Positions 1 through 64,000 of a stretch of DNA of 64,000 nt are shown one piece after another. The stretch spans positions 62,001 to 126,000 of the forward strand of contig RAYB01000002.1 in NCBI GenBank assembly GCA_003669055.1, in the 5' to 3' direction. The notes under the pieces are model-generated. The model was not told where the DNA came from, searched no databases, and was given only the letters and a program-made list of their open reading frames with translations. The stretch comes from a bacterium 1XD21-70. GTDB lineage: Bacteria; Bacillota; Clostridia; Lachnospirales; Lachnospiraceae. The first letter of the stretch is position 1; each line of letters opens with the position of its first letter. Made by a program: the position numbers and the translations under genes.

Positions 1-130
1 TGATATACTGTTCCCTGGCTTCCATGTCGCCGTCAAGGATCCTTCTGAACAGTTCATCCTTTTCCTCATTTGTCAAAAGCGGGAGTTTTGCCGTATTGAC
101 CCCACAAATCTCAACCTTATAACCAGCCAT
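1..130 (-). CDS. sigG: RNA polymerase sporulation sigma factor SigG, N-terminal part (runs off the window)
   Basis: Only the first 43 codons are visible; the gene continues past the left edge. The start reads MAGYKVEICGVNTAK followed by LPLLTNEEKDELFRRI, the very conserved N-terminus of sigma-G. This factor switches on forespore-specific genes late in endospore formation. The ATG at 128-130 follows a GGAGG ribosome binding site. This is the clearest sign that the organism belongs to a spore-forming lineage. In many Clostridia sigG follows sigE, but no sigE is seen directly upstream here; instead there is a 1.1 kb stretch without a recognisable gene. An inverted repeat (AATCATTTTC 153-162, GAAAATGATT 189-198) lies in the upstream region; its role is unknown. 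Confidence 0.9.
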   Translation of the reverse strand, partial: MAGYKVEICGVNTAKLPLLTNEEKDELFRRILDGDMEAREQYI

Positions 131-316
131 AGTACATACCTCCGCATCTGAGAATCATTTTCCGTCAGATCATGTTGTGACCTTTCAAGAAAATGATTTA
201 CGGAAAACAAGAGGTTTATACTTCCTATTTTTCCCATGCATGGCAGCATGCCCGGGGCATTTTTTATTTCTGTCCTATACCCTCAGGGAACAAGAGGGCA
301 CACGGTTTTATCTAAA

Positions 317-354
317 AAGCAGCGCTCCTGCCTTTTTGCGGCGAAGCGCTGCTT
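317..354 (-). terminator. Candidate hairpin terminator of the leftward transcript
   Basis: A perfect 10-bp inverted repeat, AAGCAGCGCT (317-326) and AGCGCTGCTT (345-354), has an 18-nt loop. T-rich sequence flanks it on both sides, so direction is not certain. It lies at the expected end of a transcript from the promoter at 922-950. Confidence 0.4.
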
Positions 355-536
355 CTTGCTTTTATGTGTATTTTTATTTCGGATCCCTGTCAGCCCGGCG
401 CTTTTTTTGCGCTGGCCAGGAGCAATGCCGCACCCATAAGGGAACCCATGTACAATACCATATCCAAAGCTGTCCTCATATGGTCTTTGGCCTACAACAG
501 TTCCGGCACAAATGGAGGCAAGCCAATGCTGCTATT

Positions 537-672
537 GCCGCCTGCCAGGCTGTCATTGCTGCCGCTGTCACCTGGCGGGGCATCACTGCTGCTATTCTTT
601 GATGTGGCACCGCTGATCGCCGCCTGCCAGGCTGTCATTGCTGCTGCTGTCACCTGGCGGGGCATCACTGCC
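537..672. repeat. Imperfect tandem duplication, 82-bp period
   Basis: The segment beginning GCCGCCTGCCAGGCTGTCAT at 537 recurs at 619. About 53 bp are nearly identical, with one obvious C/T difference. The period of 82 bp is not a multiple of three, so the copies would fall in different reading frames. This argues against an in-frame protein repeat. Confidence 0.75.
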
Positions 673-921
673 ACTGCCATTTCCTGAAAAACACGGTTGC
701 CTTTCCCCTCCGGCCCTGTCACTTCCGCCGCCTTTTTCCTAGAACCCAATCCCCCTTCCTCAAAATACCATAGCTGTTGCCGGTTACCCCCCTGCAAGGG
801 CACCTCATATTAACGGAAACCCTGTGATACTAAAAGCAGGCGTCTGCAAGGAAACCTGCCATTTCTAATACAATATCAAACCCTTCGCAGCATTTCGGAT
901 CTCTCCTATGCTTACGTTTCT

Positions 922-950
922 ATTATAGTACATTTTTTCCTAAATATCAA
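922..950 (-). promoter_or_regulatory. Sigma-A-type promoter facing left, no recognised gene downstream
   Basis: On the minus strand TTGATA (945-950) and TATAAT (922-927) are separated by 17 bp, close to the vegetative consensus. About 10 bp downstream of the likely start lies an AGGAG-like site and an ATG at 893, but that frame closes after five codons. Confidence 0.6.
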
Positions 951-1147
951 TAGTTTTTGTCAAAAATGTAACCAATAAATAATAATTTCATCTGCTTTCT
1001 AATCAAATAATATATATATCCTTTCTCACCGTTCCTACATCCATAGGAATATCCTCCATAATCGTCCCATTAGTTGCACTGATTTTATGATTTTTTGCCA
1101 AACCATCCCCATACGAAAACTTTATTGTTATTTTTTTATCAATCAAT

Positions 1148-1176
1148 TTGCCTTTTCTCCTTTTTGATGTTATACT
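1148..1176 (+). promoter_or_regulatory. pncB promoter
   Basis: TTGCCT (1148-1153) and TATACT (1171-1176) are 17 bp apart, with a TGt extended -10 element. The pncB ribosome binding site GGGAGGAA (1193-1200) follows shortly downstream. Confidence 0.65.
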
Positions 1177-1206
1177 ACACATTAATTTACCAGGGAGGAA
1201 TTACTT

Positions 1207-2667
1207 ATGAGTAAAAGAAATCTCACTTTGCTGACAGACCTGTATGAACTGACTATGATGCAGGGCTATTTTAAAGAAAAGGATGCCAATGAAACCGTTA
1301 TTTTCGATGCCTTTTTCCGCGCAAACCCCAGCAATGCCGGTTACTCCATATGCGCCGGCCTTGACCAAGTAATGGAATACATTAAAAACCTGCATTTTGA
1401 TGAGGAGGATATCGGCTACCTTCGGTCTACCGGGCTATTTGCGGAGGATTTTTTGGCCTACTTAAAGGACTTCCGGTTTTCCGGCGATATCTATGCGATC
1501 CCCGAGGGAACCGTCGTTTTCCCAAGGGAGCCATTGGTAAAGGTCATCGCCCCCATCATGGAAGCCCAGCTGATTGAGACAGCGCTCTTAAATATCATCA
1601 ACCACCAGTCCCTGATCGCCACCAAAGCCGCCCGGGTTGTATACGCTGCCAAAGGCGATGGTGTCATGGAATTCGGGCTGCGGCGCGCCCAGGGGCCGGA
1701 TGCCGGCATTTACGGAGCCCGAGCCGCGATGATCGCCGGGTGCATCGGCACCTCCAACGTCCTCTGCGGCAAGATGTTCGATGTCCCGGTCAAGGGCACC
1801 CACGCCCATAGCTGGATCATGAGTTTCCCTGACGAACTGACCGCTTTCCGCACATATGCCCGCCTCTATCCCACGGCCTGTATCCTGCTGGTTGACACAT
1901 ACGATACCTTGGGCTCCGGCGTCCCCAATGCCATCCGGGTGTTTAAGGAAATGCGAGAAGCCGGCATCCCCTTAAGTTTCTACGGCATCCGTCTGGATAG
2001 CGGCGACCTGGCCTACCTCTCCAAGGAAGCCAAAAAGATGCTGGATGCTGCCGGATTCCCGGATGCCGTCATCTCTGCCTCCAATGACCTTGATGAGACC
2101 TTGATCACTTCCTTAAAACTCCAGGGGGCAACCATCAACTCCTGGGGCGTAGGCACCAACCTGATCACCTCCAAGGACTGCCCTTCGTTTGGCGGTGTCT
2201 ACAAGCTGGCTGCCATCCAGGACAAAACCACAGGGAATTTTATCCCCAAGATCAAGCTTTCGGAGAATGCCGAGAAGATCACCAACCCCGGGAACAAGAC
2301 CATCCAGCGCATCTACAATAAAAATACCGGCAAGATCATTGCAGACCTGATCTGCCTGGTCGGGGAAAGCTATGACTCTTCCAACTCCCTGCTGCTGTTT
2401 GACCCCATCGAGACCTGGAAGAAAACCCACCTCGCCCCAGGCAGCTACACCCTGCGGGAACTGCTGGTCCCGATATTTAAAAACGGGGAATGCGTCTACG
2501 AATCCCCGAAGGTCATGGATATCCGCGACTACTGCCGCCGGGAACTGAACACCCTGTGGGAGGAGTCCCTGCGCCTGGAATACCCGCACCGGGTCCATGT
2601 GGATCTCTCCCATGAGCTCTGGCATATCAAGAACCAATTGCTGGACAGCTATCACTATAACGATTAG
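1207..2667 (+). CDS. pncB: Nicotinate phosphoribosyltransferase
   Basis: A 486-residue cytoplasmic enzyme of NAD salvage. It joins nicotinate and PRPP, with ATP hydrolysis, to give nicotinate mononucleotide. Family hallmarks are visible: the N-terminal LLTDLYELTMMQGYF, the GTHAHSW segment at about residues 197-203 that holds the phosphorylated histidine, and the DTYDTL and GIRLDSGDL motifs of the PRPP-binding barrel. Its length is normal for the family. The ATG at 1207 has a GGGAGGAA site 6 bp upstream and its own promoter, so it is probably monocistronic. A GC-rich hairpin follows at 2767-2788. No NAD-sensing RNA element was recognised in the short leader. Confidence 0.93.
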   Translation: MSKRNLTLLTDLYELTMMQGYFKEKDANETVIFDAFFRANPSNAGYSICAGLDQVMEYIKNLHFDEEDIGYLRSTGLFAEDFLAYLKDFRFSGDIYAIPEGTVVFPREPLVKVIAPIMEAQLIETALLNIINHQSLIATKAARVVYAAKGDGVMEFGLRRAQGPDAGIYGARAAMIAGCIGTSNVLCGKMFDVPVKGTHAHSWIMSFPDELTAFRTYARLYPTACILLVDTYDTLGSGVPNAIRVFKEMREAGIPLSFYGIRLDSGDLAYLSKEAKKMLDAAGFPDAVISASNDLDETLITSLKLQGATINSWGVGTNLITSKDCPSFGGVYKLAAIQDKTTGNFIPKIKLSENAEKITNPGNKTIQRIYNKNTGKIIADLICLVGESYDSSNSLLLFDPIETWKKTHLAPGSYTLRELLVPIFKNGECVYESPKVMDIRDYCRRELNTLWEESLRLEYPHRVHVDLSHELWHIKNQLLDSYHYND

Positions 2668-2766
2668 CCCGCAGCCTATATGCTTCACACGGCCCGCGGC
2701 AGGCACCGCATTTTCCGGCACCCCCCTGCCTGGGGGAGGCTGGCCGTTCTTTCGGGCACAGGGAAA

Positions 2767-2788
2767 CAGGGGCGTTTATGCGCCCCTG
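2767..2788 (+). terminator. Possible pncB terminator hairpin
   Basis: CAGGGGCG (2767-2774) and CGCCCCTG (2781-2788) form a perfect 8-bp stem with a 6-nt loop. There is no T-run behind it, so termination is only suggested by position between converging genes. Confidence 0.35.
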
Positions 2789-2807
2789 CCCTGCTCTCTG
2801 CCCTCCG

Positions 2808-4577
2808 TCACCCCCGGCAATAAAACCCCTTCACTACCTCATATGCCATCTTTTTATATTTCTTATCCGCCCCGATGAGGCCCTTGCGGTTAAAAGAATC
2901 CTGAAGCGGGTTCAGGCGCACCGGGGAGCGGAAATCATACAGAATCCACGGGAAAATCCCGGCAATATATCCGTCAGAGATCTCAAATTGCTTTCGGTAC
3001 ATCTTGGACTGGTGGTTTTCCGTAAACAGTTCTTCCTCATCCCCGTAGTGCCCCTGCACGCTGTCAGCACCTGTCTCCGAGATCACCAAAGGCTTGCCCA
3101 GCACAGAATTCTCTAAAATTTCCTTCAAGCCATCGTAATCCCGGTAGTACCACCCGTAATATTCATTGACCGCAACCACATCAATATACTGGCACAGCCG
3201 GTCAATGACCTGCATTTTATCGATGTTGACCAGGCAGGCCGCGGCAGTAAGGCGCGAAGGATCCATGCTGTGGCTGCAATCATTCAGTTTCTTCATAAAC
3301 TCCAGCCGCTCATCCGTATCCGGATTCTCATTCCCAATCCCCCATATCACGGCGCTCGGGCGGTTAAAGTCCCGGATTATCATCTCCTTCAACTGGTTTT
3401 GGGCATTGTTATAAACCTCCTCCTGGCTAAAGCACAGAGCCCAGTAAACAGGAATCTCCTCCCAAAGCATCATGCCGACCTTATCCGCTAAGGCAGCCAT
3501 CCGTTCCGAGTGCGGATAATGCGACAGCCGCATGATATTGCAGCCCATATTCTTTGCTTCCATCAGGATGCCCAAGCGCTCCTGGTCTGTCAGGGCACGG
3601 CCATTTTCCATGCTTTCCTCATGGCAGCATACCCCCTTTAAAAATATCGGTTTCCCGTTCAGGAGTACCTGCTTCCCCTCTGTGCGGATTTCCCGGAAAC
3701 CGGTCTGCTCCTCTATCCGGTCATTCCCACAGGTCACAATAACCGAATAGAGTCTGGGCTGCTCTGGCGACCACAACTCTGGCTCTGCCTCGATGATTCC
3801 CCTCACCTTGCCGTCTGCATGAACCAAAAACCGTTTCGTCACCCCAAGTCCCGGTATTTCAACAGCCACTTCCTTCCCGGAGGCATCCCCCGCAATCTCT
3901 GCCAAAATGCCGATGTGCCCAAAGCCGCTGCCCGGGACAAGCCAAATACGGAAATCCTTAATAAAAGTCCCGGGAACGCGAATCAGTTCTACACTGCGGG
4001 ATATCCCGCCATAGTTGAACCAGTCATAATTGACAGAAGGAACCTGCTCCAGCTTTCTTTCATTATTTACGGTAAGGATGATACGGTTATCTTCCTTCAG
4101 ATGCCCGGTTATCTCCACAACAAACGGTGTAAAGCCCCCCTGGTGGCGCGCAAGCAGTTTGCCGTTCAGCCAGGCCCTGCATTCATAGTTTGCAGCCCCG
4201 ACCCGCAGAAATACCCGCTCTCCCTCTTCCCGTTTCCAGAACCGAAACCGTCTGGTATATACCCCGGTTCCTTCAAAAAACCAGTATTTCTCCTTCTGCA
4301 GATTCCAGTTGGAAGGCACTCTTACGGTTTCCCACTGGTCAAAATTACAGTCCACCGGCTTGTCCCTTCCCTGCTCGTCCTGGTACACCTCCTCGAAAAA
4401 CTTTTTGCGGAGAAAGGTGTCATAGACATCCGGGGCAAAATTCCAGATTCCGTCCAGTTTCTCTGTCTCACGCCCGGCGGCTGTGATATATTCTTCCGCC
4501 TGCTGAAACGGAATCTGATAACTGCGGTCAAAATCAATATTTAATAAATGGTCATAATCCTCAAGCATTTTCCCCAT
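2808..4577 (-). CDS. Glycoside hydrolase family 2, probable cytoplasmic beta-glucuronidase
   Basis: A 589-residue GH2 enzyme with sugar-binding, Ig-like and TIM-barrel domains in order. The acid/base pair is Asn416-Glu417 (GIGNENPD) and the nucleophile is Glu501 (VISETGAD). The NxK motif that recognises the glucuronide carboxylate in known beta-glucuronidases is present as Asn563-Arg-Lys565, and VNEYYGWY near residue 470 also matches that group. The stretch after SHYPHSERM is short, so it lacks the long active-site loop 1 of the E. coli enzyme. There is no signal peptide, so substrates must first be imported. It is the last gene of a LacI/ABC-transporter operon, 11 bp after the preceding gene. 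Start: ATG with AGGAGA upstream. Galactosidase activity cannot be excluded, but the NxK motif argues for glucuronides. Confidence 0.82.
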   Translation of the reverse strand: MGKMLEDYDHLLNIDFDRSYQIPFQQAEEYITAAGRETEKLDGIWNFAPDVYDTFLRKKFFEEVYQDEQGRDKPVDCNFDQWETVRVPSNWNLQKEKYWFFEGTGVYTRRFRFWKREEGERVFLRVGAANYECRAWLNGKLLARHQGGFTPFVVEITGHLKEDNRIILTVNNERKLEQVPSVNYDWFNYGGISRSVELIRVPGTFIKDFRIWLVPGSGFGHIGILAEIAGDASGKEVAVEIPGLGVTKRFLVHADGKVRGIIEAEPELWSPEQPRLYSVIVTCGNDRIEEQTGFREIRTEGKQVLLNGKPIFLKGVCCHEESMENGRALTDQERLGILMEAKNMGCNIMRLSHYPHSERMAALADKVGMMLWEEIPVYWALCFSQEEVYNNAQNQLKEMIIRDFNRPSAVIWGIGNENPDTDERLEFMKKLNDCSHSMDPSRLTAAACLVNIDKMQVIDRLCQYIDVVAVNEYYGWYYRDYDGLKEILENSVLGKPLVISETGADSVQGHYGDEEELFTENHQSKMYRKQFEISDGYIAGIFPWILYDFRSPVRLNPLQDSFNRKGLIGADKKYKKMAYEVVKGFYCRG

Positions 4578-4588
4578 AGTACAGTCTC

Positions 4589-5704
4589 CTATCTCAGATA
4601 ATCACGGTTAAAATAGCCGATTCCGATGCTGTCACGGAACCGGAGCCGCTTCGCTGCTTCCGCATCCAGGCAATGCAGAATCATGGCCAGGGTTGCACAC
4701 CGGAACCAGGTTGCAAAACAATTGCTCAGGCCCTGCGGCTCAAAATATCCCCCCACCCATCCATCCATCCGCCTGACTCCGTTGCTTTTGTCATCGGCAA
4801 AACCGCCATCCTCATTTTGAAATGCGATCAGACGTGCGGCAAACTGTTCCAGCTGCTCCAGGATCTCTTCCGTCCGGTACCCATATACCAGCAGATTCGC
4901 CAGGATATCAACCACATCCACATCCAGGCAGGCACTCTTTACCTTTCCTTTTATAAAGGTAAGGCAATAGTCAATAATCGGTTTATAATAATGAATCTCA
5001 CGGTTGCTGTAAAAATAAAGATGGAAATTGTGGGCAGCCCCTGCCATTCCCTCCATGCTCCCCGCCGGATTCACAGGGTGGTCAGTACCCCAGAATCCGG
5101 TATTCTTATCCTGCAGCCGGTCATGCCAGCCAAGCAAGATCTCCATGAGCTCCTGCAGCCGTTCCGGCTCCTGCACCTTAAGCTCACTGATCAGAAAACC
5201 AGCCAGGTTCACAATATTATTCCCCTCCAGCCAGGGGTCAGCCATATCCCGCTTTGACAGCCATTTCTCTAATGCTTCCGGCTCCTTTAGCGCATCGACA
5301 AAGGATAACGGATATTTCCACCCCGCATTCAGGCTTTTCAAGGCCCCGGTAGAATAATTCGTAATATGGTTATCAATATACCACCAGCTATAGGCAAGAT
5401 TTTTCCCCTTCCAGATCTGCCCGTCCCTCATGTTCCGGAAACGGAACGCACCGCTTTCCGTCTGAAAAGACTGGATAAAATCCACCACATTTTTTCTAAT
5501 TTCCTCATCCGGGTTCTGATACGGCCCTAACAGGACGAGGGCATGCACCGCATTGTAAGTAGCCGGAAGGCACATATCCGGATACTCCTCCACATTATGA
5601 TAGGAACTGCACCGCTTGATTCCCGGTATCCCGGTATTGACCCGATGCAGCAAAAATTGCTCTGCCCTTTTCAGGCTTTGGTTAATTTCTGTTTTTATAT
5701 CCAT
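4589..5704 (-). CDS. Conserved protein of unknown function, probable alpha/alpha-toroid fold
   Basis: About 371 residues with no signal peptide or membrane segment. The sequence is a series of amphipathic helices with Gly/Trp-rich turns such as ESGAFRFRN and QNEDGGFAD, which resemble the repeats of alpha/alpha-barrel proteins (terpenoid-cyclase-like or glycan-active toroids). I do not recognise a specific family. It lies between the importer permeases and the beta-glucuronidase, so a role on the imported glycoconjugate is inferred from position only. The preferred start is the ATG at 5704, with AAGGGGT about 10 bp upstream. A GTG at 5716 overlapping the permease stop is possible but lacks room for a ribosome site. 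Confidence 0.6.
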   Translation of the reverse strand: MDIKTEINQSLKRAEQFLLHRVNTGIPGIKRCSSYHNVEEYPDMCLPATYNAVHALVLLGPYQNPDEEIRKNVVDFIQSFQTESGAFRFRNMRDGQIWKGKNLAYSWWYIDNHITNYSTGALKSLNAGWKYPLSFVDALKEPEALEKWLSKRDMADPWLEGNNIVNLAGFLISELKVQEPERLQELMEILLGWHDRLQDKNTGFWGTDHPVNPAGSMEGMAGAAHNFHLYFYSNREIHYYKPIIDYCLTFIKGKVKSACLDVDVVDILANLLVYGYRTEEILEQLEQFAARLIAFQNEDGGFADDKSNGVRRMDGWVGGYFEPQGLSNCFATWFRCATLAMILHCLDAEAAKRLRFRDSIGIGYFNRDYLR

Positions 5705-5712
5705 GGTCTTTT

Positions 5713-6567
5713 TCACCCCTTCACACTTCCTGCAGCAATTCCCTCCATTACCTTTCTCTGCGTCAGCAGGAATATGACGATTACCGGTAATGTGACAACC
5801 GTTGAAAGCGCCGCAGTCTGGGACAGATCGACGCCCAGTTCCGAATTAATGTTCACCAGCATTGAGGCCAGTGTATAGGTGCTCATGTCCTTTGAGAGCA
5901 TCAGGACAGGAAGCCACAGCCCCCAGCTTGTCAAAAAAGAGATCAGAGTGGCAGTCGAAATCACCGGGCTCATAACCGGGCAGATCACCTGGAAAAATAT
6001 CTGTGCCTCCGATGCCCCGTCAATGGTAGAGGCCTCCACCAGCGAATACGGGACCGAAGCAAAAAACTGTTTGAACAAAAAAAACGGCAGGGCCGCCCCC
6101 CACGCACCGGTAGCCGATGCCAGGATAATCCCCAGGTAATTGCCGGTACCATAAAGGACTTTGCTCTGTACCACAATGACATACAACGGAATCAGCAGCA
6201 GCACTGCCGGATACATCAGGCTTATCATAAATGACTTTTCTATGATTCCAAAAAACGGCAGATTCCGTTTCCGGTACAAAGCATATCCTCCCATGGCAGT
6301 AGAAAAAACCACCAGAACCGTCGTCCCTCCGGCAATGATAATGCTGTTTTTAAAATAATGCCAGACCGGGTAACCGCTCATAGTCCCAATCGCACGGTAT
6401 CCATCCAGCGTCCATTTCTGCGGCAGCAGGTTCAGCGGATTTTGGATAATGTCCGGATTCGTCTTAAAAGAGGCAAAAAACATCCACAAAAACGGATAAA
6501 CCATAACAAACGCAACCATGCCCAAAACAAGATATGCCAGAATCACTATGCTCTTTTTAGTTTTCAT
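5713..6567 (-). CDS. Carbohydrate ABC transporter permease, MalG type
   Basis: A 284-residue inner-membrane permease of the binding-protein-dependent (CUT1) family, with about six hydrophobic segments starting with IVILAYLVLGMVAFVMVYPF. The cytoplasmic EAA-type coupling loop is visible as SLVEASTIDGASEAQIFF near residue 180. It should pair with the preceding MalF-type permease and the lipoprotein at 7525-8910. No ATPase gene is in this operon, so a shared MsiK/MsmK-like ATPase elsewhere is likely, as is common in this family. Its ATG overlaps the upstream gene by 11 bp, which suggests translational coupling. Confidence 0.88.
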   Translation of the reverse strand: MKTKKSIVILAYLVLGMVAFVMVYPFLWMFFASFKTNPDIIQNPLNLLPQKWTLDGYRAIGTMSGYPVWHYFKNSIIIAGGTTVLVVFSTAMGGYALYRKRNLPFFGIIEKSFMISLMYPAVLLLIPLYVIVVQSKVLYGTGNYLGIILASATGAWGAALPFFLFKQFFASVPYSLVEASTIDGASEAQIFFQVICPVMSPVISTATLISFLTSWGLWLPVLMLSKDMSTYTLASMLVNINSELGVDLSQTAALSTVVTLPVIVIFLLTQRKVMEGIAAGSVKG

Positions 6568-7441
6568 TTCCCCTATCCCCCATCTTCATCCCAACCAGGG
6601 TCAGAATAATAATAAACGCAAACAGAACGGTTGCAATTGCCGTTGCCTCCCCGAAGTCCATCCTCTCATACTTGGTATAGGCATAGTAGCTGACAAAATT
6701 GGTGGCATAATTAGGGCCGCCAAAAGTAATCAGCCGGGAAACGGAATACGTCTTCATAAACTGGATAAAAGCATAGACTGCATTGAGCACAAATGCCGGG
6801 CGCAATGCCGGAAGCGTGATGTACCGGTATCTCTGCCACGCATTTGCCCCATCAATCCCTGCCGCTTCATACATCGTCGTATCGATCAGCTGGTAATTGG
6901 TCAGGAAAATAATCGTATACAGCCCCACATGCTTCCACAATTCAATAAAAATAAGCGCGCCAACAGCCGTAGATGCCTCATTCAGCCAGTTCACCGGCGC
7001 AAAGCCGAAGATGCCAAGAAGTTGGTTCAATGCACCATTCGTATTAAAAAACTGCTTCCACACCAGTGCACCAACCACATCCGGGGTAATAAACGGGATA
7101 AAGACGGCAAGCTTAAAAAACAAAGCCCCCTTCTTGACCCCCTTATAGGAAAGCAGCTGTGCCAGCCCTAAAGCAGCAACCAGGTTGATGACAACAGAAA
7201 CCGCTGTAAAAAAAATCGTAACCCGAAAGGAATCCCAGAAATAACTGTCACCGAAAATCTCAAGATAATTCTCCATGCCGATGAACCTGGGATTGGTAAA
7301 AACAGTAGCCGAGTCATGGAAGGACAGCATAATGCTCTTGGCCAGCGGATAGATTCCAAACACCAGAGACAATACGCCAAAGACCCCAATAAACAGATAC
7401 AGGCTCCAGAACTTTTTCATTTCATGGATTTTTCTTTTCAT
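6557..7441 (-). CDS. Carbohydrate ABC transporter permease, MalF type
   Basis: About 294 residues with six predicted membrane spans and the coupling loop TMYEAAGIDGANAWQRYRYI near the last third, typical of CUT1 sugar permeases. The ATG at 7441 has AGGAG 8 bp upstream; a longer frame reaching 7507 has no ribosome site and would run into the intercistronic hairpin, so it was not used. The gene is the second component of the importer for the beta-glucuronidase operon. An 11-bp perfect inverted repeat lies between it and the binding-protein gene. Confidence 0.88.
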   Translation of the reverse strand: MKRKIHEMKKFWSLYLFIGVFGVLSLVFGIYPLAKSIMLSFHDSATVFTNPRFIGMENYLEIFGDSYFWDSFRVTIFFTAVSVVINLVAALGLAQLLSYKGVKKGALFFKLAVFIPFITPDVVGALVWKQFFNTNGALNQLLGIFGFAPVNWLNEASTAVGALIFIELWKHVGLYTIIFLTNYQLIDTTMYEAAGIDGANAWQRYRYITLPALRPAFVLNAVYAFIQFMKTYSVSRLITFGGPNYATNFVSYYAYTKYERMDFGEATAIATVLFAFIIILTLVGMKMGDRGNEN

Positions 7442-7467
7442 GAATAACTCCTCTTTATATAAAACAC

Positions 7468-7512
7468 GGGTATTGCAGTTCTGCAAATGTTGTTTTTGGA
7501 CCTGCAATACCC
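7468..7512 (-). promoter_or_regulatory. Intercistronic hairpin between binding protein and permease genes
   Basis: GGGTATTGCAG (7468-7478) and CTGCAATACCC (7502-7512) form a perfect 11-bp stem. On the minus strand it is followed by GTGTTTTATAT. Such hairpins after a binding-protein gene often act as partial terminators or 3' stabilisers, so that more binding protein than permease is made. That role is inferred here. Confidence 0.6.
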
Positions 7513-7524
7513 AACCGTTTCCCT

Positions 7525-8910
7525 TTACTTGTTCTTTTCAATCACCTGGTTGATGGATGTATGAATATTGGCAATATTCTCCGTAATCTCCTCCCCGGAC
7601 TTTGAATTCACCGCATTGGTCAGCCCCTTCTCATACACATCCTTGATATCATTGTAATATGGGATATCAGCTACATAGTTATCGATCGGATACAGCTTCA
7701 CATCCGGATCAAAGAATATCTTCTGGTTCTTCGTCAGCTTGTCCGTATCCACCACGCTCAAATCCATGCACGAACCCATGGTTTCAAAACTCCTGCCCTG
7801 AGGCTCTTCCTTTAAAGCATATTGCAAAAATACGGAAGCCGCCTCCTTATGCTCAGAATTTTTCGGCATGGCAAACCCTCTGGTGTTAAGCAAAACCAAA
7901 CCGCGGGTTCCGTCCCCGGATATGGACGGCCACTCCGTCACCTGATATTCCCCCACGCCACTGTCCGGCGCATCCCATCCGGCCACATTCCAGTTACCGG
8001 CACGGAACATGCCCACACTGCCGCTCTGAATCTTGGTATACATCGCAGAGAAATCCTCACTGGTTGCATCCTTGTCCCAGAAAGCCTCATCGCCTCCCGC
8101 ATACACAGATACAATATCCTCAAAATATTTCTGATTCTTCTCCACCTGGCTTTCCGGTGTCCCATTCAGAAAGATATCGCTCATGCCTGAGCCACACAGA
8201 AACAGGTTGAACACCTGTCCCGGGTCGCTTCCCAAAATCATCGTAAACCCATTGATTCCCGCGTTTTTATATGCCAGCCCCAGTTCCTTAAACTCTTCCC
8301 ACGTCGCCGGGGAGGTTTCTCCTGCCACATCCACACCCGCTACGTCTGTTTTCACCCCAAGGCCTGCTATTGTACGGTTCACCGGATACACCACCAGCCT
8401 TCCCCCAACAGAAGAAAGCTTGATATCCCCCTCATTGACCAGGTCTTTCCTGCTGTCCTGTTCCAGGATAGAACTCAGATCCTCAAAGCCGTTATTCGAC
8501 TGCAAGTCAATCTCCAGAAGCCTGGAAGCATCGTTAAACACCAAATCCACCCCTCCGGTTGCTGACGTTGCCTGCAATACCTTGGTCATAAACGTGCTGT
8601 TGTCAAACGTAACCGCATTGATGCTGTAATTCGGATAATCCTTCTGCATCTCTGCCTCAACTGCCTCAAAAAACGGGAGCCTTGCATCCCCGCCCTCATA
8701 CCAGATCGTAATCACCTCTGACTCCTGGCTGTCTTTGGCATTCCCCGAAGCAGCGCCCTCTGCTGCGCCTGCCGGTTCTTTTGCATCTGCTTTTTCCGCT
8801 GCATCCGCCTTTTCTGTCGCATCTGCCCCGCCTGTCTTGCCTCCCCCACAAGCTGTAAGCATCATTGAAAGCACAAGCCCTGCTGCCACGATTCGTTTCA
8901 TTTTCCTCAT
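7525..8910 (-). CDS. Sugar ABC transporter substrate-binding lipoprotein
   Basis: A 461-residue extracellular solute-binding protein of the MalE/UgpB-like family. The N-terminus has a lipoprotein signal with lipobox LTAC (Cys21), followed by a low-complexity Ala/Glu/Lys linker to about residue 65. The mature part begins EVITIWYEGG and carries the usual two-lobed pattern. It would be anchored outside the membrane and deliver a sugar or glucuronide conjugate to the two permeases downstream. ATG 8910 has AGGAG upstream. The substrate is inferred from the beta-glucuronidase in the same operon. Confidence 0.88.
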   Translation of the reverse strand: MRKMKRIVAAGLVLSMMLTACGGGKTGGADATEKADAAEKADAKEPAGAAEGAASGNAKDSQESEVITIWYEGGDARLPFFEAVEAEMQKDYPNYSINAVTFDNSTFMTKVLQATSATGGVDLVFNDASRLLEIDLQSNNGFEDLSSILEQDSRKDLVNEGDIKLSSVGGRLVVYPVNRTIAGLGVKTDVAGVDVAGETSPATWEEFKELGLAYKNAGINGFTMILGSDPGQVFNLFLCGSGMSDIFLNGTPESQVEKNQKYFEDIVSVYAGGDEAFWDKDATSEDFSAMYTKIQSGSVGMFRAGNWNVAGWDAPDSGVGEYQVTEWPSISGDGTRGLVLLNTRGFAMPKNSEHKEAASVFLQYALKEEPQGRSFETMGSCMDLSVVDTDKLTKNQKIFFDPDVKLYPIDNYVADIPYYNDIKDVYEKGLTNAVNSKSGEEITENIANIHTSINQVIEKNK

Positions 8911-8972
8911 GTTTCTTCTCCTTTTTCTTTTTATAATAAAAACAGTTTAATAAAAGGATTCCAAACGCAGGC

Positions 8973-9068
8973 TTTACTTCTTTAAATGGCCATGCTATAA
9001 TGATGTTTGGGTTTTTTTGGAAGTCTCCGTATAGTTCATGAGTGCCAGTCATAGCTATATGGAGATTT
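8973..9068 (+). other. Rightward promoter followed by a long hairpin, between lacI and the binding-protein gene
   Basis: On the plus strand TTTACT (8973-8978) and TATAAT (8996-9001) are 17 bp apart with a TGc extended -10. About 20 bp downstream, AAGTCTCCGTATAG (9021-9034) pairs with CTATATGGAGATTT (9055-9068), with two G-U pairs, and TTTT follows. This layout would give a short RNA antisense to the operon leader. Alternatively the palindrome is an operator for the leftward operon; the sequence does not decide. Confidence 0.35.
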
Positions 9069-9100
9069 TTATTAAACTGAATTATTCTGTTACACGTCCC

Positions 9101-10117
9101 TTATCCGTCAAGCCTCCGGCAGGACGAACGCATGACCACCGATGGTTCGATAACATATTTTTTCTTCGGCTTCTTACTCCCGGTAAAAATCATATCAAGA
9201 ATCTGTACGGCAAGCTGCCCCTGCCGGGACATTTCCTGGCGGACACTGGTCAGAGCCGGCTGCATGTACTCATTCATCATGATATCGTCAAAACCGATCA
9301 CCGAAATATCCCCCGGCACCTCCAGCCCCAGATGCTTCAAAGCCCGGATCGCCCCCATTGCCATCAAATCATTCGATGCAAAGATCGCTGTCGGCGGCTG
9401 GTTTAACTGCATCAGTTCCCTGACATGGCTCTCGCTGCCGTCCAAATGGTAATCCCCGTACCTTATATATTCTTCCCGGTACAAAATGCTGTGATCCTTC
9501 AGCGCCCTTTTATATCCCCGCAATTTCTCAATGCTGGGCTTATAATCCTGATAGCCGTTTATCATTGCAATCCTCTTGTGCCCCAATTCAATCAAGGCAG
9601 AGACCCCCTCGTAAGCCCCCTTTATCTTATTGCACACAATCGGATAAATGTTTTCCCCTTCCAGGAATTCATCTGCCAAAACTACCGGAACCTTCTTCGC
9701 CACATCCCTGATATGCTGGTTATAGTAATCTCCCTTTCCGCGGCCGCCCGCAAAGATGATACCACTCACCTGGTTCTCAAGCAGCATCTGGATGCACTGC
9801 TTCTCTTTCTCCATGTCCTCATCGGAATTGCAGCTGATCACGGAATACCCGTCAATATTGGCCTGATCCTGTATAGCCCTGATAATCTCCGAATAAAACG
9901 GGTTCATAATATCAGCAACCACAACCCCGATCGTCTTGGAATTCTGCCGCACAAGGCTTCTGGCAACATTATTCGGTACGTAATTCAGTTCCTTTATAAT
10001 CTCTAAAATCCGCTTCTCCGTCTTCTGTGCAACCGTCCCGTTCCCGTTAATCACCCTGGAAACCGTCGCAATTGAAACGTTCGCCATACGTGCGATATCT
10101 TTGATCGTATAATTCAT
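9101..10117 (-). CDS. LacI-family transcriptional regulator of the glucuronide operon
   Basis: About 338 residues: an N-terminal LacI helix-turn-helix (TIKDIARMANVSIATVSRV) and a periplasmic-binding-like effector domain ending in SVVMRSSCRRL. It is a cytoplasmic repressor whose ligand is probably the imported sugar. The ATG at 10117 has an AGGGGGAT ribosome site. A longer open frame to 10183 would overlap the operator and is rejected. Its promoter overlaps two CG-centred LacI-type half-palindromes, so it probably represses itself. The transport and glucuronidase genes follow on the same strand 190 bp downstream and may be reached by read-through. Confidence 0.9.
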   Translation of the reverse strand: MNYTIKDIARMANVSIATVSRVINGNGTVAQKTEKRILEIIKELNYVPNNVARSLVRQNSKTIGVVVADIMNPFYSEIIRAIQDQANIDGYSVISCNSDEDMEKEKQCIQMLLENQVSGIIFAGGRGKGDYYNQHIRDVAKKVPVVLADEFLEGENIYPIVCNKIKGAYEGVSALIELGHKRIAMINGYQDYKPSIEKLRGYKRALKDHSILYREEYIRYGDYHLDGSESHVRELMQLNQPPTAIFASNDLMAMGAIRALKHLGLEVPGDISVIGFDDIMMNEYMQPALTSVRQEMSRQGQLAVQILDMIFTGSKKPKKKYVIEPSVVMRSSCRRLDG

Positions 10118-10184
10118 GAAATCCCCCTGTGATTGACGCCTTCCCGAAGCACCGGCAAACCCGGCAGCACTGATTCCCGGCAAA

Positions 10185-10212
10185 TGTAAACGTTTTACTG
10201 TATACGTTTACA
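10185..10212. promoter_or_regulatory. Double LacI-type operator
   Basis: Two adjacent CG-centred sites, TGTAAACGTTTTAC (10185-10198) and TGTATACGTTTACA (10199-10212), also form a larger inverted repeat with arms TGTAAACG and CGTTTACA. They lie immediately downstream of the lacI -10 box, where bound repressor would block transcription. Confidence 0.75.
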
Positions 10213-10224
10213 TTTTATGAGTTT

Positions 10225-10252
10225 ATTATAGCATGATTGAAAATTCTGTCAA
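10225..10252 (-). promoter_or_regulatory. lacI promoter
   Basis: On the minus strand TTGACA (10247-10252) and TATAAT (10225-10230) are 16 bp apart with a TGc extension, a near-consensus vegetative promoter. Confidence 0.8.
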
Positions 10253-10504
10253 TACTTTTTGCATTTTTTTACTTATTGCTTTTCTGGGATGGAATTCTTT
10301 GGCGAATAGTACTATACCATGGCAGAATGAAGGGCTGTCGCCGACAGCTTGTATCCGCGGTAATCCTTGGTTCTGTCCGATTAATTATAAATAAATTTAT
10401 ACTAAAATTATGCTTGTTGTTGCTGTTATTTCCAGGAAAAAATAGCATAATTTAATCAATACTATTTTTATACTATTTTAAAAGGAGGAATAGGAAAATT
10501 GGAA

Positions 10505-10533
10505 TTGTCACAAAAGAAAAAATATGATAGAAT
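10505..10533 (+). promoter_or_regulatory. Promoter of the holin-like toxin
   Basis: TTGTCA (10505-10510) and TAGAAT (10528-10533) are 17 bp apart with a TGa extension. The expected leader is about 80 nt. In it AACCTCCC (10566-10573) can pair with the toxin ribosome site GGGAGGT (10610-10616), so translation may be held back by structure. Confidence 0.65.
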
Positions 10534-10623
10534 ATCGGAGAGGAACAATCGTGTTGCAAGGTGGTAACCTCCCTAAACTTCACACCCGGTTTGCCGGAGT
10601 ACATAAGAGGGGAGGTGGCGCAG

Positions 10624-10740
10624 ATGACAGCTTTTGAAATCATTTCAATTTTCATAGGTATATTAGCTTTGCTGATTGCCTTTGGTAGTTTTGTTATAGC
10701 GTTGCTTGCCTTTCTCGATAAGAGGAACAAGCGAAAATAA
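10624..10740 (+). CDS. Putative holin-like type I toxin peptide
   Basis: A 38-residue peptide: MTAFEIISIF, a hydrophobic core IGILALLIAFGSFVIALLAF, and a basic tail DKRNKRK. This is the typical layout of the Firmicute holin-like toxin family of type I toxin-antitoxin systems: one membrane helix with a conserved D-K-R-N-K ending. Toxicity by membrane insertion is known for relatives, not shown here. The ATG follows GGGGAGGTGG. The gene is too short for routine ORF calling. It has its own promoter, a sequestered ribosome site and an antisense promoter at its 3' side, which together support a complete type I system. Confidence 0.8.
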   Translation: MTAFEIISIFIGILALLIAFGSFVIALLAFLDKRNKRK

Positions 10741-10830
10741 ATAAGCCTACCTTGTCACTTGGCCGGTGAAGGTAGGCTTATAACCTAGTCGGAGGTCAAC
10801 CACTTTGTGGGCGGTTGTTTCCTCTTTTGT
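10730..10830 (-). ncRNA. Candidate antisense RNA antitoxin overlapping the toxin 3' end
   Basis: A minus-strand promoter at 10837-10865 would start an RNA near 10830. It would run left through the inverted repeats and stop at the hairpin 10741-10781, followed on the minus strand by TTTATTTTCG. The product of about 100 nt is complementary to the 3' part of the toxin message, as in txpA/RatA-type systems. Ends are estimates. Confidence 0.55.
10741..10781. terminator. Bidirectional hairpin behind the toxin gene
   Basis: ATAAGCCTACCTT (10741-10753) and AAGGTAGGCTTAT (10769-10781) form a perfect 13-bp stem starting right after the toxin stop codon. T-rich sequence follows on the minus strand. A second hairpin with T-run (10791-10828) lies behind it for the plus strand. 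Confidence 0.7.
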
Positions 10831-10836
10831 ATCTAT

Positions 10837-10865
10837 AATATAGCACAATCCCCGGATTAATTCAA
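10837..10865 (-). promoter_or_regulatory. Antisense RNA promoter
   Basis: On the minus strand TTGAAT (10860-10865) and TATATT (10837-10842) are 17 bp apart, with a TGc extension. Confidence 0.6.
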
Positions 10866-10911
10866 GAAAAATCCCCTTCAAAATGAAACTTATCTAATGA
10901 CATCACAAAAA

Positions 10912-10940
10912 CTACCCTCCTATTTGGGGTAGCAGTCTTT
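10912..10940 (+). terminator. Hairpin terminator
   Basis: CTACCC (10912-10917) pairs with GGGTAG (10927-10932), followed by CAGTCTTTTTAT on the plus strand. Confidence 0.5.
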
Positions 10941-10995
10941 TTATGCCCACTTTTTATGTGCTACCTCATATGTGGTGTGTTACGCGATAGAAATC

Positions 10996-11093
10996 AAGGG
11001 CTTCCGCTGACATCTCACGTCAACGGAACCCCCTATAAATACGCTATTTCTTAGAACTTCCCGGCCTTCGCCGCTTCCTCAATCGCAACTGTC
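10996..11093 (-). repeat. Left copy of the duplicated GGGtGRT 3' end (att-like)
   Basis: Read on the minus strand it still encodes VAIEEAAKAGKF and a stop, then a GTTCCGTTGAC...GTCAGCGGAAGCCC hairpin. Upstream codons do not match the gene, so homology ends abruptly near 11094. Confidence 0.7.
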
Positions 11094-11176
11094 AGCCTTG
11101 ATTTTATAGGGTTTTAAGGGCTATTTGTGTGCTACTTGTGTGTAACGCACCTAAATTTATATCTGTTTTTGAACAC

Positions 11177-11394
11177 TTACAGATACTTTCTTTTTCTCTG
11201 CTCAAGCATAATTTCTACCTGTCTTTTGTGTTTTTCATACTCTGCCTGTAATTCCATTCCGGTCTGTCCTGCTTTGTTCCTGTATATACTTCCTGTATTA
11301 TCACAGCCTTATCATAACTGCCCTTAATATTTCTAATCTGCCTGTCAATACTTTGCTGTTTTGTACTTATCCGACAATATCCATACATACACAT
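11177..11394 (-). pseudogene. Serine recombinase (resolvase), internally deleted and frameshifted
   Basis: The N-terminus MYGYCRISTKQQSIDRQIRNI, then VIIQEVYTGTKQDRPEW, is the catalytic start of a small serine recombinase, with the active serine expected in the RIST segment. After RPEWN the frame changes to a short unrelated tail and stops at 11215. A second frame continues as ELQAEYEKHKRQVEIMLEQ and ends at 11177, looking like the C-terminus of a longer protein. An internal deletion of most of the catalytic and DNA-binding domains would explain this. The protein should be inactive. It is a trace of the element that brought hicAB. Confidence 0.65.
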
Positions 11395-11436
11395 AAGCAA
11401 CTCTCTCTTTTTAGTATCATTTCTATCATTCGTCTG

Positions 11437-11580
11437 TTTTGATACTATTATTGTACCTCTTATTATTGTTGTCAATAATTTTTGATACTATTTTATCACA
11501 CATTACTTTTGATACTAAACAGACATAGAAACCATACTTTATTTTGATATTGACGTATAGTACTATATATGATACTATAA
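11437..11580. repeat. Cluster of TTTTGATACTA direct repeats
   Basis: Copies start near 11437, 11480 and 11507, with weaker versions near 11542 and 11569. They lie between the diverging resolvase remnant and hicA. They could be recombinase (res) subsites or regulator sites. Spacing is irregular (43, 27, 35 and 27 bp). Confidence 0.5.
11550..11579 (+). promoter_or_regulatory. hicAB promoter with palindromic operator
   Basis: TTGACG (11550-11555) and TACTAT (11573-11578) are 17 bp apart. Between them lies the perfect 12-bp palindrome TATAGTACTATA (11556-11567), followed by the imperfect copy TATGATACTATA (11568-11579). HicB proteins with a ribbon-helix-helix domain usually bind such sites to repress their own operon. 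Confidence 0.55.
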
Positions 11581-11602
11581 TACAAGAAAGGGGATAATCA
11601 CA

Positions 11603-11830
11603 GTGCCAAACGTAAAAAAGCTAATTGAAAAAATGAAGCAACAGCCAAATGGAATGCGGCCAGAAGAAATAGACAAAGTTTTAGCAGCATACGGCTATAT
11701 TCCGGCAAGACAAAAAGGAAGTCATAAGCATTATCTGAATAAAGAAACTGGGGATTTGATAACAATAAAACAAGAAAATCCATTAAAAAAGGCTTATGTC
11801 GTAGATGTTCTGAATAGGATAGGGGAATAA
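11603..11830 (+). CDS. hicA: HicA family mRNA interferase toxin
   Basis: A 75-residue protein with the dsRNA-binding-like HicA fold. The residues KGSHKHYLN hold the conserved catalytic histidine, after MRPEEIDKVLAAYGY. Family members cut mRNA independently of ribosomes when not bound by HicB. The start is a GTG at 11603 with AAAGGGG upstream. hicB follows 47 bp downstream, so this is a type II toxin-antitoxin operon. AT-rich composition and the flanking resolvase remnant suggest it arrived by transfer. Confidence 0.9.
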   Translation: MPNVKKLIEKMKQQPNGMRPEEIDKVLAAYGYIPARQKGSHKHYLNKETGDLITIKQENPLKKAYVVDVLNRIGE

Positions 11831-11877
11831 TCCCCTTATCCTGGCATAGCATAACAAGCGGAAAGGAGCAGGAAAGC

Positions 11878-12222
11878 ATGGAAGTTAAAGATTATATGAA
11901 ATTGCCCTATACAAGGTTAGTACAGGAAATGAACGATGAAAGCGGACACTATTTCTATGGCAGAATTTTGGAACTTGACGGATGCCAAAGTACCAGTGAT
12001 ACACTTGAAGAATTGTATGAAAGCCTTAATGAAGCAATGGAAGGATATATCGAAACAAAAATAGAAAACAATCTCTCTATACCAATTCCAGAAACACCAA
12101 ACAATTACAGCGGTAAGTTTGTTGTAAGGCTTCCAAAATCTTTGCATCAAAGATTAGCCATTGAAGCAGAAAAAGAGGGTGTAAGTCTTAATCAGTTAGC
12201 ATTATACAAGTTGGCACTTTAA
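11878..12222 (+). CDS. hicB: HicB family antitoxin with ribbon-helix-helix domain
   Basis: 114 residues. The N-terminal half (HYFYGRILELDGCQSTSDTL) is the degenerate RNase H-like HicB fold that binds and blocks HicA. The C-terminal segment GKFVVRLPKSLHQRLAIEA, then EKEGVSLNQLALYKL, is a ribbon-helix-helix DNA-binding domain, so it should also repress the hicAB promoter. ATG 11878 follows AAAGGAG. The N-terminal region begins as LPYTRLVQEMND, slightly different from the usual YPAVF-like start but within family range. Confidence 0.9.
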   Translation: MEVKDYMKLPYTRLVQEMNDESGHYFYGRILELDGCQSTSDTLEELYESLNEAMEGYIETKIENNLSIPIPETPNNYSGKFVVRLPKSLHQRLAIEAEKEGVSLNQLALYKLAL

Positions 12223-12312
12223 TATATGATACGCACAAGGCAAAGAACCATCAACGCCCTGCCTTTGCTTTATTCTTTTCTTGATGTTACTTGTGTGCTG
12301 CGTGGCAAAATT

Positions 12313-12411
12313 AAGGGCTTCCGCCGACAATCCACGTCAACGGAAACCCTTTTAAATACGCTATCCCTTAGAACTTCCCGGCCTTCGCCGCTTCCTCGAT
12401 GGCAACTGCCA
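12313..12411 (-). repeat. Right copy of the duplicated GGGtGRT 3' end (att-like)
   Basis: Overlaps the real 3' end of the GGGtGRT gene and its terminator. See the left copy at 10996-11093. Confidence 0.7.
12315..12349 (-). terminator. Terminator of the GGGtGRT operon
   Basis: On the minus strand GGGTTTCCGTTGAC and GTCGGCGGAAGCCC form a 14-bp stem with G-U pairs, followed by TTAATTTTG. Confidence 0.75.
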
Positions 12412-13378
12412 CCGAAACGGTCATGCCAACCATCGGGTTGTTGCCTGCGCCGATCAGGCCCATCATCTCTACGTGGGCAGGAACGGAAGAAGAACCTGCA
12501 AACTGGGCATCAGAATGCATACGCCCCATGGTATCGGTCATGCCATAGGAAGCCGGGCCTGCTGCCATGTTGTCCGGATGCAGGGTACGGCCGGTGCCGC
12601 CGCCGGATGCAACAGAGAAGTACTTTTTGCCCTTCTCCACGCACTCCTTTTTATAGGTGCCTGCCACCGGATGCTGGAACCTGGTAGGATTGGTGGAGTT
12701 CCCCGTAATAGACACATCCACACCCTCTTTCCACATGATGGCAACGCCCTCGGTGACATCATTGGCACCGTAGCAGTTCACCTTCGCACGCGGCCCATCG
12801 GAGTAGGCCTTCCTGAACACTTCCTTCACCTCGCCGGTGTAGTAATCCATCTCGGTCTCAACGAAGGTAAAGCCGTTGATCCTGGCGATAACCTGGGCGG
12901 CATCCTTTCCAAGGCCGTTTAAGATAACACGCAGCGGTTTCTGGCGGACACGGTTCGCCTTCTCGGCAATACCGATCGCACCCTCAGCTGCTGCAAAGGA
13001 CTCATGGCCTGCCAGGAATGCGAAGCAGTCCGTCTCCTCCTCCAGAAGCATCTTGCCCAGGTTGCCGTGCCCTAACCCAACCTTACGCTGGTCAGCAACG
13101 GATCCGGGGATACAAAATGCCTGCAAGCCCTCACCGATAGCGGCGGCGGCATCGGCTGCCCTCTTGCAGCCCTTTTTGATCGCGATAGCCGCGCCTACCG
13201 TGTATGCCCACTTTGCATTCTCAAAGCAGATCGGCTGAATGCCCTCTACCATCTTATAAACATCAAGGCCTGCATCCTTGGTAATCTTCTCTGCTTCTTC
13301 AATAGAAGCAATTCCATAGCTGTTCAGTGCAGCATCAATCTGTTTGATACGTCTCTCATATGATTCAAATAATGCCAT
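12368..13378 (-). CDS. GGGtGRT family protein
   Basis: 336 residues with the family signature GGGTGRTLHPDNMA near residue 260 and the opening MALFESYERRI. Proteins of this family in Clostridia sit beside a NifU-like Fe-S scaffold protein, as here (13395-14087, 16 bp upstream). Their biochemical role is not established; a metal- or Fe-S-linked function is inferred from the pairing. No signal peptide is present. The sequence is rich in Gly/Ala with several conserved Cys (for example PICFEN, QAFCIPG, KVNCYG). ATG 13378 follows GGAGGAG. The 3' end has been duplicated by an insertion event (10996-12411), but this copy is intact. Confidence 0.85.
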   Translation of the reverse strand: MALFESYERRIKQIDAALNSYGIASIEEAEKITKDAGLDVYKMVEGIQPICFENAKWAYTVGAAIAIKKGCKRAADAAAAIGEGLQAFCIPGSVADQRKVGLGHGNLGKMLLEEETDCFAFLAGHESFAAAEGAIGIAEKANRVRQKPLRVILNGLGKDAAQVIARINGFTFVETEMDYYTGEVKEVFRKAYSDGPRAKVNCYGANDVTEGVAIMWKEGVDVSITGNSTNPTRFQHPVAGTYKKECVEKGKKYFSVASGGGTGRTLHPDNMAAGPASYGMTDTMGRMHSDAQFAGSSSVPAHVEMMGLIGAGNNPMVGMTVSVAVAIEEAAKAGKF

Positions 13379-13394
13379 GACTTTTCACTCCTCC

Positions 13395-14087
13395 TTACTC
13401 TTGTCTGGGATCGATGATCTTTACTGCGTCTGCTACACGGCCATACTGACCTTTGGCTTTCTCCCAAGCAGTGTTGGGGTCATCGCCCTTCTTGATAAAG
13501 TCAGTCATCTTGCCAAGGCTCACGAACTGATAACCAATGATCTGGTCGTCAGCATCCAGCGCGATACCGGTCACATAGCCTTCTGCCATCTCCAGGTAAC
13601 GAGGACCTTTCTTCAGGGTTCCATACATCGTACCAACCTGGGAACGAAGCCCCTTGCCCAAATCTTCCAGGCCGGCGCCGATGGGCAGCCCGTCCTCGGA
13701 AAATGCACTCTGGGTCCTGCCGTAAGCAATCTGCAGGAACAGCTCCCTCATAGCGGTGTTGATCGCATCACATACCAAGTCGGTGTTCAGTGCCTCCAGA
13801 ACGGTCAGGCCGGGGAGGATCTCGGATGCCATAGCTGCGGAGTGGGTCATGCCGGAGCAGCCGATGGTCTCCACCAGAGCCTCCTGAATGATACCCTCCT
13901 TGACATTGAGTGTCAGCTTACATGCTCCCTGCTGCGGGGCACACCAGCCAATGCCATGGGTCAGACCGGAAATATCAGCAACCTGTTTGGATTTTACCCA
14001 TTTTGCTTCTTCCGGAATGGGAGCGGCGCCATGATGAACGCCCTGTGCAACTGTGCACATTTTTTCAACTTCATGCGAATAAATCAT
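13395..14087 (-). CDS. NifU-like iron-sulfur cluster assembly scaffold protein, partner of GGGtGRT
   Basis: About 230 residues. It contains THGIGWCAPQQGACKLTL and TIGCSGMTHSAAMA, which hold the cysteines expected of an IscU/NifU-type cluster scaffold. In NCBI-style annotation this family is named Fe-S assembly scaffold protein and always accompanies the GGGtGRT protein. Real substrates are unknown. The start is the ATG at 14087, with AAGGAG 8 bp upstream. An upstream extension to 14201 has no ribosome site and reads unlike protein. The two genes form one operon ending at the terminator at 12315-12349. Confidence 0.8.
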   Translation of the reverse strand: MIYSHEVEKMCTVAQGVHHGAAPIPEEAKWVKSKQVADISGLTHGIGWCAPQQGACKLTLNVKEGIIQEALVETIGCSGMTHSAAMASEILPGLTVLEALNTDLVCDAINTAMRELFLQIAYGRTQSAFSEDGLPIGAGLEDLGKGLRSQVGTMYGTLKKGPRYLEMAEGYVTGIALDADDQIIGYQFVSLGKMTDFIKKGDDPNTAWEKAKGQYGRVADAVKIIDPRQE

Positions 14088-14275
14088 GTTAAAACTCCTT
14101 TCAACTATGTAATTTCCTGAAGTACGCGGCTTAACGGTCCCAACCCCCGCCCTCCCTGCCTGGCCGCATGGGGCAGGCCTTGGAATCGTTAAATTAATCA
14201 CATCATACCTTCTTGTATTTTCTCACAAAACACCGAATTAGTCCAGTAGTTTTTGAGAAAAAACTTACACAAAAA

Positions 14276-14974
14276 TCAACCAACCCCAAAATCGGTAATC
14301 TCATATAGCACTTCCACCGCCGGGTCATCAAACAGCCACCGGTACTCCTCCATAAACCACTGCACCAGCCCGTCATCCCTTCGGATCGGGGTGGTATTAT
14401 TGTTATACACATTCACAGTCCCCAGGCGGAAATATCTTTTCAGGCAATCGATATCATGTGCGATCATCGCCTTCGTCTGCCCCCGGACCCCCACCATCAG
14501 GCACGGCGAATCAAAGTACTCTGCCACCTCCTGCGGCTCCCGAAAGCCCGCGTTCTTATTCAGCACCCGCTGGCGGAAATCATAGTCAAAGGTCTCCACC
14601 CCGATCTTAAACACCACCGGTACCCTCATCTGCCTGCGCATGCCGGCCACATGCCGACGGTACATCCAGTGTGACTCGCAGAACAGGCGGCCAATCCCCC
14701 TATCCTCTATCACCCCGCAGACATCCTCCTGCGTCTGTTTGGGCAGTTCAAAGAAACTCCCGGAATTGATGACCTCCAAAACGCCAAATTCCCCGGTCAC
14801 CTGCCCTAATACCTCCCGGTTCAACGCCTCCATCGCCTTCCCGTCCCGGCCGTTATCTTCTATGTAATCACAGAACGAACATTTCCCCCAGGCACAGGGG
14901 AATGCCCGCAAAAGGCAGATCTCCCGCGGGTTCTTCTCCGTAATCCGGCTATAACGGCTTTGTGGAATCCCCAT
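14276..14974 (-). CDS. queL: Radical SAM enzyme, probable queuine lyase (queuine to preQ1)
   Basis: 232 residues. A Cys triad near the N-terminus (Cys27, Cys32, Cys35 in PCAWGKCSFC) should bind the radical-SAM 4Fe-4S cluster; its spacing CX4CX2C differs from the textbook CX3CX2C. Downstream, INSGSFFELP and FKIGVETFDYDFR resemble the SAM-binding strands of the barrel. Context is decisive: it is the last gene of an operon with a nucleoside hydrolase and an ECF S component under a preQ1 riboswitch. This is the gene set known for queuine salvage in gut Clostridia, where a radical SAM enzyme releases preQ1 from queuine. Its ATG (after GGGGGG) overlaps the previous gene by 26 bp. Function is a strong inference, not shown. 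Confidence 0.75.
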   Translation of the reverse strand: MGIPQSRYSRITEKNPREICLLRAFPCAWGKCSFCDYIEDNGRDGKAMEALNREVLGQVTGEFGVLEVINSGSFFELPKQTQEDVCGVIEDRGIGRLFCESHWMYRRHVAGMRRQMRVPVVFKIGVETFDYDFRQRVLNKNAGFREPQEVAEYFDSPCLMVGVRGQTKAMIAHDIDCLKRYFRLGTVNVYNNNTTPIRRDDGLVQWFMEEYRWLFDDPAVEVLYEITDFGVG

Positions 14975-15551
14975 GCCGCATCCCCCCTTCCCATCGGCTC
15001 TTTACGTCATAAGGCAGTGTCCTCAGCAATACCGCCACAAAAAACAGGCTGATGAAACGATCCAGATAATCCGTCACAATCTGCACCACAAAAATACTGG
15101 CCGTCATCCCCAAGGGTGTCCGGGCCAAAAGCTGCACCAGCACCATAGACCCCGAGGAGGTGACTCCGCCAAACAATACGGAACAGATTAACGAACTGGC
15201 CAGGGTGCCTGGCACTGTCACCATGGCGGCAGCAGCCCACAGCCTCCTTTTCTGAACCAGGCCCAGTTGCCGGGCCAGCCCGCTCATCAGCCCGACAGCC
15301 ATCCCTGCCGGTGCAAAATACAGGGAATAGATATCAATCGTCATTCCCAGAAAAATCCCGCTCAACAAGGGCGGCAGCATCCCATAAACCGGCCCCAGCA
15401 GCACCCCTGCCAGGATTGTCCCTATACTGTCCAGATAAATGGGGAGCCGCAAGGCCAGCGCCAGCTGTGCCCCCGCCACATTCATCACTATCGCCATCGC
15501 TACCAGGCAGAGCCGGTACACGGAAACCTTCTGTTTTTTTCTCTCATTCAT
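14949..15551 (-). CDS. qrtT: ECF transporter S component, probable queuine/queuosine uptake
   Basis: A 200-residue integral membrane protein with about six hydrophobic segments (for example LCLVAMAIVMNVAGAQLALA and IGTILAGVLLGPVYGMLPPL), the size and pattern of a substrate-binding subunit of an energy-coupling-factor transporter. The energising T and A subunits are not in this operon and would be shared. Because it lies between a nucleoside hydrolase and a radical SAM enzyme behind a preQ1 riboswitch, the likely cargo is queuine or queuosine. ATG 15551 has AGGAG upstream. The symbol follows the published gut-bacterial salvage system; the assignment is by context. Confidence 0.72.
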   Translation of the reverse strand: MNERKKQKVSVYRLCLVAMAIVMNVAGAQLALALRLPIYLDSIGTILAGVLLGPVYGMLPPLLSGIFLGMTIDIYSLYFAPAGMAVGLMSGLARQLGLVQKRRLWAAAAMVTVPGTLASSLICSVLFGGVTSSGSMVLVQLLARTPLGMTASIFVVQIVTDYLDRFISLFFVAVLLRTLPYDVKSRWEGGMRHGDSTKPL

Positions 15552-15600
15552 TTTCCCACTCTCCTTACTTTCCTTCCTTTTAATCTGCCGGCATTTCTCT

Positions 15601-16590
15601 TTATTGACGCACCAAATCCTCCAGCAAATCCAGCTTTTTTTCCTCCAGTTTCAGAATCCTGCCAAAAAACATCCTAAAAAACCTCAGTGGGTCTGTCTCT
15701 GTCAACACCACCGCGTTTGCCTCCCTCCGGTAAAATCCGGCGGCATCCACGACACTCTGCCCCATGGCTATCCCCCCGGTCTCAATTGCCACATAGGCCT
15801 CCAGGCCGCTGCACATCCCCCGGTCCGCAAAATATGCCACTGCCAGCGGGTCGTTGACCACACAGCCAATGATGTGTTCCCACTCCCAGTGAAAATCTAA
15901 ATAAAACTTCGTAATTGCCCGGACAAATTCCCCCGTCTTGGAATTCAGCCTCTTCATATACTCCAGCAAATCCGGGGTCAGCACAATCCGCCTCGTCACA
16001 TCCAGCCCTACCATATGGATCTTTTTCTCCAGCCTAGACGCAGCTTCATATACCAATGCCGCCGCATCCGGGTCTGCCCAATAATTGTATTCCGCCACCG
16101 GGGAACAGTTCCCATGGCTCCGGAAATTACCGCCCATCGAAACCAATTCCTCCGCACAGCCAAATGCCTGAGGCGATCGTTCTGCCAGCAATGCCAGGTT
16201 TGTCAGCGGCCCCAGCGCAATCACCGAACATCCCCCCTTTAAAAGTTCTTTCTCCAGGAAATCCACCGCTCCCTCCGGCTGCTCCCCTCCGGGCACCTCC
16301 GGTAAAAAACTCTCTCCCAGGGCATCCCGCCCGTGCGTGTCCAACGCGCTGACATACTCTCTTTTCAGAGGATGTTCTGCCCCCCTAAATACCGGCACGT
16401 CAAGCCTTCCCATCTGCCTCAGAACTTTTTTTGCATTAGAAAACCCTAATTCCACCGGGCCGTTGCCGCAGACCACCGTTATCCCGGCCACCTCCACTTC
16501 CTCCATGGAAAGTGCCAGCATTAACGCCAGGCTATCATCAATCCCCGGGTCACAATCAATCACTACCCGCCGTCGTTTTGTTCTTCGCAC
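15601..16590 (-). CDS. queK: Inosine-uridine-type nucleoside hydrolase, probable queuosine nucleosidase
   Basis: About 329 residues of the Ca2+-dependent nucleoside hydrolase family. The DCDPGIDD motif near the N-terminus and later NYWADPDAA and NDPLAVAY segments supply the metal and ribose ligands. General reaction: N-glycosidic cleavage of a nucleoside to base and ribose. Here the preQ1-I riboswitch in its leader and the downstream ECF and radical SAM genes point to hydrolysis of queuosine to queuine. I prefer the GTG at 16590 because AAAGGA lies 9 bp upstream; an ATG at 16614 is possible but has no ribosome site. It is the first gene of the salvage operon. Confidence 0.8.
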   Translation of the reverse strand: MRRTKRRRVVIDCDPGIDDSLALMLALSMEEVEVAGITVVCGNGPVELGFSNAKKVLRQMGRLDVPVFRGAEHPLKREYVSALDTHGRDALGESFLPEVPGGEQPEGAVDFLEKELLKGGCSVIALGPLTNLALLAERSPQAFGCAEELVSMGGNFRSHGNCSPVAEYNYWADPDAAALVYEAASRLEKKIHMVGLDVTRRIVLTPDLLEYMKRLNSKTGEFVRAITKFYLDFHWEWEHIIGCVVNDPLAVAYFADRGMCSGLEAYVAIETGGIAMGQSVVDAAGFYRREANAVVLTETDPLRFFRMFFGRILKLEEKKLDLLEDLVRQ

Positions 16591-16690
16591 GTGTTTCTTT
16601 CCTTTCTCTCCCATTCTTATCGAAATGTATCAAAAAAGCGCCGTCTCTGTGAGTCCCTGTCGTCCCCCCGACAAAAACTGCAACAAAAAC

Positions 16691-16724
16691 GGCACCCTGC
16701 TCTGGCAGTGTGTACTCTTGTGCC
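16691..16724 (-). terminator. Riboswitch-controlled transcription terminator
   Basis: On the minus strand GGCAC directly follows the aptamer and pairs with GTGCC. An inner CTGC-CAGA-GCAG stem sits inside and GTTTTTGTTG follows. The base of the stem overlaps the aptamer 3' end, so ligand binding can decide between terminator and read-through. Confidence 0.65.
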
Positions 16725-16758
16725 TAGTTTTTTATACTGGGAGGTTTTCGAACCAGTC
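16723..16758 (-). ncRNA. preQ1-I riboswitch
   Basis: The minus-strand leader reads GACTGGTTCG, AAAACCTCCCAGT, ATAAAAAACTAGG in order. CTGG pairs with CCAG as the P1 stem. The A-rich tail AUAAAAAACUAGG folds back into the P1 groove and its C pairs with the ligand, exactly as in preQ1 class I aptamers. Size (36 nt) and the conserved GGUUCG start fit. It sits about 10 nt after the predicted transcription start and just ahead of a terminator, upstream of the queuosine salvage operon. Confidence 0.88.
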
Positions 16759-16774
16759 TATTCTCACTCTGCCA

Positions 16775-16803
16775 AGTATATCACACAGCCTGAAATATCA
16801 CAA
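16775..16803 (-). promoter_or_regulatory. Promoter of the queuosine salvage operon
   Basis: On the minus strand TTGTGA (16798-16803) and TATACT (16775-16780) are 17 bp apart with a TGa extension. The -35 overlaps the stop codon of the upstream NRPS-like gene. Confidence 0.75.
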
Positions 16804-19800
16804 GCGCTTTTCTTTTACACGAATTTTTTCCGGTACCAGCGCCTTCTCGCAATTTTCCTCCAGATACCTTTTAAGCGCCTCAAAGTCCAGTTCCCCGCTC
16901 CCGGCGACCTCTGCCTCCAAGATGGTTTTATTGCCTTCTGCATAGCGCACATACGCGTTTGCCTCGCTGATGCCCTCATAGTCCCGCAGAATGCCCTCCA
17001 GCCTTGCCAAATCCAGAAAATTCCTCCCGGTAATGCCCTCCTGCATCACCGTCCTTCCGCCGTTTTCCAGCAAGTCCAGGCCGCCGTCCGGCAGGATCCT
17101 GGCCACACGCCCGGTCTGGTACAAAACCCCTGCCCCATAAGGATTGGTGATCTTATCCACCCAGCCGCTCGTCGGATGGTCCATGATATAGAGATTGCCC
17201 CAGGCGCCAAACGGCTGCTTGCGGCACCCGTCATCAAAAACATACGCCTTCACCCGCGTGTCCCGGCTCACCTCCGGGATCAGTTCGCAGCCCGCCTCCC
17301 GGTTGACCGCCCCCGCAGTAACCCGGTAGTGCCTGGGATATACCGTCTCCGGCAGATGCTTCTTTAACCGCCTCACCGACGGCTCCTCTAACATTGCCGC
17401 CACGACTGCCTCCAGGCAGATCATAAATATTTTCAGCTGTGCCCGGTCAAACCGGTTCTTCCAATAACGCAGTTCATAGGAATACCCCTTCTCATCCGAC
17501 ATCACCTGGAGATGGAACGGCAGGGAATCCAGCTGGATCTTCATCCGCTGTGCCGGTGCGCCGCCGATCTGGCTGATATTCAGGATATCGCCCTGGTACT
17601 GGAAAAACATCTCGTCCGCATGCAGGTTGGAAATATAGCAGCGCATGGTATCCATGATCTGCCGCCCTGATTTCTGCAGAAGTTCCGGCACCGTCTCATG
17701 CGGCACATTCGTATACCGGAAATAATACGTCAAAAACAATGGCCCTGCCAGCCTCGCCCAGCGGCTGTCCGTCCGCCCGCTGTGGATGCTCGAACTGACC
17801 GTATCCTTCTCGTTGCTGAAAATGCCGATGCAGTAATTGTAGGCCGTCAAAAAGATTGCATTCTCCGATATCCCATGCTTGCGGCCGAATGCTGTCAGCG
17901 TCTTACGGTTCAGGCTTTCAAAACGCTCCTTTAGCACCGCGTTCTCCCCCTGGAAGAGGTCGTAGGAATCCTTTAAGTTCAGAATGCTTTTACGGATCCT
18001 AAAGCCCTCCATCAGCTTTCTGAAATACGCTTCGTTCTCTGACCTTAACCCCCTTGCGTCACGGTCCTTCTCATCCAGGATATACTCAAAAAAGCTATAC
18101 TTCTCCTTCTCCACCTGCTCACCGGCATAGAGACGGTTGATGTCCTCAAACAGCACATTCATCGTGATGCCGTCCCCCATGATATGGGCAATGTCAAAGA
18201 ACAGGTAATTGGCCGAGTCGGTGCGGTAAATCCCCACATGGTACAGGGGCTCGCCCTCCGTATACATATATGGCCTTAAAAGGCCTTTTTTGTACTCCTT
18301 CCACTGCTCATCGCTCATGGACTCCACCGGCACCTCCACCCGCTTCCCATCGTGGCGGAAATTCTTAAAAACCCCTTCATGAAGCTGCACCACGGCTTTC
18401 AGCCCCGGATGTATGTCAAAAACATCCTCCACGGCTTTCCTCAGCCTCTCCAGGTCCACGCTCCCATCCAGCTTAAAAAGGAACGGCAGGTTCGCGGTGG
18501 TATTGCCCCGCATGACATAGGCAAAATAGAGTTGGAGGTTGGTCAGCGGGTAGATCTCCTGCACCGTGAAATCCACCGGTTCCTGCTCCTTTGCCTCCCG
18601 TATGAAGCTTTCCAGCGCCAGCACTGTCGTATGGCTGGCAAGGTCATTTAAAGTAATGGATACCCCTAGCTGTTCATACAAATCGGTCAGCAGCATCACG
18701 CTTCCCAAGGAATCAAGGCCCACGGTATAGATATCCGTGTCAATCCCGAAACGCCTGTGCCCCAGCACAGCCGCAATACAGCCATAGATCTGCTCCTGCC
18801 GCCCGTTTTCCGGCTGGCGGGTCTTTAACAGTTCCTCCTGTTCCTTCTGCCTCTGGCTGAAATACTGGCTGCGGATAATCTTTTTCGATGAGGTCTTGGC
18901 AAAGGGGGTCTCCCTGAGCCGGAAATTCAGTATCCGCTTAAAGGTAGGCAAGGCCTCATTATGCTTCCTGATAATTTCTGACACCACGCCCTCAATGTCC
19001 GTGATGCCTGCCACCTCGGCATATTTGAAGTTGGGGTACACCTCCGCCGTCACCATGTCATTCTCCCCAAATACCAGGATATCCTCGATGATCCGGTCAT
19101 CCTCAAACAGGTTCTCCAGCTGCTCCGGCGCCACATTCTCCCCGTTGCTTAAGATAATCAGGTTTTTCTTCCTTCCGGTCAGATAGAGGAAATTTTCCTC
19201 GTCCACATAGCCCAAGTCCCCGGTACACAGCCAGCCGTCCTCTGTCATCGCCTCAGCGGTTTTATCCGGCTCCTTGTAATATCCCATCATCACCGAGGGG
19301 CTCTTGACCTGGATCTCCCCCTCCACGATCCGCACCTGGCAGCGGTCCACGATCCTGCCTACCGAGGCTACCTTATCCGGGCGGCTCCAGTCGGGGGAGG
19401 CAATCTTTGGCGAGCACTCCGACATCCCGTAGCCCTGGGCGATAGAAATGCCCAGCCCGCGGTAGTTGGCCGCCAGGTCCGGCGCCAGGTACCCGCCGCC
19501 GCTGATGATCTTGTGCAGATGCTTCCCCAGCACCTGCGTACGCATCTTGCCGACCGGCTGCCCGGCCTGCCGCGACATGATGGCAATCCTGTTGTACAAG
19601 GTCTTGGCAATCATCGGCACCATGCGGATCACGGTAGGCTGGAACAGCTGGATATGTGCCGCCAGCTTAGCCATGTCGCGGTTCAGGCACAGCGTCCCCC
19701 CATAGCGCATCACAATCAGCACGTCGCCGTTGATGCAGAACACATGGTGGATCGGCAGCACATTCAGATAAACCTCGCGTTCCGGATGGTCGGTATCGGT

Positions 19801-20403
19801 GGTACAAAACGTATTGTCGATTAAGTTGCCGTTGGAAAGCATCACGCCCTTGCCGCGCCCTGTGGTGCCCGAGGTGAACAGGATCATCGCCAGATCCCTC
19901 TCCGACACCTCCGGCACCGCCTCCTGCCCGGCATATTCCCGCAGGATATTGTCCGAACAGGGCACATGGCGGCCATGCTGTAAGGAAATATACTCCTTTA
20001 CCTCCGGGCACATCCCCTTTACGCCGTCCACCAAGGCATGATGGTCCCAGTCATAGAACAGGATGTCCACGTCCGAGCGGTTCAAGCAGTCCGCAAAGGT
20101 CTCCACGTTCATCTGGATATCCAACGGGACACTCACATTGCCGTTGCTCATCACCCCCAGCATCACAGCCAGGTAATGGTGGCTGCTGCTGCCCAAAAGC
20201 CCCACTTTAACCTTGTGGCCGAACCGCTTATCCTGGGCTGCTGCCCACGCTGCCACTGCACTGCACTGTGCCGCGAATTCCTGGTATGTAACGTCAAAAA
20301 CCACGTCATTCTCCTCATAGCGAAGAAAAACGTGATCCCCATGCTCCTGGCCTGCATGCTTTACCAGGTCGTAGATCGTCTTTGTATTTTCATATGTTAT
20401 CAT
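16798..20403 (-). CDS. NRPS-like protein: adenylation, carrier, condensation and truncated C-terminal adenylation-like domain
   Basis: About 1201 residues. An AMP-binding ligase domain covers residues 1-515, with LFTSGTTGRGKG at 175-186, TGDLGY and PFAKTSSKK. A carrier domain follows with GLDSLG (Ser565 for phosphopantetheine). A condensation-like domain covers about 610-1040 and has AHIMGDG (His740, Asp744); the first His of HHxxxDG is Ala but the catalytic one is kept. The last 150 residues resemble only the C-terminal part of an adenylation domain (YQTGRVARILPDGGLDLLEN, then NFLDLARLEGIL). There is no thioesterase or reductase. It may make a lipopeptide or acyl-amino-acid product. Start: ATG 20403 after GGGGGAG; a TTG at 20427 is less likely. 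It diverges from the gene at 20553. Confidence 0.8.
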   Translation of the reverse strand: MITYENTKTIYDLVKHAGQEHGDHVFLRYEENDVVFDVTYQEFAAQCSAVAAWAAAQDKRFGHKVKVGLLGSSSHHYLAVMLGVMSNGNVSVPLDIQMNVETFADCLNRSDVDILFYDWDHHALVDGVKGMCPEVKEYISLQHGRHVPCSDNILREYAGQEAVPEVSERDLAMILFTSGTTGRGKGVMLSNGNLIDNTFCTTDTDHPEREVYLNVLPIHHVFCINGDVLIVMRYGGTLCLNRDMAKLAAHIQLFQPTVIRMVPMIAKTLYNRIAIMSRQAGQPVGKMRTQVLGKHLHKIISGGGYLAPDLAANYRGLGISIAQGYGMSECSPKIASPDWSRPDKVASVGRIVDRCQVRIVEGEIQVKSPSVMMGYYKEPDKTAEAMTEDGWLCTGDLGYVDEENFLYLTGRKKNLIILSNGENVAPEQLENLFEDDRIIEDILVFGENDMVTAEVYPNFKYAEVAGITDIEGVVSEIIRKHNEALPTFKRILNFRLRETPFAKTSSKKIIRSQYFSQRQKEQEELLKTRQPENGRQEQIYGCIAAVLGHRRFGIDTDIYTVGLDSLGSVMLLTDLYEQLGVSITLNDLASHTTVLALESFIREAKEQEPVDFTVQEIYPLTNLQLYFAYVMRGNTTANLPFLFKLDGSVDLERLRKAVEDVFDIHPGLKAVVQLHEGVFKNFRHDGKRVEVPVESMSDEQWKEYKKGLLRPYMYTEGEPLYHVGIYRTDSANYLFFDIAHIMGDGITMNVLFEDINRLYAGEQVEKEKYSFFEYILDEKDRDARGLRSENEAYFRKLMEGFRIRKSILNLKDSYDLFQGENAVLKERFESLNRKTLTAFGRKHGISENAIFLTAYNYCIGIFSNEKDTVSSSIHSGRTDSRWARLAGPLFLTYYFRYTNVPHETVPELLQKSGRQIMDTMRCYISNLHADEMFFQYQGDILNISQIGGAPAQRMKIQLDSLPFHLQVMSDEKGYSYELRYWKNRFDRAQLKIFMICLEAVVAAMLEEPSVRRLKKHLPETVYPRHYRVTAGAVNREAGCELIPEVSRDTRVKAYVFDDGCRKQPFGAWGNLYIMDHPTSGWVDKITNPYGAGVLYQTGRVARILPDGGLDLLENGGRTVMQEGITGRNFLDLARLEGILRDYEGISEANAYVRYAEGNKTILEAEVAGSGELDFEALKRYLEENCEKALVPEKIRVKEKRL

Positions 20404-20482
20404 GGCCTTCTCCCCCTTGGTTTCCAAGATTTTCCACAGGTGCTTTTCCCAAATATAACACAGTGCCTGTCCGGAATCAATA

Positions 20483-20511
20483 TTGCTTTGAGATTCAAAA
20501 TATGGTAAAAT
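20483..20511 (+). promoter_or_regulatory. Promoter of the glycosyltransferase-like gene
   Basis: TTGCTT (20483-20488) and TAAAAT (20506-20511), spacing 17 bp, lie in the divergent gap between the two genes. Confidence 0.5.
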
Positions 20512-20552
20512 GAACTATATTTTGCCAAACGGCAGTCAGGAGAAGCATACCT

Positions 20553-22097
20553 ATGATTATCAGTGTACCAGGGGAATACTATGTATATGAGGCAGAAGAT
20601 GCGCCCTCCCGGGAAAGCCTGTCCCTGTTTTTTCAGGATCTGGGCGAAAACGATATCCTGGAGGTGCGGGTCAGACCAGGCACCCCCGCTGGCTATTCCT
20701 ACCATGTCACCCGCTATTTCTTGGAGCATCAGCTGGATTTCATGAATCTTGCCCTGCCAAAAGGGAGCGATACCTTCTGTCTTGCCTCCCAGGTATGCCC
20801 CTACCATGCCGTGCTGCCCGTGATCGATGCCAACGGCTCTTGTGTCAGCATTGTAAAGAAAATCTGGACCTACTATCAGCACCCTTACCAGTATGGAGGA
20901 GGGCTGGACTTAAGCTTCCTCAACCGTTATGAGCGCATCGTCCTGGTATCCCTCAACGAATATTCCATAGAATTATACAAAAAAGCCATCCCCCTCTGGA
21001 ACGGCAAAAAACTCTATCTCATCGGCGAAGACTGGAACGATTACCTGGATGTGCTCCCTGCCCCTCCCAATGTCCCTGTAACGGTTTATGGGCAGATGGA
21101 TGAGATCGGAAAGAACTTTCGTGAAGAAGACTATGTACGCCTTTTATATATCGCTGACAAGCTTCCCGAAAACGAGGGCATCTCCCGGTATGAGCACGGG
21201 ATTATGAGTTATGATGAGGTTATGGCACTGACCTTTTTCTTTTCCTATGCCACGCACCCCGGTACCCGGCATCCCGGCCGCAGGTTCTTCCTGATCGATG
21301 CCCGGTTCAACCTTGAGGGGATTTTCGGCATCTGGAACAAAGTGTTTACCGCCGCAAGATACGCCATGGCCAAAGGTTATACCCCTGCCTTTGCAATCAC
21401 CTCCTCCGACGACAATATCTACTCCGACCATCCCGGGGACGATATCTGGAACAAATTCTTTTTGCAGCCGGAGGGCTTTTCTTTGCCGGAGATCCGGGAA
21501 AGCTGCCACCTGACGCTTTCCCCCAATATGAATGTGCTGACCATTATGCGCCATATCATGGACGAGGTATCTAAAGGCCAAACGATCCTCTGGCCGGACG
21601 GGATCTTCAACAGCCATGTGAAAAACTATATCGCCGGGCGGAAACAGCGTTTCCTCCCCCATCCCGAACGCACCCTCGGCGTCCTGGTCCGCGGCACCGA
21701 CTATATCCACAACCCCCTGCCGAACCACCCGCGGCAGGCTCCCGTGGAGATGGTCATGGAAAAGATATCCGAGGCCGAAGCCAGCTGGGGCTTTGACTGG
21801 ATTTACCTGGCTACCGAAGACCAGGAAATCTGCCAAAAGATGGAAAAGCATTATGGCAGCCGTCTGTCCTTTACCGACCAGGAACGCTACACCGTTAAAC
21901 CCGGGCAGCTTTTGTCCCAGATACCCCGGGAAAAAAGCGAGGGAAACGGCTTCCGCTTAGGCGCGGAATATCTGTGCTCCGTCCATCTCCTCTCCCAATG
22001 CCGGTGCCTGATCGCCTCCGGCGAATGCGGCGCCCTGACCGAGGCTTTGAGGGAAAACGGCGGAAAATACCAGCATGTATTTGTCTTCCATCTATAA
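20553..22097 (+). CDS. Unknown protein, C-terminal part resembling O-fucosyltransferase/NodZ-like glycosyltransferases
   Basis: 514 residues without signal peptide or membrane spans. The N-terminal 220 residues are unrecognised. The C-terminal half has LGVLVRGTDYI, where R and G-D-Y resemble the HxRxGD motif of fucosyltransferase-like folds. It then has WIYLATEDQEI and CLIASGECGALTEALREN, which look like the nucleotide-sugar end of GT-B enzymes. I infer a sugar-transfer role with low certainty. It is transcribed away from the NRPS-like gene and may act with it. Its stop codon overlaps the stop of the converging xdhC-like gene (CTATAA), leaving no room for a terminator. ATG 20553 lacks a strong ribosome site. 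Confidence 0.45.
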   Translation: MIISVPGEYYVYEAEDAPSRESLSLFFQDLGENDILEVRVRPGTPAGYSYHVTRYFLEHQLDFMNLALPKGSDTFCLASQVCPYHAVLPVIDANGSCVSIVKKIWTYYQHPYQYGGGLDLSFLNRYERIVLVSLNEYSIELYKKAIPLWNGKKLYLIGEDWNDYLDVLPAPPNVPVTVYGQMDEIGKNFREEDYVRLLYIADKLPENEGISRYEHGIMSYDEVMALTFFFSYATHPGTRHPGRRFFLIDARFNLEGIFGIWNKVFTAARYAMAKGYTPAFAITSSDDNIYSDHPGDDIWNKFFLQPEGFSLPEIRESCHLTLSPNMNVLTIMRHIMDEVSKGQTILWPDGIFNSHVKNYIAGRKQRFLPHPERTLGVLVRGTDYIHNPLPNHPRQAPVEMVMEKISEAEASWGFDWIYLATEDQEICQKMEKHYGSRLSFTDQERYTVKPGQLLSQIPREKSEGNGFRLGAEYLCSVHLLSQCRCLIASGECGALTEALRENGGKYQHVFVFHL

Positions 22098-23090
22098 AAC
22101 CATATGGCGTCCAATATCCGGATGCCCCGCCCGCACCGCGATCAGTTCCCCTGCGATACTGATCGCGATCTCTGCCGGTGTCTCTGCATAGATCTGTGTC
22201 CCGACCGGCATATGGCACATCTCGATCTCTTCCCGGGTAAAACCATCCTCCATCAGCTTTCCCGCAACCGCGGCAATCTTATTACGGCTGCCGATTACGC
22301 CGAGGTAACGCGGACGGCATGCAAGCATCTGCCGCTGCACCAGGTAATCAAAAGAATGCCCCCTTGTCATCACGCAGACATAATCCCTGTGCCCGACCGC
22401 AAGGTAATCCCCGATCCGTCCCATATCTCCCGCCACCGTCCGTTCTGCCCCCAAAAATACCCGCGGATTGGCAAATTCCTCCCTGTCGTCCATAACCACA
22501 CAGCGAAAGCCCAGATGTGCCAGCACCGGCACCAGTTCCTGTGCCACATGCCCCCCGCCGAATATATAGACCCTCCCGGCCTGTACCAAAGGCTCTACAT
22601 AGTAATTGCGCCCCCCGGCCTCCCACCGGTGCGCCTTGCTGCCAAAGGCTGCCGCTGTCCCGGGCAGGTTCCCCCATCCCTCCTGTCTGTTACCGATCCC
22701 CATCTTCCAGCAGGTTTCGTCTGTAATATCCATGGCCAGCCAACTGTCCTCGTCCCGGCCGAATGCGTCCAGGACTTGGCTGCATAGTTCCCTAACCTCC
22801 TCATCTTTTGGGTTTACATACTGAAAATATACCGTCACGTCCCCTCCGCACACCATGCCGATATCAGACACCTCATTGGGAGCCAGGTTAAACCCTTTTA
22901 TATAAGAAGCTTTTTTCTGCATGGCTGCCATGGCCACCTGAATGGAACGGTATTCCACTGCACCGCCGCCGATTGTCCCCCGGATACTCCCGTCCCCTCT
23001 GACCAGCATGCGGGATCCGGCTCCCCGCGGCGTGGAACCCGAACTGGCAATCACCGTCACCAGCACTGCCTCTTTCCCTTGTGCCAGCAT
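22092..23090 (-). CDS. XdhC family molybdenum-hydroxylase maturation protein
   Basis: About 332 residues. The N-terminal XdhC/CoxI domain is visible (VIASSGSTPRGAGSRMLV, GGGAVEY). A Rossmann domain follows with VYIFGGGHVAQEL and GVIGSRNK. XdhC proteins bind molybdenum cofactor, help add its terminal sulfur ligand and insert it into xanthine-dehydrogenase-type enzymes. Here it is the last gene of the molybdenum arm and should serve the hydroxylase at 30816-33383. The ATG at 23090 has GAGGAG 9 bp upstream. A TTG at 23099, or a rarer ATA overlapping the previous gene, would add a natural-looking MKQLFEEL-like start, so the true start is open. Confidence 0.85.
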   Translation of the reverse strand: MLAQGKEAVLVTVIASSGSTPRGAGSRMLVRGDGSIRGTIGGGAVEYRSIQVAMAAMQKKASYIKGFNLAPNEVSDIGMVCGGDVTVYFQYVNPKDEEVRELCSQVLDAFGRDEDSWLAMDITDETCWKMGIGNRQEGWGNLPGTAAAFGSKAHRWEAGGRNYYVEPLVQAGRVYIFGGGHVAQELVPVLAHLGFRCVVMDDREEFANPRVFLGAERTVAGDMGRIGDYLAVGHRDYVCVMTRGHSFDYLVQRQMLACRPRYLGVIGSRNKIAAVAGKLMEDGFTREEIEMCHMPVGTQIYAETPAEIAISIAGELIAVRAGHPDIGRHMVL

Positions 23091-23116
23091 CTGCCCCAAC
23101 TCCTCAAATAACTGTT

Positions 23117-24358
23117 TTATTTGCCCTCCTCTCCCTTACTGCCGCCCTGCCTGCCCTCCCGGAGCAGCAGGACGGCTGACGGCTCCACCCGCATCCACTG
23201 CGGCACCACGTTTGCCGCCCCATGGATGGGGGATCCCTTCCTGCACCTCCACCACAGCCCGTTTTGCAGCGTTACGTACCATTCAAACGGCATTTCCGAA
23301 GCCTGCGCCTCTCCCACCGGAATCAGGTTTGCATCCGGCCTTTTCCACGCTGCCAATTCCTCCGTCCCCACCGCAAGCAAATCATGGGAACGGATCCCGG
23401 CATAAATATGCTCCCTACCAACCTCCTGTTCTGTCGCCAGTTCCAAACCGCCCCAATCCAATGCCCGCAGGCGGTGTTTTGCCAGACGTTCTATCCGGCT
23501 GATATTCTTGCAGCCTGTCAGCCGTGCCGCCTGCACTGTCCCTGGGTTTCTAAACACCTCCCGGGACGGCCCGGACACAATCGCCTGCCCCCGGTCCATC
23601 AGCAAAAGACGGCTGCAAAGCTGGTATGCCTCCTCCCGGTCATGGGTCACCAGGACCGTAATCCCCCCAAATTCCTTCAGCACCTGTATCAGTTCCAGCC
23701 GCAGCCCCTCCCTTAAATGGGCATCCATCGCAGAAAACGGCTCGTCCAACAAAAGCACCTGAGGTTCATAAGCCAGAAGCCTCGCCAGCGCCACCCGTTG
23801 CTGCTGCCCGCCGGAAAGCTGGCCGGGATAGTGCCGCTCCAGCCCTTCCAGCCGGAACCTGCCTATCAGGCCTGCCGCCTGCCGCTTCCTCTCCTGGCGG
23901 CGGCTGCCGCTCTCCATCCAAAAGAATCTCCTGCCCTCTTTCCCTTCAATGCCCGCCATAATGTTCTGCTCAACCGTCATATTGGGGAACAGCGCATAAT
24001 TCTGGAACAGATAGCCTACCCTCCTCCTCTGCGGAGGAAGGTTGATCTGCCGACCTGAATCATAGAAGACCTCCTCCCGGAAGGATTCTTTGTTTTCTTC
24101 CGTTTCCTGCCCCCTTCTTTCCCCCGGCTCGCCTCCGTTTCCTGTATGGCGCAGCACGATGCTCCCGCTATCCGGCACGGCAATCCCGGCAACCGACTTT
24201 AAGGCCATGCTCTTCCCGCAGCCGGAAGCGCCCAGGATCCCCAAAATCCCTTTCCCCGCCGTAAAAGCAATATCCAGCTGAAACTCTTTTACCTGTTTTT
24301 GGAGGCTCACCTGCAAAAACGAGCCTGAAACGTGGTTTTCCCCCATGATCCGTTTCAT
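23117..24358 (-). CDS. modC: Molybdate ABC transporter ATP-binding protein
   Basis: About 413 residues. Walker A is GASGCGKS, the signature is LSGGQQQRVALARLL, Walker B is VLLLDEPFSAMD, and the switch histidine is in LVTHDRE, all in the first 250 residues. The C-terminal part is an accessory TOBE/MOP-like region, longer than in the simplest ModC. An insert between Walker A and the Q-loop is Glu/Arg-rich and poorly conserved. It powers molybdate import with the adjacent permease and binding protein. The start is the ATG at 24358, which overlaps the modB stop as ATGA. A longer frame to 24643 only shadows modB. Confidence 0.88.
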   Translation of the reverse strand: MKRIMGENHVSGSFLQVSLQKQVKEFQLDIAFTAGKGILGILGASGCGKSMALKSVAGIAVPDSGSIVLRHTGNGGEPGERRGQETEENKESFREEVFYDSGRQINLPPQRRRVGYLFQNYALFPNMTVEQNIMAGIEGKEGRRFFWMESGSRRQERKRQAAGLIGRFRLEGLERHYPGQLSGGQQQRVALARLLAYEPQVLLLDEPFSAMDAHLREGLRLELIQVLKEFGGITVLVTHDREEAYQLCSRLLLMDRGQAIVSGPSREVFRNPGTVQAARLTGCKNISRIERLAKHRLRALDWGGLELATEQEVGREHIYAGIRSHDLLAVGTEELAAWKRPDANLIPVGEAQASEMPFEWYVTLQNGLWWRCRKGSPIHGAANVVPQWMRVEPSAVLLLREGRQGGSKGEEGK

Positions 24359-25029
24359 TCCTTCCACCTCCTCCCGGCCCAAAGCACCGTTTTGTTCATC
24401 AGCAGCACAGCCACAAAGGAAATGGCCGCCATAACAGCCACATAGCAATATGCCTGTTCCATATTCCCGGCTGCCACCTCGGAATACACCGCCATCGGCA
24501 GCGTCCGTGTCCTCCCTGCAATATTTCCGGCAACCATGGCAGTAGCCCCAAACTCCCCCATGCCGCGGGCAAACGCCAGCACGCCGCCGCCCAATACCCC
24601 CGGCATGGCATTTGCCATCCATATCTTGCAAAATATGTCCCATTCTCCCATCCCCAGGGTACGTGCCGCCGCTGCCAGGTCAGGATCCACCTGTTCAAAG
24701 GCACCTCTTGCCGACCGGTACATCAGCGGAAACGACATCGCCACTGCTGCCAGAACCGTAGCCTGCCAGGAAAAGACGATTTTCACCTGGAAATATTCCA
24801 GGAAAAAACGCCCAAGCGGCCTCCTTACCCCAAACATATATAGTAAGAAAAACCCCATAACCGTCGGCGGAAGCACCAATGGCAATGTAAATATGCCATC
24901 AAAAATCAGCTTTCTTCTCCCATGCTGCATCCTCACCACCATCCAGGCCGCCAGAACTCCCAGAAAAAATGTGATAAAGATGGATACCCCTGCTGTCTTC
25001 ATAGAAATCAATACGGGTGACCAGTCCAA
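24355..25029 (-). CDS. modB: Molybdate ABC transporter permease
   Basis: 224 residues with about five membrane spans. The coupling segment AAARTLGMGEWDIFCKIWMA and the later GMGEFGATAMVAGN are typical of ModB/CysU-type permeases. It forms the membrane channel of the molybdate importer. The start is TTG at 25029, supported by GGAAGGGA upstream; no ATG with a ribosome site is available nearby. It lies between modA (93 bp upstream) and modC (4-bp overlap). Confidence 0.88.
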   Translation of the reverse strand: MDWSPVLISMKTAGVSIFITFFLGVLAAWMVVRMQHGRRKLIFDGIFTLPLVLPPTVMGFFLLYMFGVRRPLGRFFLEYFQVKIVFSWQATVLAAVAMSFPLMYRSARGAFEQVDPDLAAAARTLGMGEWDIFCKIWMANAMPGVLGGGVLAFARGMGEFGATAMVAGNIAGRTRTLPMAVYSEVAAGNMEQAYCYVAVMAAISFVAVLLMNKTVLWAGRRWKE

Positions 25030-25121
25030 TTTGTCCCTTCCTTCCTGCGCCTTACTCCGGGCGTGCCTTTGGGAACCGTCCGTCCAAACGGCATTGCCCC
25101 GGAACTTGCCTGCTCTTTGCC

Positions 25122-25952
25122 CTAGCCCTCCCCGGCCAAAAAACCGTAGCTTTTAAACACTCCAAGCGCCTCCTTTGTCTGCAAGAAACGCACAAATCTT
25201 TCCGCCGTTTCCTTATGGGCACTGTGCGTTGTCACTGCTGCCGGATAGATGATCCTGCCCGGCAGGCTGCCCCTTGGTGCCTCAGCCACTATTTTCACCC
25301 GGCCTTCCATGCCGGCAGCGTCTGTCGCATATACAACCCCGGCGTCTGCGCTGCCCGATGCCACCTGGTTTAGCACCTCCGTCACATTCGTCCCCAGGCT
25401 GGCCCTGTCCCGAATCCCTTCCCACAAACCCAAATTCTCCAGCGCCTCCTTCGCATATTGCCCCGCCGGTACGCTGCCCGGATCCCCCAAGGCAATGCTT
25501 CCTGCCTTTTGGATATCCTCAAAGCTTGCCAGACGGCCGTCCCTTCCGGCCGGTACAATCAATACCATTCTGTTTTCCAGCAAATCCACTACGGTTTCTG
25601 AATCGATCATCCCGCTTTTCTCCAACGCCTCCATTTGCTTTTTGGACGCCGGCATAAAGACATCTGCTTCCAGCCCCTCTTCTATCTGCACCTGCAGCTT
25701 TCCTGAACTGTCATAGACTCCTTCCACCTTTATTCCCGGGTGCTGTGCTTCAAACATTGGAATCAATGCCTCCTCATAGGCGTTTTTAAGGCTGGCGGCA
25801 ACAGCCACCAGGATTTCCTCCTGAACCTCTGCCTCTTCCGGTTCTGTTGTTTCCAAAGCCAGTGTACCTCCTGTTGTCCTTTCTCCCAGGCAGCCCGCCA
25901 ATGCACATCCCACAGCCAATGCCAGCCAGGCCGCAAACCTTCTTTTCCTCAT
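25122..25952 (-). CDS. modA: Molybdate-binding lipoprotein
   Basis: About 276 residues with a lipoprotein signal (MRKRRFAAWLALAVGCALAG, Cys21 in LAGC). The mature domain begins ILVAVAASLKNAYEEAL and includes FMPASKKQMEAL, VYATDAAG and YPAAVTT, typical of ModA. It captures molybdate, or tungstate, outside the membrane for ModBC. The ATG at 25952 follows AGGGGGG. It begins 1 bp after the MOSC-MogA gene ends, so the two are coupled. Selectivity between Mo and W cannot be read from sequence alone. Confidence 0.9.
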   Translation of the reverse strand: MRKRRFAAWLALAVGCALAGCLGERTTGGTLALETTEPEEAEVQEEILVAVAASLKNAYEEALIPMFEAQHPGIKVEGVYDSSGKLQVQIEEGLEADVFMPASKKQMEALEKSGMIDSETVVDLLENRMVLIVPAGRDGRLASFEDIQKAGSIALGDPGSVPAGQYAKEALENLGLWEGIRDRASLGTNVTEVLNQVASGSADAGVVYATDAAGMEGRVKIVAEAPRGSLPGRIIYPAAVTTHSAHKETAERFVRFLQTKEALGVFKSYGFLAGEG

Positions 25953-25953
25953 T

Positions 25954-26916
25954 TCATCCCCCCTGCCGCCCGCACTCCGATACGCTCCCCCGCAAAACCT
26001 CCAGCCCATGCCCCAGAAAACCCAAAATAAACCCCAGGCTCTCCTGCACCGCTTTCGGGCTTCCCGGCAGGTTTACGATCAGCGTCCCTTTCCGGATCAC
26101 CGCCACCCCGCGGCTTAACATTGCACGTTCTGTCACTTCCATGGATTTCATGCGAATAAACTCTGCAATCCCCGGCGCCACCCGTTCTGCCACTTCCATG
26201 GTAGCCTCTGGGGTCTGGTCCCGCCTGGAAAAACCGGTCCCTCCGCTGGTCACAATCAAATCCACCTGCCTCCCGTCCGCCAAACGAACCAGCTGTGCTG
26301 CCAGCTGCTTCCGCCCGTCCGGCAGCACCATCGTCTCCACCACCCGGTAGCCTGCCGCTTCCAGCATCTTCTTTGCCTCCGGCCCGCTCTCATCCACACG
26401 CTCCCCCCGGGCGCCCGTATCGCTCACCGTAACCACGGCAGCCGTAAACGGGCGGCCCACAGCCGGGAGTTCGGCCTGCAGCCCGTCCCCAGGGCGGATC
26501 CGCCCTCCTTTTACCACCTGCGCAAACACCCCTTCCCGCGGCATGATGCACTCCCCCATCCGCTGGTATATGGCACAATGGCTGTGGCATTCCTTGCCGA
26601 CCTGGGTCATTTCCAGCACCGCCTCCCCGGCATATAGCCTCGTCCCCACCGGCAGGCTGCGAAAATCGATCCCCTCCGCCACCAGGTTTTCTCCAAATGC
26701 CCCGTCTGCCACGTTCGCCCCCTGTTCATTGAACGCTTTTATTTTATCGTACGAAAGCAGGCTGACCTGCCGGTGCCACTTCCCCCCGTGGGCATCCCCT
26801 TCTATCCCAAAACCTGCAATAAAATATCCTTCTTTGACCGGGTGCTTTTTTACACCCCGCTCCTTGCTGATGCAGACTGCCCGCACAATCCCTGCAAGGT
26901 TTCTCTTTTCTTCCAT
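25954..26916 (-). CDS. MOSC domain fused to a MogA/MoaB-like molybdopterin adenylyltransferase
   Basis: 320 residues in two parts. Residues 1-155 are a MOSC domain (FGIEGDAHGGKWHRQVSLLS, GAFGENL, and the conserved cysteine in GKECHSHC), a fold that binds sulfurated molybdenum cofactor. Residues 160-310 are a MogA/MoaB domain (AAVVTVSDTGARGERVDESG, LIVTSGGTGFSRRD), which adenylates molybdopterin before metal insertion. The fusion joins cofactor activation and handling in one protein. ATG 26916 follows CAGGAGG. It lies between moaA and modA in the Mo operon. Confidence 0.88.
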   Translation of the reverse strand: MEEKRNLAGIVRAVCISKERGVKKHPVKEGYFIAGFGIEGDAHGGKWHRQVSLLSYDKIKAFNEQGANVADGAFGENLVAEGIDFRSLPVGTRLYAGEAVLEMTQVGKECHSHCAIYQRMGECIMPREGVFAQVVKGGRIRPGDGLQAELPAVGRPFTAAVVTVSDTGARGERVDESGPEAKKMLEAAGYRVVETMVLPDGRKQLAAQLVRLADGRQVDLIVTSGGTGFSRRDQTPEATMEVAERVAPGIAEFIRMKSMEVTERAMLSRGVAVIRKGTLIVNLPGSPKAVQESLGFILGFLGHGLEVLRGSVSECGRQGG

Positions 26917-27014
26917 CCCGTATCCTCCTGTTTTCTGATGCTTCTTTCCGCTGCCATAAGTTTTTTATTCCAATGGGGCCGCCTTGGAGGAAGGGCAGGG
27001 CTGCGGTTGGCCGC

Positions 27015-28133
27015 TCACCCTCCGATGGCATTCATCCCCCGCTGCTCGGTCATCCCTTCCAGCCTCTCAAAGCAATGGGCTGCCGGTTTCTCCCAAATCG
27101 CCTTTTTCATGGCTTCCTTAAGCCGTCCTTGTATCTCTGCCCCCTTTGTTCCCTCTGCCCGCCGGCAGGGCCAGTCCTGCCCTGGCCTTTCTGCCCCGTC
27201 CCGCAAGAAAGCCCGCAAATCAGTTCCGTCCTCATAGCACAAACATCCCTTTAAAAATCCCTGTGCCGTCAGCCGCACGCGGTTGCATTCCCCGCAGAAC
27301 TTCCCGTGCACGGCCCGGATCACCCCGATACTTCCTAAATATCCGGGGATCCGGTAGTACACCGCCGGCCCAAAGCCATGGATACGTTCATCTTTTTGCA
27401 TCCCCGGATGCTCCCTGCGGATTTCTTCCAACAGCCGCTCCGGGTCTATCGGACGAAACCTTTTCCCGTACCCCACGGGCATGATCTCGATAAACCGTAC
27501 ATCGACCGGGAGACGTCTCGCAAGCCCTGCCAGTTCCCGCCAGTTTCTGGCCGTGCTGCCCTTCTTCTTTGGATCCCATGTACCGGCTCCATCCCCCTCC
27601 TTTTCCCCGGCATCCGTGGCATTCCCCTCCGGCATTTGCTTCCCTTCCCCGAATTCTGCTGCCACTGCATTCACTTTTACTGCGATGCCTTGTTCCACGG
27701 CCTGGTGGATTGCCTGCAATACCTGCCCCAGCCGGTCCTGGCCGGTGATTTCCTGGTACAGGCTTTGGTCTAAGGTATCCAGGCTGACATTTATCCCGTC
27801 GATCCCGGCTTTTACCAGCGGCTTCAGATAAGCCTCCAGCAGCACCCCGTTCGTAGTCATCGTCACTGTCTCAATCCCGGGTACTGCTTTTAGCATTTCC
27901 ACAAGGCGGCAGCAATCCTTTCTCACCAGAGGCTCACCACCGGTAATTTTGAGGTGGCGGATCCCCAGGCCGGCTCCACAGGCGGCAATCTCACGGATCT
28001 CCTCCAGGCTTAGGATCTCCCGCTGCTTTACATGGCCGGTTCCCTTTGGCATGCAGTATTTGCACCGCAGGTTGCAGCGGTCGGTTATGGAAATCCGCAT
28101 ATAATCAATGTCCCTTCCCTGTATGTCCTTCAC
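27015..28133 (-). CDS. moaA: GTP 3',8-cyclase MoaA
   Basis: 372 residues. The radical SAM cluster motif CNLRCKYC (Cys20, Cys24, Cys27) opens the protein. The second cluster motif near residue 280 is CGECNRVRLTAQ followed by CLC. This enzyme converts GTP to 3',8-cyclo-GTP, the first committed step of molybdenum cofactor synthesis. The usual C-terminal GG is present in truncated context as NAIGG. A hydrophilic insert of about 35 residues (QMPEGNATDAGEKEGDGAGT and on) interrupts the barrel after VKVNAVAAEFGEG. Start GTG 28133 overlaps the moaC stop (GTGA). Confidence 0.92.
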   Translation of the reverse strand: MKDIQGRDIDYMRISITDRCNLRCKYCMPKGTGHVKQREILSLEEIREIAACGAGLGIRHLKITGGEPLVRKDCCRLVEMLKAVPGIETVTMTTNGVLLEAYLKPLVKAGIDGINVSLDTLDQSLYQEITGQDRLGQVLQAIHQAVEQGIAVKVNAVAAEFGEGKQMPEGNATDAGEKEGDGAGTWDPKKKGSTARNWRELAGLARRLPVDVRFIEIMPVGYGKRFRPIDPERLLEEIRREHPGMQKDERIHGFGPAVYYRIPGYLGSIGVIRAVHGKFCGECNRVRLTAQGFLKGCLCYEDGTDLRAFLRDGAERPGQDWPCRRAEGTKGAEIQGRLKEAMKKAIWEKPAAHCFERLEGMTEQRGMNAIGG

Positions 28134-28672
28134 GGCTCCTCCTTTTCCATGGCCTTTTCGGCATCAAACGGGGGCTTTTCCCCATGCCTTCCGTTTCGGA
28201 ATTCTCCGCTCTTGCCGCCGCTTTTGTATGCCAGGTAGATCTGCCCGATCTCCATCGTCTTATCCGCTGCCTTGCACATATCATAAACCGTCAGCAGGGC
28301 GACTGCCACCCCGGTTAAGGCTTCCATCTCCACCCCCGTCTTCCCGGTTGTCCGCGCCGTACACACCGCCTGGATCTCCCCGGCCTCCTCCCGGACCAAA
28401 AAATCCAACGCCAGCTTGGTCAGGTTCAGCGGATGGCACAGCGGAACCAGTTCCGAGGTACGCTTGGCTCCCATGATTCCTGCCACCCGTGCCACGCCTA
28501 GCACATCCCCCTTGGCCATGGAACCTGCCTTCACCTTTTCCAGGCATTCCCGGCTCATCAAAATGCTGCCCACAGCCACTGCCTCCCGCCGGGTATCGGC
28601 CTTCTCCCCCACATCTACCATCCAGGCATTTCCCTGCCCGTCAAAATGTGTCAGTTCCCGTCCCGTTTTCAT
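28130..28672 (-). CDS. moaC: Cyclic pyranopterin monophosphate synthase MoaC
   Basis: About 180 residues. The family core is clear: THFDGQGNAWMVDVGEK, then KGDVLGVARVAGIMGAKRTS, LVPLCHPL and VEMEALTGVAVALLTVYDMC. MoaC rearranges 3',8-cyclo-GTP into cyclic pyranopterin monophosphate. A Gly/Lys-rich C-terminal tail of about 25 residues extends past the usual end. The ATG at 28672 has GGGAGGT upstream. It is followed by moaA with a GTGA overlap. No separate MoaD or MoaE gene is in the window, so those lie elsewhere. Confidence 0.93.
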   Translation of the reverse strand: MKTGRELTHFDGQGNAWMVDVGEKADTRREAVAVGSILMSRECLEKVKAGSMAKGDVLGVARVAGIMGAKRTSELVPLCHPLNLTKLALDFLVREEAGEIQAVCTARTTGKTGVEMEALTGVAVALLTVYDMCKAADKTMEIGQIYLAYKSGGKSGEFRNGRHGEKPPFDAEKAMEKEEP

Positions 28673-28679
28673 TTTCAGG

Positions 28680-29738
28680 TTACCTCCCTTTCCCAAATCC
28701 GCAATTAGGAAACGTACATTCCGGGCAGTCCAGGCAAAGCCCGCCCTCCCCCAGGGCTGCCAGTTCTTCTGCCGTCACCTCGTCGTCTGCCATGACCCGC
28801 GGCAGGATGAGGTCAAAGATTGTCCGCTTTGCATACATCACACAGCCCGGCAGCCCCATCACGGCTACAGTCCGCGGGCTTTGTGCCATATCCTGCCTGT
28901 AATACGCCAGCAAAAACATCGCACCCGGCAGCACCGGCGCCCCATAGGACACGATCCGCGCCCCGGTATTTTGAATTGCCAACGGTGTTTTATCGTCCGG
29001 GTCCACGCTCATCCCCCCGGTGCAGACCACCAAATCCGCCCCCTTCCCAATCATCTCCAGGATGCTTTTTGTCACCTCCCCATCATCATCTTTCCTGGTC
29101 ACATGCCCGATAATCTCCGTATCAAATGCTTTCAGCTTCTCTTTGACCACCGGGGTAAAGGTGTCCTGGATCCTCCCGTAATAAACTTCATTCCCCGTGG
29201 TGATAATACCGGCTTTTTTATGGGAAAAAGGTTTTAACTCCAAGATCGGGCGCCCGCCCGATGCTGCGAGAGCCGCCTCTTTTGCTGCCCTCATTTTCTC
29301 TTCTGCAATCATCAGCGGGATGATCCTGGTCCCTGCCAGTTTTTCCCCTTTCTTTACCGGGAAATTGCCGTGGCGGGAAGCGACCATCATCTGCCCAAAG
29401 CCGTTGACTGCTTTCATGCCTGCCGAATGGACCTTCAAAAGCCCGTCGCAGCCTGCGGTCAGTTCGATTTTCCCTTCTTTGGCTTCAGACCGTTCCATAT
29501 GTTCCCCCTGGCACAGCCCGCAAAGGATCTTAGCCGCCTCATCCTCATGAAGCATGCCGTCCTCCTTTTCCCACACATACAGCTGCTCCTTGCCTGCCCT
29601 TAGGAGCACCGGGATGTCCGCCTTTGTCACGACGTGCCCTTTCCTAAATACCGCATCCTTCACAACCCCTTTGATAATCTGCGTGATATCATGGCAAAGG
29701 ACTGCTCCTTCCGCTTCCACGGTTTTGATCAATTTCAT
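28680..29738 (-). CDS. Molybdopterin-binding MoeA-like protein with C-terminal Cys cluster
   Basis: 352 residues. The core (AGIITTGNEVYYGRIQDTF, VVCTGGMSVDPDD, GLPGCVM) is the MoeA/MoaB-type molybdopterin-binding domain. Domain order is shorter than classical MoeA and matches the molybdopterin-binding proteins linked to selenium- and xanthine-dehydrogenase-type clusters. The extreme C-terminus has CLDCPECTFPNC (CX2CX2CX4C), a likely Zn or Fe-S site not found in E. coli MoeA. It probably inserts Mo into the pterin for the nearby hydroxylase. ATG 29738 follows GAAGGAA; it overlaps no neighbour. Confidence 0.82.
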   Translation of the reverse strand: MKLIKTVEAEGAVLCHDITQIIKGVVKDAVFRKGHVVTKADIPVLLRAGKEQLYVWEKEDGMLHEDEAAKILCGLCQGEHMERSEAKEGKIELTAGCDGLLKVHSAGMKAVNGFGQMMVASRHGNFPVKKGEKLAGTRIIPLMIAEEKMRAAKEAALAASGGRPILELKPFSHKKAGIITTGNEVYYGRIQDTFTPVVKEKLKAFDTEIIGHVTRKDDDGEVTKSILEMIGKGADLVVCTGGMSVDPDDKTPLAIQNTGARIVSYGAPVLPGAMFLLAYYRQDMAQSPRTVAVMGLPGCVMYAKRTIFDLILPRVMADDEVTAEELAALGEGGLCLDCPECTFPNCGFGKGR

Positions 29739-29758
29739 CCCTATTCCTTCTTTCTTTT

Positions 29759-30709
29759 CTAAAACATTTTATGAAATCCTTTTTCAAAATATTTCCAGAA
29801 GATTTCCTCCACACATCTCTGCACTTCTCTTTGCATGCCTTCATAACTCCTGAGAAGGCTTCTCCCTTCCTCTGTCAGCACAGATCCGCCGCCGCCAATC
29901 CCCCCTGCCCGGCGTTCTGCCACCAAAAAACCCATCTGCCGTTCTACCTTCCGGATCATCCGGCTGCCCTTGCTATAAGAAAGCCCCATGGCTGTGCAGG
30001 CCTCCTGGACCGAACCCTTCTTGTCAATCAAAGCCATCAGCCTTGCCGTATCCGGTTCAAAAAACATCTCGCTCCCTTGAAGGCAGAGCCGGACAAGCGG
30101 ACGGAGAGGATGCCCGTTCCCCCTCTCATAATCCCACTGCAAAAGCTGCTGGTACGCATCCGGCGTGTCCACATCCCGGTATACCCCCTCATCCTCCACT
30201 TCCAGGTTGGTGATCGGCACCCCCAGTTCCCGGATTGCCCCCCGGAGCCCCTGGCTGCCTTCATATTCCAAAAGCCTCGGCACCAGTTCGCTCTGGATCA
30301 GGATCGGATGCCCTGCCTTCCCCTGGTGCACGGTCCTCACGATCTTCGCATCAACCATCATCACCTGGCAAAACGTTTCCGGCAAAATAGCCGGAAGATC
30401 CATGGGCATCACCATCACCCGCCCGCACTTTCCTTCCAGCGCCTTAAGCCCCAGCTTCACAGAATCAAACATCTGTGTATTTTCATACCGTTCGTTCCTT
30501 ATAAACCGAACGTTTGCATGAAAAAGATGGCCTTCCAGGGCTTCGGCCTGATGCCCGGTCACTACCACCACCGGATCCACTTCCAGCTTCTTTAGCATGC
30601 TTACCATGTGAAGTGCGATGGTGGAATCCCCAAAAGGAAGCATTGGCTTGAAAGCCCCCATCCTGCTAGAAAGCCCTGCCGCCACCAACACGGCTCCTGT
30701 TTTCCTCAT
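29759..30709 (-). CDS. MobA-like nucleotidyltransferase fused to a ModE-type winged-helix domain
   Basis: About 316 residues. Residues 1-200 are a MobA/MocA-like transferase (VLVAAGLSSRMGAFKPMLPF, MPMDLPAI, VDTPDAY). This class adds CMP or GMP to molybdopterin. Residues 205-310 resemble the LysR/ModE winged helix (KKGSVQEACTAMGLSYSKGS, MIRKVERQMG, and the glycine-rich GGIGGGGSVLTEEGR). In ModE this domain binds DNA when molybdate is present. A single protein may thus link cofactor maturation with gene control, or the helix domain may serve another purpose. The start is ATG 30709 after GGGAGGA. Confidence 0.82.
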   Translation of the reverse strand: MRKTGAVLVAAGLSSRMGAFKPMLPFGDSTIALHMVSMLKKLEVDPVVVVTGHQAEALEGHLFHANVRFIRNERYENTQMFDSVKLGLKALEGKCGRVMVMPMDLPAILPETFCQVMMVDAKIVRTVHQGKAGHPILIQSELVPRLLEYEGSQGLRGAIRELGVPITNLEVEDEGVYRDVDTPDAYQQLLQWDYERGNGHPLRPLVRLCLQGSEMFFEPDTARLMALIDKKGSVQEACTAMGLSYSKGSRMIRKVERQMGFLVAERRAGGIGGGGSVLTEEGRSLLRSYEGMQREVQRCVEEIFWKYFEKGFHKMF

Positions 30710-30815
30710 CTCGTCCTCCCTTTTTTGCAAGGGGCAGGGTTTGGGACAAACCCTGCCTCTTTCCGGCATCCTTTCCCAGGACGCGTTCCCTGGCTGCTGC
30801 CCCAAGGCTGCGCCC

Positions 30816-33383
30816 TTATTTCTTCTTCCGATAATACGTCCCTGCCAGCGGCAGGCTCTGCCGGAATTCCCCGTCCAGCCTGTAATAAGCCAAAGCACAA
30901 GCCGGTGCCGTAGGAATCATGCACAGTTCCCCGCAGCCCTTCGCCCCCAGGGAATAGGGCAGCTTTTTCTCCTCCTCTGGCACGCAGAGGATTACATCCA
31001 GTTCCGGTGCCTCATCGGCCCGCATAAACCCAATCGTGCCAAAGCGGCTCTTCGGGTATCCGCCCTCACACTTAAACTCCTCCGTCACCCCATAGCCGAT
31101 GCCCATGGCCATGCCGCCTTCGATCTGGCCTTCCACAGACTGGATATTGACCGGTGTCCCCACATCAAAGGCGGAGACTGCCTTGGTAATCTTCCCATCC
31201 TCATTGAGAATGACCACCTGTGTGCCATAGGAATAAGAGACATGGCTGACCGGGTTCTCCTTGACGGCTCCCAGCGGGTCCGTCTTTACCGAATATTCCC
31301 CGAAGAATTCCATCCCCTCCAAGTCGGCAACCGTCCTGCCGCCCTCCAGCGCCAGCCTTAATTTCTCCCCTGCACGCCTGGCTGCCTCCCCGGTGACCAC
31401 TGTCTGGCGGGAAGCCGTGGAGGTTCCCGAATCCGGTGTCCGCACCGTATCCGCCGCCTCAAACACAAACAGCGCCGGGTTCAGCCCTGTCACATGGCAG
31501 ATTTCCGTCAGGGCCATCTGCCCGATCCCCTGCCCCATGCAAGAAGCCGATGTCCGAATGTGGATCTTCCCTTCCTCCACAGAAAGCAGCACCCGGCCGA
31601 TGTCCTTCTTCCCCATCCCTGTGCCGGAATTTTTAAATCCGCAGGCGATCCCTGCATAAGGATGCGCATAATAGATTTCCTTCACTGCATCCAGGCATGC
31701 CTCCATGTTGGTGTTGGGGTCAGCCGTCTGCCCGTTGGGCAGGATATCCCCCGGCTTGATGGCGTTGCGCCGCCGGAACTCCCATGGGTCAAGCCCGCAC
31801 ATCTCTGCCAGCAGATTGATATTCATCTCCGTGGCAAAACAGCTCTGGGTCACGCCGAACCCCCGGTAAGCCCCCGCCACCACATTGTTGGTGTACACAG
31901 ACATCCCGAAAATATCGATATTCTGGTAATTATACGGCCCCGCCGCATGGGTGCAGGCCCGGTGGAGAACCGGCCCGCCCAGAGAGGCATAAGCCCCTGT
32001 ATCTGCAATGATAATCCCCTTCATGGCCGTTAAACGGCCGTCCTCGTCACATGCCGTGGTAAATTCCATTTCCATCGGATGGCGTTTCACATGGTAATTG
32101 AGGGATTCCTGGCGGCTGTATTTCACCTTCACCGGCTTTTTCGTATACCAGGCCGCCAGTGACGCATACTGCTGCACCGTCATATCCTCCTTGCCGCCAA
32201 AGCCTCCGCCTACTAACGGCGCCCGGCAGTGTACCTTCTTTGGCGGCAGCCCAAGCATCTTGGCGCACTCCCTCTGCACGTCATAGACCGACTGGCTTGA
32301 GGTGTAGACCAGCAGCCCGTCATCCCCCTCCGGCAGGGCCACGCAGCACTCCGGCTCCATAAACCCATGCTCCTGCCAGGAGGTCTTATACTTGCGCGTC
32401 ACCACATACTTGGAATTTTGAATCGCCTCATCCGCATTTCCCCGCACCAGATTCGCCCGGCTCATCACATTGCCGTCCTCATGCAGCAGAGGCGCGTCCC
32501 CTCTCAATGCCTCATAAGGCGAGGTGACCGGCACAAGTTCCGTCAAATCCGCCTCTATCAAATCCAGGATCTCCTGCAGGCTCTCCTGCCTTTTGGAAAC
32601 CACCAGCGCCAGGGCATCCCCCACATAGCGGGTGACATCCCCCACTCCCCTCATCACATCCCAGTCCTGCTTGATGTGCCCGATCTTATTGCACGGCACG
32701 TCCTCTTTTAGCAAAATCCGCACGCAGTCCGGATGCTTCCTTGCCTTTTTTACGTCAATCCGGTTCACCAGCGCCCGGGGGTACTTGGAATACAGGCATT
32801 TTCCATAAAGCATATCCGGCAGGTAAATGTCATCCGCAAAAATCCCGCTCCCATTGACCTTCTCAGCGGCATCGATCCGCTTAAAATGCTCGTTCATATG
32901 CAAAACCTCCGGCTGTGCCGGTATCTCTCTTTTGTCCCGGAAAAAGCCCGCTGCCATCAGGATCGCATCCTCAATCTTCTTATATCCCGTACAGCGGCAC
33001 AGATTCCCCCGGATGGCCTTCTTCACCTCTGCCCTGGAAGGGTTCAGGTTCTGGTCTAACAGGCTCTTGGCCGAAATGACCATCCCCGGAATACAAAATC
33101 CGCACTGAACTGCCCCTGCCTCTGCAAAACAATGCTCATAAACCTGCATTTCCTCCTGGGGGATCCCCTCCACTGTCAGGATCTCCTTCCCCTCCAGGGT
33201 ACTCAGCTTTGGCACACACGCCTTTACCTTTTTCCCGTCCACCAATACCGTACAGGTTCCGCAGGCACCCTCGCTGCACCCGTCCTTTGTGGCCGTAAGG
33301 TGCAGATCGTCCCGCAGAAAACGCAAAAGTTTCTTGTCTTCTGCGGATTCGTAGTCCTTTCCGTTAATTGATAAATGATACAT
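30816..33383 (-). CDS. Xanthine-dehydrogenase-family molybdenum hydroxylase, 2Fe-2S and Mo domains in one chain
   Basis: 855 residues. Residues 1-155 are the two 2Fe-2S domains (Cys36, Cys41, Cys44, Cys56; then QCGFC and NLCRC). Residues 165-850 are the molybdopterin domains, with VGGGFGGKEDM, GAYRGFGVTQS, CMGQGIGQ and the catalytic glutamate in GAKGCGEL. There is no FAD domain and no separate FAD-subunit gene in the window. It most likely hydroxylates purines (hypoxanthine, xanthine or related rings) or runs in the reductive direction. Similar chains are called selenium-dependent xanthine dehydrogenase or XdhD; selenium use cannot be seen in sequence. ATG 33383 follows GAGGAGG, 43 bp after the permease gene. 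Confidence 0.88.
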   Translation of the reverse strand: MYHLSINGKDYESAEDKKLLRFLRDDLHLTATKDGCSEGACGTCTVLVDGKKVKACVPKLSTLEGKEILTVEGIPQEEMQVYEHCFAEAGAVQCGFCIPGMVISAKSLLDQNLNPSRAEVKKAIRGNLCRCTGYKKIEDAILMAAGFFRDKREIPAQPEVLHMNEHFKRIDAAEKVNGSGIFADDIYLPDMLYGKCLYSKYPRALVNRIDVKKARKHPDCVRILLKEDVPCNKIGHIKQDWDVMRGVGDVTRYVGDALALVVSKRQESLQEILDLIEADLTELVPVTSPYEALRGDAPLLHEDGNVMSRANLVRGNADEAIQNSKYVVTRKYKTSWQEHGFMEPECCVALPEGDDGLLVYTSSQSVYDVQRECAKMLGLPPKKVHCRAPLVGGGFGGKEDMTVQQYASLAAWYTKKPVKVKYSRQESLNYHVKRHPMEMEFTTACDEDGRLTAMKGIIIADTGAYASLGGPVLHRACTHAAGPYNYQNIDIFGMSVYTNNVVAGAYRGFGVTQSCFATEMNINLLAEMCGLDPWEFRRRNAIKPGDILPNGQTADPNTNMEACLDAVKEIYYAHPYAGIACGFKNSGTGMGKKDIGRVLLSVEEGKIHIRTSASCMGQGIGQMALTEICHVTGLNPALFVFEAADTVRTPDSGTSTASRQTVVTGEAARRAGEKLRLALEGGRTVADLEGMEFFGEYSVKTDPLGAVKENPVSHVSYSYGTQVVILNEDGKITKAVSAFDVGTPVNIQSVEGQIEGGMAMGIGYGVTEEFKCEGGYPKSRFGTIGFMRADEAPELDVILCVPEEEKKLPYSLGAKGCGELCMIPTAPACALAYYRLDGEFRQSLPLAGTYYRKKK

Positions 33384-33425
33384 AGATTACCTCCTCTTCT
33401 ATCTTTTATGTCCCCCATCTTCTGC

Positions 33426-34772
33426 TTACGGATTGCCGCCCTTTCCGTTTTTTTTCTGTGTCGGCAGCACGAGGTTCAAAAAAACCGCCGCAATCGTGGC
33501 AATCACCACCGGGGACTTCCCGAATATGGTAGTCACCCAAGACGGGAACTGCGCCAGGGAAGCCGATGCCTGGGTCACTCCCACCCCAATGGCCACTGCC
33601 AACCCCACCACAGACATATTCCTGAAATGCATCTCCTGGGAGGTGATCAGCTTCATCCCTGTCATGGCAATGGAGGCAAACACGGAAATGGTAGCCCCTC
33701 CCAGCACACACTGGGGGATGGTGGTAAGCAGCGCCGAGAACTTGGGCATTAACCCGGCAAACAAAAGAATCCCTGCCGCCAGCCCCAGTACTACCCGGTT
33801 GATCACTTTGGTTGTGGTGACAATTCCCACATTCTGGCTATAGCTGGCTGTGGGCAGCCCGCCCAGCAGCGCACCCAGCACATTGGTGCAGCCATACCCG
33901 ACAATCGCCCCCTTCAGTTCCTTGTCCGTGGGCTCCCTGTCCATGCTGCCTGTCGTTGTGGCCGTAAAATCCCCGATGGCCTGGATCGCATTGATGGCAA
34001 ACAAAAGCCCGATCGCCACACACGAGGAGGGTTCAAACTCCACCCCGAAATGTATCAGGTTCGGCATCTGAAACAGGTTTGCCTGGGACACTGCACTCAA
34101 ATCCACCATCCCAAAGAAGCAGCCGATCACATACCCGCCTACCATCCCGGTCAAAATAGACGATAATTTTAAAAATCCTTTTGTAAAATGATTTAAAAAT
34201 GTCACGATAGCTAAAGTGAGAAACGCCACCAGCCAGTTCGTCCAATGCCCATAATCCGGGCTGGCCGTGCCTCCTGCCATATAGTTAATCGCTGTGGGAT
34301 ACAAGGACAAGCCGATGGTAAACACCACGGTTCCCGTCACCAGCGGCGGAAACAGCTTCCGGATACGGTCAATAAAAAACCCGATAACAACCGCAATGAT
34401 CCCCCCCACAGCCTGAGCCCCAAATATAGCGGCAATCCCAAAATCCGTGGCAATCGCCTGCATGCTCGCCACATAGGCAAAGCTGACCCCCATGATCACC
34501 GGCAGCCCGGATCCCAGCCGCAGCCCGCCCTTTTTCCCGACCGGAAACAGCTGCAGAAACGTAGAAAGCGCTGATACCACCAGTGCCGCCTGAATCAGCA
34601 CTACCCGGTTCGGGTTGTCTAGCTTCCCGGCTCCCGCCACGATAATCGCTGGCGTCACACATCCCACAATCATTGCCACCACATGCTGCAAAGCCAATGG
34701 CAGCGCCTCACACATCCCTGGGATCCCATCCAGTTCAAATATGGAACCCTTCTTTTTCTTCCTTTCCTCCAT
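33426..34772 (-). CDS. Purine (xanthine/uracil family, NCS2) permease
   Basis: About 448 residues with some 12-14 membrane spans. Family motifs are visible: LALQHVVAMIVG at the start of TM1, GGLRLGSGLPVIMGVSF in TM3, and GGLPTASYSQNVG, the region that contains substrate ligands in XanQ/UapA. It should be a proton-coupled importer of xanthine, urate or a similar base. It is directly followed by the molybdenum hydroxylase. I prefer ATG 34772, which gives a normal family N-terminus; an ATG at 34826 lies in frame without a ribosome site. A perfect TetR-type palindrome at 34846-34865 lies upstream. Confidence 0.88.
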   Translation of the reverse strand: MEERKKKKGSIFELDGIPGMCEALPLALQHVVAMIVGCVTPAIIVAGAGKLDNPNRVVLIQAALVVSALSTFLQLFPVGKKGGLRLGSGLPVIMGVSFAYVASMQAIATDFGIAAIFGAQAVGGIIAVVIGFFIDRIRKLFPPLVTGTVVFTIGLSLYPTAINYMAGGTASPDYGHWTNWLVAFLTLAIVTFLNHFTKGFLKLSSILTGMVGGYVIGCFFGMVDLSAVSQANLFQMPNLIHFGVEFEPSSCVAIGLLFAINAIQAIGDFTATTTGSMDREPTDKELKGAIVGYGCTNVLGALLGGLPTASYSQNVGIVTTTKVINRVVLGLAAGILLFAGLMPKFSALLTTIPQCVLGGATISVFASIAMTGMKLITSQEMHFRNMSVVGLAVAIGVGVTQASASLAQFPSWVTTIFGKSPVVIATIAAVFLNLVLPTQKKNGKGGNP

Positions 34773-34845
34773 GGCTATACCCCGTACTCTCCTGATCCCC
34801 CGAAAAACTCCGGTCTTTGCACACATCGTTTCCCGGGCTTGTTAT

Positions 34846-34865
34846 TAGATTGACTATTCAATCTA
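34846..34865. promoter_or_regulatory. TetR-type operator upstream of the purine permease
   Basis: TAGATTGA-CTAT-TCAATCTA, a perfect inverted repeat with 8-bp arms. Two related copies occur at 41552-41571 and 57574-57593. The neighbouring TetR gene (34966-35571) is the obvious candidate binder. Confidence 0.7.
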
Positions 34866-34965
34866 TTTCGTGCAGGCGGATCCCTTTCCCAGGCATCCTT
34901 TCGGGTGTGCGGCCGTCTTATCTGCCCGCGCACCCGTTTTCCAAGCCGCAGCCCTTAACAGCTTC

Positions 34966-35571
34966 TTATGCCTTCCTAGCAGACTCAATCCGCTTTAACA
35001 CCATCTCCTCCGCCATCGCAAAATACCCGTCCGCATCAAAATCCTTCTTATCCACCAGCATCTGGATCGACGCCCCTTCCAGCAGTGAAACCGTCAGATA
35101 AGGAATCATTTCCTTCTCCTCTTCCCCCATCTCCGGGCAGAAACGGATCAGGATCTCCCGGATGCTGTCCCGCCACTCCATGTAAGCCTTCTGGAAGCGC
35201 CCCTGTATCCTGGGATTGATCTTTGACTGCACGATAAAATCCAGTTCCGCAAAATCATAATCCCTCTTCCGTGTGATCATCTGCTTCTTCTGCTGGAAAA
35301 AGACATGAAGCTGTTCTTGCAGCGTGTCCTTGCTCTTCCTTTTCAGTGCCTCCTGCATGGTATAAAACTCATTCAGCACATGCTCCTGCAGCCCCTCCAA
35401 GAGTTCCTCCTTTGTCTTGTAATAATAATGGACATTGGACTGCACCATATCGGCGTGTTCTGCAATCAGATGCATCCTCGTCCCGCTGATCGTCTCCTCG
35501 TTGACCACCTTCAAGGCCGCCTTTAAAATTTTCTCTGTTGTATTTGAATACTGCGACGAATCCTCTCTCAT
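34966..35571 (-). CDS. TetR/AcrR family regulator of the purine cluster
   Basis: About 201 residues. The N-terminal helix-turn-helix reads EKILKAALKVVNEETISGTR, MHLIAEHADM and VQSNVHYYYKTKEELLEGL. The rest is the ligand-binding, dimerising helical domain. It is likely a repressor that releases DNA when a purine-derived molecule binds; the effector is unknown. The ATG at 35571 follows GGAGGAG. It has its own promoter (35611-35639) within the cluster, between hydA and the permease. Three matching palindromes in the window lie before genes of the same pathway. Confidence 0.85.
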   Translation of the reverse strand: MREDSSQYSNTTEKILKAALKVVNEETISGTRMHLIAEHADMVQSNVHYYYKTKEELLEGLQEHVLNEFYTMQEALKRKSKDTLQEQLHVFFQQKKQMITRKRDYDFAELDFIVQSKINPRIQGRFQKAYMEWRDSIREILIRFCPEMGEEEKEMIPYLTVSLLEGASIQMLVDKKDFDADGYFAMAEEMVLKRIESARKA

Positions 35572-35610
35572 GTTCTCCTCCAAATTCACTTGTTGTCTGA
35601 TTCTCATCCC

Positions 35611-35639
35611 AGTATATCAATTACACATCCATTTCGCAA
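35611..35639 (-). promoter_or_regulatory. Promoter of the TetR-family gene
   Basis: On the minus strand TTGCGA (35634-35639) and TATACT (35611-35616) are 17 bp apart with a TGa extension. Confidence 0.65.
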
Positions 35640-35686
35640 TTCTTTTATCGCGCCCCCGGCAGATCAGGGAACCGTTTCGGCCGCCC

Positions 35687-37060
35687 TCACAGCCCGCGTC
35701 CGCCCCGGGACAGATACCGCCCTTTTGTCTCCTGGCATATCCTGCCGTTCTCTGCCGCCAGCCTTCCCCGCAGGAACACCTTTTCGGCACGTCCCTTTAA
35801 CTCCATGCCCTCATAAGGGGTATAGTCCACATTCTGCACCTGGCTGGCTGCACGGATGGTCCACTCTGCCGCCGGATCCCAGACCACCACATCCGCGTCG
35901 CTCCCCGGCGCCAGCACCCCCTTTTTAGGATACATCCCAAAAATCCTGGCCGGGCGTTCTGACAGAAGGCGGCACATCTCTTCCACCCCCGTCCTCCCGC
36001 TGTTCACGCCAAAATGATAAAACAAGGCAGGACGGTGCTCCACCCCGGGCACGCCGCCGGGAATCCTGGTAAAATCAGAGATACCCCGCGTTTTCTGGCT
36101 GTCCATATGGAAGCTGCAGTGATCGGTTCCAACCATATCCAGTTCACCCCTGGAAACCGCCTCCCACAGCGCCTTAACATCCTCCCGCTTTCTCAGCGGC
36201 GGGGCGCAGACATAGGCGGCACCGGCAAACCCCGGCCTCTCATACAAAGAATCGTCCAGTACCAGGTACTGGGGGCAGGTCTCTGCAAAGACCTGCTGCC
36301 CCTCCTTTCGGCTTCGGCGCACCTCCCGCAGTCCCAAGAGAGAACTGAGATGTACGATATTGACCGGCGCACCTGCCAGCCTTGCCAGCACCAGCAGCCG
36401 GTGTATGGCCTCTGCTTCTGCCTCCGCCGGGCGGCTCCTCGGGTGCAGCCTTGGGCTGTTTTTTTCCCCGCGCTTTAGCTTAGCAGTAATCCCCTGGATG
36501 ATCCCCGGGTTCTCGCAGTGGACTCCTACGATGCCATTTTCTTCCTCCACTGCCTCCAGGATTTCCAAGATCTCCCTGTCATTTACCATCAGATTGCCAT
36601 ACGCCATATAGAGTTTGTAGGAAGTCACCCCCAGACGAGCCATGTCCTTGAGTTCCAGCCTCACAGCCGGGTTCCAGTCGGTGATTGACATATGAAACCC
36701 ATAATCACAGCATGCCTTCCCCCCGGCCATCCGGTGCCAACGGTCCAGCGCCTGTTTTAAGGATTCTCCCTTTTCCTGTGTGGTAAAGTCCAGCACAGAG
36801 GTTGTCCCCCCGGCCAGGGCTGCCCGCGTCCCGCTGGCAAAGTCATCTGCCGTGTGAAAATCACCGGCATCCAGGTCAAAATGCGTATGTGTGTCCACAA
36901 ACCCAGGGAAAAGATATTTGCCGGCAGCATCTATCACCTGCGCATCCCTTGCCGAAAGCCGCTCTCCCAGCTGCACAATCTTTTCTCCTTCGATCAAAAG
37001 GTCAGCCTCATACCATCCGGCGGAGGAGACAATCCTGCCATTTCTCAATAGATATTTCAT
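35687..37060 (-). CDS. hydA: Hydantoinase/dihydropyrimidinase-family cyclic amidohydrolase
   Basis: 457 residues of the amidohydrolase superfamily. Metal ligands appear as DTHTHFDLD, the carboxylated lysine in SYKLYMAYGN, GVHCENPG, VNIVHLSS and the catalytic Asp in MVGTDHCSF. It opens cyclic ureides such as hydantoins or dihydropyrimidines. In this setting it probably opens an imidazole- or pyrimidine-derived ring from purine breakdown. It follows ygfK by 35 bp and shares its operon. ATG 37060 has GAGGG upstream. The natural substrate is not fixed by the sequence. Confidence 0.87.
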   Translation of the reverse strand: MKYLLRNGRIVSSAGWYEADLLIEGEKIVQLGERLSARDAQVIDAAGKYLFPGFVDTHTHFDLDAGDFHTADDFASGTRAALAGGTTSVLDFTTQEKGESLKQALDRWHRMAGGKACCDYGFHMSITDWNPAVRLELKDMARLGVTSYKLYMAYGNLMVNDREILEILEAVEEENGIVGVHCENPGIIQGITAKLKRGEKNSPRLHPRSRPAEAEAEAIHRLLVLARLAGAPVNIVHLSSLLGLREVRRSRKEGQQVFAETCPQYLVLDDSLYERPGFAGAAYVCAPPLRKREDVKALWEAVSRGELDMVGTDHCSFHMDSQKTRGISDFTRIPGGVPGVEHRPALFYHFGVNSGRTGVEEMCRLLSERPARIFGMYPKKGVLAPGSDADVVVWDPAAEWTIRAASQVQNVDYTPYEGMELKGRAEKVFLRGRLAAENGRICQETKGRYLSRGGRGL

Positions 37061-37095
37061 CCTATGCCCTCACGTCTGTCCCGTTGCTTTCTAAA

Positions 37096-40092
37096 TTAAA
37101 GATACAGATATCGGTATTCTTCCTCAACCGCCAGGATCACTTGGCGCAGCCCTTCCTCCAACGTACAGGTTTGTTCCCGCAGCCCGTATTCTTTGACCTG
37201 GCCAGCCAGGCGTACCTTTACCCTCAGGGAATCATGATCCAGCACCACAAAGCCTTCATTTTTGCTGTTCCCAAAATCCTCGGTATTGGCAAACAGGGTA
37301 AACTTATCCTGGTACGGCGCACTGCTGTAAGGGCAGAAACTCTTGCAGTTCCCGCACTCGTTACACATATAGTCTATATGTACGATGGCCGGCATTTTTT
37401 GGCCTGGCACCCGGATGGCGGCATTGGCGCGGTTCGGGCAGACATCCACACAGTTTTCACAGATATGGCTGCACTCTAAGCAGCGCTGCTGCTCCCCATC
37501 CGCCTCATTTGCATGGATCAAAATTCCCTTCTTCCCGGCAGCTGCCTGCACATCGCAGTGATCCTCCAGCGCCTGTGCTTCCCCTGTGCCCAGGATTGCA
37601 TTGGCCGCAATCCTGGCATCGCGGATCGCCATGACGATGGTGGCCGGCTTCGCTGCCCCGTCACCGATGGCATAGACCCCCTTCTGGCTGGTCTCCATGG
37701 TGGCAGGATCCAGAACCGGGATCCCTTTTCCATTCAGGGCAATGCCAAAACGTGCATACATCTCAGAGTCTACCCGTTCCCCCAGGGAAGCAATGACGGA
37801 ATCTGCGGGAATTGTTATCTCCTCCTCGGTCTCCACCGGACGCTGCCTGCCGCTTTCATCCATGTCGCCCAGCACCACCTTGCGGCAGGTCAGAAGGCCG
37901 TTTTTCTGGGTCTTTGGCGCCAGCAGTTCCCGGAAAAGCACGCCTTCCTCCATGGCCTCTGACAATTCCTCCTCATCTGCAGGCATGTAGCACTTTGTCC
38001 GGCGGTAGGCCACAGTCACATCCTCCACCCCAGGCATGCGCTTTGCCATCCGTGCTGCATCCATGGCCGTATTGCCGGCGCCGACCACGACCACATGCTT
38101 CCCTAGTTTCAGGGAATCCGGCCGAGCCTTGGCCGCCTCCAAAAATTCCACGGCATTGTACTCCTTTTCCGTCTCCACCCCAATAGGCATCCCCTTGCGG
38201 GCGCCGACCGCCAGGACAATGGCATCATACCCTTGTGCCCTTAGTTCAGACAAATCATGGATTTCCACGCCGCCTGCAAACTCCGCGCCGTAAGCCTTTG
38301 CCAGTTCCACATCACGGGCAATGGCTTCCCGCTCAATCCTGAAATCCGGGATCACGTTGCGGACTGTGCCGCCAAAATGCTCCGAACGGTCAAATACCTT
38401 CACCTGGGCGCCGCCCCGGGCCAGGAAAGAGGCACAGGCAATCCCTGCCGGGCCGGCTCCCACGATTGCCACGCGCTTTCCCGTGCTGCTGCCCTTCTGC
38501 CCGGAGATCTTCCTCATCACTGCCTCATAGCCGCCTTTGGCTGCCTTCAGCTTCGTGCTGCGGATATTCACCGGCTCCTCGTAGAAATTGCGGCTGCATT
38601 TGCCCATGCAGCGGTGATTGCAGAGAGTCCCTGTCATAAAGGGCAGCGGGTTCTTGTCCAGGATCACTTCCAGCGCCTCCTCCTGCTTCCCCTCTCCCAC
38701 CAGCCGGATATAGGCCGGGATATCCTGGTGAATCGGGCAGCCCTCCATGCAGGGAGCCGTAAAGCAGTCCAAAAGGGGCACCTTTTTCTCCATCTTCCGG
38801 CTCGGCAACGGCTTGGCCGGCTTCACATGGTGGGGATCCTTTTTGATATCCTCAACCAGCCTGCCCAGGCCGTCCACGTCCACGCCGGTAAAGGCACGGT
38901 ATTCCTGCCGGGACAATTTCTCTGCCATCTGTACATTCCGGTTATAGCCGCCGGGCTTTAACAGGGTGGTTGCCACAGTCACCGGCCAGATGCCTAAGCC
39001 GTATATCCGTCCAATGTTGTAATAATCCGCCCCGCCGGAATAGGAAATCCGCAGCTTGCCGCCAAAGGCTTTGCTGAGGCGGTAGGCAACCGTTAAGGAG
39101 AGGGCACACAAGGACTTGCCGGACATATACATTTCCTCGCTGGGCAGTTCTTTTCTGGTCACATCCACAGGGAAGGTGTTGGTGATCTTTACCCCGAATT
39201 CTACCCCCTTCTCCGCCGCCAGCGCCATCAGGCGCCCGAACATGGGAACCGCATCCTCAAACTGTAAGTCATCTTTAAAATGGAAATCCCCAAACGCCAC
39301 ATAGCCGTACCCCATTTGGTCCATGATGCCCCTGGCCTCCTCATAGCCTAGCAGCGTCGGGTTGCATTTGACAAATGTGTTCAGCCCTTTTTCCTTAATT
39401 AAATAGGAAACAATGCCTTCGATCTCCTGGGGCGGGCAGCCATGCAAGGTGGACACTGTGGCTGAGCGGCAAATCCTGGAGGGGATATTGTCAATGTCCT
39501 CCTCCGTCAGACGGCAAAACCGTCCCCGGTTCTCTTTTAGCCACCGGATGCTCTCCACAAAAACCGGGTGGTCTTTGGCCTCCATCATATCCCGGATATA
39601 GGTGTCAATCTTCTCCGACCGGATCCCTGCCAGGTCATAGCCCACGCTGATATTGAACACAAACCCGTCCTCTGCCCCAATCTGCCATTCCTTTGACAAT
39701 GCCTTTAGGGCTACCCAGGCCTTTACATACTCCCCGTATGCCTGGTGCACATAGAGTTCTGTTGACCACTCGCAGTTGTAGCATTCGTCCTCTGCCAAAA
39801 TGCACGGCTTGTTCACCGGCAAATCCTCCCCGTCGAGGATCTGCACGGTCTTGAGTTCAAAGAAACGGCATCCGGTCAGATAGGCCGCGATAATATTCTG
39901 AGCCAGCTGGGTGTTCGGCCCCGCGGCCGGCCCAAATGGCGTCTCGATCCTTTCCCCGAAAATGGACAGGGTTTTGGCCGGGTCTGCCTGGTACTGCTTC
40001 CTCACCCCAAATACGGTGCCCTGCTTCTTTTTCTCCTCCAAAATCCAATTCATCAGATTCCCAAACGGAATCGGTGTCATTCTGTCTCCCAT
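37096..40092 (-). CDS. ygfK: YgfK-type iron-sulfur flavoprotein (putative selenate reductase subunit family)
   Basis: About 998 residues. The N-terminal 420 residues form a dihydroorotate-dehydrogenase-like barrel (TPFGPAAGPNTQLAQNII, GFVFNISVGYDLAG). A middle cysteine region (CFTAPCMEGCPIHQDIP) and an FAD/NAD(P) module (VAIVGAGPAGIACASFLARG, VVVGAGNTAMDAARMAKR) resemble the small subunit of glutamate synthase. The C-terminus carries two 4Fe-4S motifs (CSHICENCVDVCPN, CNECGNCKSFCPY). It looks like an electron-transfer enzyme that could reduce a purine intermediate or accept electrons from the Mo hydroxylase, which lacks an FAD subunit. The start is ATG 40092 after AAAGGA. Confidence 0.88.
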   Translation of the reverse strand: MGDRMTPIPFGNLMNWILEEKKKQGTVFGVRKQYQADPAKTLSIFGERIETPFGPAAGPNTQLAQNIIAAYLTGCRFFELKTVQILDGEDLPVNKPCILAEDECYNCEWSTELYVHQAYGEYVKAWVALKALSKEWQIGAEDGFVFNISVGYDLAGIRSEKIDTYIRDMMEAKDHPVFVESIRWLKENRGRFCRLTEEDIDNIPSRICRSATVSTLHGCPPQEIEGIVSYLIKEKGLNTFVKCNPTLLGYEEARGIMDQMGYGYVAFGDFHFKDDLQFEDAVPMFGRLMALAAEKGVEFGVKITNTFPVDVTRKELPSEEMYMSGKSLCALSLTVAYRLSKAFGGKLRISYSGGADYYNIGRIYGLGIWPVTVATTLLKPGGYNRNVQMAEKLSRQEYRAFTGVDVDGLGRLVEDIKKDPHHVKPAKPLPSRKMEKKVPLLDCFTAPCMEGCPIHQDIPAYIRLVGEGKQEEALEVILDKNPLPFMTGTLCNHRCMGKCSRNFYEEPVNIRSTKLKAAKGGYEAVMRKISGQKGSSTGKRVAIVGAGPAGIACASFLARGGAQVKVFDRSEHFGGTVRNVIPDFRIEREAIARDVELAKAYGAEFAGGVEIHDLSELRAQGYDAIVLAVGARKGMPIGVETEKEYNAVEFLEAAKARPDSLKLGKHVVVVGAGNTAMDAARMAKRMPGVEDVTVAYRRTKCYMPADEEELSEAMEEGVLFRELLAPKTQKNGLLTCRKVVLGDMDESGRQRPVETEEEITIPADSVIASLGERVDSEMYARFGIALNGKGIPVLDPATMETSQKGVYAIGDGAAKPATIVMAIRDARIAANAILGTGEAQALEDHCDVQAAAGKKGILIHANEADGEQQRCLECSHICENCVDVCPNRANAAIRVPGQKMPAIVHIDYMCNECGNCKSFCPYSSAPYQDKFTLFANTEDFGNSKNEGFVVLDHDSLRVKVRLAGQVKEYGLREQTCTLEEGLRQVILAVEEEYRYLYL

Positions 40093-40159
40093 GGTTTTCC
40101 TTTCCCCCACTGCACGTTCCTTTGTGCCTGTTCTTCTTTACTCCATTTCTCTTCTGCCA

Positions 40160-41491
40160 TTACCCGTTGATGCTCCTGGCTAGTTCTGCTGCTGCCTGGC
40201 GGCAGTCTGCCATCTCCTTTGCCTCGTCTGCTACCAGGATCTCCCGGTCTTTCATCAGAACCTTCCCGTTGCAGACAGTGGCCTGCACCATCGTGCCGTT
40301 GACCCCGAACAGCAGATGGCCATTGATATTGCCCGCATCCAGAGGGGTCAGCGGGTCATAGGCAGCCACGATCACATCCGCCGCTGCCCCTTCCCTCAGC
40401 ACGCCCAGGGGGGTGTCAAAATAGCGGTTGGCAATCCGGGGATTCCCCTCAAACAGCATGGCCGGGATCTCACCCCAGGCAGCATTGGCATCGCAGAGGG
40501 AATGCTTGTGCAGCACATTGGCTACCTTATAAGATTCCAGCATGTCATGGGTGTATCCGTCCGTGCCCAGGCCGGTGAGGATGCCTTTCTTAAAAATCTC
40601 CATGGTCGGCGGGCAGCCGCAGGCATTCCCCATGTTCGATTCCGGGTTGTGCACCACCATGGTGTCCGTGGCCTTCAAAAGTTCCATCTCCTGCTCATTC
40701 ACATAAATGCAATGGGCTGTGATGGTCTTCTCCCCCAGCAGTCCGTGGTCCATCAGGCGGTTCACAATCCGCTTCCCATGCTTTTTCAGGCAGTCATGCA
40801 GATCCTCGATCCCTTCTGCCACATGGATATGTACGCCCACGCCCTCCGGCATCTCCTCCCGGCACAGGGCAAAGGTCTCATCGGAAATGGTAAACTGGGC
40901 ATGCATCCCCATCATCGCTTTTTGCATATCCTCCTTTCGGGAAAGGGTATAGCGGATGAAATCCGCATTCTCCTTTATGCCGGCCCGCGCCTTGTCTTTG
41001 CCGTCCCGGTCAGAGACCTCATAGCAAAGGCAGGTCCTCACCCCCAGCTTCCCTGCTGCCTCCGCAATCCGAAACAGGCTGCCCTCAACAGAGCCAAAGC
41101 TGGCATGGTGGTCAAAGACTGTGGTCACCCCGTTTTTGATGCAGTCTATATAGGTAGCCATGGCGCTGTGCCAGGTCTGGCTAAGCGTCAGGTGGCGGTC
41201 AATCGTCCACCACATCCCGTCTAAGATATCAAGAAACCCCTTCGGATTGTATCCGTTGATGGACAGCCCCCTGGCCATGGCGCTGTAGATATGCTCATGG
41301 GTATTGACAAAACCAGGCATGATCAGCTGCCCCTTGGCATCCAGCCGCTCTGCCTGGGGGTATTTCCTTTTTAGTTCCTCAAAGCCCCCTACCTCCCGGA
41401 TCACTTTCCCGTCCAGCACCACCCCTCCGTCCTGAACCAAGGGATTTTGGGCATCTCTTGTGACTACAGTGCCCTTTCCTACAAGAATCAT
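40160..41491 (-). CDS. ssnA: Putative aminohydrolase SsnA
   Basis: 443 residues of the amidohydrolase superfamily. Metal ligands are visible as MPGFVNTHEHIYSAMARG, VHIHVAEG, TAHCIYVNEQE and GLGTDGYTHD. SsnA proteins accompany YgfK and molybdenum hydroxylases and are assigned hydrolytic deamination or ring opening in purine use; the exact reaction is not settled. It is the first gene of the leftward operon, with a TTGACA-17-TACTAT promoter, two A/T palindromes upstream of it and a TetR-like site over the start of transcription. ATG 41491 has GGAGAAG upstream. Confidence 0.88.
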   Translation of the reverse strand: MILVGKGTVVTRDAQNPLVQDGGVVLDGKVIREVGGFEELKRKYPQAERLDAKGQLIMPGFVNTHEHIYSAMARGLSINGYNPKGFLDILDGMWWTIDRHLTLSQTWHSAMATYIDCIKNGVTTVFDHHASFGSVEGSLFRIAEAAGKLGVRTCLCYEVSDRDGKDKARAGIKENADFIRYTLSRKEDMQKAMMGMHAQFTISDETFALCREEMPEGVGVHIHVAEGIEDLHDCLKKHGKRIVNRLMDHGLLGEKTITAHCIYVNEQEMELLKATDTMVVHNPESNMGNACGCPPTMEIFKKGILTGLGTDGYTHDMLESYKVANVLHKHSLCDANAAWGEIPAMLFEGNPRIANRYFDTPLGVLREGAAADVIVAAYDPLTPLDAGNINGHLLFGVNGTMVQATVCNGKVLMKDREILVADEAKEMADCRQAAAELARSING

Positions 41492-41551
41492 CCCGCTTCT
41501 CCTTTCCCAACTGTTGCTTTTGCCCGGACATATCCGGATTTTATTAAGTTT

Positions 41552-41571
41552 TTTATTGATTATTCAATCTA
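41552..41571. promoter_or_regulatory. TetR-type operator at the ssnA promoter
   Basis: TTTATTGA-TTAT-TCAATCTA. The right arm and centre match the permease-upstream site; the left arm has two differences. It lies directly downstream of the -10 box, so binding would block transcription. Confidence 0.6.
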
Positions 41572-41577
41572 ATTATG

Positions 41578-41606
41578 ATAGTAATACATTTTATTTTTAT
41601 TGTCAA
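41578..41606 (-). promoter_or_regulatory. ssnA operon promoter
   Basis: On the minus strand TTGACA (41601-41606) and TACTAT (41578-41583) are 17 bp apart. Confidence 0.7.
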
Positions 41607-41616
41607 TAGCAAAATC

Positions 41617-41653
41617 TAAAAAATATTTTTTATACTAAAATATTTTTAGTATA
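41617..41653. promoter_or_regulatory. Paired A/T palindromes upstream of the ssnA promoter
   Basis: TAAAAAAT-ATTTTTTA (41617-41632), followed on the minus strand by G as in TTTTTTAG, lies 10 bp upstream of the -35. TATACTAAAA-TAT-TTTTAGTATA (41631-41653) lies just behind it. The same arrangement, TTTTTTAG then about 8 bp then TTGACA, occurs at 55462-55490 before the YheO-like gene. Confidence 0.6.
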
Positions 41654-41697
41654 TCATGGATGGGCATGTAAGGCTCCTGTTTTATTTTTACGCAGAC

Positions 41698-41731
41698 AAA
41701 GCCCGGTCCCTTTTACAAAGGATCGGGCTTT
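41698..41731. terminator. Terminator between the purine and 8-oxoguanine deaminase operons
   Basis: AAAGCCCGGTCC (41698-41709) pairs with GGATCGGGCTTT (41720-41731), with one G-T pair. It lies just past the stop of the leftward gene at 41849. Confidence 0.65.
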
Positions 41732-41848
41732 TGCCAAATAATCATTCCCCAGCCCCTTTTTCGTAACCAAAAACTGGCAAATGATATCCTTAGAAACGTT
41801 ATATCAAATTTTCTGTGGCCCCACAGCCAGGAAAAAACAAATACTTTG

Positions 41849-43207
41849 TCAATAACGGCTCAAATAATGCTTCACAACCTCTCGACCTTTCACGATTTCC
41901 CTTTCCTCATCAATTCCGGCAAGCCTTCCGTGTTCCACAACAACCCTTCCGTTCACCACGGTATAATCTACAGCACCTTTGAATCCCACCGTACCAAGCA
42001 CAGATGCCACATCCTGGTCTGCACCTACCAGTTCCAGGCGGCTTCGCCGGATCAAAAACAAGTCTCCTGCCTTTCCTTGCTCCAGGCTTCCAATATCCTC
42101 CCTCCCCAGCACTTTCGCACTGCCTCTGGTAGCAATTTTCAGCAAATCATAGCCCGTCGGTGCAAGCTTGCTGGAATTCAGCCGGTGCAAAAGGAAAGCT
42201 ACCCTCAGTTCCTCCAAAAGATTGGAGCCGTCATTGCTCGCACTCCCGTCCACCGCCAGCCCCACCGGAATCCCCAGCTTTAACATATCCGGGACAGGGC
42301 AGATGCCAGATGACAATTTCATATTGGAAATCGGACAATGAGCCACTCCTGTTCCCGTTTCTGCCAATAACTTTAATTCTTCATCATTGAAATGAATCCC
42401 GTGGGCATACCAGACATCGTTTCCAACCCAGCCCATCTCCTCCATATATCCAAACGGACGTTTCCCGTATTTTTTAATAACATATTGCTCTTCATCCCTC
42501 GTTTCACAAAGATGGGTATGCAACCGCACCCCCAACTCCCGGGCCAGCACTGCTGACTGGCGGTATAACTCTTTGCTCGCACTAAACGGCGAGCAAGGCG
42601 CCAGGGCGACCATCCTCATGGAAAACTGCGACGGGTCATGGTATTTCTCCACGGCATTGCGGGAATCCCTTATAATCTCATCTACCGTCTGTACCACACT
42701 GTCCGGAGGAAGCCCCCCGTCCTTTTCGCTTAAATCCATACTTCCCCTGGAGGCATACATCCGTATGCCAAGCACCTTGGCTGCCATAAACTGGGATTCC
42801 AAAAACCTCACGGAATCCCCGCCGGGAAATACATAATGATGGTCAAAACAAGTGGTGCAGCCAGTTTTTAACAATTCTCCCATGCCTGTGAGGGAACTTT
42901 GGTAAATCACATCATGATCCAGGTTTTTCCAAATTTGGTATAGTGCTTTGAGCCAGCCAAAAAGTTCCTTATTCTGCACCTGCGGCAGATTTCGGCTAAA
43001 TGCCTGATAGAGATGGTGATGGGTATTGATCAGCCCGGGATAAACGATGCAATCCGAAGCATCAATCGTTTCCTCCGCCTGCTGTAATTCTCTGCCAATA
43101 TAGGTAATCACACCGTCACAAATGAGAATATTGGCATTTTCCCATATCAAATCATGATCATCGCAGGTCACAATGGCCGAAGCATTTTTTATCAATAAAC
43201 GGCTCAT
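41849..43207 (-). CDS. Probable 8-oxoguanine deaminase
   Basis: About 452 residues of the cytosine-deaminase-like amidohydrolases. The opening PGLINTHHHLYQAFSRNLPQ, then ELFGWLKALYQIWKNLD, is characteristic of 8-oxoguanine deaminases. Metal ligands follow as THLCET, YAHGIHFND and the Asp in AVDGSASND. The reaction would turn 8-oxoguanine into urate and ammonia, feeding the adjacent purine pathway. Other ring deaminations (isocytosine, atrazine-like) are alternatives. The ATG at 43207 follows AGGAGAAG. It is the third gene of an operon with an SLC13 transporter and an AssT-like protein, separated from ssnA by a terminator. Confidence 0.75.
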   Translation of the reverse strand: MSRLLIKNASAIVTCDDHDLIWENANILICDGVITYIGRELQQAEETIDASDCIVYPGLINTHHHLYQAFSRNLPQVQNKELFGWLKALYQIWKNLDHDVIYQSSLTGMGELLKTGCTTCFDHHYVFPGGDSVRFLESQFMAAKVLGIRMYASRGSMDLSEKDGGLPPDSVVQTVDEIIRDSRNAVEKYHDPSQFSMRMVALAPCSPFSASKELYRQSAVLARELGVRLHTHLCETRDEEQYVIKKYGKRPFGYMEEMGWVGNDVWYAHGIHFNDEELKLLAETGTGVAHCPISNMKLSSGICPVPDMLKLGIPVGLAVDGSASNDGSNLLEELRVAFLLHRLNSSKLAPTGYDLLKIATRGSAKVLGREDIGSLEQGKAGDLFLIRRSRLELVGADQDVASVLGTVGFKGAVDYTVVNGRVVVEHGRLAGIDEEREIVKGREVVKHYLSRY

Positions 43208-43224
43208 CTTCTTCTCCTCCCCGG

Positions 43225-44577
43225 CTATATTTGGATCAGGTTCCACCACGGAACCATAACTAATATAAAGAACAGGAAACTAGCCGCCAGCTTCATGCTA
43301 TAGATTTTGAAAAAATCTCTCATGGTAATCAATCCAAAAGAAAAAAACACCATAAAATAAGGCCATTCATAGGGAAGCAGAATCTGATCCGCCCCCTGGA
43401 TCATAGAATAATAAAGCATCAGCGGATTAATGGAAAGATCCATAGCCAGCCTGGTCAACGGCGCCGAAAAGGTAGCGGCAATCGCAAGAGGAGACATTAA
43501 AAAATTCATGACAAAAGCCAGCAGCCACGCACAAACCAGCACCATGGTATTGCCGCACCGGCTCATAAAAGGAACCAGCATGGAAGACAACCACGTTCCT
43601 ACCCCCAGCGCATTCGACACCTCACCGATGGCCATACAGCCTGCGGACAGGAAAACAAAAGCCCAGTTGACCTGTTCCACGCTTTCCTTGTTCCCAATAT
43701 TGATTCCTGGAAGAAACGAAATGCAGACAAATAACATCAATATCCAGGCCGGCTGTATGTTATGCAGGCTGTTGGTCACCAGGCAGAGCACCAGGGCAAT
43801 ACAAACCACCACAGCCCTTTTCTCCCTGGACGTCATCGGCCCCATGCCCTCAAGTTCCTTCTGAAAGAACACTTTTCCATTGATCTCCTTCTCCGCTTTC
43901 AAAAGCCTGGACACCATAAATACCACAAAAAACGCCCATGGCACTACCGGCAGATTGTGAAACAGATAACCGAGCCAAGACACAGAGACATCGGCCACTG
44001 ACATCCCAACGCTTTGGAACATGACGAAATGAGAACTGAAAAAGAAATACATGGGAATCGTGGCTCCAAAAAAGCCCGCCAGCATAATGCCAGAGGACTC
44101 CCTCGATTTCTCAAGCCCCAGCGCCTGGCACACGCTGTAGGTAATCAGAGCCATAGGAATCAATGCCTGGCCCGGAATAAACAGATTACATACCATCCCG
44201 GCAATCAGCAATGCATATAAGATCCCGTGGTAGGTGGCTCCGGATTTTATCACTCCCCAGTATGCCCCCCTTTTTAAAAGGCCTGTTCCGTTGAGGATGT
44301 TAGCCATGATCAATCCTCCGATCAGCATCCAGGGGTTGACGGTCAGCCAGGTAGAGAACGCCACCTTTGGCACCGCCAGGCCTGTAATAATATACAGCAA
44401 AGGAAACGCCAAGGACGGAACAATCATAGGTGTCAGTTCAAAAGCCATAACTGCAATTACAATCAGCGTAACCACAAAAAACAACCGCATCTGTGCCGTA
44501 AAGCTTTCACTGACCGGCACCAGCAAAATTAACAGAGGCAATAAAAGTGATGCCGCCCATTTGATACGTCTGCTCAT
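43225..44577 (-). CDS. SLC13/DASS-family anion transporter
   Basis: 450 residues with about 11-12 membrane spans. Features such as AFELTPMIVPSLAFPLLY, NPWMLIGGLIMANILNGTGL and the second-half SAGCMAIGEVSNALG and NFLMSPLAIAATFSAPL fit the divalent-anion:sodium symporter family. Substrates of relatives are dicarboxylates, sulfate or similar anions. The operon partners are an arylsulfotransferase-like protein and a purine deaminase, so a sulfated or acidic aromatic or heterocyclic substrate is possible. ATG 44577 follows AGGAGGGGGG. It is 17 bp from the next gene. Confidence 0.8.
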   Translation of the reverse strand: MSRRIKWAASLLLPLLILLVPVSESFTAQMRLFFVVTLIVIAVMAFELTPMIVPSLAFPLLYIITGLAVPKVAFSTWLTVNPWMLIGGLIMANILNGTGLLKRGAYWGVIKSGATYHGILYALLIAGMVCNLFIPGQALIPMALITYSVCQALGLEKSRESSGIMLAGFFGATIPMYFFFSSHFVMFQSVGMSVADVSVSWLGYLFHNLPVVPWAFFVVFMVSRLLKAEKEINGKVFFQKELEGMGPMTSREKRAVVVCIALVLCLVTNSLHNIQPAWILMLFVCISFLPGINIGNKESVEQVNWAFVFLSAGCMAIGEVSNALGVGTWLSSMLVPFMSRCGNTMVLVCAWLLAFVMNFLMSPLAIAATFSAPLTRLAMDLSINPLMLYYSMIQGADQILLPYEWPYFMVFFSFGLITMRDFFKIYSMKLAASFLFFILVMVPWWNLIQI

Positions 44578-44595
44578 TTTCCCCCCTCCTATTAT

Positions 44596-46482
44596 CTAAA
44601 CACTCCAATCTACACCCAAATCGTATTTTACTTCATCCACAATCAGATAGAGATGATACCGTCCGCTTAACCCTGTCTTGTTGACTGGCATCCATATCTT
44701 CCGGTCATCATGATCCAGATAAGTTGCCACACACATGGTAGAATTTGCCCCTCTTGCTGTAGATATATAATAATTGTGATTCTTTCCCTCCTCATCCTGC
44801 AAAACCAACATAGCCAGCTGGCCCTTTTCCAATCCGGCCGTCAAAATCAGGCGGTCTGTCTCTTCGATCAAAGTGATGTTATAGTCCTCCGGCACTGCTT
44901 TTTCTGATAAAACTACAGTGTCAATATCTGTACCGAATTCCTCTGTCTTGTTTAAACTCCCAAGCACTTTGCCAGATCCAAACTCCAGTTCGCAGGTATA
45001 CACAGGAAGCCTTCTCGCACGATAAAAGCTTGCGGGCAAATGCATTTCATACATTACTTTGTTGTCCTTTACCTCCACCGTTGCGGCATCCAGCCTGCAG
45101 GAGGGAGATGAAAAATCCAAAACCGTAGAAATCGTATCCGACGGCACCCCGTCGATCCAGCACATGCCGCCGGAATGGATCATATACCAGTTTTCCCCAT
45201 AATAAGCCACATTTGAGATATAAGGAGAAAAGAAATCACTGCCCCTCTCTTTTCCAAACTGCCAGATCTGCCTTACCGTCCGTTTTTCTTCATCGATCCG
45301 ATAGACCACGCCTCTGGAATAATTGTCTTTGGCAGCCAACCGCTTTTCCGGCCTCTTTGAACGATAATGCCCGTTATCAAATAAAAAGATATCTCCGTTG
45401 GGAAGCAAAGTGCAGGAATGGGGTTCATAAAACCATTCAAATTCTCCACCATCTTCTTCTGGTGTAAAGAAATACTTCTCTACCAGTTCCTTGGGCCAGG
45501 TATCCGGATCCCCCAGCAACCAAAGCAGTTTATCCTCCTTGCAGTCAATACAGGCAACCACCTCAGCAAACCGCCCTCCCAGCAGCAAACGATCCCTGGC
45601 CTCATCGTACCAGAGTGCATTGTTCCGATACCACCCGTAGGGTGTCCAGTCCGGCGACCCGGATACCTGTCCAGGATCCAGGTAATCCTTCAAATCCCAT
45701 TGCCTTTGAATCTCACCAGTGCTGCGGTCGATTAAAACACAGATATCTTCCTCTGTCCCCCCGCTCAGGTCGGAGGTCAGCACATAGAGATTTCCGTCCT
45801 TCCGCTCAAATTCATCATGGTGATAACCGTAGGGCAGCGTATACTCCCGGTATATTTTTCCGCTCAGATCCATTTCCATCAGTCCTGTCAAATGATAGGG
45901 CGGTGCATATAGGCGATAAGACCCCAGTAACAGCCTGCCATTTTGAAGCTGCCGTAAGTCAAAGCCTGTCACCGGAGTAAGATACCACCTACAGTCACCG
46001 CGGTAATCATAGGCCGCCGTCGCGGCTGCAGTAGAGGGGGAGACAAACATCCATTCCCCATCCAGATAGGAGGCTGTGGTTCGGATCGACACAGGCAGCT
46101 TCACATTGTCGTCAAGAGGCTCTGTCACAATAGAAAGAACTTGGCTTTTTCCATCCTCCAGGATCAGGACTACCTTGTTTTCTCTTCCTCCATATAGTCC
46201 GTAAACAGGGATGACATGGTGGGTTCTTTTGTCAAACCGGTGAACGAGATCCCCTTCCTTTTCCATTCCGCACACCCTTAGTGTCACTTGGCTTGGCTCC
46301 TTTGTCTCAAACATAACCAGGGCTGTCAGCGGGGCGATTCCATAAGGGTTCTGTTTTATGTAGGGATGGCTGAAGGTATAACTCCCTTGATGATATTCCT
46401 GTAAAAACTGCTCTTCCATCTCCTTCTGTTTTTCAATGATGTGCTGTTCTTTTCTGAATGCTACGTTTTGTTTCATCTCCAT
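44596..46482 (-). CDS. Arylsulfate sulfotransferase-like protein (AssT family), apparently cytoplasmic
   Basis: 628 residues with an N-terminal Ig-like region (to about 150) and a beta-propeller. Characteristic segments are YGYHHDEFERKDGNLYVLTS, then GRFAEVVACID, EPHSCTLLPNGDIFLFDNGH and YSRGVVYRIDEE. Family enzymes move a sulfate group from one phenol to another through a sulfohistidine, without PAPS. Which His is catalytic here was not resolved. There is no signal peptide, unlike the periplasmic E. coli enzyme, so it would act inside the cell. ATG 46482 follows AAGGAGAAGG. It is the first gene of the operon. Confidence 0.75.
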   Translation of the reverse strand: MEMKQNVAFRKEQHIIEKQKEMEEQFLQEYHQGSYTFSHPYIKQNPYGIAPLTALVMFETKEPSQVTLRVCGMEKEGDLVHRFDKRTHHVIPVYGLYGGRENKVVLILEDGKSQVLSIVTEPLDDNVKLPVSIRTTASYLDGEWMFVSPSTAAATAAYDYRGDCRWYLTPVTGFDLRQLQNGRLLLGSYRLYAPPYHLTGLMEMDLSGKIYREYTLPYGYHHDEFERKDGNLYVLTSDLSGGTEEDICVLIDRSTGEIQRQWDLKDYLDPGQVSGSPDWTPYGWYRNNALWYDEARDRLLLGGRFAEVVACIDCKEDKLLWLLGDPDTWPKELVEKYFFTPEEDGGEFEWFYEPHSCTLLPNGDIFLFDNGHYRSKRPEKRLAAKDNYSRGVVYRIDEEKRTVRQIWQFGKERGSDFFSPYISNVAYYGENWYMIHSGGMCWIDGVPSDTISTVLDFSSPSCRLDAATVEVKDNKVMYEMHLPASFYRARRLPVYTCELEFGSGKVLGSLNKTEEFGTDIDTVVLSEKAVPEDYNITLIEETDRLILTAGLEKGQLAMLVLQDEEGKNHNYYISTARGANSTMCVATYLDHDDRKIWMPVNKTGLSGRYHLYLIVDEVKYDLGVDWSV

Positions 46483-46608
46483 TTCCTTCTCCTTTTCTTA
46501 GTAAATAAAAACCTTCTGATTCTTTCAGCTATCCCCTTGCCCGCTGAATGTAATGTAACATAAATAAATCTTTAGCAACAACAGCCTGGACTTATAAACC
46601 ACGCCAAA

Positions 46609-46645
46609 AAAGCCTTACTGACTTTCTAACAATCAGTAAGGCTTT
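46609..46645 (-). terminator. Terminator of the Crp/Fnr-family gene
   Basis: AAAGCCTTACTGA (46609-46621) and TCAGTAAGGCTTT (46633-46645) form a perfect 13-bp stem, followed on the minus strand by TTTTTT. Confidence 0.85.
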
Positions 46646-46681
46646 GCCAACAATCTGTTTTAACAATTGTCCCATGCTAAT

Positions 46682-47377
46682 TTAATACTTCATATTTTTC
46701 TCTCCTAGATACTCTTCGATACCCTCCCTGTCCAAAATCACCAGCTGCCCGTTTTTACGGTCAATCAGCCCGTCCTCTTTCAGCTTTCCTATAATCTTGC
46801 CCACAGTAACCACATGAACCCCCAAATACCGGGCGATCTCCGCATTGGAAAAATACTTATCCAGCTTCCAGGCCCCCTCTGATAAATGGGCAAATTCCAG
46901 AAGCATCTCACACAAAATATTTGGCGTCCGGTTCTTCAGCATTTTACTATACCGGAAACAATGGCTCATGTTTATTTTGGCCGTGCTGCGCACCTGCTCC
47001 ACCAGGATCTCCGGGTTCTCAAACAAAAATTCCAGCACCACCCGAGGTTCCAGACGATAAAGCACACATTCGCTCTTGCTAACGGAATCATAGATATGGC
47101 AAACCGTGTGCTGTACCGAATTTTTTAGGCTGGGAACCATATTGTAAAGCTGAAAAATCCCTAATAATTCCCCCTGCTTGTGGTAGCGGAAAACACGTTC
47201 ATCCCCATCCTCCATCAAGTCCACAAGGGCGATGACCCCCTTTTCCAAGTAATAGACATATTCCAGCTTCTTTTGGGAATCCACCACCCGGGTTCCCTTC
47301 CCCACATGAATCCTTGTTCCCTGCCTCAGTAACTCCCGGTAGTCCCCTACCGCCTTCTGATACCATGAACCATGCAT
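46682..47377 (-). CDS. Crp/Fnr-family transcriptional regulator
   Basis: 231 residues. The cyclic-nucleotide-binding-like barrel covers residues 15-125 (YVYYLEKGVIALVDLMEDGD, LLGIFQLYNM) and the C-terminal winged helix has NAEIARYLGVHVVTVGKIIG. It lacks the N-terminal cysteine cluster of Fnr. The effector is unknown. A strong terminator separates it from the AssT operon, whose upstream region contains a TGTTACATTACA string that might be its site; this is speculative. Start ATG 47377 has a weak GAGG about 11 bp upstream. Confidence 0.82.
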   Translation of the reverse strand: MHGSWYQKAVGDYRELLRQGTRIHVGKGTRVVDSQKKLEYVYYLEKGVIALVDLMEDGDERVFRYHKQGELLGIFQLYNMVPSLKNSVQHTVCHIYDSVSKSECVLYRLEPRVVLEFLFENPEILVEQVRSTAKINMSHCFRYSKMLKNRTPNILCEMLLEFAHLSEGAWKLDKYFSNAEIARYLGVHVVTVGKIIGKLKEDGLIDRKNGQLVILDREGIEEYLGEKNMKY

Positions 47378-47482
47378 TTAATCAATAACCTCTTCCACTG
47401 GCTTGCTTTTCACTGCAGATCCTGCAATGACCATTGCCGCATAAGAACTCCCGGCGATGAGTAGGTTAAGTCTCCCAATCCC

Positions 47483-49165
47483 TTACTTTTTCTCCATCCC
47501 GCACTCCGTGCACATCCCTGCCACGGCAGCCGCGTCGGCCTGGTCCTTTACCATCATGTCATAGAAGCGGTATCCGCCGGACAGGTTCCATGTCCTGGCG
47601 CCTGCCTGGTCTAAAATCCGCTGCGCCAAATAGCCCCTGAGGCCAATCTGGCAGGTGATATAGATATCCTTGGCCAAATCCAGTTCCCCCATGCGCTCCC
47701 GCAGGCTGTCTAAGGGGATATGGATAAATCCCGGGATCATCCCCCCTGCAACCTCCTCGTCCGTGCGCACGTCCAGCCGTATGGCATCCTCCGGGATCTT
47801 GTCCAGGTCTTCGATATAGAAGGGCCTCATCACCCCTTCCAGCACATTGCCGATCACATACCCGGCCATATTCACCGGATCCTTGGCTGAGGAGAAGGGC
47901 GGTGCATAGGCCAGTTCCATCTCCTGTAAGTCATAGCCTGTAAGGCAAAAACGCACGGCATTGGCCAGGTCGTCGATACGCTTGTCCACGCCCTTGCCGC
48001 CCACAATCTGGGCACCCAGGATCACCCCCGTCTTCGGGTCAAACAAGGTCTTTACCGTCATCATCTCGCCGCCCGGGTAGTATCCGGCCTGGGAGGCTGA
48101 GGTAGTGACCACCTTCCCATAGGGGCGCCCCTGCGCTGCCAGGCTCTCCTCCTTCTCCCCGGTCACTGCCACGGTCATCCCAAAGAACTTCATGATCGAT
48201 GTCCCCTGGCTCCCCTTATAGGCAACCCGCTTGCCGCAAAGGTTGTCACCCACGATCCGGCCTTGCTTGTTGGCCGGGGACGCCAGGGGGATCAGCACCT
48301 GCCTGCCGCTGACCACATGGTTCACGGCCACCGCATCCCCCAGGGCATAGACATCCGCCTCTGAGGTCTCCATGAATTCATTTACCAGGATTTCCCCTCT
48401 CTGCCCCAGCGAAATCCCGCTGCCCTTCAAAAACCCGGTATCCGGGCGCACGCCGATGCTTAAGATCACCATGTCTGCCAAAACCTTGGTGCCGTCGCTT
48501 AACACTACCCCTTCCCTGTCCATAGCCGTGCAGGTCTGCCCCAGATAGAGACGGATTCCCTGGGCACGGATATAGTTATGCACACCATGGGCCATATCCA
48601 TGTCAATAGGCGGCATGACGTGGGCAGCGCCCTCCACCACCGAAACCCGGATCCCCCGTTTTGCCAGGTTCTCCGCCATCTCCAGGCCGATGAACCCCGC
48701 ACCGATCACCGCACAGGTTGCCGGTTTTTCCTTCTCCACATAATCGTGGACGGCATAGGTGTCAGGAATATTCCTCAGCGTAAACACATGGTTTTCCTCC
48801 ATCCCCAAAATAGGCGGGCGTACCGGCCCGGCCCCTGGGGACAGGACCAGTTTGTCATAGCTTTCCTGGTAAGTCTCCTCTCCATGTCTCACGGTAACGC
48901 TTTTTTCTTTGGTGTCCACAAAGGTGACCTCGCTGCCGACACGCACATCCACACGGAACCGGTCATGGAAACGCTCCGGTGTCTGAACCTGAAGCGCCCC
49001 CTTGTCCGTAATGACTCCCCCCACATAATAGGGCAGCCCGCAGTTGGCGTAAGAGATATAATCCCCCCGCTCCAGCATAATAATCTCTGCGCTTTCGTCA
49101 TTCCTGCGCAGCCGTGCAGCCGTACCGGCTCCGCCGGCCACGCCTCCTACAATGATAACCTTCAT
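47483..49165 (-). CDS. CoA-disulfide reductase-type FAD enzyme with C-terminal rhodanese domain
   Basis: 560 residues. An FAD motif (VIIVGGVAGGAGTAARLRR), the redox-active cysteine in YANCGLPYY (about residue 43) and an NAD(P) motif (CAVIGAGFIGLEMAENL) identify the NADH oxidase/CoA-disulfide reductase family. From about 460 a rhodanese domain carries its cysteine in ITCQIGLRG. The tail CTECG adds two more cysteines. Likely activity: NAD(P)H-dependent reduction of a persulfide or CoA disulfide, which fits the C-S lyase in the same operon. ATG 49165 follows AAGGAG. Confidence 0.85.
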   Translation of the reverse strand: MKVIIVGGVAGGAGTAARLRRNDESAEIIMLERGDYISYANCGLPYYVGGVITDKGALQVQTPERFHDRFRVDVRVGSEVTFVDTKEKSVTVRHGEETYQESYDKLVLSPGAGPVRPPILGMEENHVFTLRNIPDTYAVHDYVEKEKPATCAVIGAGFIGLEMAENLAKRGIRVSVVEGAAHVMPPIDMDMAHGVHNYIRAQGIRLYLGQTCTAMDREGVVLSDGTKVLADMVILSIGVRPDTGFLKGSGISLGQRGEILVNEFMETSEADVYALGDAVAVNHVVSGRQVLIPLASPANKQGRIVGDNLCGKRVAYKGSQGTSIMKFFGMTVAVTGEKEESLAAQGRPYGKVVTTSASQAGYYPGGEMMTVKTLFDPKTGVILGAQIVGGKGVDKRIDDLANAVRFCLTGYDLQEMELAYAPPFSSAKDPVNMAGYVIGNVLEGVMRPFYIEDLDKIPEDAIRLDVRTDEEVAGGMIPGFIHIPLDSLRERMGELDLAKDIYITCQIGLRGYLAQRILDQAGARTWNLSGGYRFYDMMVKDQADAAAVAGMCTECGMEKK

Positions 49166-49195
49166 TCCAAATTCACTCCTTTTCTCTCCACATTA

Positions 49196-50380
49196 CTACA
49201 GGTAATGAGGCGTATTGGGAGTAAGGATCTCACATCCCGTCTCCGTGATCAGCACCATATCCTCGATATTAAACCCATTGATCCCGCTGATGTAGCAGGG
49301 CACCTCCATCGCCAGCACCATCCCCGGCTCCAAAAGCCTTGTCTCCGTGGCATTGATATAGGGCGCCTCCGCCGTGGCCGGCCCCATGCTGATGGAATGT
49401 CCCTGGTGGCCTCTGCGGTAGGAAGGGAACCTCTCCTTCACATAATCATAAGCCGCATGGTACAGTTCATGGATGGGTATGCCCGGCTTTGCGGCGGCAA
49501 TCATCCTCCTCTGGCCTTCATAGAGGGTATCCTTTAACCGAAACAGCACCGGGTCGGCATTGCCAATCACCCAGGCCCTGGAAGTATCCGTAGTGTAGAA
49601 ATCAAACTCCGCATTGACCCCGGCATCGAATTTGACCACGTCCCCGTCCTTAATGACCCCATCTTCCGGAATCGTCAGGCGGGAACCGGAAGCGCCGGTG
49701 GAGAACATCGACCAGGCACTGGGCACACAGAACCCGGATTTGATCACATCTTCCCGGAAGCAGTCTGCCATCTCCCTCTCGGACACGCCGATTCCCACCA
49801 TCCGGCTCACCTGGGTAAACCCATGGTCTGCAATCCGGCAAAGGTCACGGAACATCTGGATTTCCTCCTCCGTCTTGACACTGCGGGCATACACAAACAG
49901 GTCCGAGATGTTCACAAACTCTGCCTCCGGAAACTTCTCCCTCAGCTTATTATAATACGGCACAGGCAGATAATCCAGTTCCACGCCGATTTTTTTGTCC
50001 GCCAGGTCACATTCTTTTACAAACCTCTCCAGCTTGTCATCCGAACTGACCAGGCACCCCTTGTCTGGCAGCACCACGGAATCTGCAATCTCCGGCCAGG
50101 TCTTAAGCCCCACCCAGGTATCATAGGGATCCACCACAAACCCCAGCCCGGCTGCCCGGATCTCAAAGGTGGCGGCCTCAAAATCCATGGTCGTAATGTG
50201 GGTCGGCACCTGGTCATCCGCCCTCATGACAGCCAGGGTAAACCCCGGCTGCCTGGAAACAATATGCTGATGCCCTCCAAAACCCGTCACATAATGAAAA
50301 TTCTCCGGTGAGGATACGATGGCTCCGTCCAGCCCCCGTTCCTTCAAAAACTCCTTAATCCTCTTCTCCTTTGGCTGCAT
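49196..50380 (-). CDS. M24-family aminopeptidase (Xaa-Pro type)
   Basis: About 394 residues. The N-terminal creatinase-like domain is followed by the pita-bread catalytic domain with metal ligands in VKFDAGVNAEFDFYTTDTSR, GHQGHSISM, and the Glu of AMEVPCYISG and FNIEDMVLIT. Such enzymes free the N-terminal residue, often before proline, or cleave creatine-like amides. In this operon with AbgT and MalY it may release amino acids from imported peptides or conjugates. The ATG at 50380 follows AGGAGAGG; upstream codons to 50434 lack a ribosome site. Confidence 0.85.
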   Translation of the reverse strand: MQPKEKRIKEFLKERGLDGAIVSSPENFHYVTGFGGHQHIVSRQPGFTLAVMRADDQVPTHITTMDFEAATFEIRAAGLGFVVDPYDTWVGLKTWPEIADSVVLPDKGCLVSSDDKLERFVKECDLADKKIGVELDYLPVPYYNKLREKFPEAEFVNISDLFVYARSVKTEEEIQMFRDLCRIADHGFTQVSRMVGIGVSEREMADCFREDVIKSGFCVPSAWSMFSTGASGSRLTIPEDGVIKDGDVVKFDAGVNAEFDFYTTDTSRAWVIGNADPVLFRLKDTLYEGQRRMIAAAKPGIPIHELYHAAYDYVKERFPSYRRGHQGHSISMGPATAEAPYINATETRLLEPGMVLAMEVPCYISGINGFNIEDMVLITETGCEILTPNTPHYL

Positions 50381-50492
50381 AACACCCTCTCCTTTTCTAT
50401 GTAGGAAATCATTTTTACAACAAGCCTTTCCCAAGGCTTTCTGCTCGGAACCCTTTTATTCGGCACCCGCACCCGGCAAGGGACATGCCCCA

Positions 50493-52037
50493 TCAATAGA
50501 ACATCGGTGACCCCGGCCCTAAAGGCAGCTTTAACAGGTACCATGCCGCGAACATGATGATCCATCCCACCAGGAAAGCCAGCGAGTAGGGGAGCATGGT
50601 AGAAATCACGCTTCCGATCCCGGCTTTTTTGTCATACTTCTGGAAAAAGGCAACCGTCAGCACGAAAAACGGCATCAGGGGCGCAATAATGTTGGTGCTG
50701 GAATCACCAATCCGGTAGGCAACCTGGGTCAGTTCCGGCGACAGGCCGAGCCGCATAAACATCGGCACAAAAATCGGGGCCATAATCGCCCATTTGGCAG
50801 AGTCAACTGCAATGAAAATGTTGATAAACGCCGTCAGCACGATGAAGCAAATCACCAGGGGAAGCCCGGTAAATCCCACGGATTCCAGGAAATTCGCACC
50901 TGATACGGAAATGATCGTACCTAGGTTGGAGTAATTAAAGCATGCCGTGAACTGCGCCGCAAAGAAAATCAGCACCATAAAGCTGGCCAGCCCGCTGATC
51001 GTCTTATTCATCAGCGCCACCACATCCTTATCATTCTTGATCGATCCTGCCCCGATACCATAGGCCAGGCCAGGAAGCAAAAACAGAAGCATCATAAAGA
51101 AAATAATTCCGCTCATAAAAGGAGAACTCAGGAAGGAATGGGTCTCCGGATTCCTCAAAAGCCCGTTCTGCGGAACCACCAGCACTGCCATCAGTACCAC
51201 ATAAGCCAGCGCCGTAATCCCTGCCCAGCGCATGCCCCTCTTCTCGTTCTCACCGATATCCTGAACCTCCTCCGAGGCATCCGGCACATAAGGGGCGAGG
51301 CGCGGTTCAATAATTTTGTCCGTGACCAGCGTACCAACCGCGGTGATCAGGAAGGTGGACGCCACCATGAAATACCAGTTACATACCGGGAGCACGTTGT
51401 AGCCCGGGTCAATCATCTGCGCCGCCTGGGTAGACATGCCTGCAAACATGGGGTCATTGGTGCCAATCAGCAAATTGGCGCTCCAGCCGCCGGACACCCC
51501 GGCAAAAGCCGCCGCCAGACCAGCGATGGGATGGCGCCCGAAAGCCATAAACAGGATTGCCCCCAAAGGCACCAGCACCACATATCCCGTGGAGGAAGCG
51601 ATATTGGACATAATGCCCAAAAACACCACCACGGCTGTCACAAATGCCTTGGGCGTGGAAGCCGCTACCTTGCGCAGCAGCGCAGACATAAAACCAGTCC
51701 CGTCCGCAACACCGACACCGATCATAATGGTAAACACAGTCCCAAGAGCAAAAAATCCGGTAAAATTACTTACTACGGTTGTAACCATATGCCGGATGCT
51801 GTCCGGCGCCAGCAGATTGACAGCCGCAACCGTGGTCTGGGTGATCTCCCCCTTTGAACTGTCCAGATAGTCATAAGTCACAGACACGCCGCATGCCGCA
51901 CAGACAGCAGACAGGATAACCACCACCCCCGTGAGAATCAAAAAGATGGTTGCCGGGTTGGGAAGCCCGTTCCCTACCTTTTCCACTGTATCCAAAGCCC
52001 GGAGTATAAACCCCTTTTTTGTCTTTTCCTTTGTCAT
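50493..52037 (-). CDS. AbgT-family transporter
   Basis: About 514 residues with around 12 membrane spans. It opens TVEKVGNGLPNPATIFLIL, the hallmark of p-aminobenzoyl-glutamate transporter relatives. GTNDPMFAGMSTQAAQMIDP and AVDSAKWAIMAPIFVPMFMR, then AYRIGDSSTNIIAPLMPF, match the paired re-entrant motifs. The family moves p-aminobenzoyl-glutamate or, in some members, exports sulfonamides. Here it likely imports a peptide-like substrate for the neighbouring peptidase. ATG 52037 follows GGAGGG. A perfect CCGCCTGG/CCAGGCGG hairpin lies upstream at 52103-52124. Confidence 0.87.
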   Translation of the reverse strand: MTKEKTKKGFILRALDTVEKVGNGLPNPATIFLILTGVVVILSAVCAACGVSVTYDYLDSSKGEITQTTVAAVNLLAPDSIRHMVTTVVSNFTGFFALGTVFTIMIGVGVADGTGFMSALLRKVAASTPKAFVTAVVVFLGIMSNIASSTGYVVLVPLGAILFMAFGRHPIAGLAAAFAGVSGGWSANLLIGTNDPMFAGMSTQAAQMIDPGYNVLPVCNWYFMVASTFLITAVGTLVTDKIIEPRLAPYVPDASEEVQDIGENEKRGMRWAGITALAYVVLMAVLVVPQNGLLRNPETHSFLSSPFMSGIIFFMMLLFLLPGLAYGIGAGSIKNDKDVVALMNKTISGLASFMVLIFFAAQFTACFNYSNLGTIISVSGANFLESVGFTGLPLVICFIVLTAFINIFIAVDSAKWAIMAPIFVPMFMRLGLSPELTQVAYRIGDSSTNIIAPLMPFFVLTVAFFQKYDKKAGIGSVISTMLPYSLAFLVGWIIMFAAWYLLKLPLGPGSPMFY

Positions 52038-52102
52038 TCCATTTCCCTCCGTTTGTTTCCGATACGCCCTCGTGGGCACTCGTCATTTTTTCGTGTCAAA
52101 TT

Positions 52103-52124
52103 CCGCCTGGACTTGCCCAGGCGG
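52103..52124 (-). promoter_or_regulatory. Intercistronic hairpin between malY-like and abgT-like genes
   Basis: CCGCCTGG (52103-52110) and CCAGGCGG (52117-52124) form a perfect 8-bp stem with a 6-nt loop and no T-run. It may stabilise or attenuate the polycistronic message. Confidence 0.45.
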
Positions 52125-52127
52125 CGG

Positions 52128-53297
52128 TTACCTCGCGTCCACAGCCTCCTTCAGCTGCTTTAGCGCCTGCCTCAGCACGTTGCGGGAACAGGCAGCATTT
52201 AGGCGCATAAACCCGGACAGGCTCCGCCCGAACGACCACCCCTCATTGAGGCCCAGGCCAGCCTTCTCGATCATAAATGCCCTCAGTTCCTCATTTTCCA
52301 TCCCCAGTTCCCGGCAGTCCAGCCATACTAAGTAGGTGGCGTCCGGGACATTTGGCTTGATCTGCGGGATATGCTCCTGGCAGTAATCCCGGATAAAGTC
52401 AAAGTTGCCGGAAATGTACTCCAAAAGTTGCTCCAGCCACTCCTCCCCCTCGTTGAAGGCAGTCTCCATCGCAATGGAACTGAATGCGTTGTTGCGGTGG
52501 ATATCCAGGCTGAACCAGAATTTGTCATATATATCCTTTAACTCCTGGTTGGGGAATACCACCGCAGATGCCTGAAGCCCCGCCATGTTAAATGTCTTTG
52601 TCCCGGAGATACAGGTGATCACATGGGCGGCAATCTCCGGCGATAAGGTTGCCGTCGGGATGTGGGTCTTTCCATGGAACACCAGATCCGAGTGGATCTC
52701 GTCCGACACGATCTGCACCCCGTTTTCGATACAGATCCCGCACATCCGCACCAGCTGCTCCCTCTCCCACACTATGCCCAGGGGATTGTGGGGGCTGCAA
52801 AGGAAAAATAGCTTTGCCTCCTTGGCCTTTTTCTCAAAATCCTCAAAATCAATGACCCACTTCCCGTCCTTTTCTACCATCGGGCATTCCACGACCTGCC
52901 GCCCCCAGCTTTCCGTCACATCATAGAACTCCGAATATACCGGTGTCTGGATCAGGACCTTTTCCCCTGGCTTTGTGAACAAATGGACCATGGAAGAAAG
53001 GGAAGGCACTACCCCTAAGCTGAAGCTGATCATCTTCTTGTCAATCTCCCATCCATGGCGGCGCTCCTGCCACCCGCACACAGCCTCATAGTAGGAATCA
53101 GGCCGGGAAGTATACCCCCAGATCCCTTCTTCTGCCCGCGCCTTCAATGCATCGATGACAGGCTGTGCCGTCTTAAAATCCATATCTGCGATCCACAGGG
53201 GGATCACATCCCTGGCACCGAATTTTTTCTCCCTCTCATCATACTTGGCCGAGCGGTTGCCATTGCGGTCAATGACCTCATCAAAGTTGTACTTCAT
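52128..53297 (-). CDS. MalY/PatB-type PLP enzyme, probable cysteine-S-conjugate beta-lyase
   Basis: About 389 residues of class II aminotransferase fold. The PLP lysine is in SGTKTFNMAGLQ. Other motifs are IPLWIADMDFKTAQPV at the N-terminus, SPHNPLGIVW and SDEIHSDL. MalY/PatB members cleave C-S bonds in cystathionine or cysteine conjugates, giving thiol, pyruvate and ammonia. It heads an operon with AbgT transporter, peptidase and disulfide reductase, behind the only sigma-54 promoter seen in the window. I use ATG 53297 with GGGAG 7 bp upstream; a GTG six bases earlier is possible. Confidence 0.86.
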   Translation of the reverse strand: MKYNFDEVIDRNGNRSAKYDEREKKFGARDVIPLWIADMDFKTAQPVIDALKARAEEGIWGYTSRPDSYYEAVCGWQERRHGWEIDKKMISFSLGVVPSLSSMVHLFTKPGEKVLIQTPVYSEFYDVTESWGRQVVECPMVEKDGKWVIDFEDFEKKAKEAKLFFLCSPHNPLGIVWEREQLVRMCGICIENGVQIVSDEIHSDLVFHGKTHIPTATLSPEIAAHVITCISGTKTFNMAGLQASAVVFPNQELKDIYDKFWFSLDIHRNNAFSSIAMETAFNEGEEWLEQLLEYISGNFDFIRDYCQEHIPQIKPNVPDATYLVWLDCRELGMENEELRAFMIEKAGLGLNEGWSFGRSLSGFMRLNAACSRNVLRQALKQLKEAVDAR

Positions 53298-53353
53298 GCT
53301 CACACTCCCGTTCCCTGCCGCTTGCAGCAGTTATTTTTTCACTTGATATTACC

Positions 53354-53370
53354 CGCAAATTTGATGCCAA
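53354..53370 (-). promoter_or_regulatory. Sigma-54 (RpoN) promoter
   Basis: On the minus strand TTGGCATCAAATTTGCG matches TTGGCA-N6-TTGC, with GG and GC exactly 10 bp apart as sigma-54 needs. It lies about 57 bp before the malY-like start codon and about 90 bp downstream of the sigma-54 activator gene. Confidence 0.8.
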
Positions 53371-53415
53371 AAAAAGAGGACGTATTTCTTTGTTTTTTTA
53401 TCCATACATCCCCTG

Positions 53416-53452
53416 TTTTTTGGTTTATTTGGTTTTAAAGTTATTATTTGGT
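53416..53452. promoter_or_regulatory. Candidate enhancer repeats for the sigma-54 activator
   Basis: TTATTTGGT occurs at 53425-53433 and 53444-53452 (19 bp apart), with a related TTTTTTGGT at 53416-53424. They lie 46-98 bp upstream of the -24 element, close for an enhancer but possible. Confidence 0.35.
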
Positions 53453-53459
53453 CAAAGAT

Positions 53460-55334
53460 TTACACCCTCTCCTCCCACATCCTTCTTCCGGCCAAGGTAA
53501 TCCTGCTGCCCCCTCTCCCTTTCCCCACCTTCGCCAGCCCCTGGGCAGCCATCTGCTCTAAGATGTCCCGGACCTCCCTCTGGGACAGGGGGATATGGCT
53601 GTCCCTGGCATTTTTCAGCATAGCCTCACGCCCGATGAATTCCCCTTTCTCCGAGGCCAAGTACATCTGCTCTAACACATACCAGAATTCCCGGCTCTCC
53701 TCCCCACCCTCCTTGGGATGCTTCCGGCCTGGCGCCGCCTCCTCCTTCCCCTCCCGCAAAAGGCCGGCCTGGAAGGTCGGCGGGAGATCCTCCGGGCCGA
53801 TCACGCTTTGCCCTGTAAAGCTTAGGTATTCCACCACATTTTGCAGTTCCCGGATATTCCCCGGCCAGGGATAGCAAAGCAGAGCCTCCCGGACCTCCTT
53901 TGACAGTTCAAAGCTGCCGCCTAACCTCCTCCTAAAATCCTCCAATAAAAACAGGATATCTTCCCCCCGCTCCCGCAGCGGAGGAATCAGCGCCGGCAGC
54001 GCATTGAGCCGGTAATACAAATCCCGGCGGAAGCTTCCCTCCGCCACCTTCTCCTCCAGCGACTCATTGGTGGCTGCCACAATACGCACATCCACGTTGA
54101 TCATCTGGTTGCCTCCCACCCGCATGATCTCCTGCTCCTGGAGGACGCGCAGGAGTTTCACCTGCATGGCCGGGCTCATGCCCTCCACCTCATCCAAAAA
54201 CAAAGTCCCCTTGTGGGCAAACTCAAAAAGCCCCGGCCTCCCGCCCTTCTTTGCCCCGGTAAATGCGCCTTCCTCATAGCCGAACAGTTCACTCTCGAGC
54301 AGGTTCTCCGGCACGGCCGCCACATTGATGGCCACAAAAGGCCCTTTGCTGCGCCTGGAGGCATGATGGACTGCATGGGCCAAAAGTTCCTTTCCCGTGC
54401 CCGTCTCCCCGATCAAAAGCACCGGAGACTCTGTTTTTGCCATCCTCGTTAGGATCTCCTTCGTCCTGCCGATCGCCTGGGAACGCCCGATCACGTCGTC
54501 AAAACAATATTTTGCCCTGTAGCCCTTGTGGAGCAGCTGGCTGCGCAGTTCGTTCTGGCGCCGCTCCAGTTCATTGAACCGCTGAAGCGTGGCAAACGCC
54601 CCGATGCACTCCCCCCGCTCGTTCACCCCCACCATCCCCTCATCCAGGATCTCAATCAGGATATCGAACCGGCTTTCCAGCTGCCGGGAACGCTTAAACA
54701 TCTGCTCAAAGCTATAATTGCCCGGGGCGAGGGATTTCATATAATTCTGGAAACGCCTTTCCTCCAAAAGCCTCTCCAGCCCCAGGCGCAGGGCAGCTTC
54801 GATGATTGTGGCCGGCGTGCATGGCCGGTGCCCGATATTGAGCACCTTCTCTATCCCCTGGGGCACAAAGCTGGCCTCATCGGGCGTCACCGCCATATCA
54901 ACCTCCCCCCAGGCTGCACACGCCTCCTCCTCCGACAACGCCAAATCCGGCCCATAGGCTTCAAAATGCAGCTGGTTCACCCCCAGCTGCTCTAACTGTG
55001 TCACCGACTCCCTTGCCATCTGGCTGCTAATATTTACAAACAGCACCCGCGTCCCCTTGGGGATCTTTTTCAAATCCCGCACCACATCCTTGGCATAAGT
55101 CAGCTGTATTTCCACCACCTGCCCCTCCGAGGGCACATACTGCCTGGTCTCCTCCGCCTTAAAAGCATCCGTGGACACCACATACAGGTCCGAAGGCTCA
55201 ATCCCCTCCACCGATCCGTCCCCTGTGCTGTAAGCCCGCACCTCCGCCAGTTCCCCAAAAATATCCTGGAACTGCCCCGCATAAAACCTGACTGACCTGG
55301 GAACCAGCGTAATCACCGATATTTTTTTCTTCAT
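53460..55334 (-). CDS. Sigma-54-dependent transcriptional activator with PrpR-like sensor domain
   Basis: About 624 residues. An N-terminal PrpR-type domain (to about 200) and a PAS-like linker are followed by the AAA+ domain, with Walker A GETGTGKE at 309-316 and the sigma-54-contacting loop GAFTGA at about 356. The C-terminus has no Fis-type helix; it ends in a winged-helix-like region ([20 protein letters not shown]). It resembles YgeV of the E. coli purine cluster. Immediately downstream lies a sigma-54 promoter, so its main target is probably the malY operon. ATG 55334 follows GGGAGGG. A -10 TATAAT with TGt extension (55377-55382) suggests its own promoter. Confidence 0.86.
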
Positions 55335-55441
55335 GCAGCCATCCCTCCCTATCCTGCAAAAGCCAAAATAATTTTTATTATAACAAAAACTGCCCGGAAA
55401 TTTCCACCCCCTTTTCCCCACGCCATTCTGCCGAGTCTATT

Positions 55442-55476
55442 CTAAAAATATTTTTTCAAACCTAAAAATTTTTTAG
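55442..55476. promoter_or_regulatory. Paired A/T palindromes upstream of the YheO-like gene
   Basis: CTAAAAA-T-TTTTTAG (55462-55476) and the weaker CTAAAAATATTTTTT (55442-55456) lie upstream of a TTGACA -35. The spacing and sequence mirror the ssnA upstream region at 41617-41653. Confidence 0.6.
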
Positions 55477-55484
55477 TTTTTCTA

Positions 55485-55512
55485 TTGACATCTCATTTTT
55501 TTCTGGTATGAT
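55485..55512 (+). promoter_or_regulatory. Promoter of the YheO-like gene and ygeX
   Basis: TTGACA (55485-55490) and TATGAT (55507-55512) are 16 bp apart, preceded at 8 bp by the palindrome CTAAAAATTTTTTAG. Confidence 0.7.
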
Positions 55513-55547
55513 GGAACCATAAAGACAAGCAAAGTGAGTGAGGAACC

Positions 55548-56213
55548 ATGAAACTGCCCTTTTTAAAACAGATGGCCAGAGCCCTTTCCGTCCAGTTTGG
55601 CAGAGACTGCGAGATCGTCATCCACGACCTGACCAGGAAGAGCCTTGGCAAGTCCATCGTATATGTGGAGAACGGCCATGTCACCAACCGGAAGGCCGGG
55701 GACGGCCCCTCCCAGATCGTGGTCGAGACCATGAAGAAGGATCCGGCCAGAATCCAGGACCATCTCGGCTATCTGACCCGCACCGCTGACGGCAAGACCT
55801 TAAAGTCCTCCACCGTCTTCGTCCGCGACGAAAACAGCGGGGCGGTAAGCTATATCTTTTCCATCAATTACGACATCACCAACCTTCTCTACCTGCAGGA
55901 CTCCATCCATTCCCTGATCAGCGAGAACATCCGGGAGGAATTATCCTGCCATGAGAGAACGGCGCCGAGAAAGATCCAGACCAACGTGGCTGACATTTTG
56001 GACGACCTGATCGCCCAGTCCGTAGCCATGGTGGGCAAACCGGCCTCGCTGATGTCCAAGGATGAGAAGGTCGAGGCCATCCAGTTCCTCAACCGCTCCG
56101 GTGCTTTTCTTATCACCAGGTCCGGTGATAAGGTATCCCAGTATTTCGGGATATCCAAGTACACATTATATAGCTATATCAAAGCAGAACCGGCCCAGGA
56201 GGAGCATCTGTGA
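55548..56213 (+). CDS. YheO-like transcriptional regulator (PAS-like domain plus helix-turn-helix)
   Basis: 221 residues. The N-terminal YheO/PAS-like domain is clear (DCEIVIHDLTRKSLGKSIVY, GYLTRTADGKTLKSSTVFVR). The C-terminal DNA-binding part follows, with VEAIQFLNRSGAFLITRSGD and VSQYFGISKYTLYSYIK. Relatives include DauR, an activator of amino-acid catabolism, so a small-molecule sensor is likely. It is the first gene of the rightward purine operon and likely binds the A/T palindromes in front of itself and of ssnA; this is inferred. ATG 55548 has GTGAGGAA upstream. A GC-rich hairpin (56244-56260) separates it from ygeX. Confidence 0.82.
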   Translation: MKLPFLKQMARALSVQFGRDCEIVIHDLTRKSLGKSIVYVENGHVTNRKAGDGPSQIVVETMKKDPARIQDHLGYLTRTADGKTLKSSTVFVRDENSGAVSYIFSINYDITNLLYLQDSIHSLISENIREELSCHERTAPRKIQTNVADILDDLIAQSVAMVGKPASLMSKDEKVEAIQFLNRSGAFLITRSGDKVSQYFGISKYTLYSYIKAEPAQEEHL

Positions 56214-56301
56214 TGCAAGGTTCCACAGCTGCAATGCCTCCCGGCGGCCTGGCAGGCCGCATAAGGCCGCATGCCGGTACAGCTAACTACAAGGAGGGAG
56301 A

Positions 56302-57516
56302 ATGATGAAACCAATCCAATGGGCCAAAAACACCATGCCCAAGACCGATGACGCCAACCTGCCCATCATGTCCATGGACGAGGTGGCAAAGGCAAGGGCT
56401 TTCCACAAGACCATCCCCGGCTACCAGCCGACCCCCCTGGCACATCTGACCCATATGGCAGGGCATCTGGGGCTTAAAGATATCTGTGTCAAGGACGAAT
56501 CCTACCGGTTCGGGCTCAATGCCTTCAAGGTCTTAGGCGGTTCCTTTGCCATGGCCAGGTACATAGCAGGCCAGACCGGGCGCGATATCTCCGAGCTGGA
56601 TTTTGCCACCCTTACGTCCGATAAGCTCCGGGAGGAATTCGGCCAGGCCACCTTTTTCACGGCCACGGACGGCAACCATGGACGGGGCGTTGCCTGGGCT
56701 GCCAACCGGCTTAAGCAAAAGGCCGTGGTCTTTATGCCAAAGGGCTCTACCCAAAACCGCTTAAACCACATCCTTGCCGAGAATGCCACTGCCACCATCG
56801 AAGAGGCCAACTATGACGAGTGCGTCCGCATGGCAGCTGCCGCTGCCGCCAAGGTGAAAAACGGCGTCGTGATACAGGATACTGCCTGGAAAGGCTATGA
56901 GGAGATCCCCTCCTGGATCATGCAGGGCTACGGAAGCATGGCCATGGAAGCTGACGAGCAGCTGCATGCCCTCGGCATCCCCCGCCCCACCCATGTGTTT
57001 GTCCAGGCAGGCGTAGGCTCCTTGGCCGGAGGCGTCCAGGGCTTTTTCGCCAACCTCTACCCCAAATGCCCGCCTATCGTATGCGTGGTGGAGGCTGATA
57101 CGGCTGCCTGCCTTTACAAGGGCGCCGTGGCCGGGGACGGCGCTGAGTACATTGTAGAAGGCGATATGCCCACCATCATGGCCGGGCTGGCCTGCGGGGA
57201 GCCCAACACCACTTCCTGGGATATTTTAAAGAACCACGTCTCGGTCTTTGCTGCTGCCCCTGACTGGGTGTCTGCCAAGGCCATGCGGATGCTGGCAGCC
57301 CCCATCAAAGGCGACCCCCAGGTAATTTCCGGAGAATCCGGCGCCGTTACCTTCGGCGTGCTCTGCGAGATCATGACCAACCCGGACTATAAGGAGTTGA
57401 AAGATGCTTTACAGTTAGACGGGGATTCCCAGGTACTGCTCTTCTCCACGGAAGGCGACACCGACCCGCAGCGCTATCAAAAGATCGTGTGGGAAGGAAA
57501 GGATTACCTCGGCTAA
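56302..57516 (+). CDS. ygeX: Diaminopropionate ammonia-lyase
   Basis: 404 residues of PLP fold type II. The PLP lysine is Lys76 in FGLNAFKVLGG, and TATDGNHGRGVAWAA (about 121-135) holds the catalytic Asp and phosphate-binding residues. The enzyme splits 2,3-diaminopropionate into pyruvate and two ammonia. In the urate/purine pathway this yields pyruvate for energy. GGAGGG lies 3 bp before ATG 56302 and 6 bp before a second ATG at 56305, which may be the real start. A terminator follows (57534-57564). Confidence 0.92.
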   Translation: MMKPIQWAKNTMPKTDDANLPIMSMDEVAKARAFHKTIPGYQPTPLAHLTHMAGHLGLKDICVKDESYRFGLNAFKVLGGSFAMARYIAGQTGRDISELDFATLTSDKLREEFGQATFFTATDGNHGRGVAWAANRLKQKAVVFMPKGSTQNRLNHILAENATATIEEANYDECVRMAAAAAAKVKNGVVIQDTAWKGYEEIPSWIMQGYGSMAMEADEQLHALGIPRPTHVFVQAGVGSLAGGVQGFFANLYPKCPPIVCVVEADTAACLYKGAVAGDGAEYIVEGDMPTIMAGLACGEPNTTSWDILKNHVSVFAAAPDWVSAKAMRMLAAPIKGDPQVISGESGAVTFGVLCEIMTNPDYKELKDALQLDGDSQVLLFSTEGDTDPQRYQKIVWEGKDYLG

Positions 57517-57533
57517 CCCGCCGAAAAAGAGAT

Positions 57534-57564
57534 TGCCCTCCCTAGGCCAGGGGGCAGATTTTTT
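57534..57564 (+). terminator. Terminator behind ygeX
   Basis: TGCCC-T-CC (57534-57541) pairs with GGGGGCA (57550-57556), followed by a run of six T. It should limit read-through into ygeY, whose own TetR-like site lies next. Confidence 0.65.
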
Positions 57565-57573
57565 ACAAGTAAT

Positions 57574-57593
57574 TTGATTGATTAATCAAACAA
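57574..57593. promoter_or_regulatory. TetR-type operator upstream of ygeY
   Basis: TTGATTGA-TTAA-TCAAACAA. It keeps the GATTGA-N4-TCAA core of the other two sites with three differences in the outer positions. It ends 19 bp before the ygeY start codon. Confidence 0.5.
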
Positions 57594-57612
57594 ATACAGG
57601 AGGTATTTTCTT

Positions 57613-58923
57613 ATGGATTACAACAAAATCAAGGCTGCTGCCGAAAACTACAAGGCCGATATGACCCGTTTTTTGCGGGAAATCGTCAAAAACCCCGGCG
57701 AAAGCTGTGGCGAGAAAGCCCATATCACCCGCATTGCAAAGGAGATGCGCACCTTAGGCTTTGACAGGGTGGAGATCGACCCCATGGGCAATGTGCTGGG
57801 CTTCATGGGCACCGGCAAGAAGCTGATCGCCTTTGATGCCCACATCGACACCGTAGGCATCGGCAACCGGGACAACTGGGACTTCGACCCCTACGAGGGC
57901 TACGAAAACGAGGAAGAGATCGGCGGCCGGGGCGTTTCCGACCAGTGCGGCGGCATCGTATCTGCTGTTTACGGCGCCAAAATCATGAAGGATTTGGGGC
58001 TTTTGAACGACAAATATACGGTTCTTGTCACCGGAACCGTGCAGGAGGAGGACTGTGACGGCCTCTGCTGGCAGTACATCATTAGGGAAGACAAGATCCG
58101 TCCGGAATTCGTGGTCTCCACCGAACCTACCGACGGCGGCATTTACCGCGGGCAGCGTGGGCGCATGGAAATCCGCGTGGATGTCAAGGGCATTTCCTGC
58201 CATGGCTCCGCCCCGGAAAGAGGCGACAACGCTATCTACAAGATGGCAGACATCCTCCAGGATATCCGTGCGCTCAACGAAAACGACGCTGCCGACGGAG
58301 GCGGGGTCAAAGGCCTGGTGAAAATGCTGGACGAAAAATACAACCCCCAGTGGCAGGAAGCCCGTTTCTTAGGGCGCGGCACAATCACCACCTCTGAGAT
58401 CTTTTTCACCTCCCCCAGCCGCTGCGCGGTGGCGGATTCCTGCGCCGTCTCCCTTGACCGCCGCATGACCGCAGGCGAGACCTGGGAAAGCTGCCTGGAT
58501 GAAATCCGCGCCCTGCCTGCTGTGAAAAAATACGGCGATGATGTGACCGTCTCCATGTACAACTATGAGCGCCCCTCCTACACCGGCCTGGTATACCCGA
58601 TCGAGTGCTACTTCCCCACCTGGGTGATCCCAAAAGACCACGATGTGACAAAAGCATTGGAGGAAGCCTACAAAAACCTGTTCGGCAATGAACGGATCGG
58701 CACGGCCGAGACCGAGGCCATGAGAAAGGCTCGTCCGCTGACGGATAAGTGGACGTTCTCCACCAATGGGGTGACGATCATGGGGCGCAACGGCATTCCC
58801 TGTATCGGATTTGGCCCGGGGGCGGAAGCCCAGGCACATGCGCCGAATGAGAAGACCTGGAAGCAGGATCTGGTGACCTGTGCCGCGGTGTATGCGGCTT
58901 TGCCTGCGGTGTATTGCAAATAA
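57613..58923 (+). CDS. ygeY: YgeY-family M20 metallohydrolase linked to purine/selenium metabolism
   Basis: 436 residues of the M20 peptidase/deacylase family. Metal-binding motifs are [24 protein letters not shown] and [11 protein letters not shown], with the lid-domain histidine in [13 protein letters not shown]. It cleaves an amide bond of a small substrate; in purine degradation it likely acts just before diaminopropionate is formed. ATG 57613 has AGGAGG upstream. It sits between ygeX and ygeW on the same strand, with a terminator and a TetR-type palindrome before it, so it may be controlled separately from ygeX. Confidence 0.9.
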
Positions 58924-59046
58924 GAGGCGCTCCCTCCCAAAGCCCCACGCAATTCCGGTGAATGGGATAAGGGGCATGGATGGGGAATGAAAAAGCTAAA
59001 CCAAAAATGATAATGAAAACCAATATGGAATAAGGAGATTATTAGG

Positions 59047-60240
59047 ATGAAAACATTGCAGGATTATATTGACAAGCTGAACCGGCTGAATTTTAAGGAG
59101 ATGTACAACAATGACTTTTTCCTCACCTGGGAGAAGTCGGATGATGAGTTGGAGGCGGTGTTTACGGTCGCGGATGCTCTTCGCTTTATGCGGGAGAATA
59201 ATATTTCCACGAAGGTGTTTGAGAGCGGGCTGGGGATCTCCCTGTTCCGGGACAATTCTACCAGAACCCGGTTTTCCTTTGCTTCGGCCTGCAACCTGCT
59301 GGGGCTGGAAGTCCAGGACCTGGATGAGGGCAAATCCCAGATTGCCCACGGCGAGACTGTCCGTGAGACGGCAAATATGATTTCTTTTATGGCGGACGTG
59401 ATCGGGATCCGTGATGATATGTATATCGGCAAGGGAAATGCCTATATGCATGAGGTCTCGGATTCCGTGAAGCAGGGAAATGCGGACGGCATCTTGGAGC
59501 AGCGCCCAACCCTGGTGAACTTACAGTGCGATATCGACCATCCGACCCAGGCGATGGCGGATGCCCTGCACCTGATCCACGAGTTCGGCGGCATTGAGAA
59601 CCTGAAGGGCAAAAAGGTGGCCATGAGCTGGGCCTACTCTCCTTCCTATGGCAAGCCCCTCTCGGTTCCCCAGGGCATCATCGGCCTGATGACCCGCTTC
59701 GGCATGGACGTGGTGCTGGCCCATCCGGAAGGCTATGAGGTTATGCCGGAAATCGAAGAGGTGGCAAAGGCCAATGCCGAGAAATCCGGCGGTTCCTTTA
59801 CCCGCACCAACAGCATGGCTGAGGCCTTCAAGGACGCGGATGTGGTTTACCCGAAAAGCTGGGCGCCCTTCGCTGCCATGGAAAAACGCACCAGCCTTTA
59901 CGGGGAAGGCGACATGGAGGGCATCAAGGCGCTGGAGAAAGAACTGCTGGCACAGAATGCCAACCACAAGGACTGGTGCTGCACCGAAAACCTGATGAAG
60001 ACCACCAAGGACGGCAAAGCGCTGTACCTGCACTGCCTGCCCGCGGATATCAATGATGTCAGCTGCAAGGAAGGGGAGGTGGAGGCTTCTGTCTTTGACC
60101 GCTACCGCAACCCCCTCTATAAGGAAGCCAGCTACAAGCCTTATGTGATCGCTGCCATGATCTTCCTAAGCAAATTTAAAAACCCCCAGGAAATCCTTAA
60201 AAAGCTGGAAGGCCGGGGAAGCCGGAGAATTTTTGAATAA
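59047..60240 (+). CDS. ygeW: YgeW knotted carbamoyltransferase
   Basis: 397 residues. The carbamoyl-phosphate loop is FRDNSTRTRFSFASA (STRTR) and the second-domain motifs include DIDHPTQAMADALHL and LHCLPADINDV. The aspartate/ornithine carbamoyltransferase fold with longer connecting loops marks YgeW. It probably works backward in catabolism, releasing carbamoyl phosphate from a ureido intermediate. Carbamate kinase then converts this to ATP, and its gene follows 41 bp downstream. ATG 59047 has AAGGAGA upstream. No promoter was clear in the 123-bp gap after ygeY. Confidence 0.9.
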   Translation: MKTLQDYIDKLNRLNFKEMYNNDFFLTWEKSDDELEAVFTVADALRFMRENNISTKVFESGLGISLFRDNSTRTRFSFASACNLLGLEVQDLDEGKSQIAHGETVRETANMISFMADVIGIRDDMYIGKGNAYMHEVSDSVKQGNADGILEQRPTLVNLQCDIDHPTQAMADALHLIHEFGGIENLKGKKVAMSWAYSPSYGKPLSVPQGIIGLMTRFGMDVVLAHPEGYEVMPEIEEVAKANAEKSGGSFTRTNSMAEAFKDADVVYPKSWAPFAAMEKRTSLYGEGDMEGIKALEKELLAQNANHKDWCCTENLMKTTKDGKALYLHCLPADINDVSCKEGEVEASVFDRYRNPLYKEASYKPYVIAAMIFLSKFKNPQEILKKLEGRGSRRIFE

Positions 60241-60281
60241 AACCTGATGTCCCAAAACAAGGGCAGAAAGAAGGAACCGCT

Positions 60282-61220
60282 ATGAGTAAAAAACGTATTG
60301 TCATCGCCCTAGGCGGCAATGCGCTGGGAAACACCCTGCCGGAACAGTATCTGGCTATCCAGGAAACCTCCCGGGCGATTGCCGACCTGGTAGAGGAAGG
60401 GAACGAGGTCATCATCTCCCATGGGAACGGGCCGCAGGTCGGCATGATCAACAATGCCATGGCCGCCTACTCTAAGACTGACCCGTCCCACCCCTCACTC
60501 ACTCCCCTCTCCGTCTGCGTTGCCATGAGCCAGGCCTACATCGGCTATGACCTGCAGAATGCCCTCAAAGAGGAATTGTTAAACCGCGGCATCCAAAAAA
60601 GCGTGGCCACTGTGATCACCCAGGTGCGGGTGGAGGAAAATGACCCGGCCTTCTTGCACCCCACCAAGCCCATCGGGCATTTCATGACCAAAGAGGAAGC
60701 CGCCAAGGCAGAAAAAAACGGCATCCAGGTGACAGAGGATGCCGGGCGCGGCTACCGCCGGGTAGTGGCTTCCCCCCAGCCTGCCGAGATCGTGGAAATA
60801 GAGACCGTAAAAGATCTCCTAAAAGCCGGTGAAATCGTCATCGCCAGCGGCGGGGGCGGCATCCCGGTTATCCGCAAAGGAAACCACCTAAAGGGCGTGG
60901 GCGCAGTCATTGACAAGGATTTCGCCAGCTGCCTATTGGCAAAGGAACTGGATGCCGACTTTTTGATCATCCTCACTGCCGTGGAGAAGGTAGCGCTTCA
61001 CTTCGGCACACCCAAGGAGACCTGGCTTGGCCAGATCTCCGTACAGGAGGCACAGCAATACGCCGCAGAAGGGCATTTCGCGCCCGGCTCCATGCTCCCG
61101 AAGGTGCAGGCCGGCATCTCCTTCGCCTCCTCCGCGCCGGGGCGCACCGCACTGGTCACCTTGCTGCAGAAAGCCAGGGACGGCGTGAACGGAAAGACCG
61201 GGACAAGGATTGTGGGGTAA
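60282..61220 (+). CDS. arcC: Carbamate kinase
   Basis: 312 residues of the amino-acid-kinase family. The sequence opens KKRIVIALGGNALGNTLPEQ, with SHGNGPQVGMINNAM, PTKPIGHFM, ASGGGGIPVI and VIDKDFASCLLAKEL, all typical of carbamate kinase. It transfers phosphate from carbamoyl phosphate to ADP, giving ATP, CO2 and ammonia. It is the energy-yielding last step of this arm, next to YgeW. ATG 60282 has AAAGGAA upstream. The gene ends facing the oppositely oriented fusion gene at 61247; an inverted repeat covers both ends (61233-61270). Confidence 0.93.
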   Translation: MSKKRIVIALGGNALGNTLPEQYLAIQETSRAIADLVEEGNEVIISHGNGPQVGMINNAMAAYSKTDPSHPSLTPLSVCVAMSQAYIGYDLQNALKEELLNRGIQKSVATVITQVRVEENDPAFLHPTKPIGHFMTKEEAAKAEKNGIQVTEDAGRGYRRVVASPQPAEIVEIETVKDLLKAGEIVIASGGGGIPVIRKGNHLKGVGAVIDKDFASCLLAKELDADFLIILTAVEKVALHFGTPKETWLGQISVQEAQQYAAEGHFAPGSMLPKVQAGISFASSAPGRTALVTLLQKARDGVNGKTGTRIVG

Positions 61221-61232
61221 ATGCCGGCAGCA

Positions 61233-61270
61233 GGCAGGGCATTTGGCTAGAATTTGTGGAATGCCCTGCC
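61233..61270. terminator. Inverted repeat between converging genes
   Basis: GGCAGGGCATT (61233-61243) and AATGCCCTGCC (61260-61270) form a perfect 11-bp stem. The right arm lies inside the last codons of the leftward gene. No T-run follows on either strand. Confidence 0.45.
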
Positions 61271-62497
61271 AGGGCCGCCGCATACCGGGCAGCGCTCCGG
61301 GGCTGGCTCCCCTGCCATGACATGGCCGCAAACCGGACAGACATAGATGGCTTCTCCAAAGCCGTCCATGTCTGTTGCTTTTTTCAGGAGGGCAGCATGC
61401 TCCTTTTCTGCCGCGGCTGCCCCTGTGTAAGCCTGCTCTGCCAGGGGGCTGTGATGCTCCCTGGCGTATTCTGCCATCATCCGGTACTGATGCTCATATT
61501 CAAATTCCTCCCCCGGCACAAAGGTCTCCACCGATTCGGCAAATGGCGCCGGGCTGTCAAGCACGGAGTAAAAACTGCGCGCATGGTAATATTCAGAAGC
61601 CGCCAGCGCGCTAAACAGGCCCGCTATCTTATCCATCCCCCTACGCTGTGCGCGGTCGGCAAACATCAGATACTTAAAATGAGCCATCAGCTCACCCTCT
61701 ACGGCCTCTGTCAGCTTCTGCCTCAGCACCCGGTCCTTCCGCTCCCTTCCATAGCAATCCTCCGGGATATCGGCAATCCTGTATTGCAGCACTCCGCCCT
61801 CCTCATAAAAATGGACAATGTGGTGTTCCACGTCACAGGCTCTGATATCCTTTGACACATCCTCAATCATCGCACCTCCGCCGCCTGTGCAGATCAGGCC
61901 GATCCCCTCCACCTCATCCTCAAACCGCGAATGCACATGGCCGCAAAGCAGATACTTCACCTTGTCCTTCCATCTGCCGAATGCCTTTTTCAGCCGCCCG
62001 AATTCTTCCTCTGAGACACTGTTGGCAATAAAATGATTGGGCACCGGGATGTGGAACGCAACAACCGCCTGCTTCACATCCTCCCTGGCAAGGACTTCCT
62101 CAAGCAGAGAAAGCCCCTCCTCTTCAAACCTGCGGGCGGCATTGTCTAACACCACCACGGCAAAATGTTCTGTCAGCAAGGCATAGTTCTTCCGCCCGAA
62201 ATAATCTGTATAATCCCCTGTGTCATGGTTCCCCCTCAGGCAGTACACATCATTTTCTGCCAGGCTCTCTGTGATCATCTGGATCCTCTGATAGTAATGC
62301 TTCGTCCCTGCCGGTACCAAATCCCCCACAATCAGGGTGATATCGTCCTTGCTGCTCTCCTCTAAAGCGCCTGCATACACCTTCATATTGTATGTCCCCA
62401 GCCCCTCGCACCCCGGATCCCCGATCACCCCTATGGAGTGCACACCTGGAAGGTGTATAATCGGCTCTGTTACTTTGATCATCTTTTCTGCATTCAT
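61247..62497 (-). CDS. Calcineurin-like metallophosphoesterase fused to rubrerythrin and rubredoxin-like domains
   Basis: 416 residues. Residues 1-250 form a metallophosphoesterase (IGVIGDPG, IVGDLVP, LRGNHDTGDY, VAFHIPVPNH, LLCGHVHSRF). Residues 255-375 look like the rubrerythrin di-iron helical bundle (EAVEGELMAHFKYLMFADRA, AASEYYHARSF, and EKEHAALL). The C-terminus has CPVCGHVMAGEPAPERCPVC, a rubredoxin-like iron site. Rubrerythrins reduce peroxide in anaerobes. The fusion suggests a phosphoesterase controlled by, or protected from, oxidants. The first metal motif reads GDPG where GDxH is usual, so metal binding may be altered. ATG 62497 follows GGAGA. Confidence 0.78.
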   Translation of the reverse strand: MNAEKMIKVTEPIIHLPGVHSIGVIGDPGCEGLGTYNMKVYAGALEESSKDDITLIVGDLVPAGTKHYYQRIQMITESLAENDVYCLRGNHDTGDYTDYFGRKNYALLTEHFAVVVLDNAARRFEEEGLSLLEEVLAREDVKQAVVAFHIPVPNHFIANSVSEEEFGRLKKAFGRWKDKVKYLLCGHVHSRFEDEVEGIGLICTGGGGAMIEDVSKDIRACDVEHHIVHFYEEGGVLQYRIADIPEDCYGRERKDRVLRQKLTEAVEGELMAHFKYLMFADRAQRRGMDKIAGLFSALAASEYYHARSFYSVLDSPAPFAESVETFVPGEEFEYEHQYRMMAEYAREHHSPLAEQAYTGAAAAEKEHAALLKKATDMDGFGEAIYVCPVCGHVMAGEPAPERCPVCGGPGRAFHKF

Positions 62498-62675
62498 AAT
62501 TGTTGGTCTCCGTTTTTTAGTGTTACCGCTTTATCGATATTTTCCGCTTGGCATTTGCAAAATCCGCCTTTTTGTTTTTGTGTTTCTCATTATAACACAA
62601 TTCTAAAGGCGTGGAAATAGGGAACTTTACCGGACCGGTTTCATCCGCCCCCGCAGCCGGAGACTCTATAAAAAT

Positions 62676-62712
62676 AGAGTGGAAAATTTGTTTTCTGCAA
62701 CTTTTCCACTCT
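62676..62712 (-). terminator. Terminator of the PTS operon
   Basis: AGAGTGGAAAA (62676-62686) and TTTTCCACTCT (62702-62712) form a perfect 11-bp stem, followed on the minus strand by ATTTTTATAG. Confidence 0.8.
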
Positions 62713-62743
62713 TCCTGGCTAAAACCTTTCCCTACATTCTACG

Positions 62744-63058
62744 CTACGACGCCATTTTTTTATAAACCTCAATCAGCTCCTCCGCCAAAACCCGGAAGGT
62801 TTCTGCACTCATCAGCTGGTCTTCTGCGTGCATGAGGATAAGGCCGGATTCCTCCAGTTTTCCGTTGGCATCCAGTGTCAAGAGGTCTGCATGGATGTGG
62901 TGGCCCTGGGTATAGGCTTCATCGCCCTGCCTGATTTGTTCCTGCGCGTCTTCAAAATCTCCTTTTTTCGCGCACTGCACGGCATTGATAAAGCATGATC
63001 TTGCCGTGCCCACATAAGTAATAATCCCAAAACATGCGGTTTCAAATTCTGCGGTCAT
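62744..63058 (-). CDS. PTS lactose/cellobiose-family EIIA component
   Basis: 104 residues, the usual size of a stand-alone EIIA of the lactose/chitobiose family. The phosphorylated histidine lies in TQGHHIHADLLT, and the helical pattern ITYVGTARSCFINAVQCAKK fits the three-helix bundle that trimerises. It passes phosphate from HPr to an EIIB protein for sugar uptake through the EIIC gene directly upstream (13 bp). The EIIB gene is not in view and probably lies beyond the right edge. ATG 63058 follows AAAGGAGG. Substrate is likely a beta-glucoside or chitobiose-type disaccharide. Confidence 0.9.
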   Translation of the reverse strand: MTAEFETACFGIITYVGTARSCFINAVQCAKKGDFEDAQEQIRQGDEAYTQGHHIHADLLTLDANGKLEESGLILMHAEDQLMSAETFRVLAEELIEVYKKMAS

Positions 63059-63070
63059 TTTGTCCTCCTT

Positions 63071-64000
63071 TTACCATTCATCGTCCTGTGCTTCTTGTTC
63101 TGCTTTTGCTTCTTCCACCAGGTTCAGCTTATCGACCCTCCGCACAAACGGAAAATAAACCAGGAAGGATAAGCTGAGGATTATCAGCTGCAAAAGCGCT
63201 GTGCGCCAGCCCCCGATCAGAAATCCCGAGATAATCGGCGGGCATGTCCAGGGAACCTGGACGGCGCCGTAGAGCGGGCAAAGCCCGGTGTAGAGCGCCA
63301 CATACTGGAGCACACAGGCAATCACAGGCATGGCGATAAACGGGAATGCCAGCATGGGGTTCATAACAATGGGAATACCGAACAAAATCGGTTCGTTAAT
63401 ATTAAACAATGCGGGCACCATTTCCAGCCTTCCCAGTGTTTTTAACTGCTTGGATTTTGCAAAGAAGAACATGTAAATCACAAGCCCGATGGTAATTCCC
63501 GCACCGGTGGTATTGATAAACTGGTCTAAAAACTGCATGGTTACAATGTGGCCTCCGTTTTTGACCGTCAGTTCGATCCCCTTATCAATCAAAGCCTGGT
63601 TTTCCAGGCCATTGGCCTGGAGAATGCCGGTCATAATGCCTCCGACGATGGTCGAGCCGTGGACGCCGAAGAACCATAAAAACGGGGTCAAAAAACACAT
63701 CAGGACGGCTCCGCCAATGGAGTCTGTCATGCTCTGGAGAGGCGTCTGAATCACATTGTAAATCCCTTCCATCGCCGTCATATGGAATCCCATGGAAAAA
63801 ATCCCGTGGACAACGGTTGCTCCGGTCACGATGACGGCTCCGGGAACCAGCGCCGAGAAGGCATTGGATACCCCGTCAGGGACACCTGCCGGCATCTTGA
63901 TTTTAATATTCCTTTTCAGAAACCAGCAGTAGACATAGGCCACAATCAGCCCTACAATAATTGCGCCCACCATGCCTTTTCCCGCTGTCCAGCTTTTATC
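63071..64000 (-). CDS. PTS cellobiose-family EIIC permease, C-terminal part (gene starts beyond the window)
   Basis: The visible 309 residues include several membrane spans and CelB-type motifs: SALVPGAVIVTGATVVHGI, FFGVHGSTIVGGIMTGIL, GAGITIGLVIYMF and the substrate-site segment NINEPILFGIPIVMNPMLAF. The frame is open to the right edge, so the N-terminus is missing. It transports and helps phosphorylate a disaccharide in the PTS, coupled to the EIIA downstream. An unrelated ATG near 63973 is internal and should not be taken as the start. Confidence 0.9.
   Translation of the reverse strand, partial: DKSWTAGKGMVGAIIVGLIVAYVYCWFLKRNIKIKMPAGVPDGVSNAFSALVPGAVIVTGATVVHGIFSMGFHMTAMEGIYNVIQTPLQSMTDSIGGAVLMCFLTPFLWFFGVHGSTIVGGIMTGILQANGLENQALIDKGIELTVKNGGHIVTMQFLDQFINTTGAGITIGLVIYMFFFAKSKQLKTLGRLEMVPALFNINEPILFGIPIVMNPMLAFPFIAMPVIACVLQYVALYTGLCPLYGAVQVPWTCPPIISGFLIGGWRTALLQLIILSLSFLVYFPFVRRVDKLNLVEEAKAEQEAQDDEW

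Follow-up and report, generated by a model that had tools for sequence, protein, structure and literature searches.

Are two gene arms that lie 14 kb apart and are read in opposite directions governed by one regulator? The question is raised by a stretch of 64,000 nt, below called the window, from the bacterium 1XD21-70 (Lachnospiraceae; GCA_003669055.1, RAYB01000002.1 positions 62,001-126,000). An earlier note had proposed that the same palindrome-plus-promoter module stands before both arms of a purine cluster and that a single activator, with a YheO-like protein as the best candidate, controls the two.

Gene content of the two arms

The gene order is ssnA-ygfK-hydantoinase-tetR-NCS2 permease in the minus arm and yheO-ygeX-ygeY-ygeW-carbamate kinase in the plus arm, where yheO is the gene of the YheO-like protein. 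All seven genes that together mark an anaerobic urate-degradation cluster (ssnA, ygfK, hydantoinase, ygeW, ygeY, ygeX and carbamate kinase) score above the NCBIfam cut-offs in the window. The permease is above the cut-off of the NCS2 model and does not pass that of the xanthine-permease model (402 bits vs 414); a selenium-dependent xanthine dehydrogenase is encoded further left of the cluster. The intervening genes include, by Pfam, an amidohydrolase, a Na/sulfate-symporter-type transporter, a Crp-like regulator, an AbgT transporter and a sigma-54 activator, and, judged by eye, sulfotransferase-like, pyridine-nucleotide-reductase-like, peptidase-like and aminotransferase-like genes. Apart from a 28% peptidase match in one locus (L019), tblastn (E<=1e-15) found no counterpart of these genes in the stretches fetched for 51 named yheO loci of relatives.

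Table 1. Features of the two arms in the window (positions are those of the window)
Feature	Position	Strand	Remarks
ssnA	40160..41491	-	NF005540, TIGR03314 above cut-off; heads minus arm
TetR-type box TTGATTATTCAATCTAA	41556..41572	.	just downstream of ssnA -10
ssnA promoter -10, TACTAT	41578..41583	-	17-nt spacer
ssnA promoter -35, TTGACA	41601..41606	-	
Module A	41601-41649	minus	before ssnA; 49 nt
Module A proximal palindrome ATAAAAAATATTTTTTAG	41616..41633	-	15-nt core; profile score 12.7
Module A distal palindrome CTAAAAATATTTTAG	41635..41649	-	profile score 16.5
Intervening genes between arms	41849..55334	-	Pfam and by eye
Module B	55442-55490	plus	before YheO-like gene; 49 nt
Module B distal palindrome CTAAAAATATTTTTT	55442..55456	+	imperfect; profile score 13.2
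Module B proximal palindrome CTAAAAATTTTTTAG	55462..55476	+	perfect around centre; profile score 19.8
yheO promoter -35, TTGACA	55485..55490	+	
yheO promoter -10, TATGAT	55507..55512	+	16-nt spacer
YheO-like regulator (PAS_6 + HTH_22), candidate binder	55548..56213	+	PF08348, PF13309 above cut-off

The same module stands before both arms

Read on the minus strand, module A has the order CTAAAAATATTTTAG-T-ATAAAAAATATTTTTTAG-ATTTTGCTA-TTGACA-N17-TACTAT; module B, read on the plus strand, has the order CTAAAAATATTTTTT-CAAAC-CTAAAAATTTTTTAG-TTTTTCTA-TTGACA-N16-TATGAT. Each runs for 49 nt, counted from the distal palindrome through the last base of the -35 box, and the two, aligned in register, share 36 of these positions. 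Between TTTTTTAG and the -35 box lie 9 nt in A and 8 nt in B, ending with CTA in both. The order palindrome, T-rich gap and TTGACA claimed in the earlier note is confirmed as a real observation, as is the second A/T palindrome further upstream at each arm. The proximal palindrome of A has its imperfection at the first base, on the side towards the distal palindrome.

The two promoter stretches of 120 nt are rich in A+T (78% and 69%), and a chance likeness of two such promoters has to be considered. The best ungapped 49-nt identity between them is 36; dinucleotide shuffles gave a mean of 25.4 and a maximum of 32 and reached 36 in 0 of 1000 trials, while 19 further A/T-rich stretches of the window, taken on both strands, did not exceed 30 when compared with A and 29 when compared with B. 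In the organism's own 4.31-Mb assembly (96.7% complete) exact CTAAAANNNTTTTAG occurs only at the A and B sites. With one mismatch it is found at seven places, compared with 63 for a backwards control pattern, and the palindrome is therefore rare in this assembly. The pattern AAAANNTTTTN{5,14}AAAANNTTTT also matches only A (with a gap of 7) and B, but its backwards control gives two matches as well, so this count alone is unremarkable. A third match of a genome pattern scan, CAATAAATTTTTTAG at G000:C55:202568, is no palindrome and was put down to chance. A profile built from 30 relatives, with the three loci whose YheO is at least 70% identical (L003, L004, L005) left out, gave 28.5 bits for A and 32.2 bits for B, scores that 1000 shuffles of each region never reached. 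Upstream of the three other PAS_6 paralogs of the same genome the pair was not found (scores 8.9, 7.8 and -10.9). Equal frequency in unrelated A/T-rich regions, which the earlier note had named as the outcome that would undo its proposal, was not what we saw, and the result favours the motif. Contradicted by the shuffles, by the uniqueness of the exact palindrome and by the conservation described below, chance likeness is hardly credible.

The putative operator in relatives

The genes ssnA and yheO lie side by side and diverge in 32 of the 51 named relatives; among 299 genomes both genes were found in 43, ssnA only in seven, yheO only in two and neither in 247, and in 27 of the 43 family genomes with both genes they are divergent with <=729 bp between the matches. 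The palindrome pair is present in 29 of 33 divergent ssnA/yheO regions, and in 25 of these 29 promoter-like boxes lie 7-10 bp outside both palindromes, a symmetric layout. The putative operator of the relatives is made of two A/T palindromes of 15 nt each, with a consensus of about YWMAAAAWTTTTKWR, and the distance between their centres is mostly 18 or 20 bp; from relative to relative it keeps C/T and A/G flanks, its dyad symmetry and the 18/20-bp spacing. Modules A and B fit this layout when it is defined as two 15-nt palindromes, centres 17-22 bp apart, 7-10 bp from a -35 box. On the yheO side the -35 box of relatives is TTGCAA in 15 of 25, and the spacer is 16 nt in all 25 with a promoter found on that side, as in the window.

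Of the 51 named loci, 33 have a pair scoring at least 22 in the 450 bp before yheO, most of the 33 having been in the training set; the other 871,469 bases of those loci contain two such matches. Both outside matches lie just upstream of ygeX in Blautia-type loci (L039/L040) in which ygeX and yheO are separated by 8 kb. With a second held-out profile, in which loci with YheO at least 85% identical were left out (no relative reaches 85% to the window), 27 of 33 real intergenic regions were recovered, compared with 2 of 1980 shuffles.

The score upstream of yheO is below threshold in the other 18 of the 51 loci. Nothing like the pair was seen upstream of yheO in L038, L041, L043, L049, L050 and L047/L048 (ssnA is still divergent in the last two), nor upstream of the second yheO copies L182 and L183; a genome of the same genus as the window (G023) has the divergent layout, yet its pair score is 11.6. 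The recognition regions of several motif-less loci are close to those of motif-bearing loci, so among the orthologs the motif and the YheO HTH sequence show no co-variation.

Genomes in which the two genes are apart

The window has ssnA and yheO each with a pair of its own, not the single shared pair of the relatives. Among 11 genomes with yheO far from ssnA, the pair at ssnA is kept in five, borderline in one and missing in five. Where it is kept, the ssnA-arm scores are 29.2 in the window, 33.8 in G156, 32.6 in G161, 23.1 in G100 and 37.1 in G048, where the pair lies between divergent ygeX and permease-ssnA; one split genome keeping the ssnA-arm pair has yheO 215 kb away. Scores on the yheO side of these splits are modest (20.6, 20.0, 23.9 and 18.5 in G156, G161, G100 and G048). 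The borderline case, G159, scores 19.7 at ssnA with 253 nt to the contig edge. At ssnA the pair was not found in G107 (10.7), G111 (13.4), G190 (-2.7), G208 (15.1) and G263 (5.0, the contig ending 1.8 kb upstream); G107 has no pair before yheO either (-4.9). The arrangement in the window looks derived, and its two modules are probably copies of one two-way operator; this correspondence with relatives could not be seen by the earlier note, which had the window sequence only.

In all seven genomes with ssnA and no close yheO, the pair was not found (scores <=8.4 over 2.0-5.1 kb upstream). The SsnA proteins of these genomes are distant (47-59% identity), so that absence of yheO and phylogeny are confounded.

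The candidate binding protein

The YheO-like protein has both a PAS_6 and an HTH_22 domain (PF08348, 110.7 bits, cut-off 27; PF13309, 68.6 bits, cut-off 29.6), and its predicted structure shows a PAS fold with a C-terminal helical domain. A whole-model Foldseek search gave LOV/PAS proteins as best matches, with low TM-scores (0.3-0.4 by query); no relative was found by sequence among solved structures. A likeness of the HTH domain to Fis was checked with a fold search, in which no solved structure matched the domain convincingly (best E 0.6); with no Fis among the 50 matches listed, the likeness is unsupported.

That this protein binds the pair is, we judge, likely. It is the best-supported binder because, of the regulator genes, yheO is the one found next to the site again and again, because the site precedes yheO in most relatives and because no site was seen in the seven genomes with ssnA and no close yheO. 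A binder other than YheO, which would then be a mere neighbour, is unlikely; candidates would be a global A/T-binding protein and three proteins encoded in the window, the sigma-54 activator, the Crp-like and the TetR-type regulator. In favour of such a binder are that the sigma-54 gene adjoins module B and that the motif and the YheO HTH do not co-vary. A global factor, however, would not be restricted to the cluster, and both outside matches are at ygeX. Homologs of the sigma-54 activator (E<=1e-150) occur in four of 299 genomes, the organism's own included, and in none of the stretches fetched for these 51 loci. The pattern TGGCAYNNNNNTTGCW, the sigma-54 -24/-12 promoter consensus, gave four matches in the window with <=1 mismatch, against 6.4 expected; given this lack of excess and the four genomes, sigma-54 control was rejected. 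As for TetR, its gene was seen only in L004 and L005 among the stretches fetched, several of them cut short, and a box of its own would suit that protein. This TetR-type box is found in five rows at three places in the window (0.13 expected), at positions 34845, 41556 and 57573, with ssnA, the permease gene and ygeY as the genes concerned, and forms a second link between the arms, absent from the earlier note; its 14-nt core is also found at ssnA in L003, L004, L005, L013 and L101.

Mode of action

A regulator common to both arms is strongly supported by the comparison of genomes, and a shared operator bound by YheO, whichever its sign, is probable. The operator would work in two directions, each of its two palindromes having a sigma-70-type promoter on its outer side at 7-10 bp. 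The YheO-like protein probably sits on the pair as two dimers side by side, its PAS domain presumably sensing a ligand, and would control two operons jointly: yheO-ygeX-ygeY-ygeW-carbamate kinase, to which its own gene belongs, and ssnA-ygfK-hydantoinase. Since the arms of the window are 14 kb apart and each has a pair, control in this genome would be in trans.

Two other readings turn on the A/T-rich UP-element region, which the alpha subunits of RNA polymerase use. In the first, the palindromes are just UP elements or curved A-tracts of strong promoters and need no dedicated protein. They share with UP elements the position upstream of -35 and the A/T richness, with stretches near the UP-element consensus; unlike UP elements they have dyad symmetry, C/G-flanked ends, narrow spacing and cluster-specific occurrence. 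The recurrence of flanks, symmetry and spacing in relatives, the rarity of the pattern in composition-matched shuffles and its absence before ssnA in the seven genomes lacking a close yheO make this reading very improbable. The sequence evidence appears to favour a protein site; an additional UP effect is possible.

In the second, YheO acts by repression, the unliganded protein lying over the UP-element region until released on a purine intermediate. With the start assumed ~7 nt after the -10 box, the B sites cover roughly -43 to -77, where UP elements lie. The consensus TTGACA -35 of both window promoters would agree with repression, as does the finding that loss of Cj1387c, a YheO-like protein, raises the level of its neighbour's protein, for which the authors use the term repressor (PMC4519771). 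The sites, however, stop 7-10 bp upstream of the -35 box and leave -35 and -10 uncovered, a geometry compatible with activation, and the TTGCAA boxes and constant 16-nt spacer on the yheO side of relatives would suit an activated promoter. We regard repression as a real, if doubtful, possibility; being a sub-case of the shared-operator reading, in which our confidence covers either sign, it overlaps with the latter in likelihood. If YheO binds, activation is somewhat favoured. The earlier proposal is partly supported: the single regulator and YheO as best-supported binder stand; activation would fit the geometry and may be right, but Cj1387c is described as a repressor of its neighbour.

Comparison with known systems

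Cj1387c (CfiR), the only experimentally studied relative found, combines like the window protein a YheO-like PAS6 domain with an HTH (PMC4519771). It controls, and represses, the adjoining gene, which encodes an L-PSP domain, whereas yheO lies in a urate cluster, next to a well-defined pair of palindromes and, in the relatives, with promoters that diverge. The main text of that paper contains none of the terms binding site, palindrom, gel shift and electrophoretic. E. coli and C. difficile have a cluster for anaerobic (reductive) uric acid degradation whose pathway the genes of the window share, and in E. coli a native Crp site lies between ygeV and ygeW (PMC12507026); the main text of this source yielded no occurrence of regulator, transcription factor or YheO. 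In the open-licence papers searched, neither this operator, nor a YheO-type regulator of the urate cluster, nor a DNA target of YheO-type (PAS_6) regulators was found.

The LysR-type layout, in which the regulator gene diverges from its target operon across a shared central operator, has this arrangement in common with the operator described here. The differences are the protein family, the two symmetric palindromes, one per promoter, and the separate pairs at the arms of the window.

Uric acid degradation is a trait of gut bacteria that carry this cluster (PMC12507026), and the literature examined says little about how the urate genes are switched on. With an operator sequence and one candidate regulator, that question becomes directly testable, and YheO-type (PAS_6) regulators, which have been little studied, would gain a defined DNA target. 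We suggest, tentatively and at somewhat less than even confidence, that in much of the family a PAS_6 protein may be the dedicated switch of anaerobic urate/purine degradation, sensing a pathway intermediate and acting through a copyable two-way operator that would be kept at the arms after break-up of the cluster, so holding the regulon together in trans.

A common module before both arms

The earlier note had proposed that the ssnA operon (minus arm) and the yheO operon (plus arm) are preceded by the same palindrome-plus-promoter module, and this was borne out: each copy is 49 nt long, counted from the first base of the distal palindrome through the last of TTGACA, and 36 of the 49 positions are identical in register. 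None of 1000 shuffles of both regions reached 36 identities, the shuffle maximum being 32. The concern that the motif might be common in unrelated A/T-rich DNA was checked as well; 19 other A/T-rich segments of the window gave 49-nt identities of at most 30, and exact CTAAAANNNTTTTAG occurs in the organism's own assembly (4,313,375 bases in 137 contigs, 96.7% complete) only at the sites of the two modules. Left of the arms lie genes for a selenium-dependent xanthine dehydrogenase and for the molybdenum cofactor.

Features of the two arms and their surroundings
Feature	Position	Strand	Content or remark
PreQ1 riboswitch	16718-16762	minus	
Apparent MocA-type NTP transferase/ModE-type DNA-binding domain fusion	29759-30898		Adjoins xanthine dehydrogenase gene; scores under curated cut-offs
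TetR-type box, similar	34845-34866		2-3 mismatches; before permease gene
TetR-type protein gene	34966-35607		
TetR-type box TTGATTATTCAATCTAA	41556-41572		Directly downstream of ssnA -10
Module A	41601-41649	minus	Before ssnA
Minus arm			ssnA, ygfK, hydantoinase, TetR-type gene, NCS2 nucleobase permease
Block between arms	41849-55334		14 kb; other catabolic genes, with own sigma-54 activator
Module B	55442-55490	plus	Before yheO
Plus arm			YheO-like gene, ygeX (diaminopropionate ammonia-lyase), ygeY, ygeW, carbamate kinase
TetR-type box, similar	57573-57594		2-3 mismatches; before ygeY

The palindrome pair in relatives

Scanning named genomes with the YheO-like protein yielded 51 yheO loci. 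ssnA directly adjoins yheO divergently in 32 of them, and in L004 just the ssnA start is present (read by eye), which gives 33 ssnA/yheO regions in all; no adjacent ssnA was found in the 18 remaining loci. The 15-nt palindromic profile trained on the 33 regions holds 15.6 bits, and the pair spacing is 18 in 19 regions, 20 in nine and other in five. A pair scoring at least 22 lies within 450 bp 5′ of yheO at 33 of the 51 loci and at two places in the 871,469 other bases, both immediately 5′ of ygeX in Blautia-type loci (L039:18025 and L040:18034) where ygeX is 8 kb from yheO. With loci whose YheO is at least 85% identical excluded from training, the held-out profile passed in 27 of the 33 real regions versus 2 of 1980 shuffles.

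By the full profile, 29 regions have a pair; in 25 of these (a raw count) promoter-like -35 and -10 boxes lie on both sides, 7-10 bp outside the palindromes. Each of the 25 has a 16-nt spacer in the promoter on the yheO side. Because paired palindromes with such boxes on both sides recur in relatives, the conserved unit appears from its sequence to be a symmetric two-way control region. L047 and L048 have divergent adjoining ssnA and yheO yet no real palindrome pair; their intergenic region is G/C-rich in appearance. In five Enterocloster-type loci (L010, L011, L016, L017 and L018) the stretch separating the pair from ssnA has, as read by eye, another palindrome that resembles ACAGGANNTCCTGT and lies close to the ssnA start region.

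Co-occurrence and split genomes

Among 299 family genomes, ssnA (E<=1e-100) is present in 50, yheO (E<=1e-45) in 45 and both in 43 (Fisher p 4.8e-42, a statistic that ignores relatedness). The genes are divergent neighbours in 27 of the 43; in five they have 1.7-5.5 kb between them, the pair adjoining yheO (29.7-33.2) and not standing immediately before ssnA; in 11 they are 14-215 kb apart or on separate contigs. Five of these 11 split genomes keep the pair at the ssnA arm (ssnA-arm and yheO-side scores in brackets): the window's own, G000 (29.2, 33.0), G156 (33.8, 20.6), G161 (32.6, 20.0; yheO 215 kb off), G100 (23.1, 23.9) and G048 (37.1, 18.5), where divergent ygeX lies on one side of it and the permease gene preceding ssnA on the other. 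G159 is borderline (19.7, at a contig edge); the yheO-side scores come from the ten other split genomes. The ssnA-arm pair is absent in the other five, whose yheO-side scores are -4.9 (G107), 18.7 (G111), 28.6 (G190), 18.3 (G208) and 22.6 (G263). Overall, 23 of 34 ssnA loci with flanks (from 54 genomes with ssnA) have a pair scoring at least 20 within 450 bp.

In seven genomes that have ssnA but lack a close yheO, the top pair score across 2.0-5.1 kb upstream is 8.4; this supports the link to yheO without being decisive, because their SsnAs are more distant (47-59% identity). Of two yheO-only genomes, G303 has a pair (25.4) and G231 has none (-2.6).

The candidate regulator

Next to the pair, yheO is the recurrent regulator gene. 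Homologs of the sigma-54 activator adjoining module B occur in 4 of the 299 genomes, its own included, and tetR was seen at L004 and L005 alone among the 51 stretches fetched, several of them ending early. No pair lies upstream of any of the own genome's three PAS_6 paralogs, and some yheO orthologs are likewise without one. The YheO-like structure model combines a PAS-type domain with a helical domain at the C-terminus; a fold search with the whole model returned LOV/PAS matches, and one with the HTH gave no informative match.

In the window the palindromes stop 8 and 9 bp 5′ of the -35 boxes, a position that fits activation or UP-region competition. Cj1387c, a studied relative, is named a repressor of its neighbouring gene in PMC4519771. 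Should YheO bind the pair, we lean modestly towards activation.

Origin of the split layout

ssnA and yheO adjoin in the close relatives L003, L005, G309 and G074 (YheO identity to the window's 81%, 72% and, for the last two, 70-71%). Of 24 genomes in the genus, five carry ssnA; a close yheO ortholog is present in exactly these five, and the genes are apart in one, the window's own; pair scores are 31.6 (G015), 29.0 (G014), 25.0 (G002) and 11.6 (G023). The 14-kb block was not found beside yheO in the stretches fetched for the 51 loci. Since the genes adjoin in close relatives and in the other four genus genomes, the split layout is most likely derived. Both arms bear both palindromes, which a simple cut between the two does not explain; probably the operator was duplicated, or one of the pairs formed de novo.

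A second motif shared by the arms

Only 0.13 TetR-type box matches are expected in the window. The 14-nt core, TTGANNNNTCAATC, is found at ssnA also in L003, L004, L005, L013 and L101 (G309), and in L003 before ygeY too; it is absent from L100/L130 (G074) and from the 47 other named loci (835,695 bases). The TetR-type protein encoded in the cluster may bind the box, and the boxes perhaps form a second, repressive layer of control by it. Because such boxes stand at both arms, which together are the gene set of anaerobic purine/uric acid degradation according to PMC12507026, the arms are linked through two different motifs, the palindrome pair and the TetR-type box.
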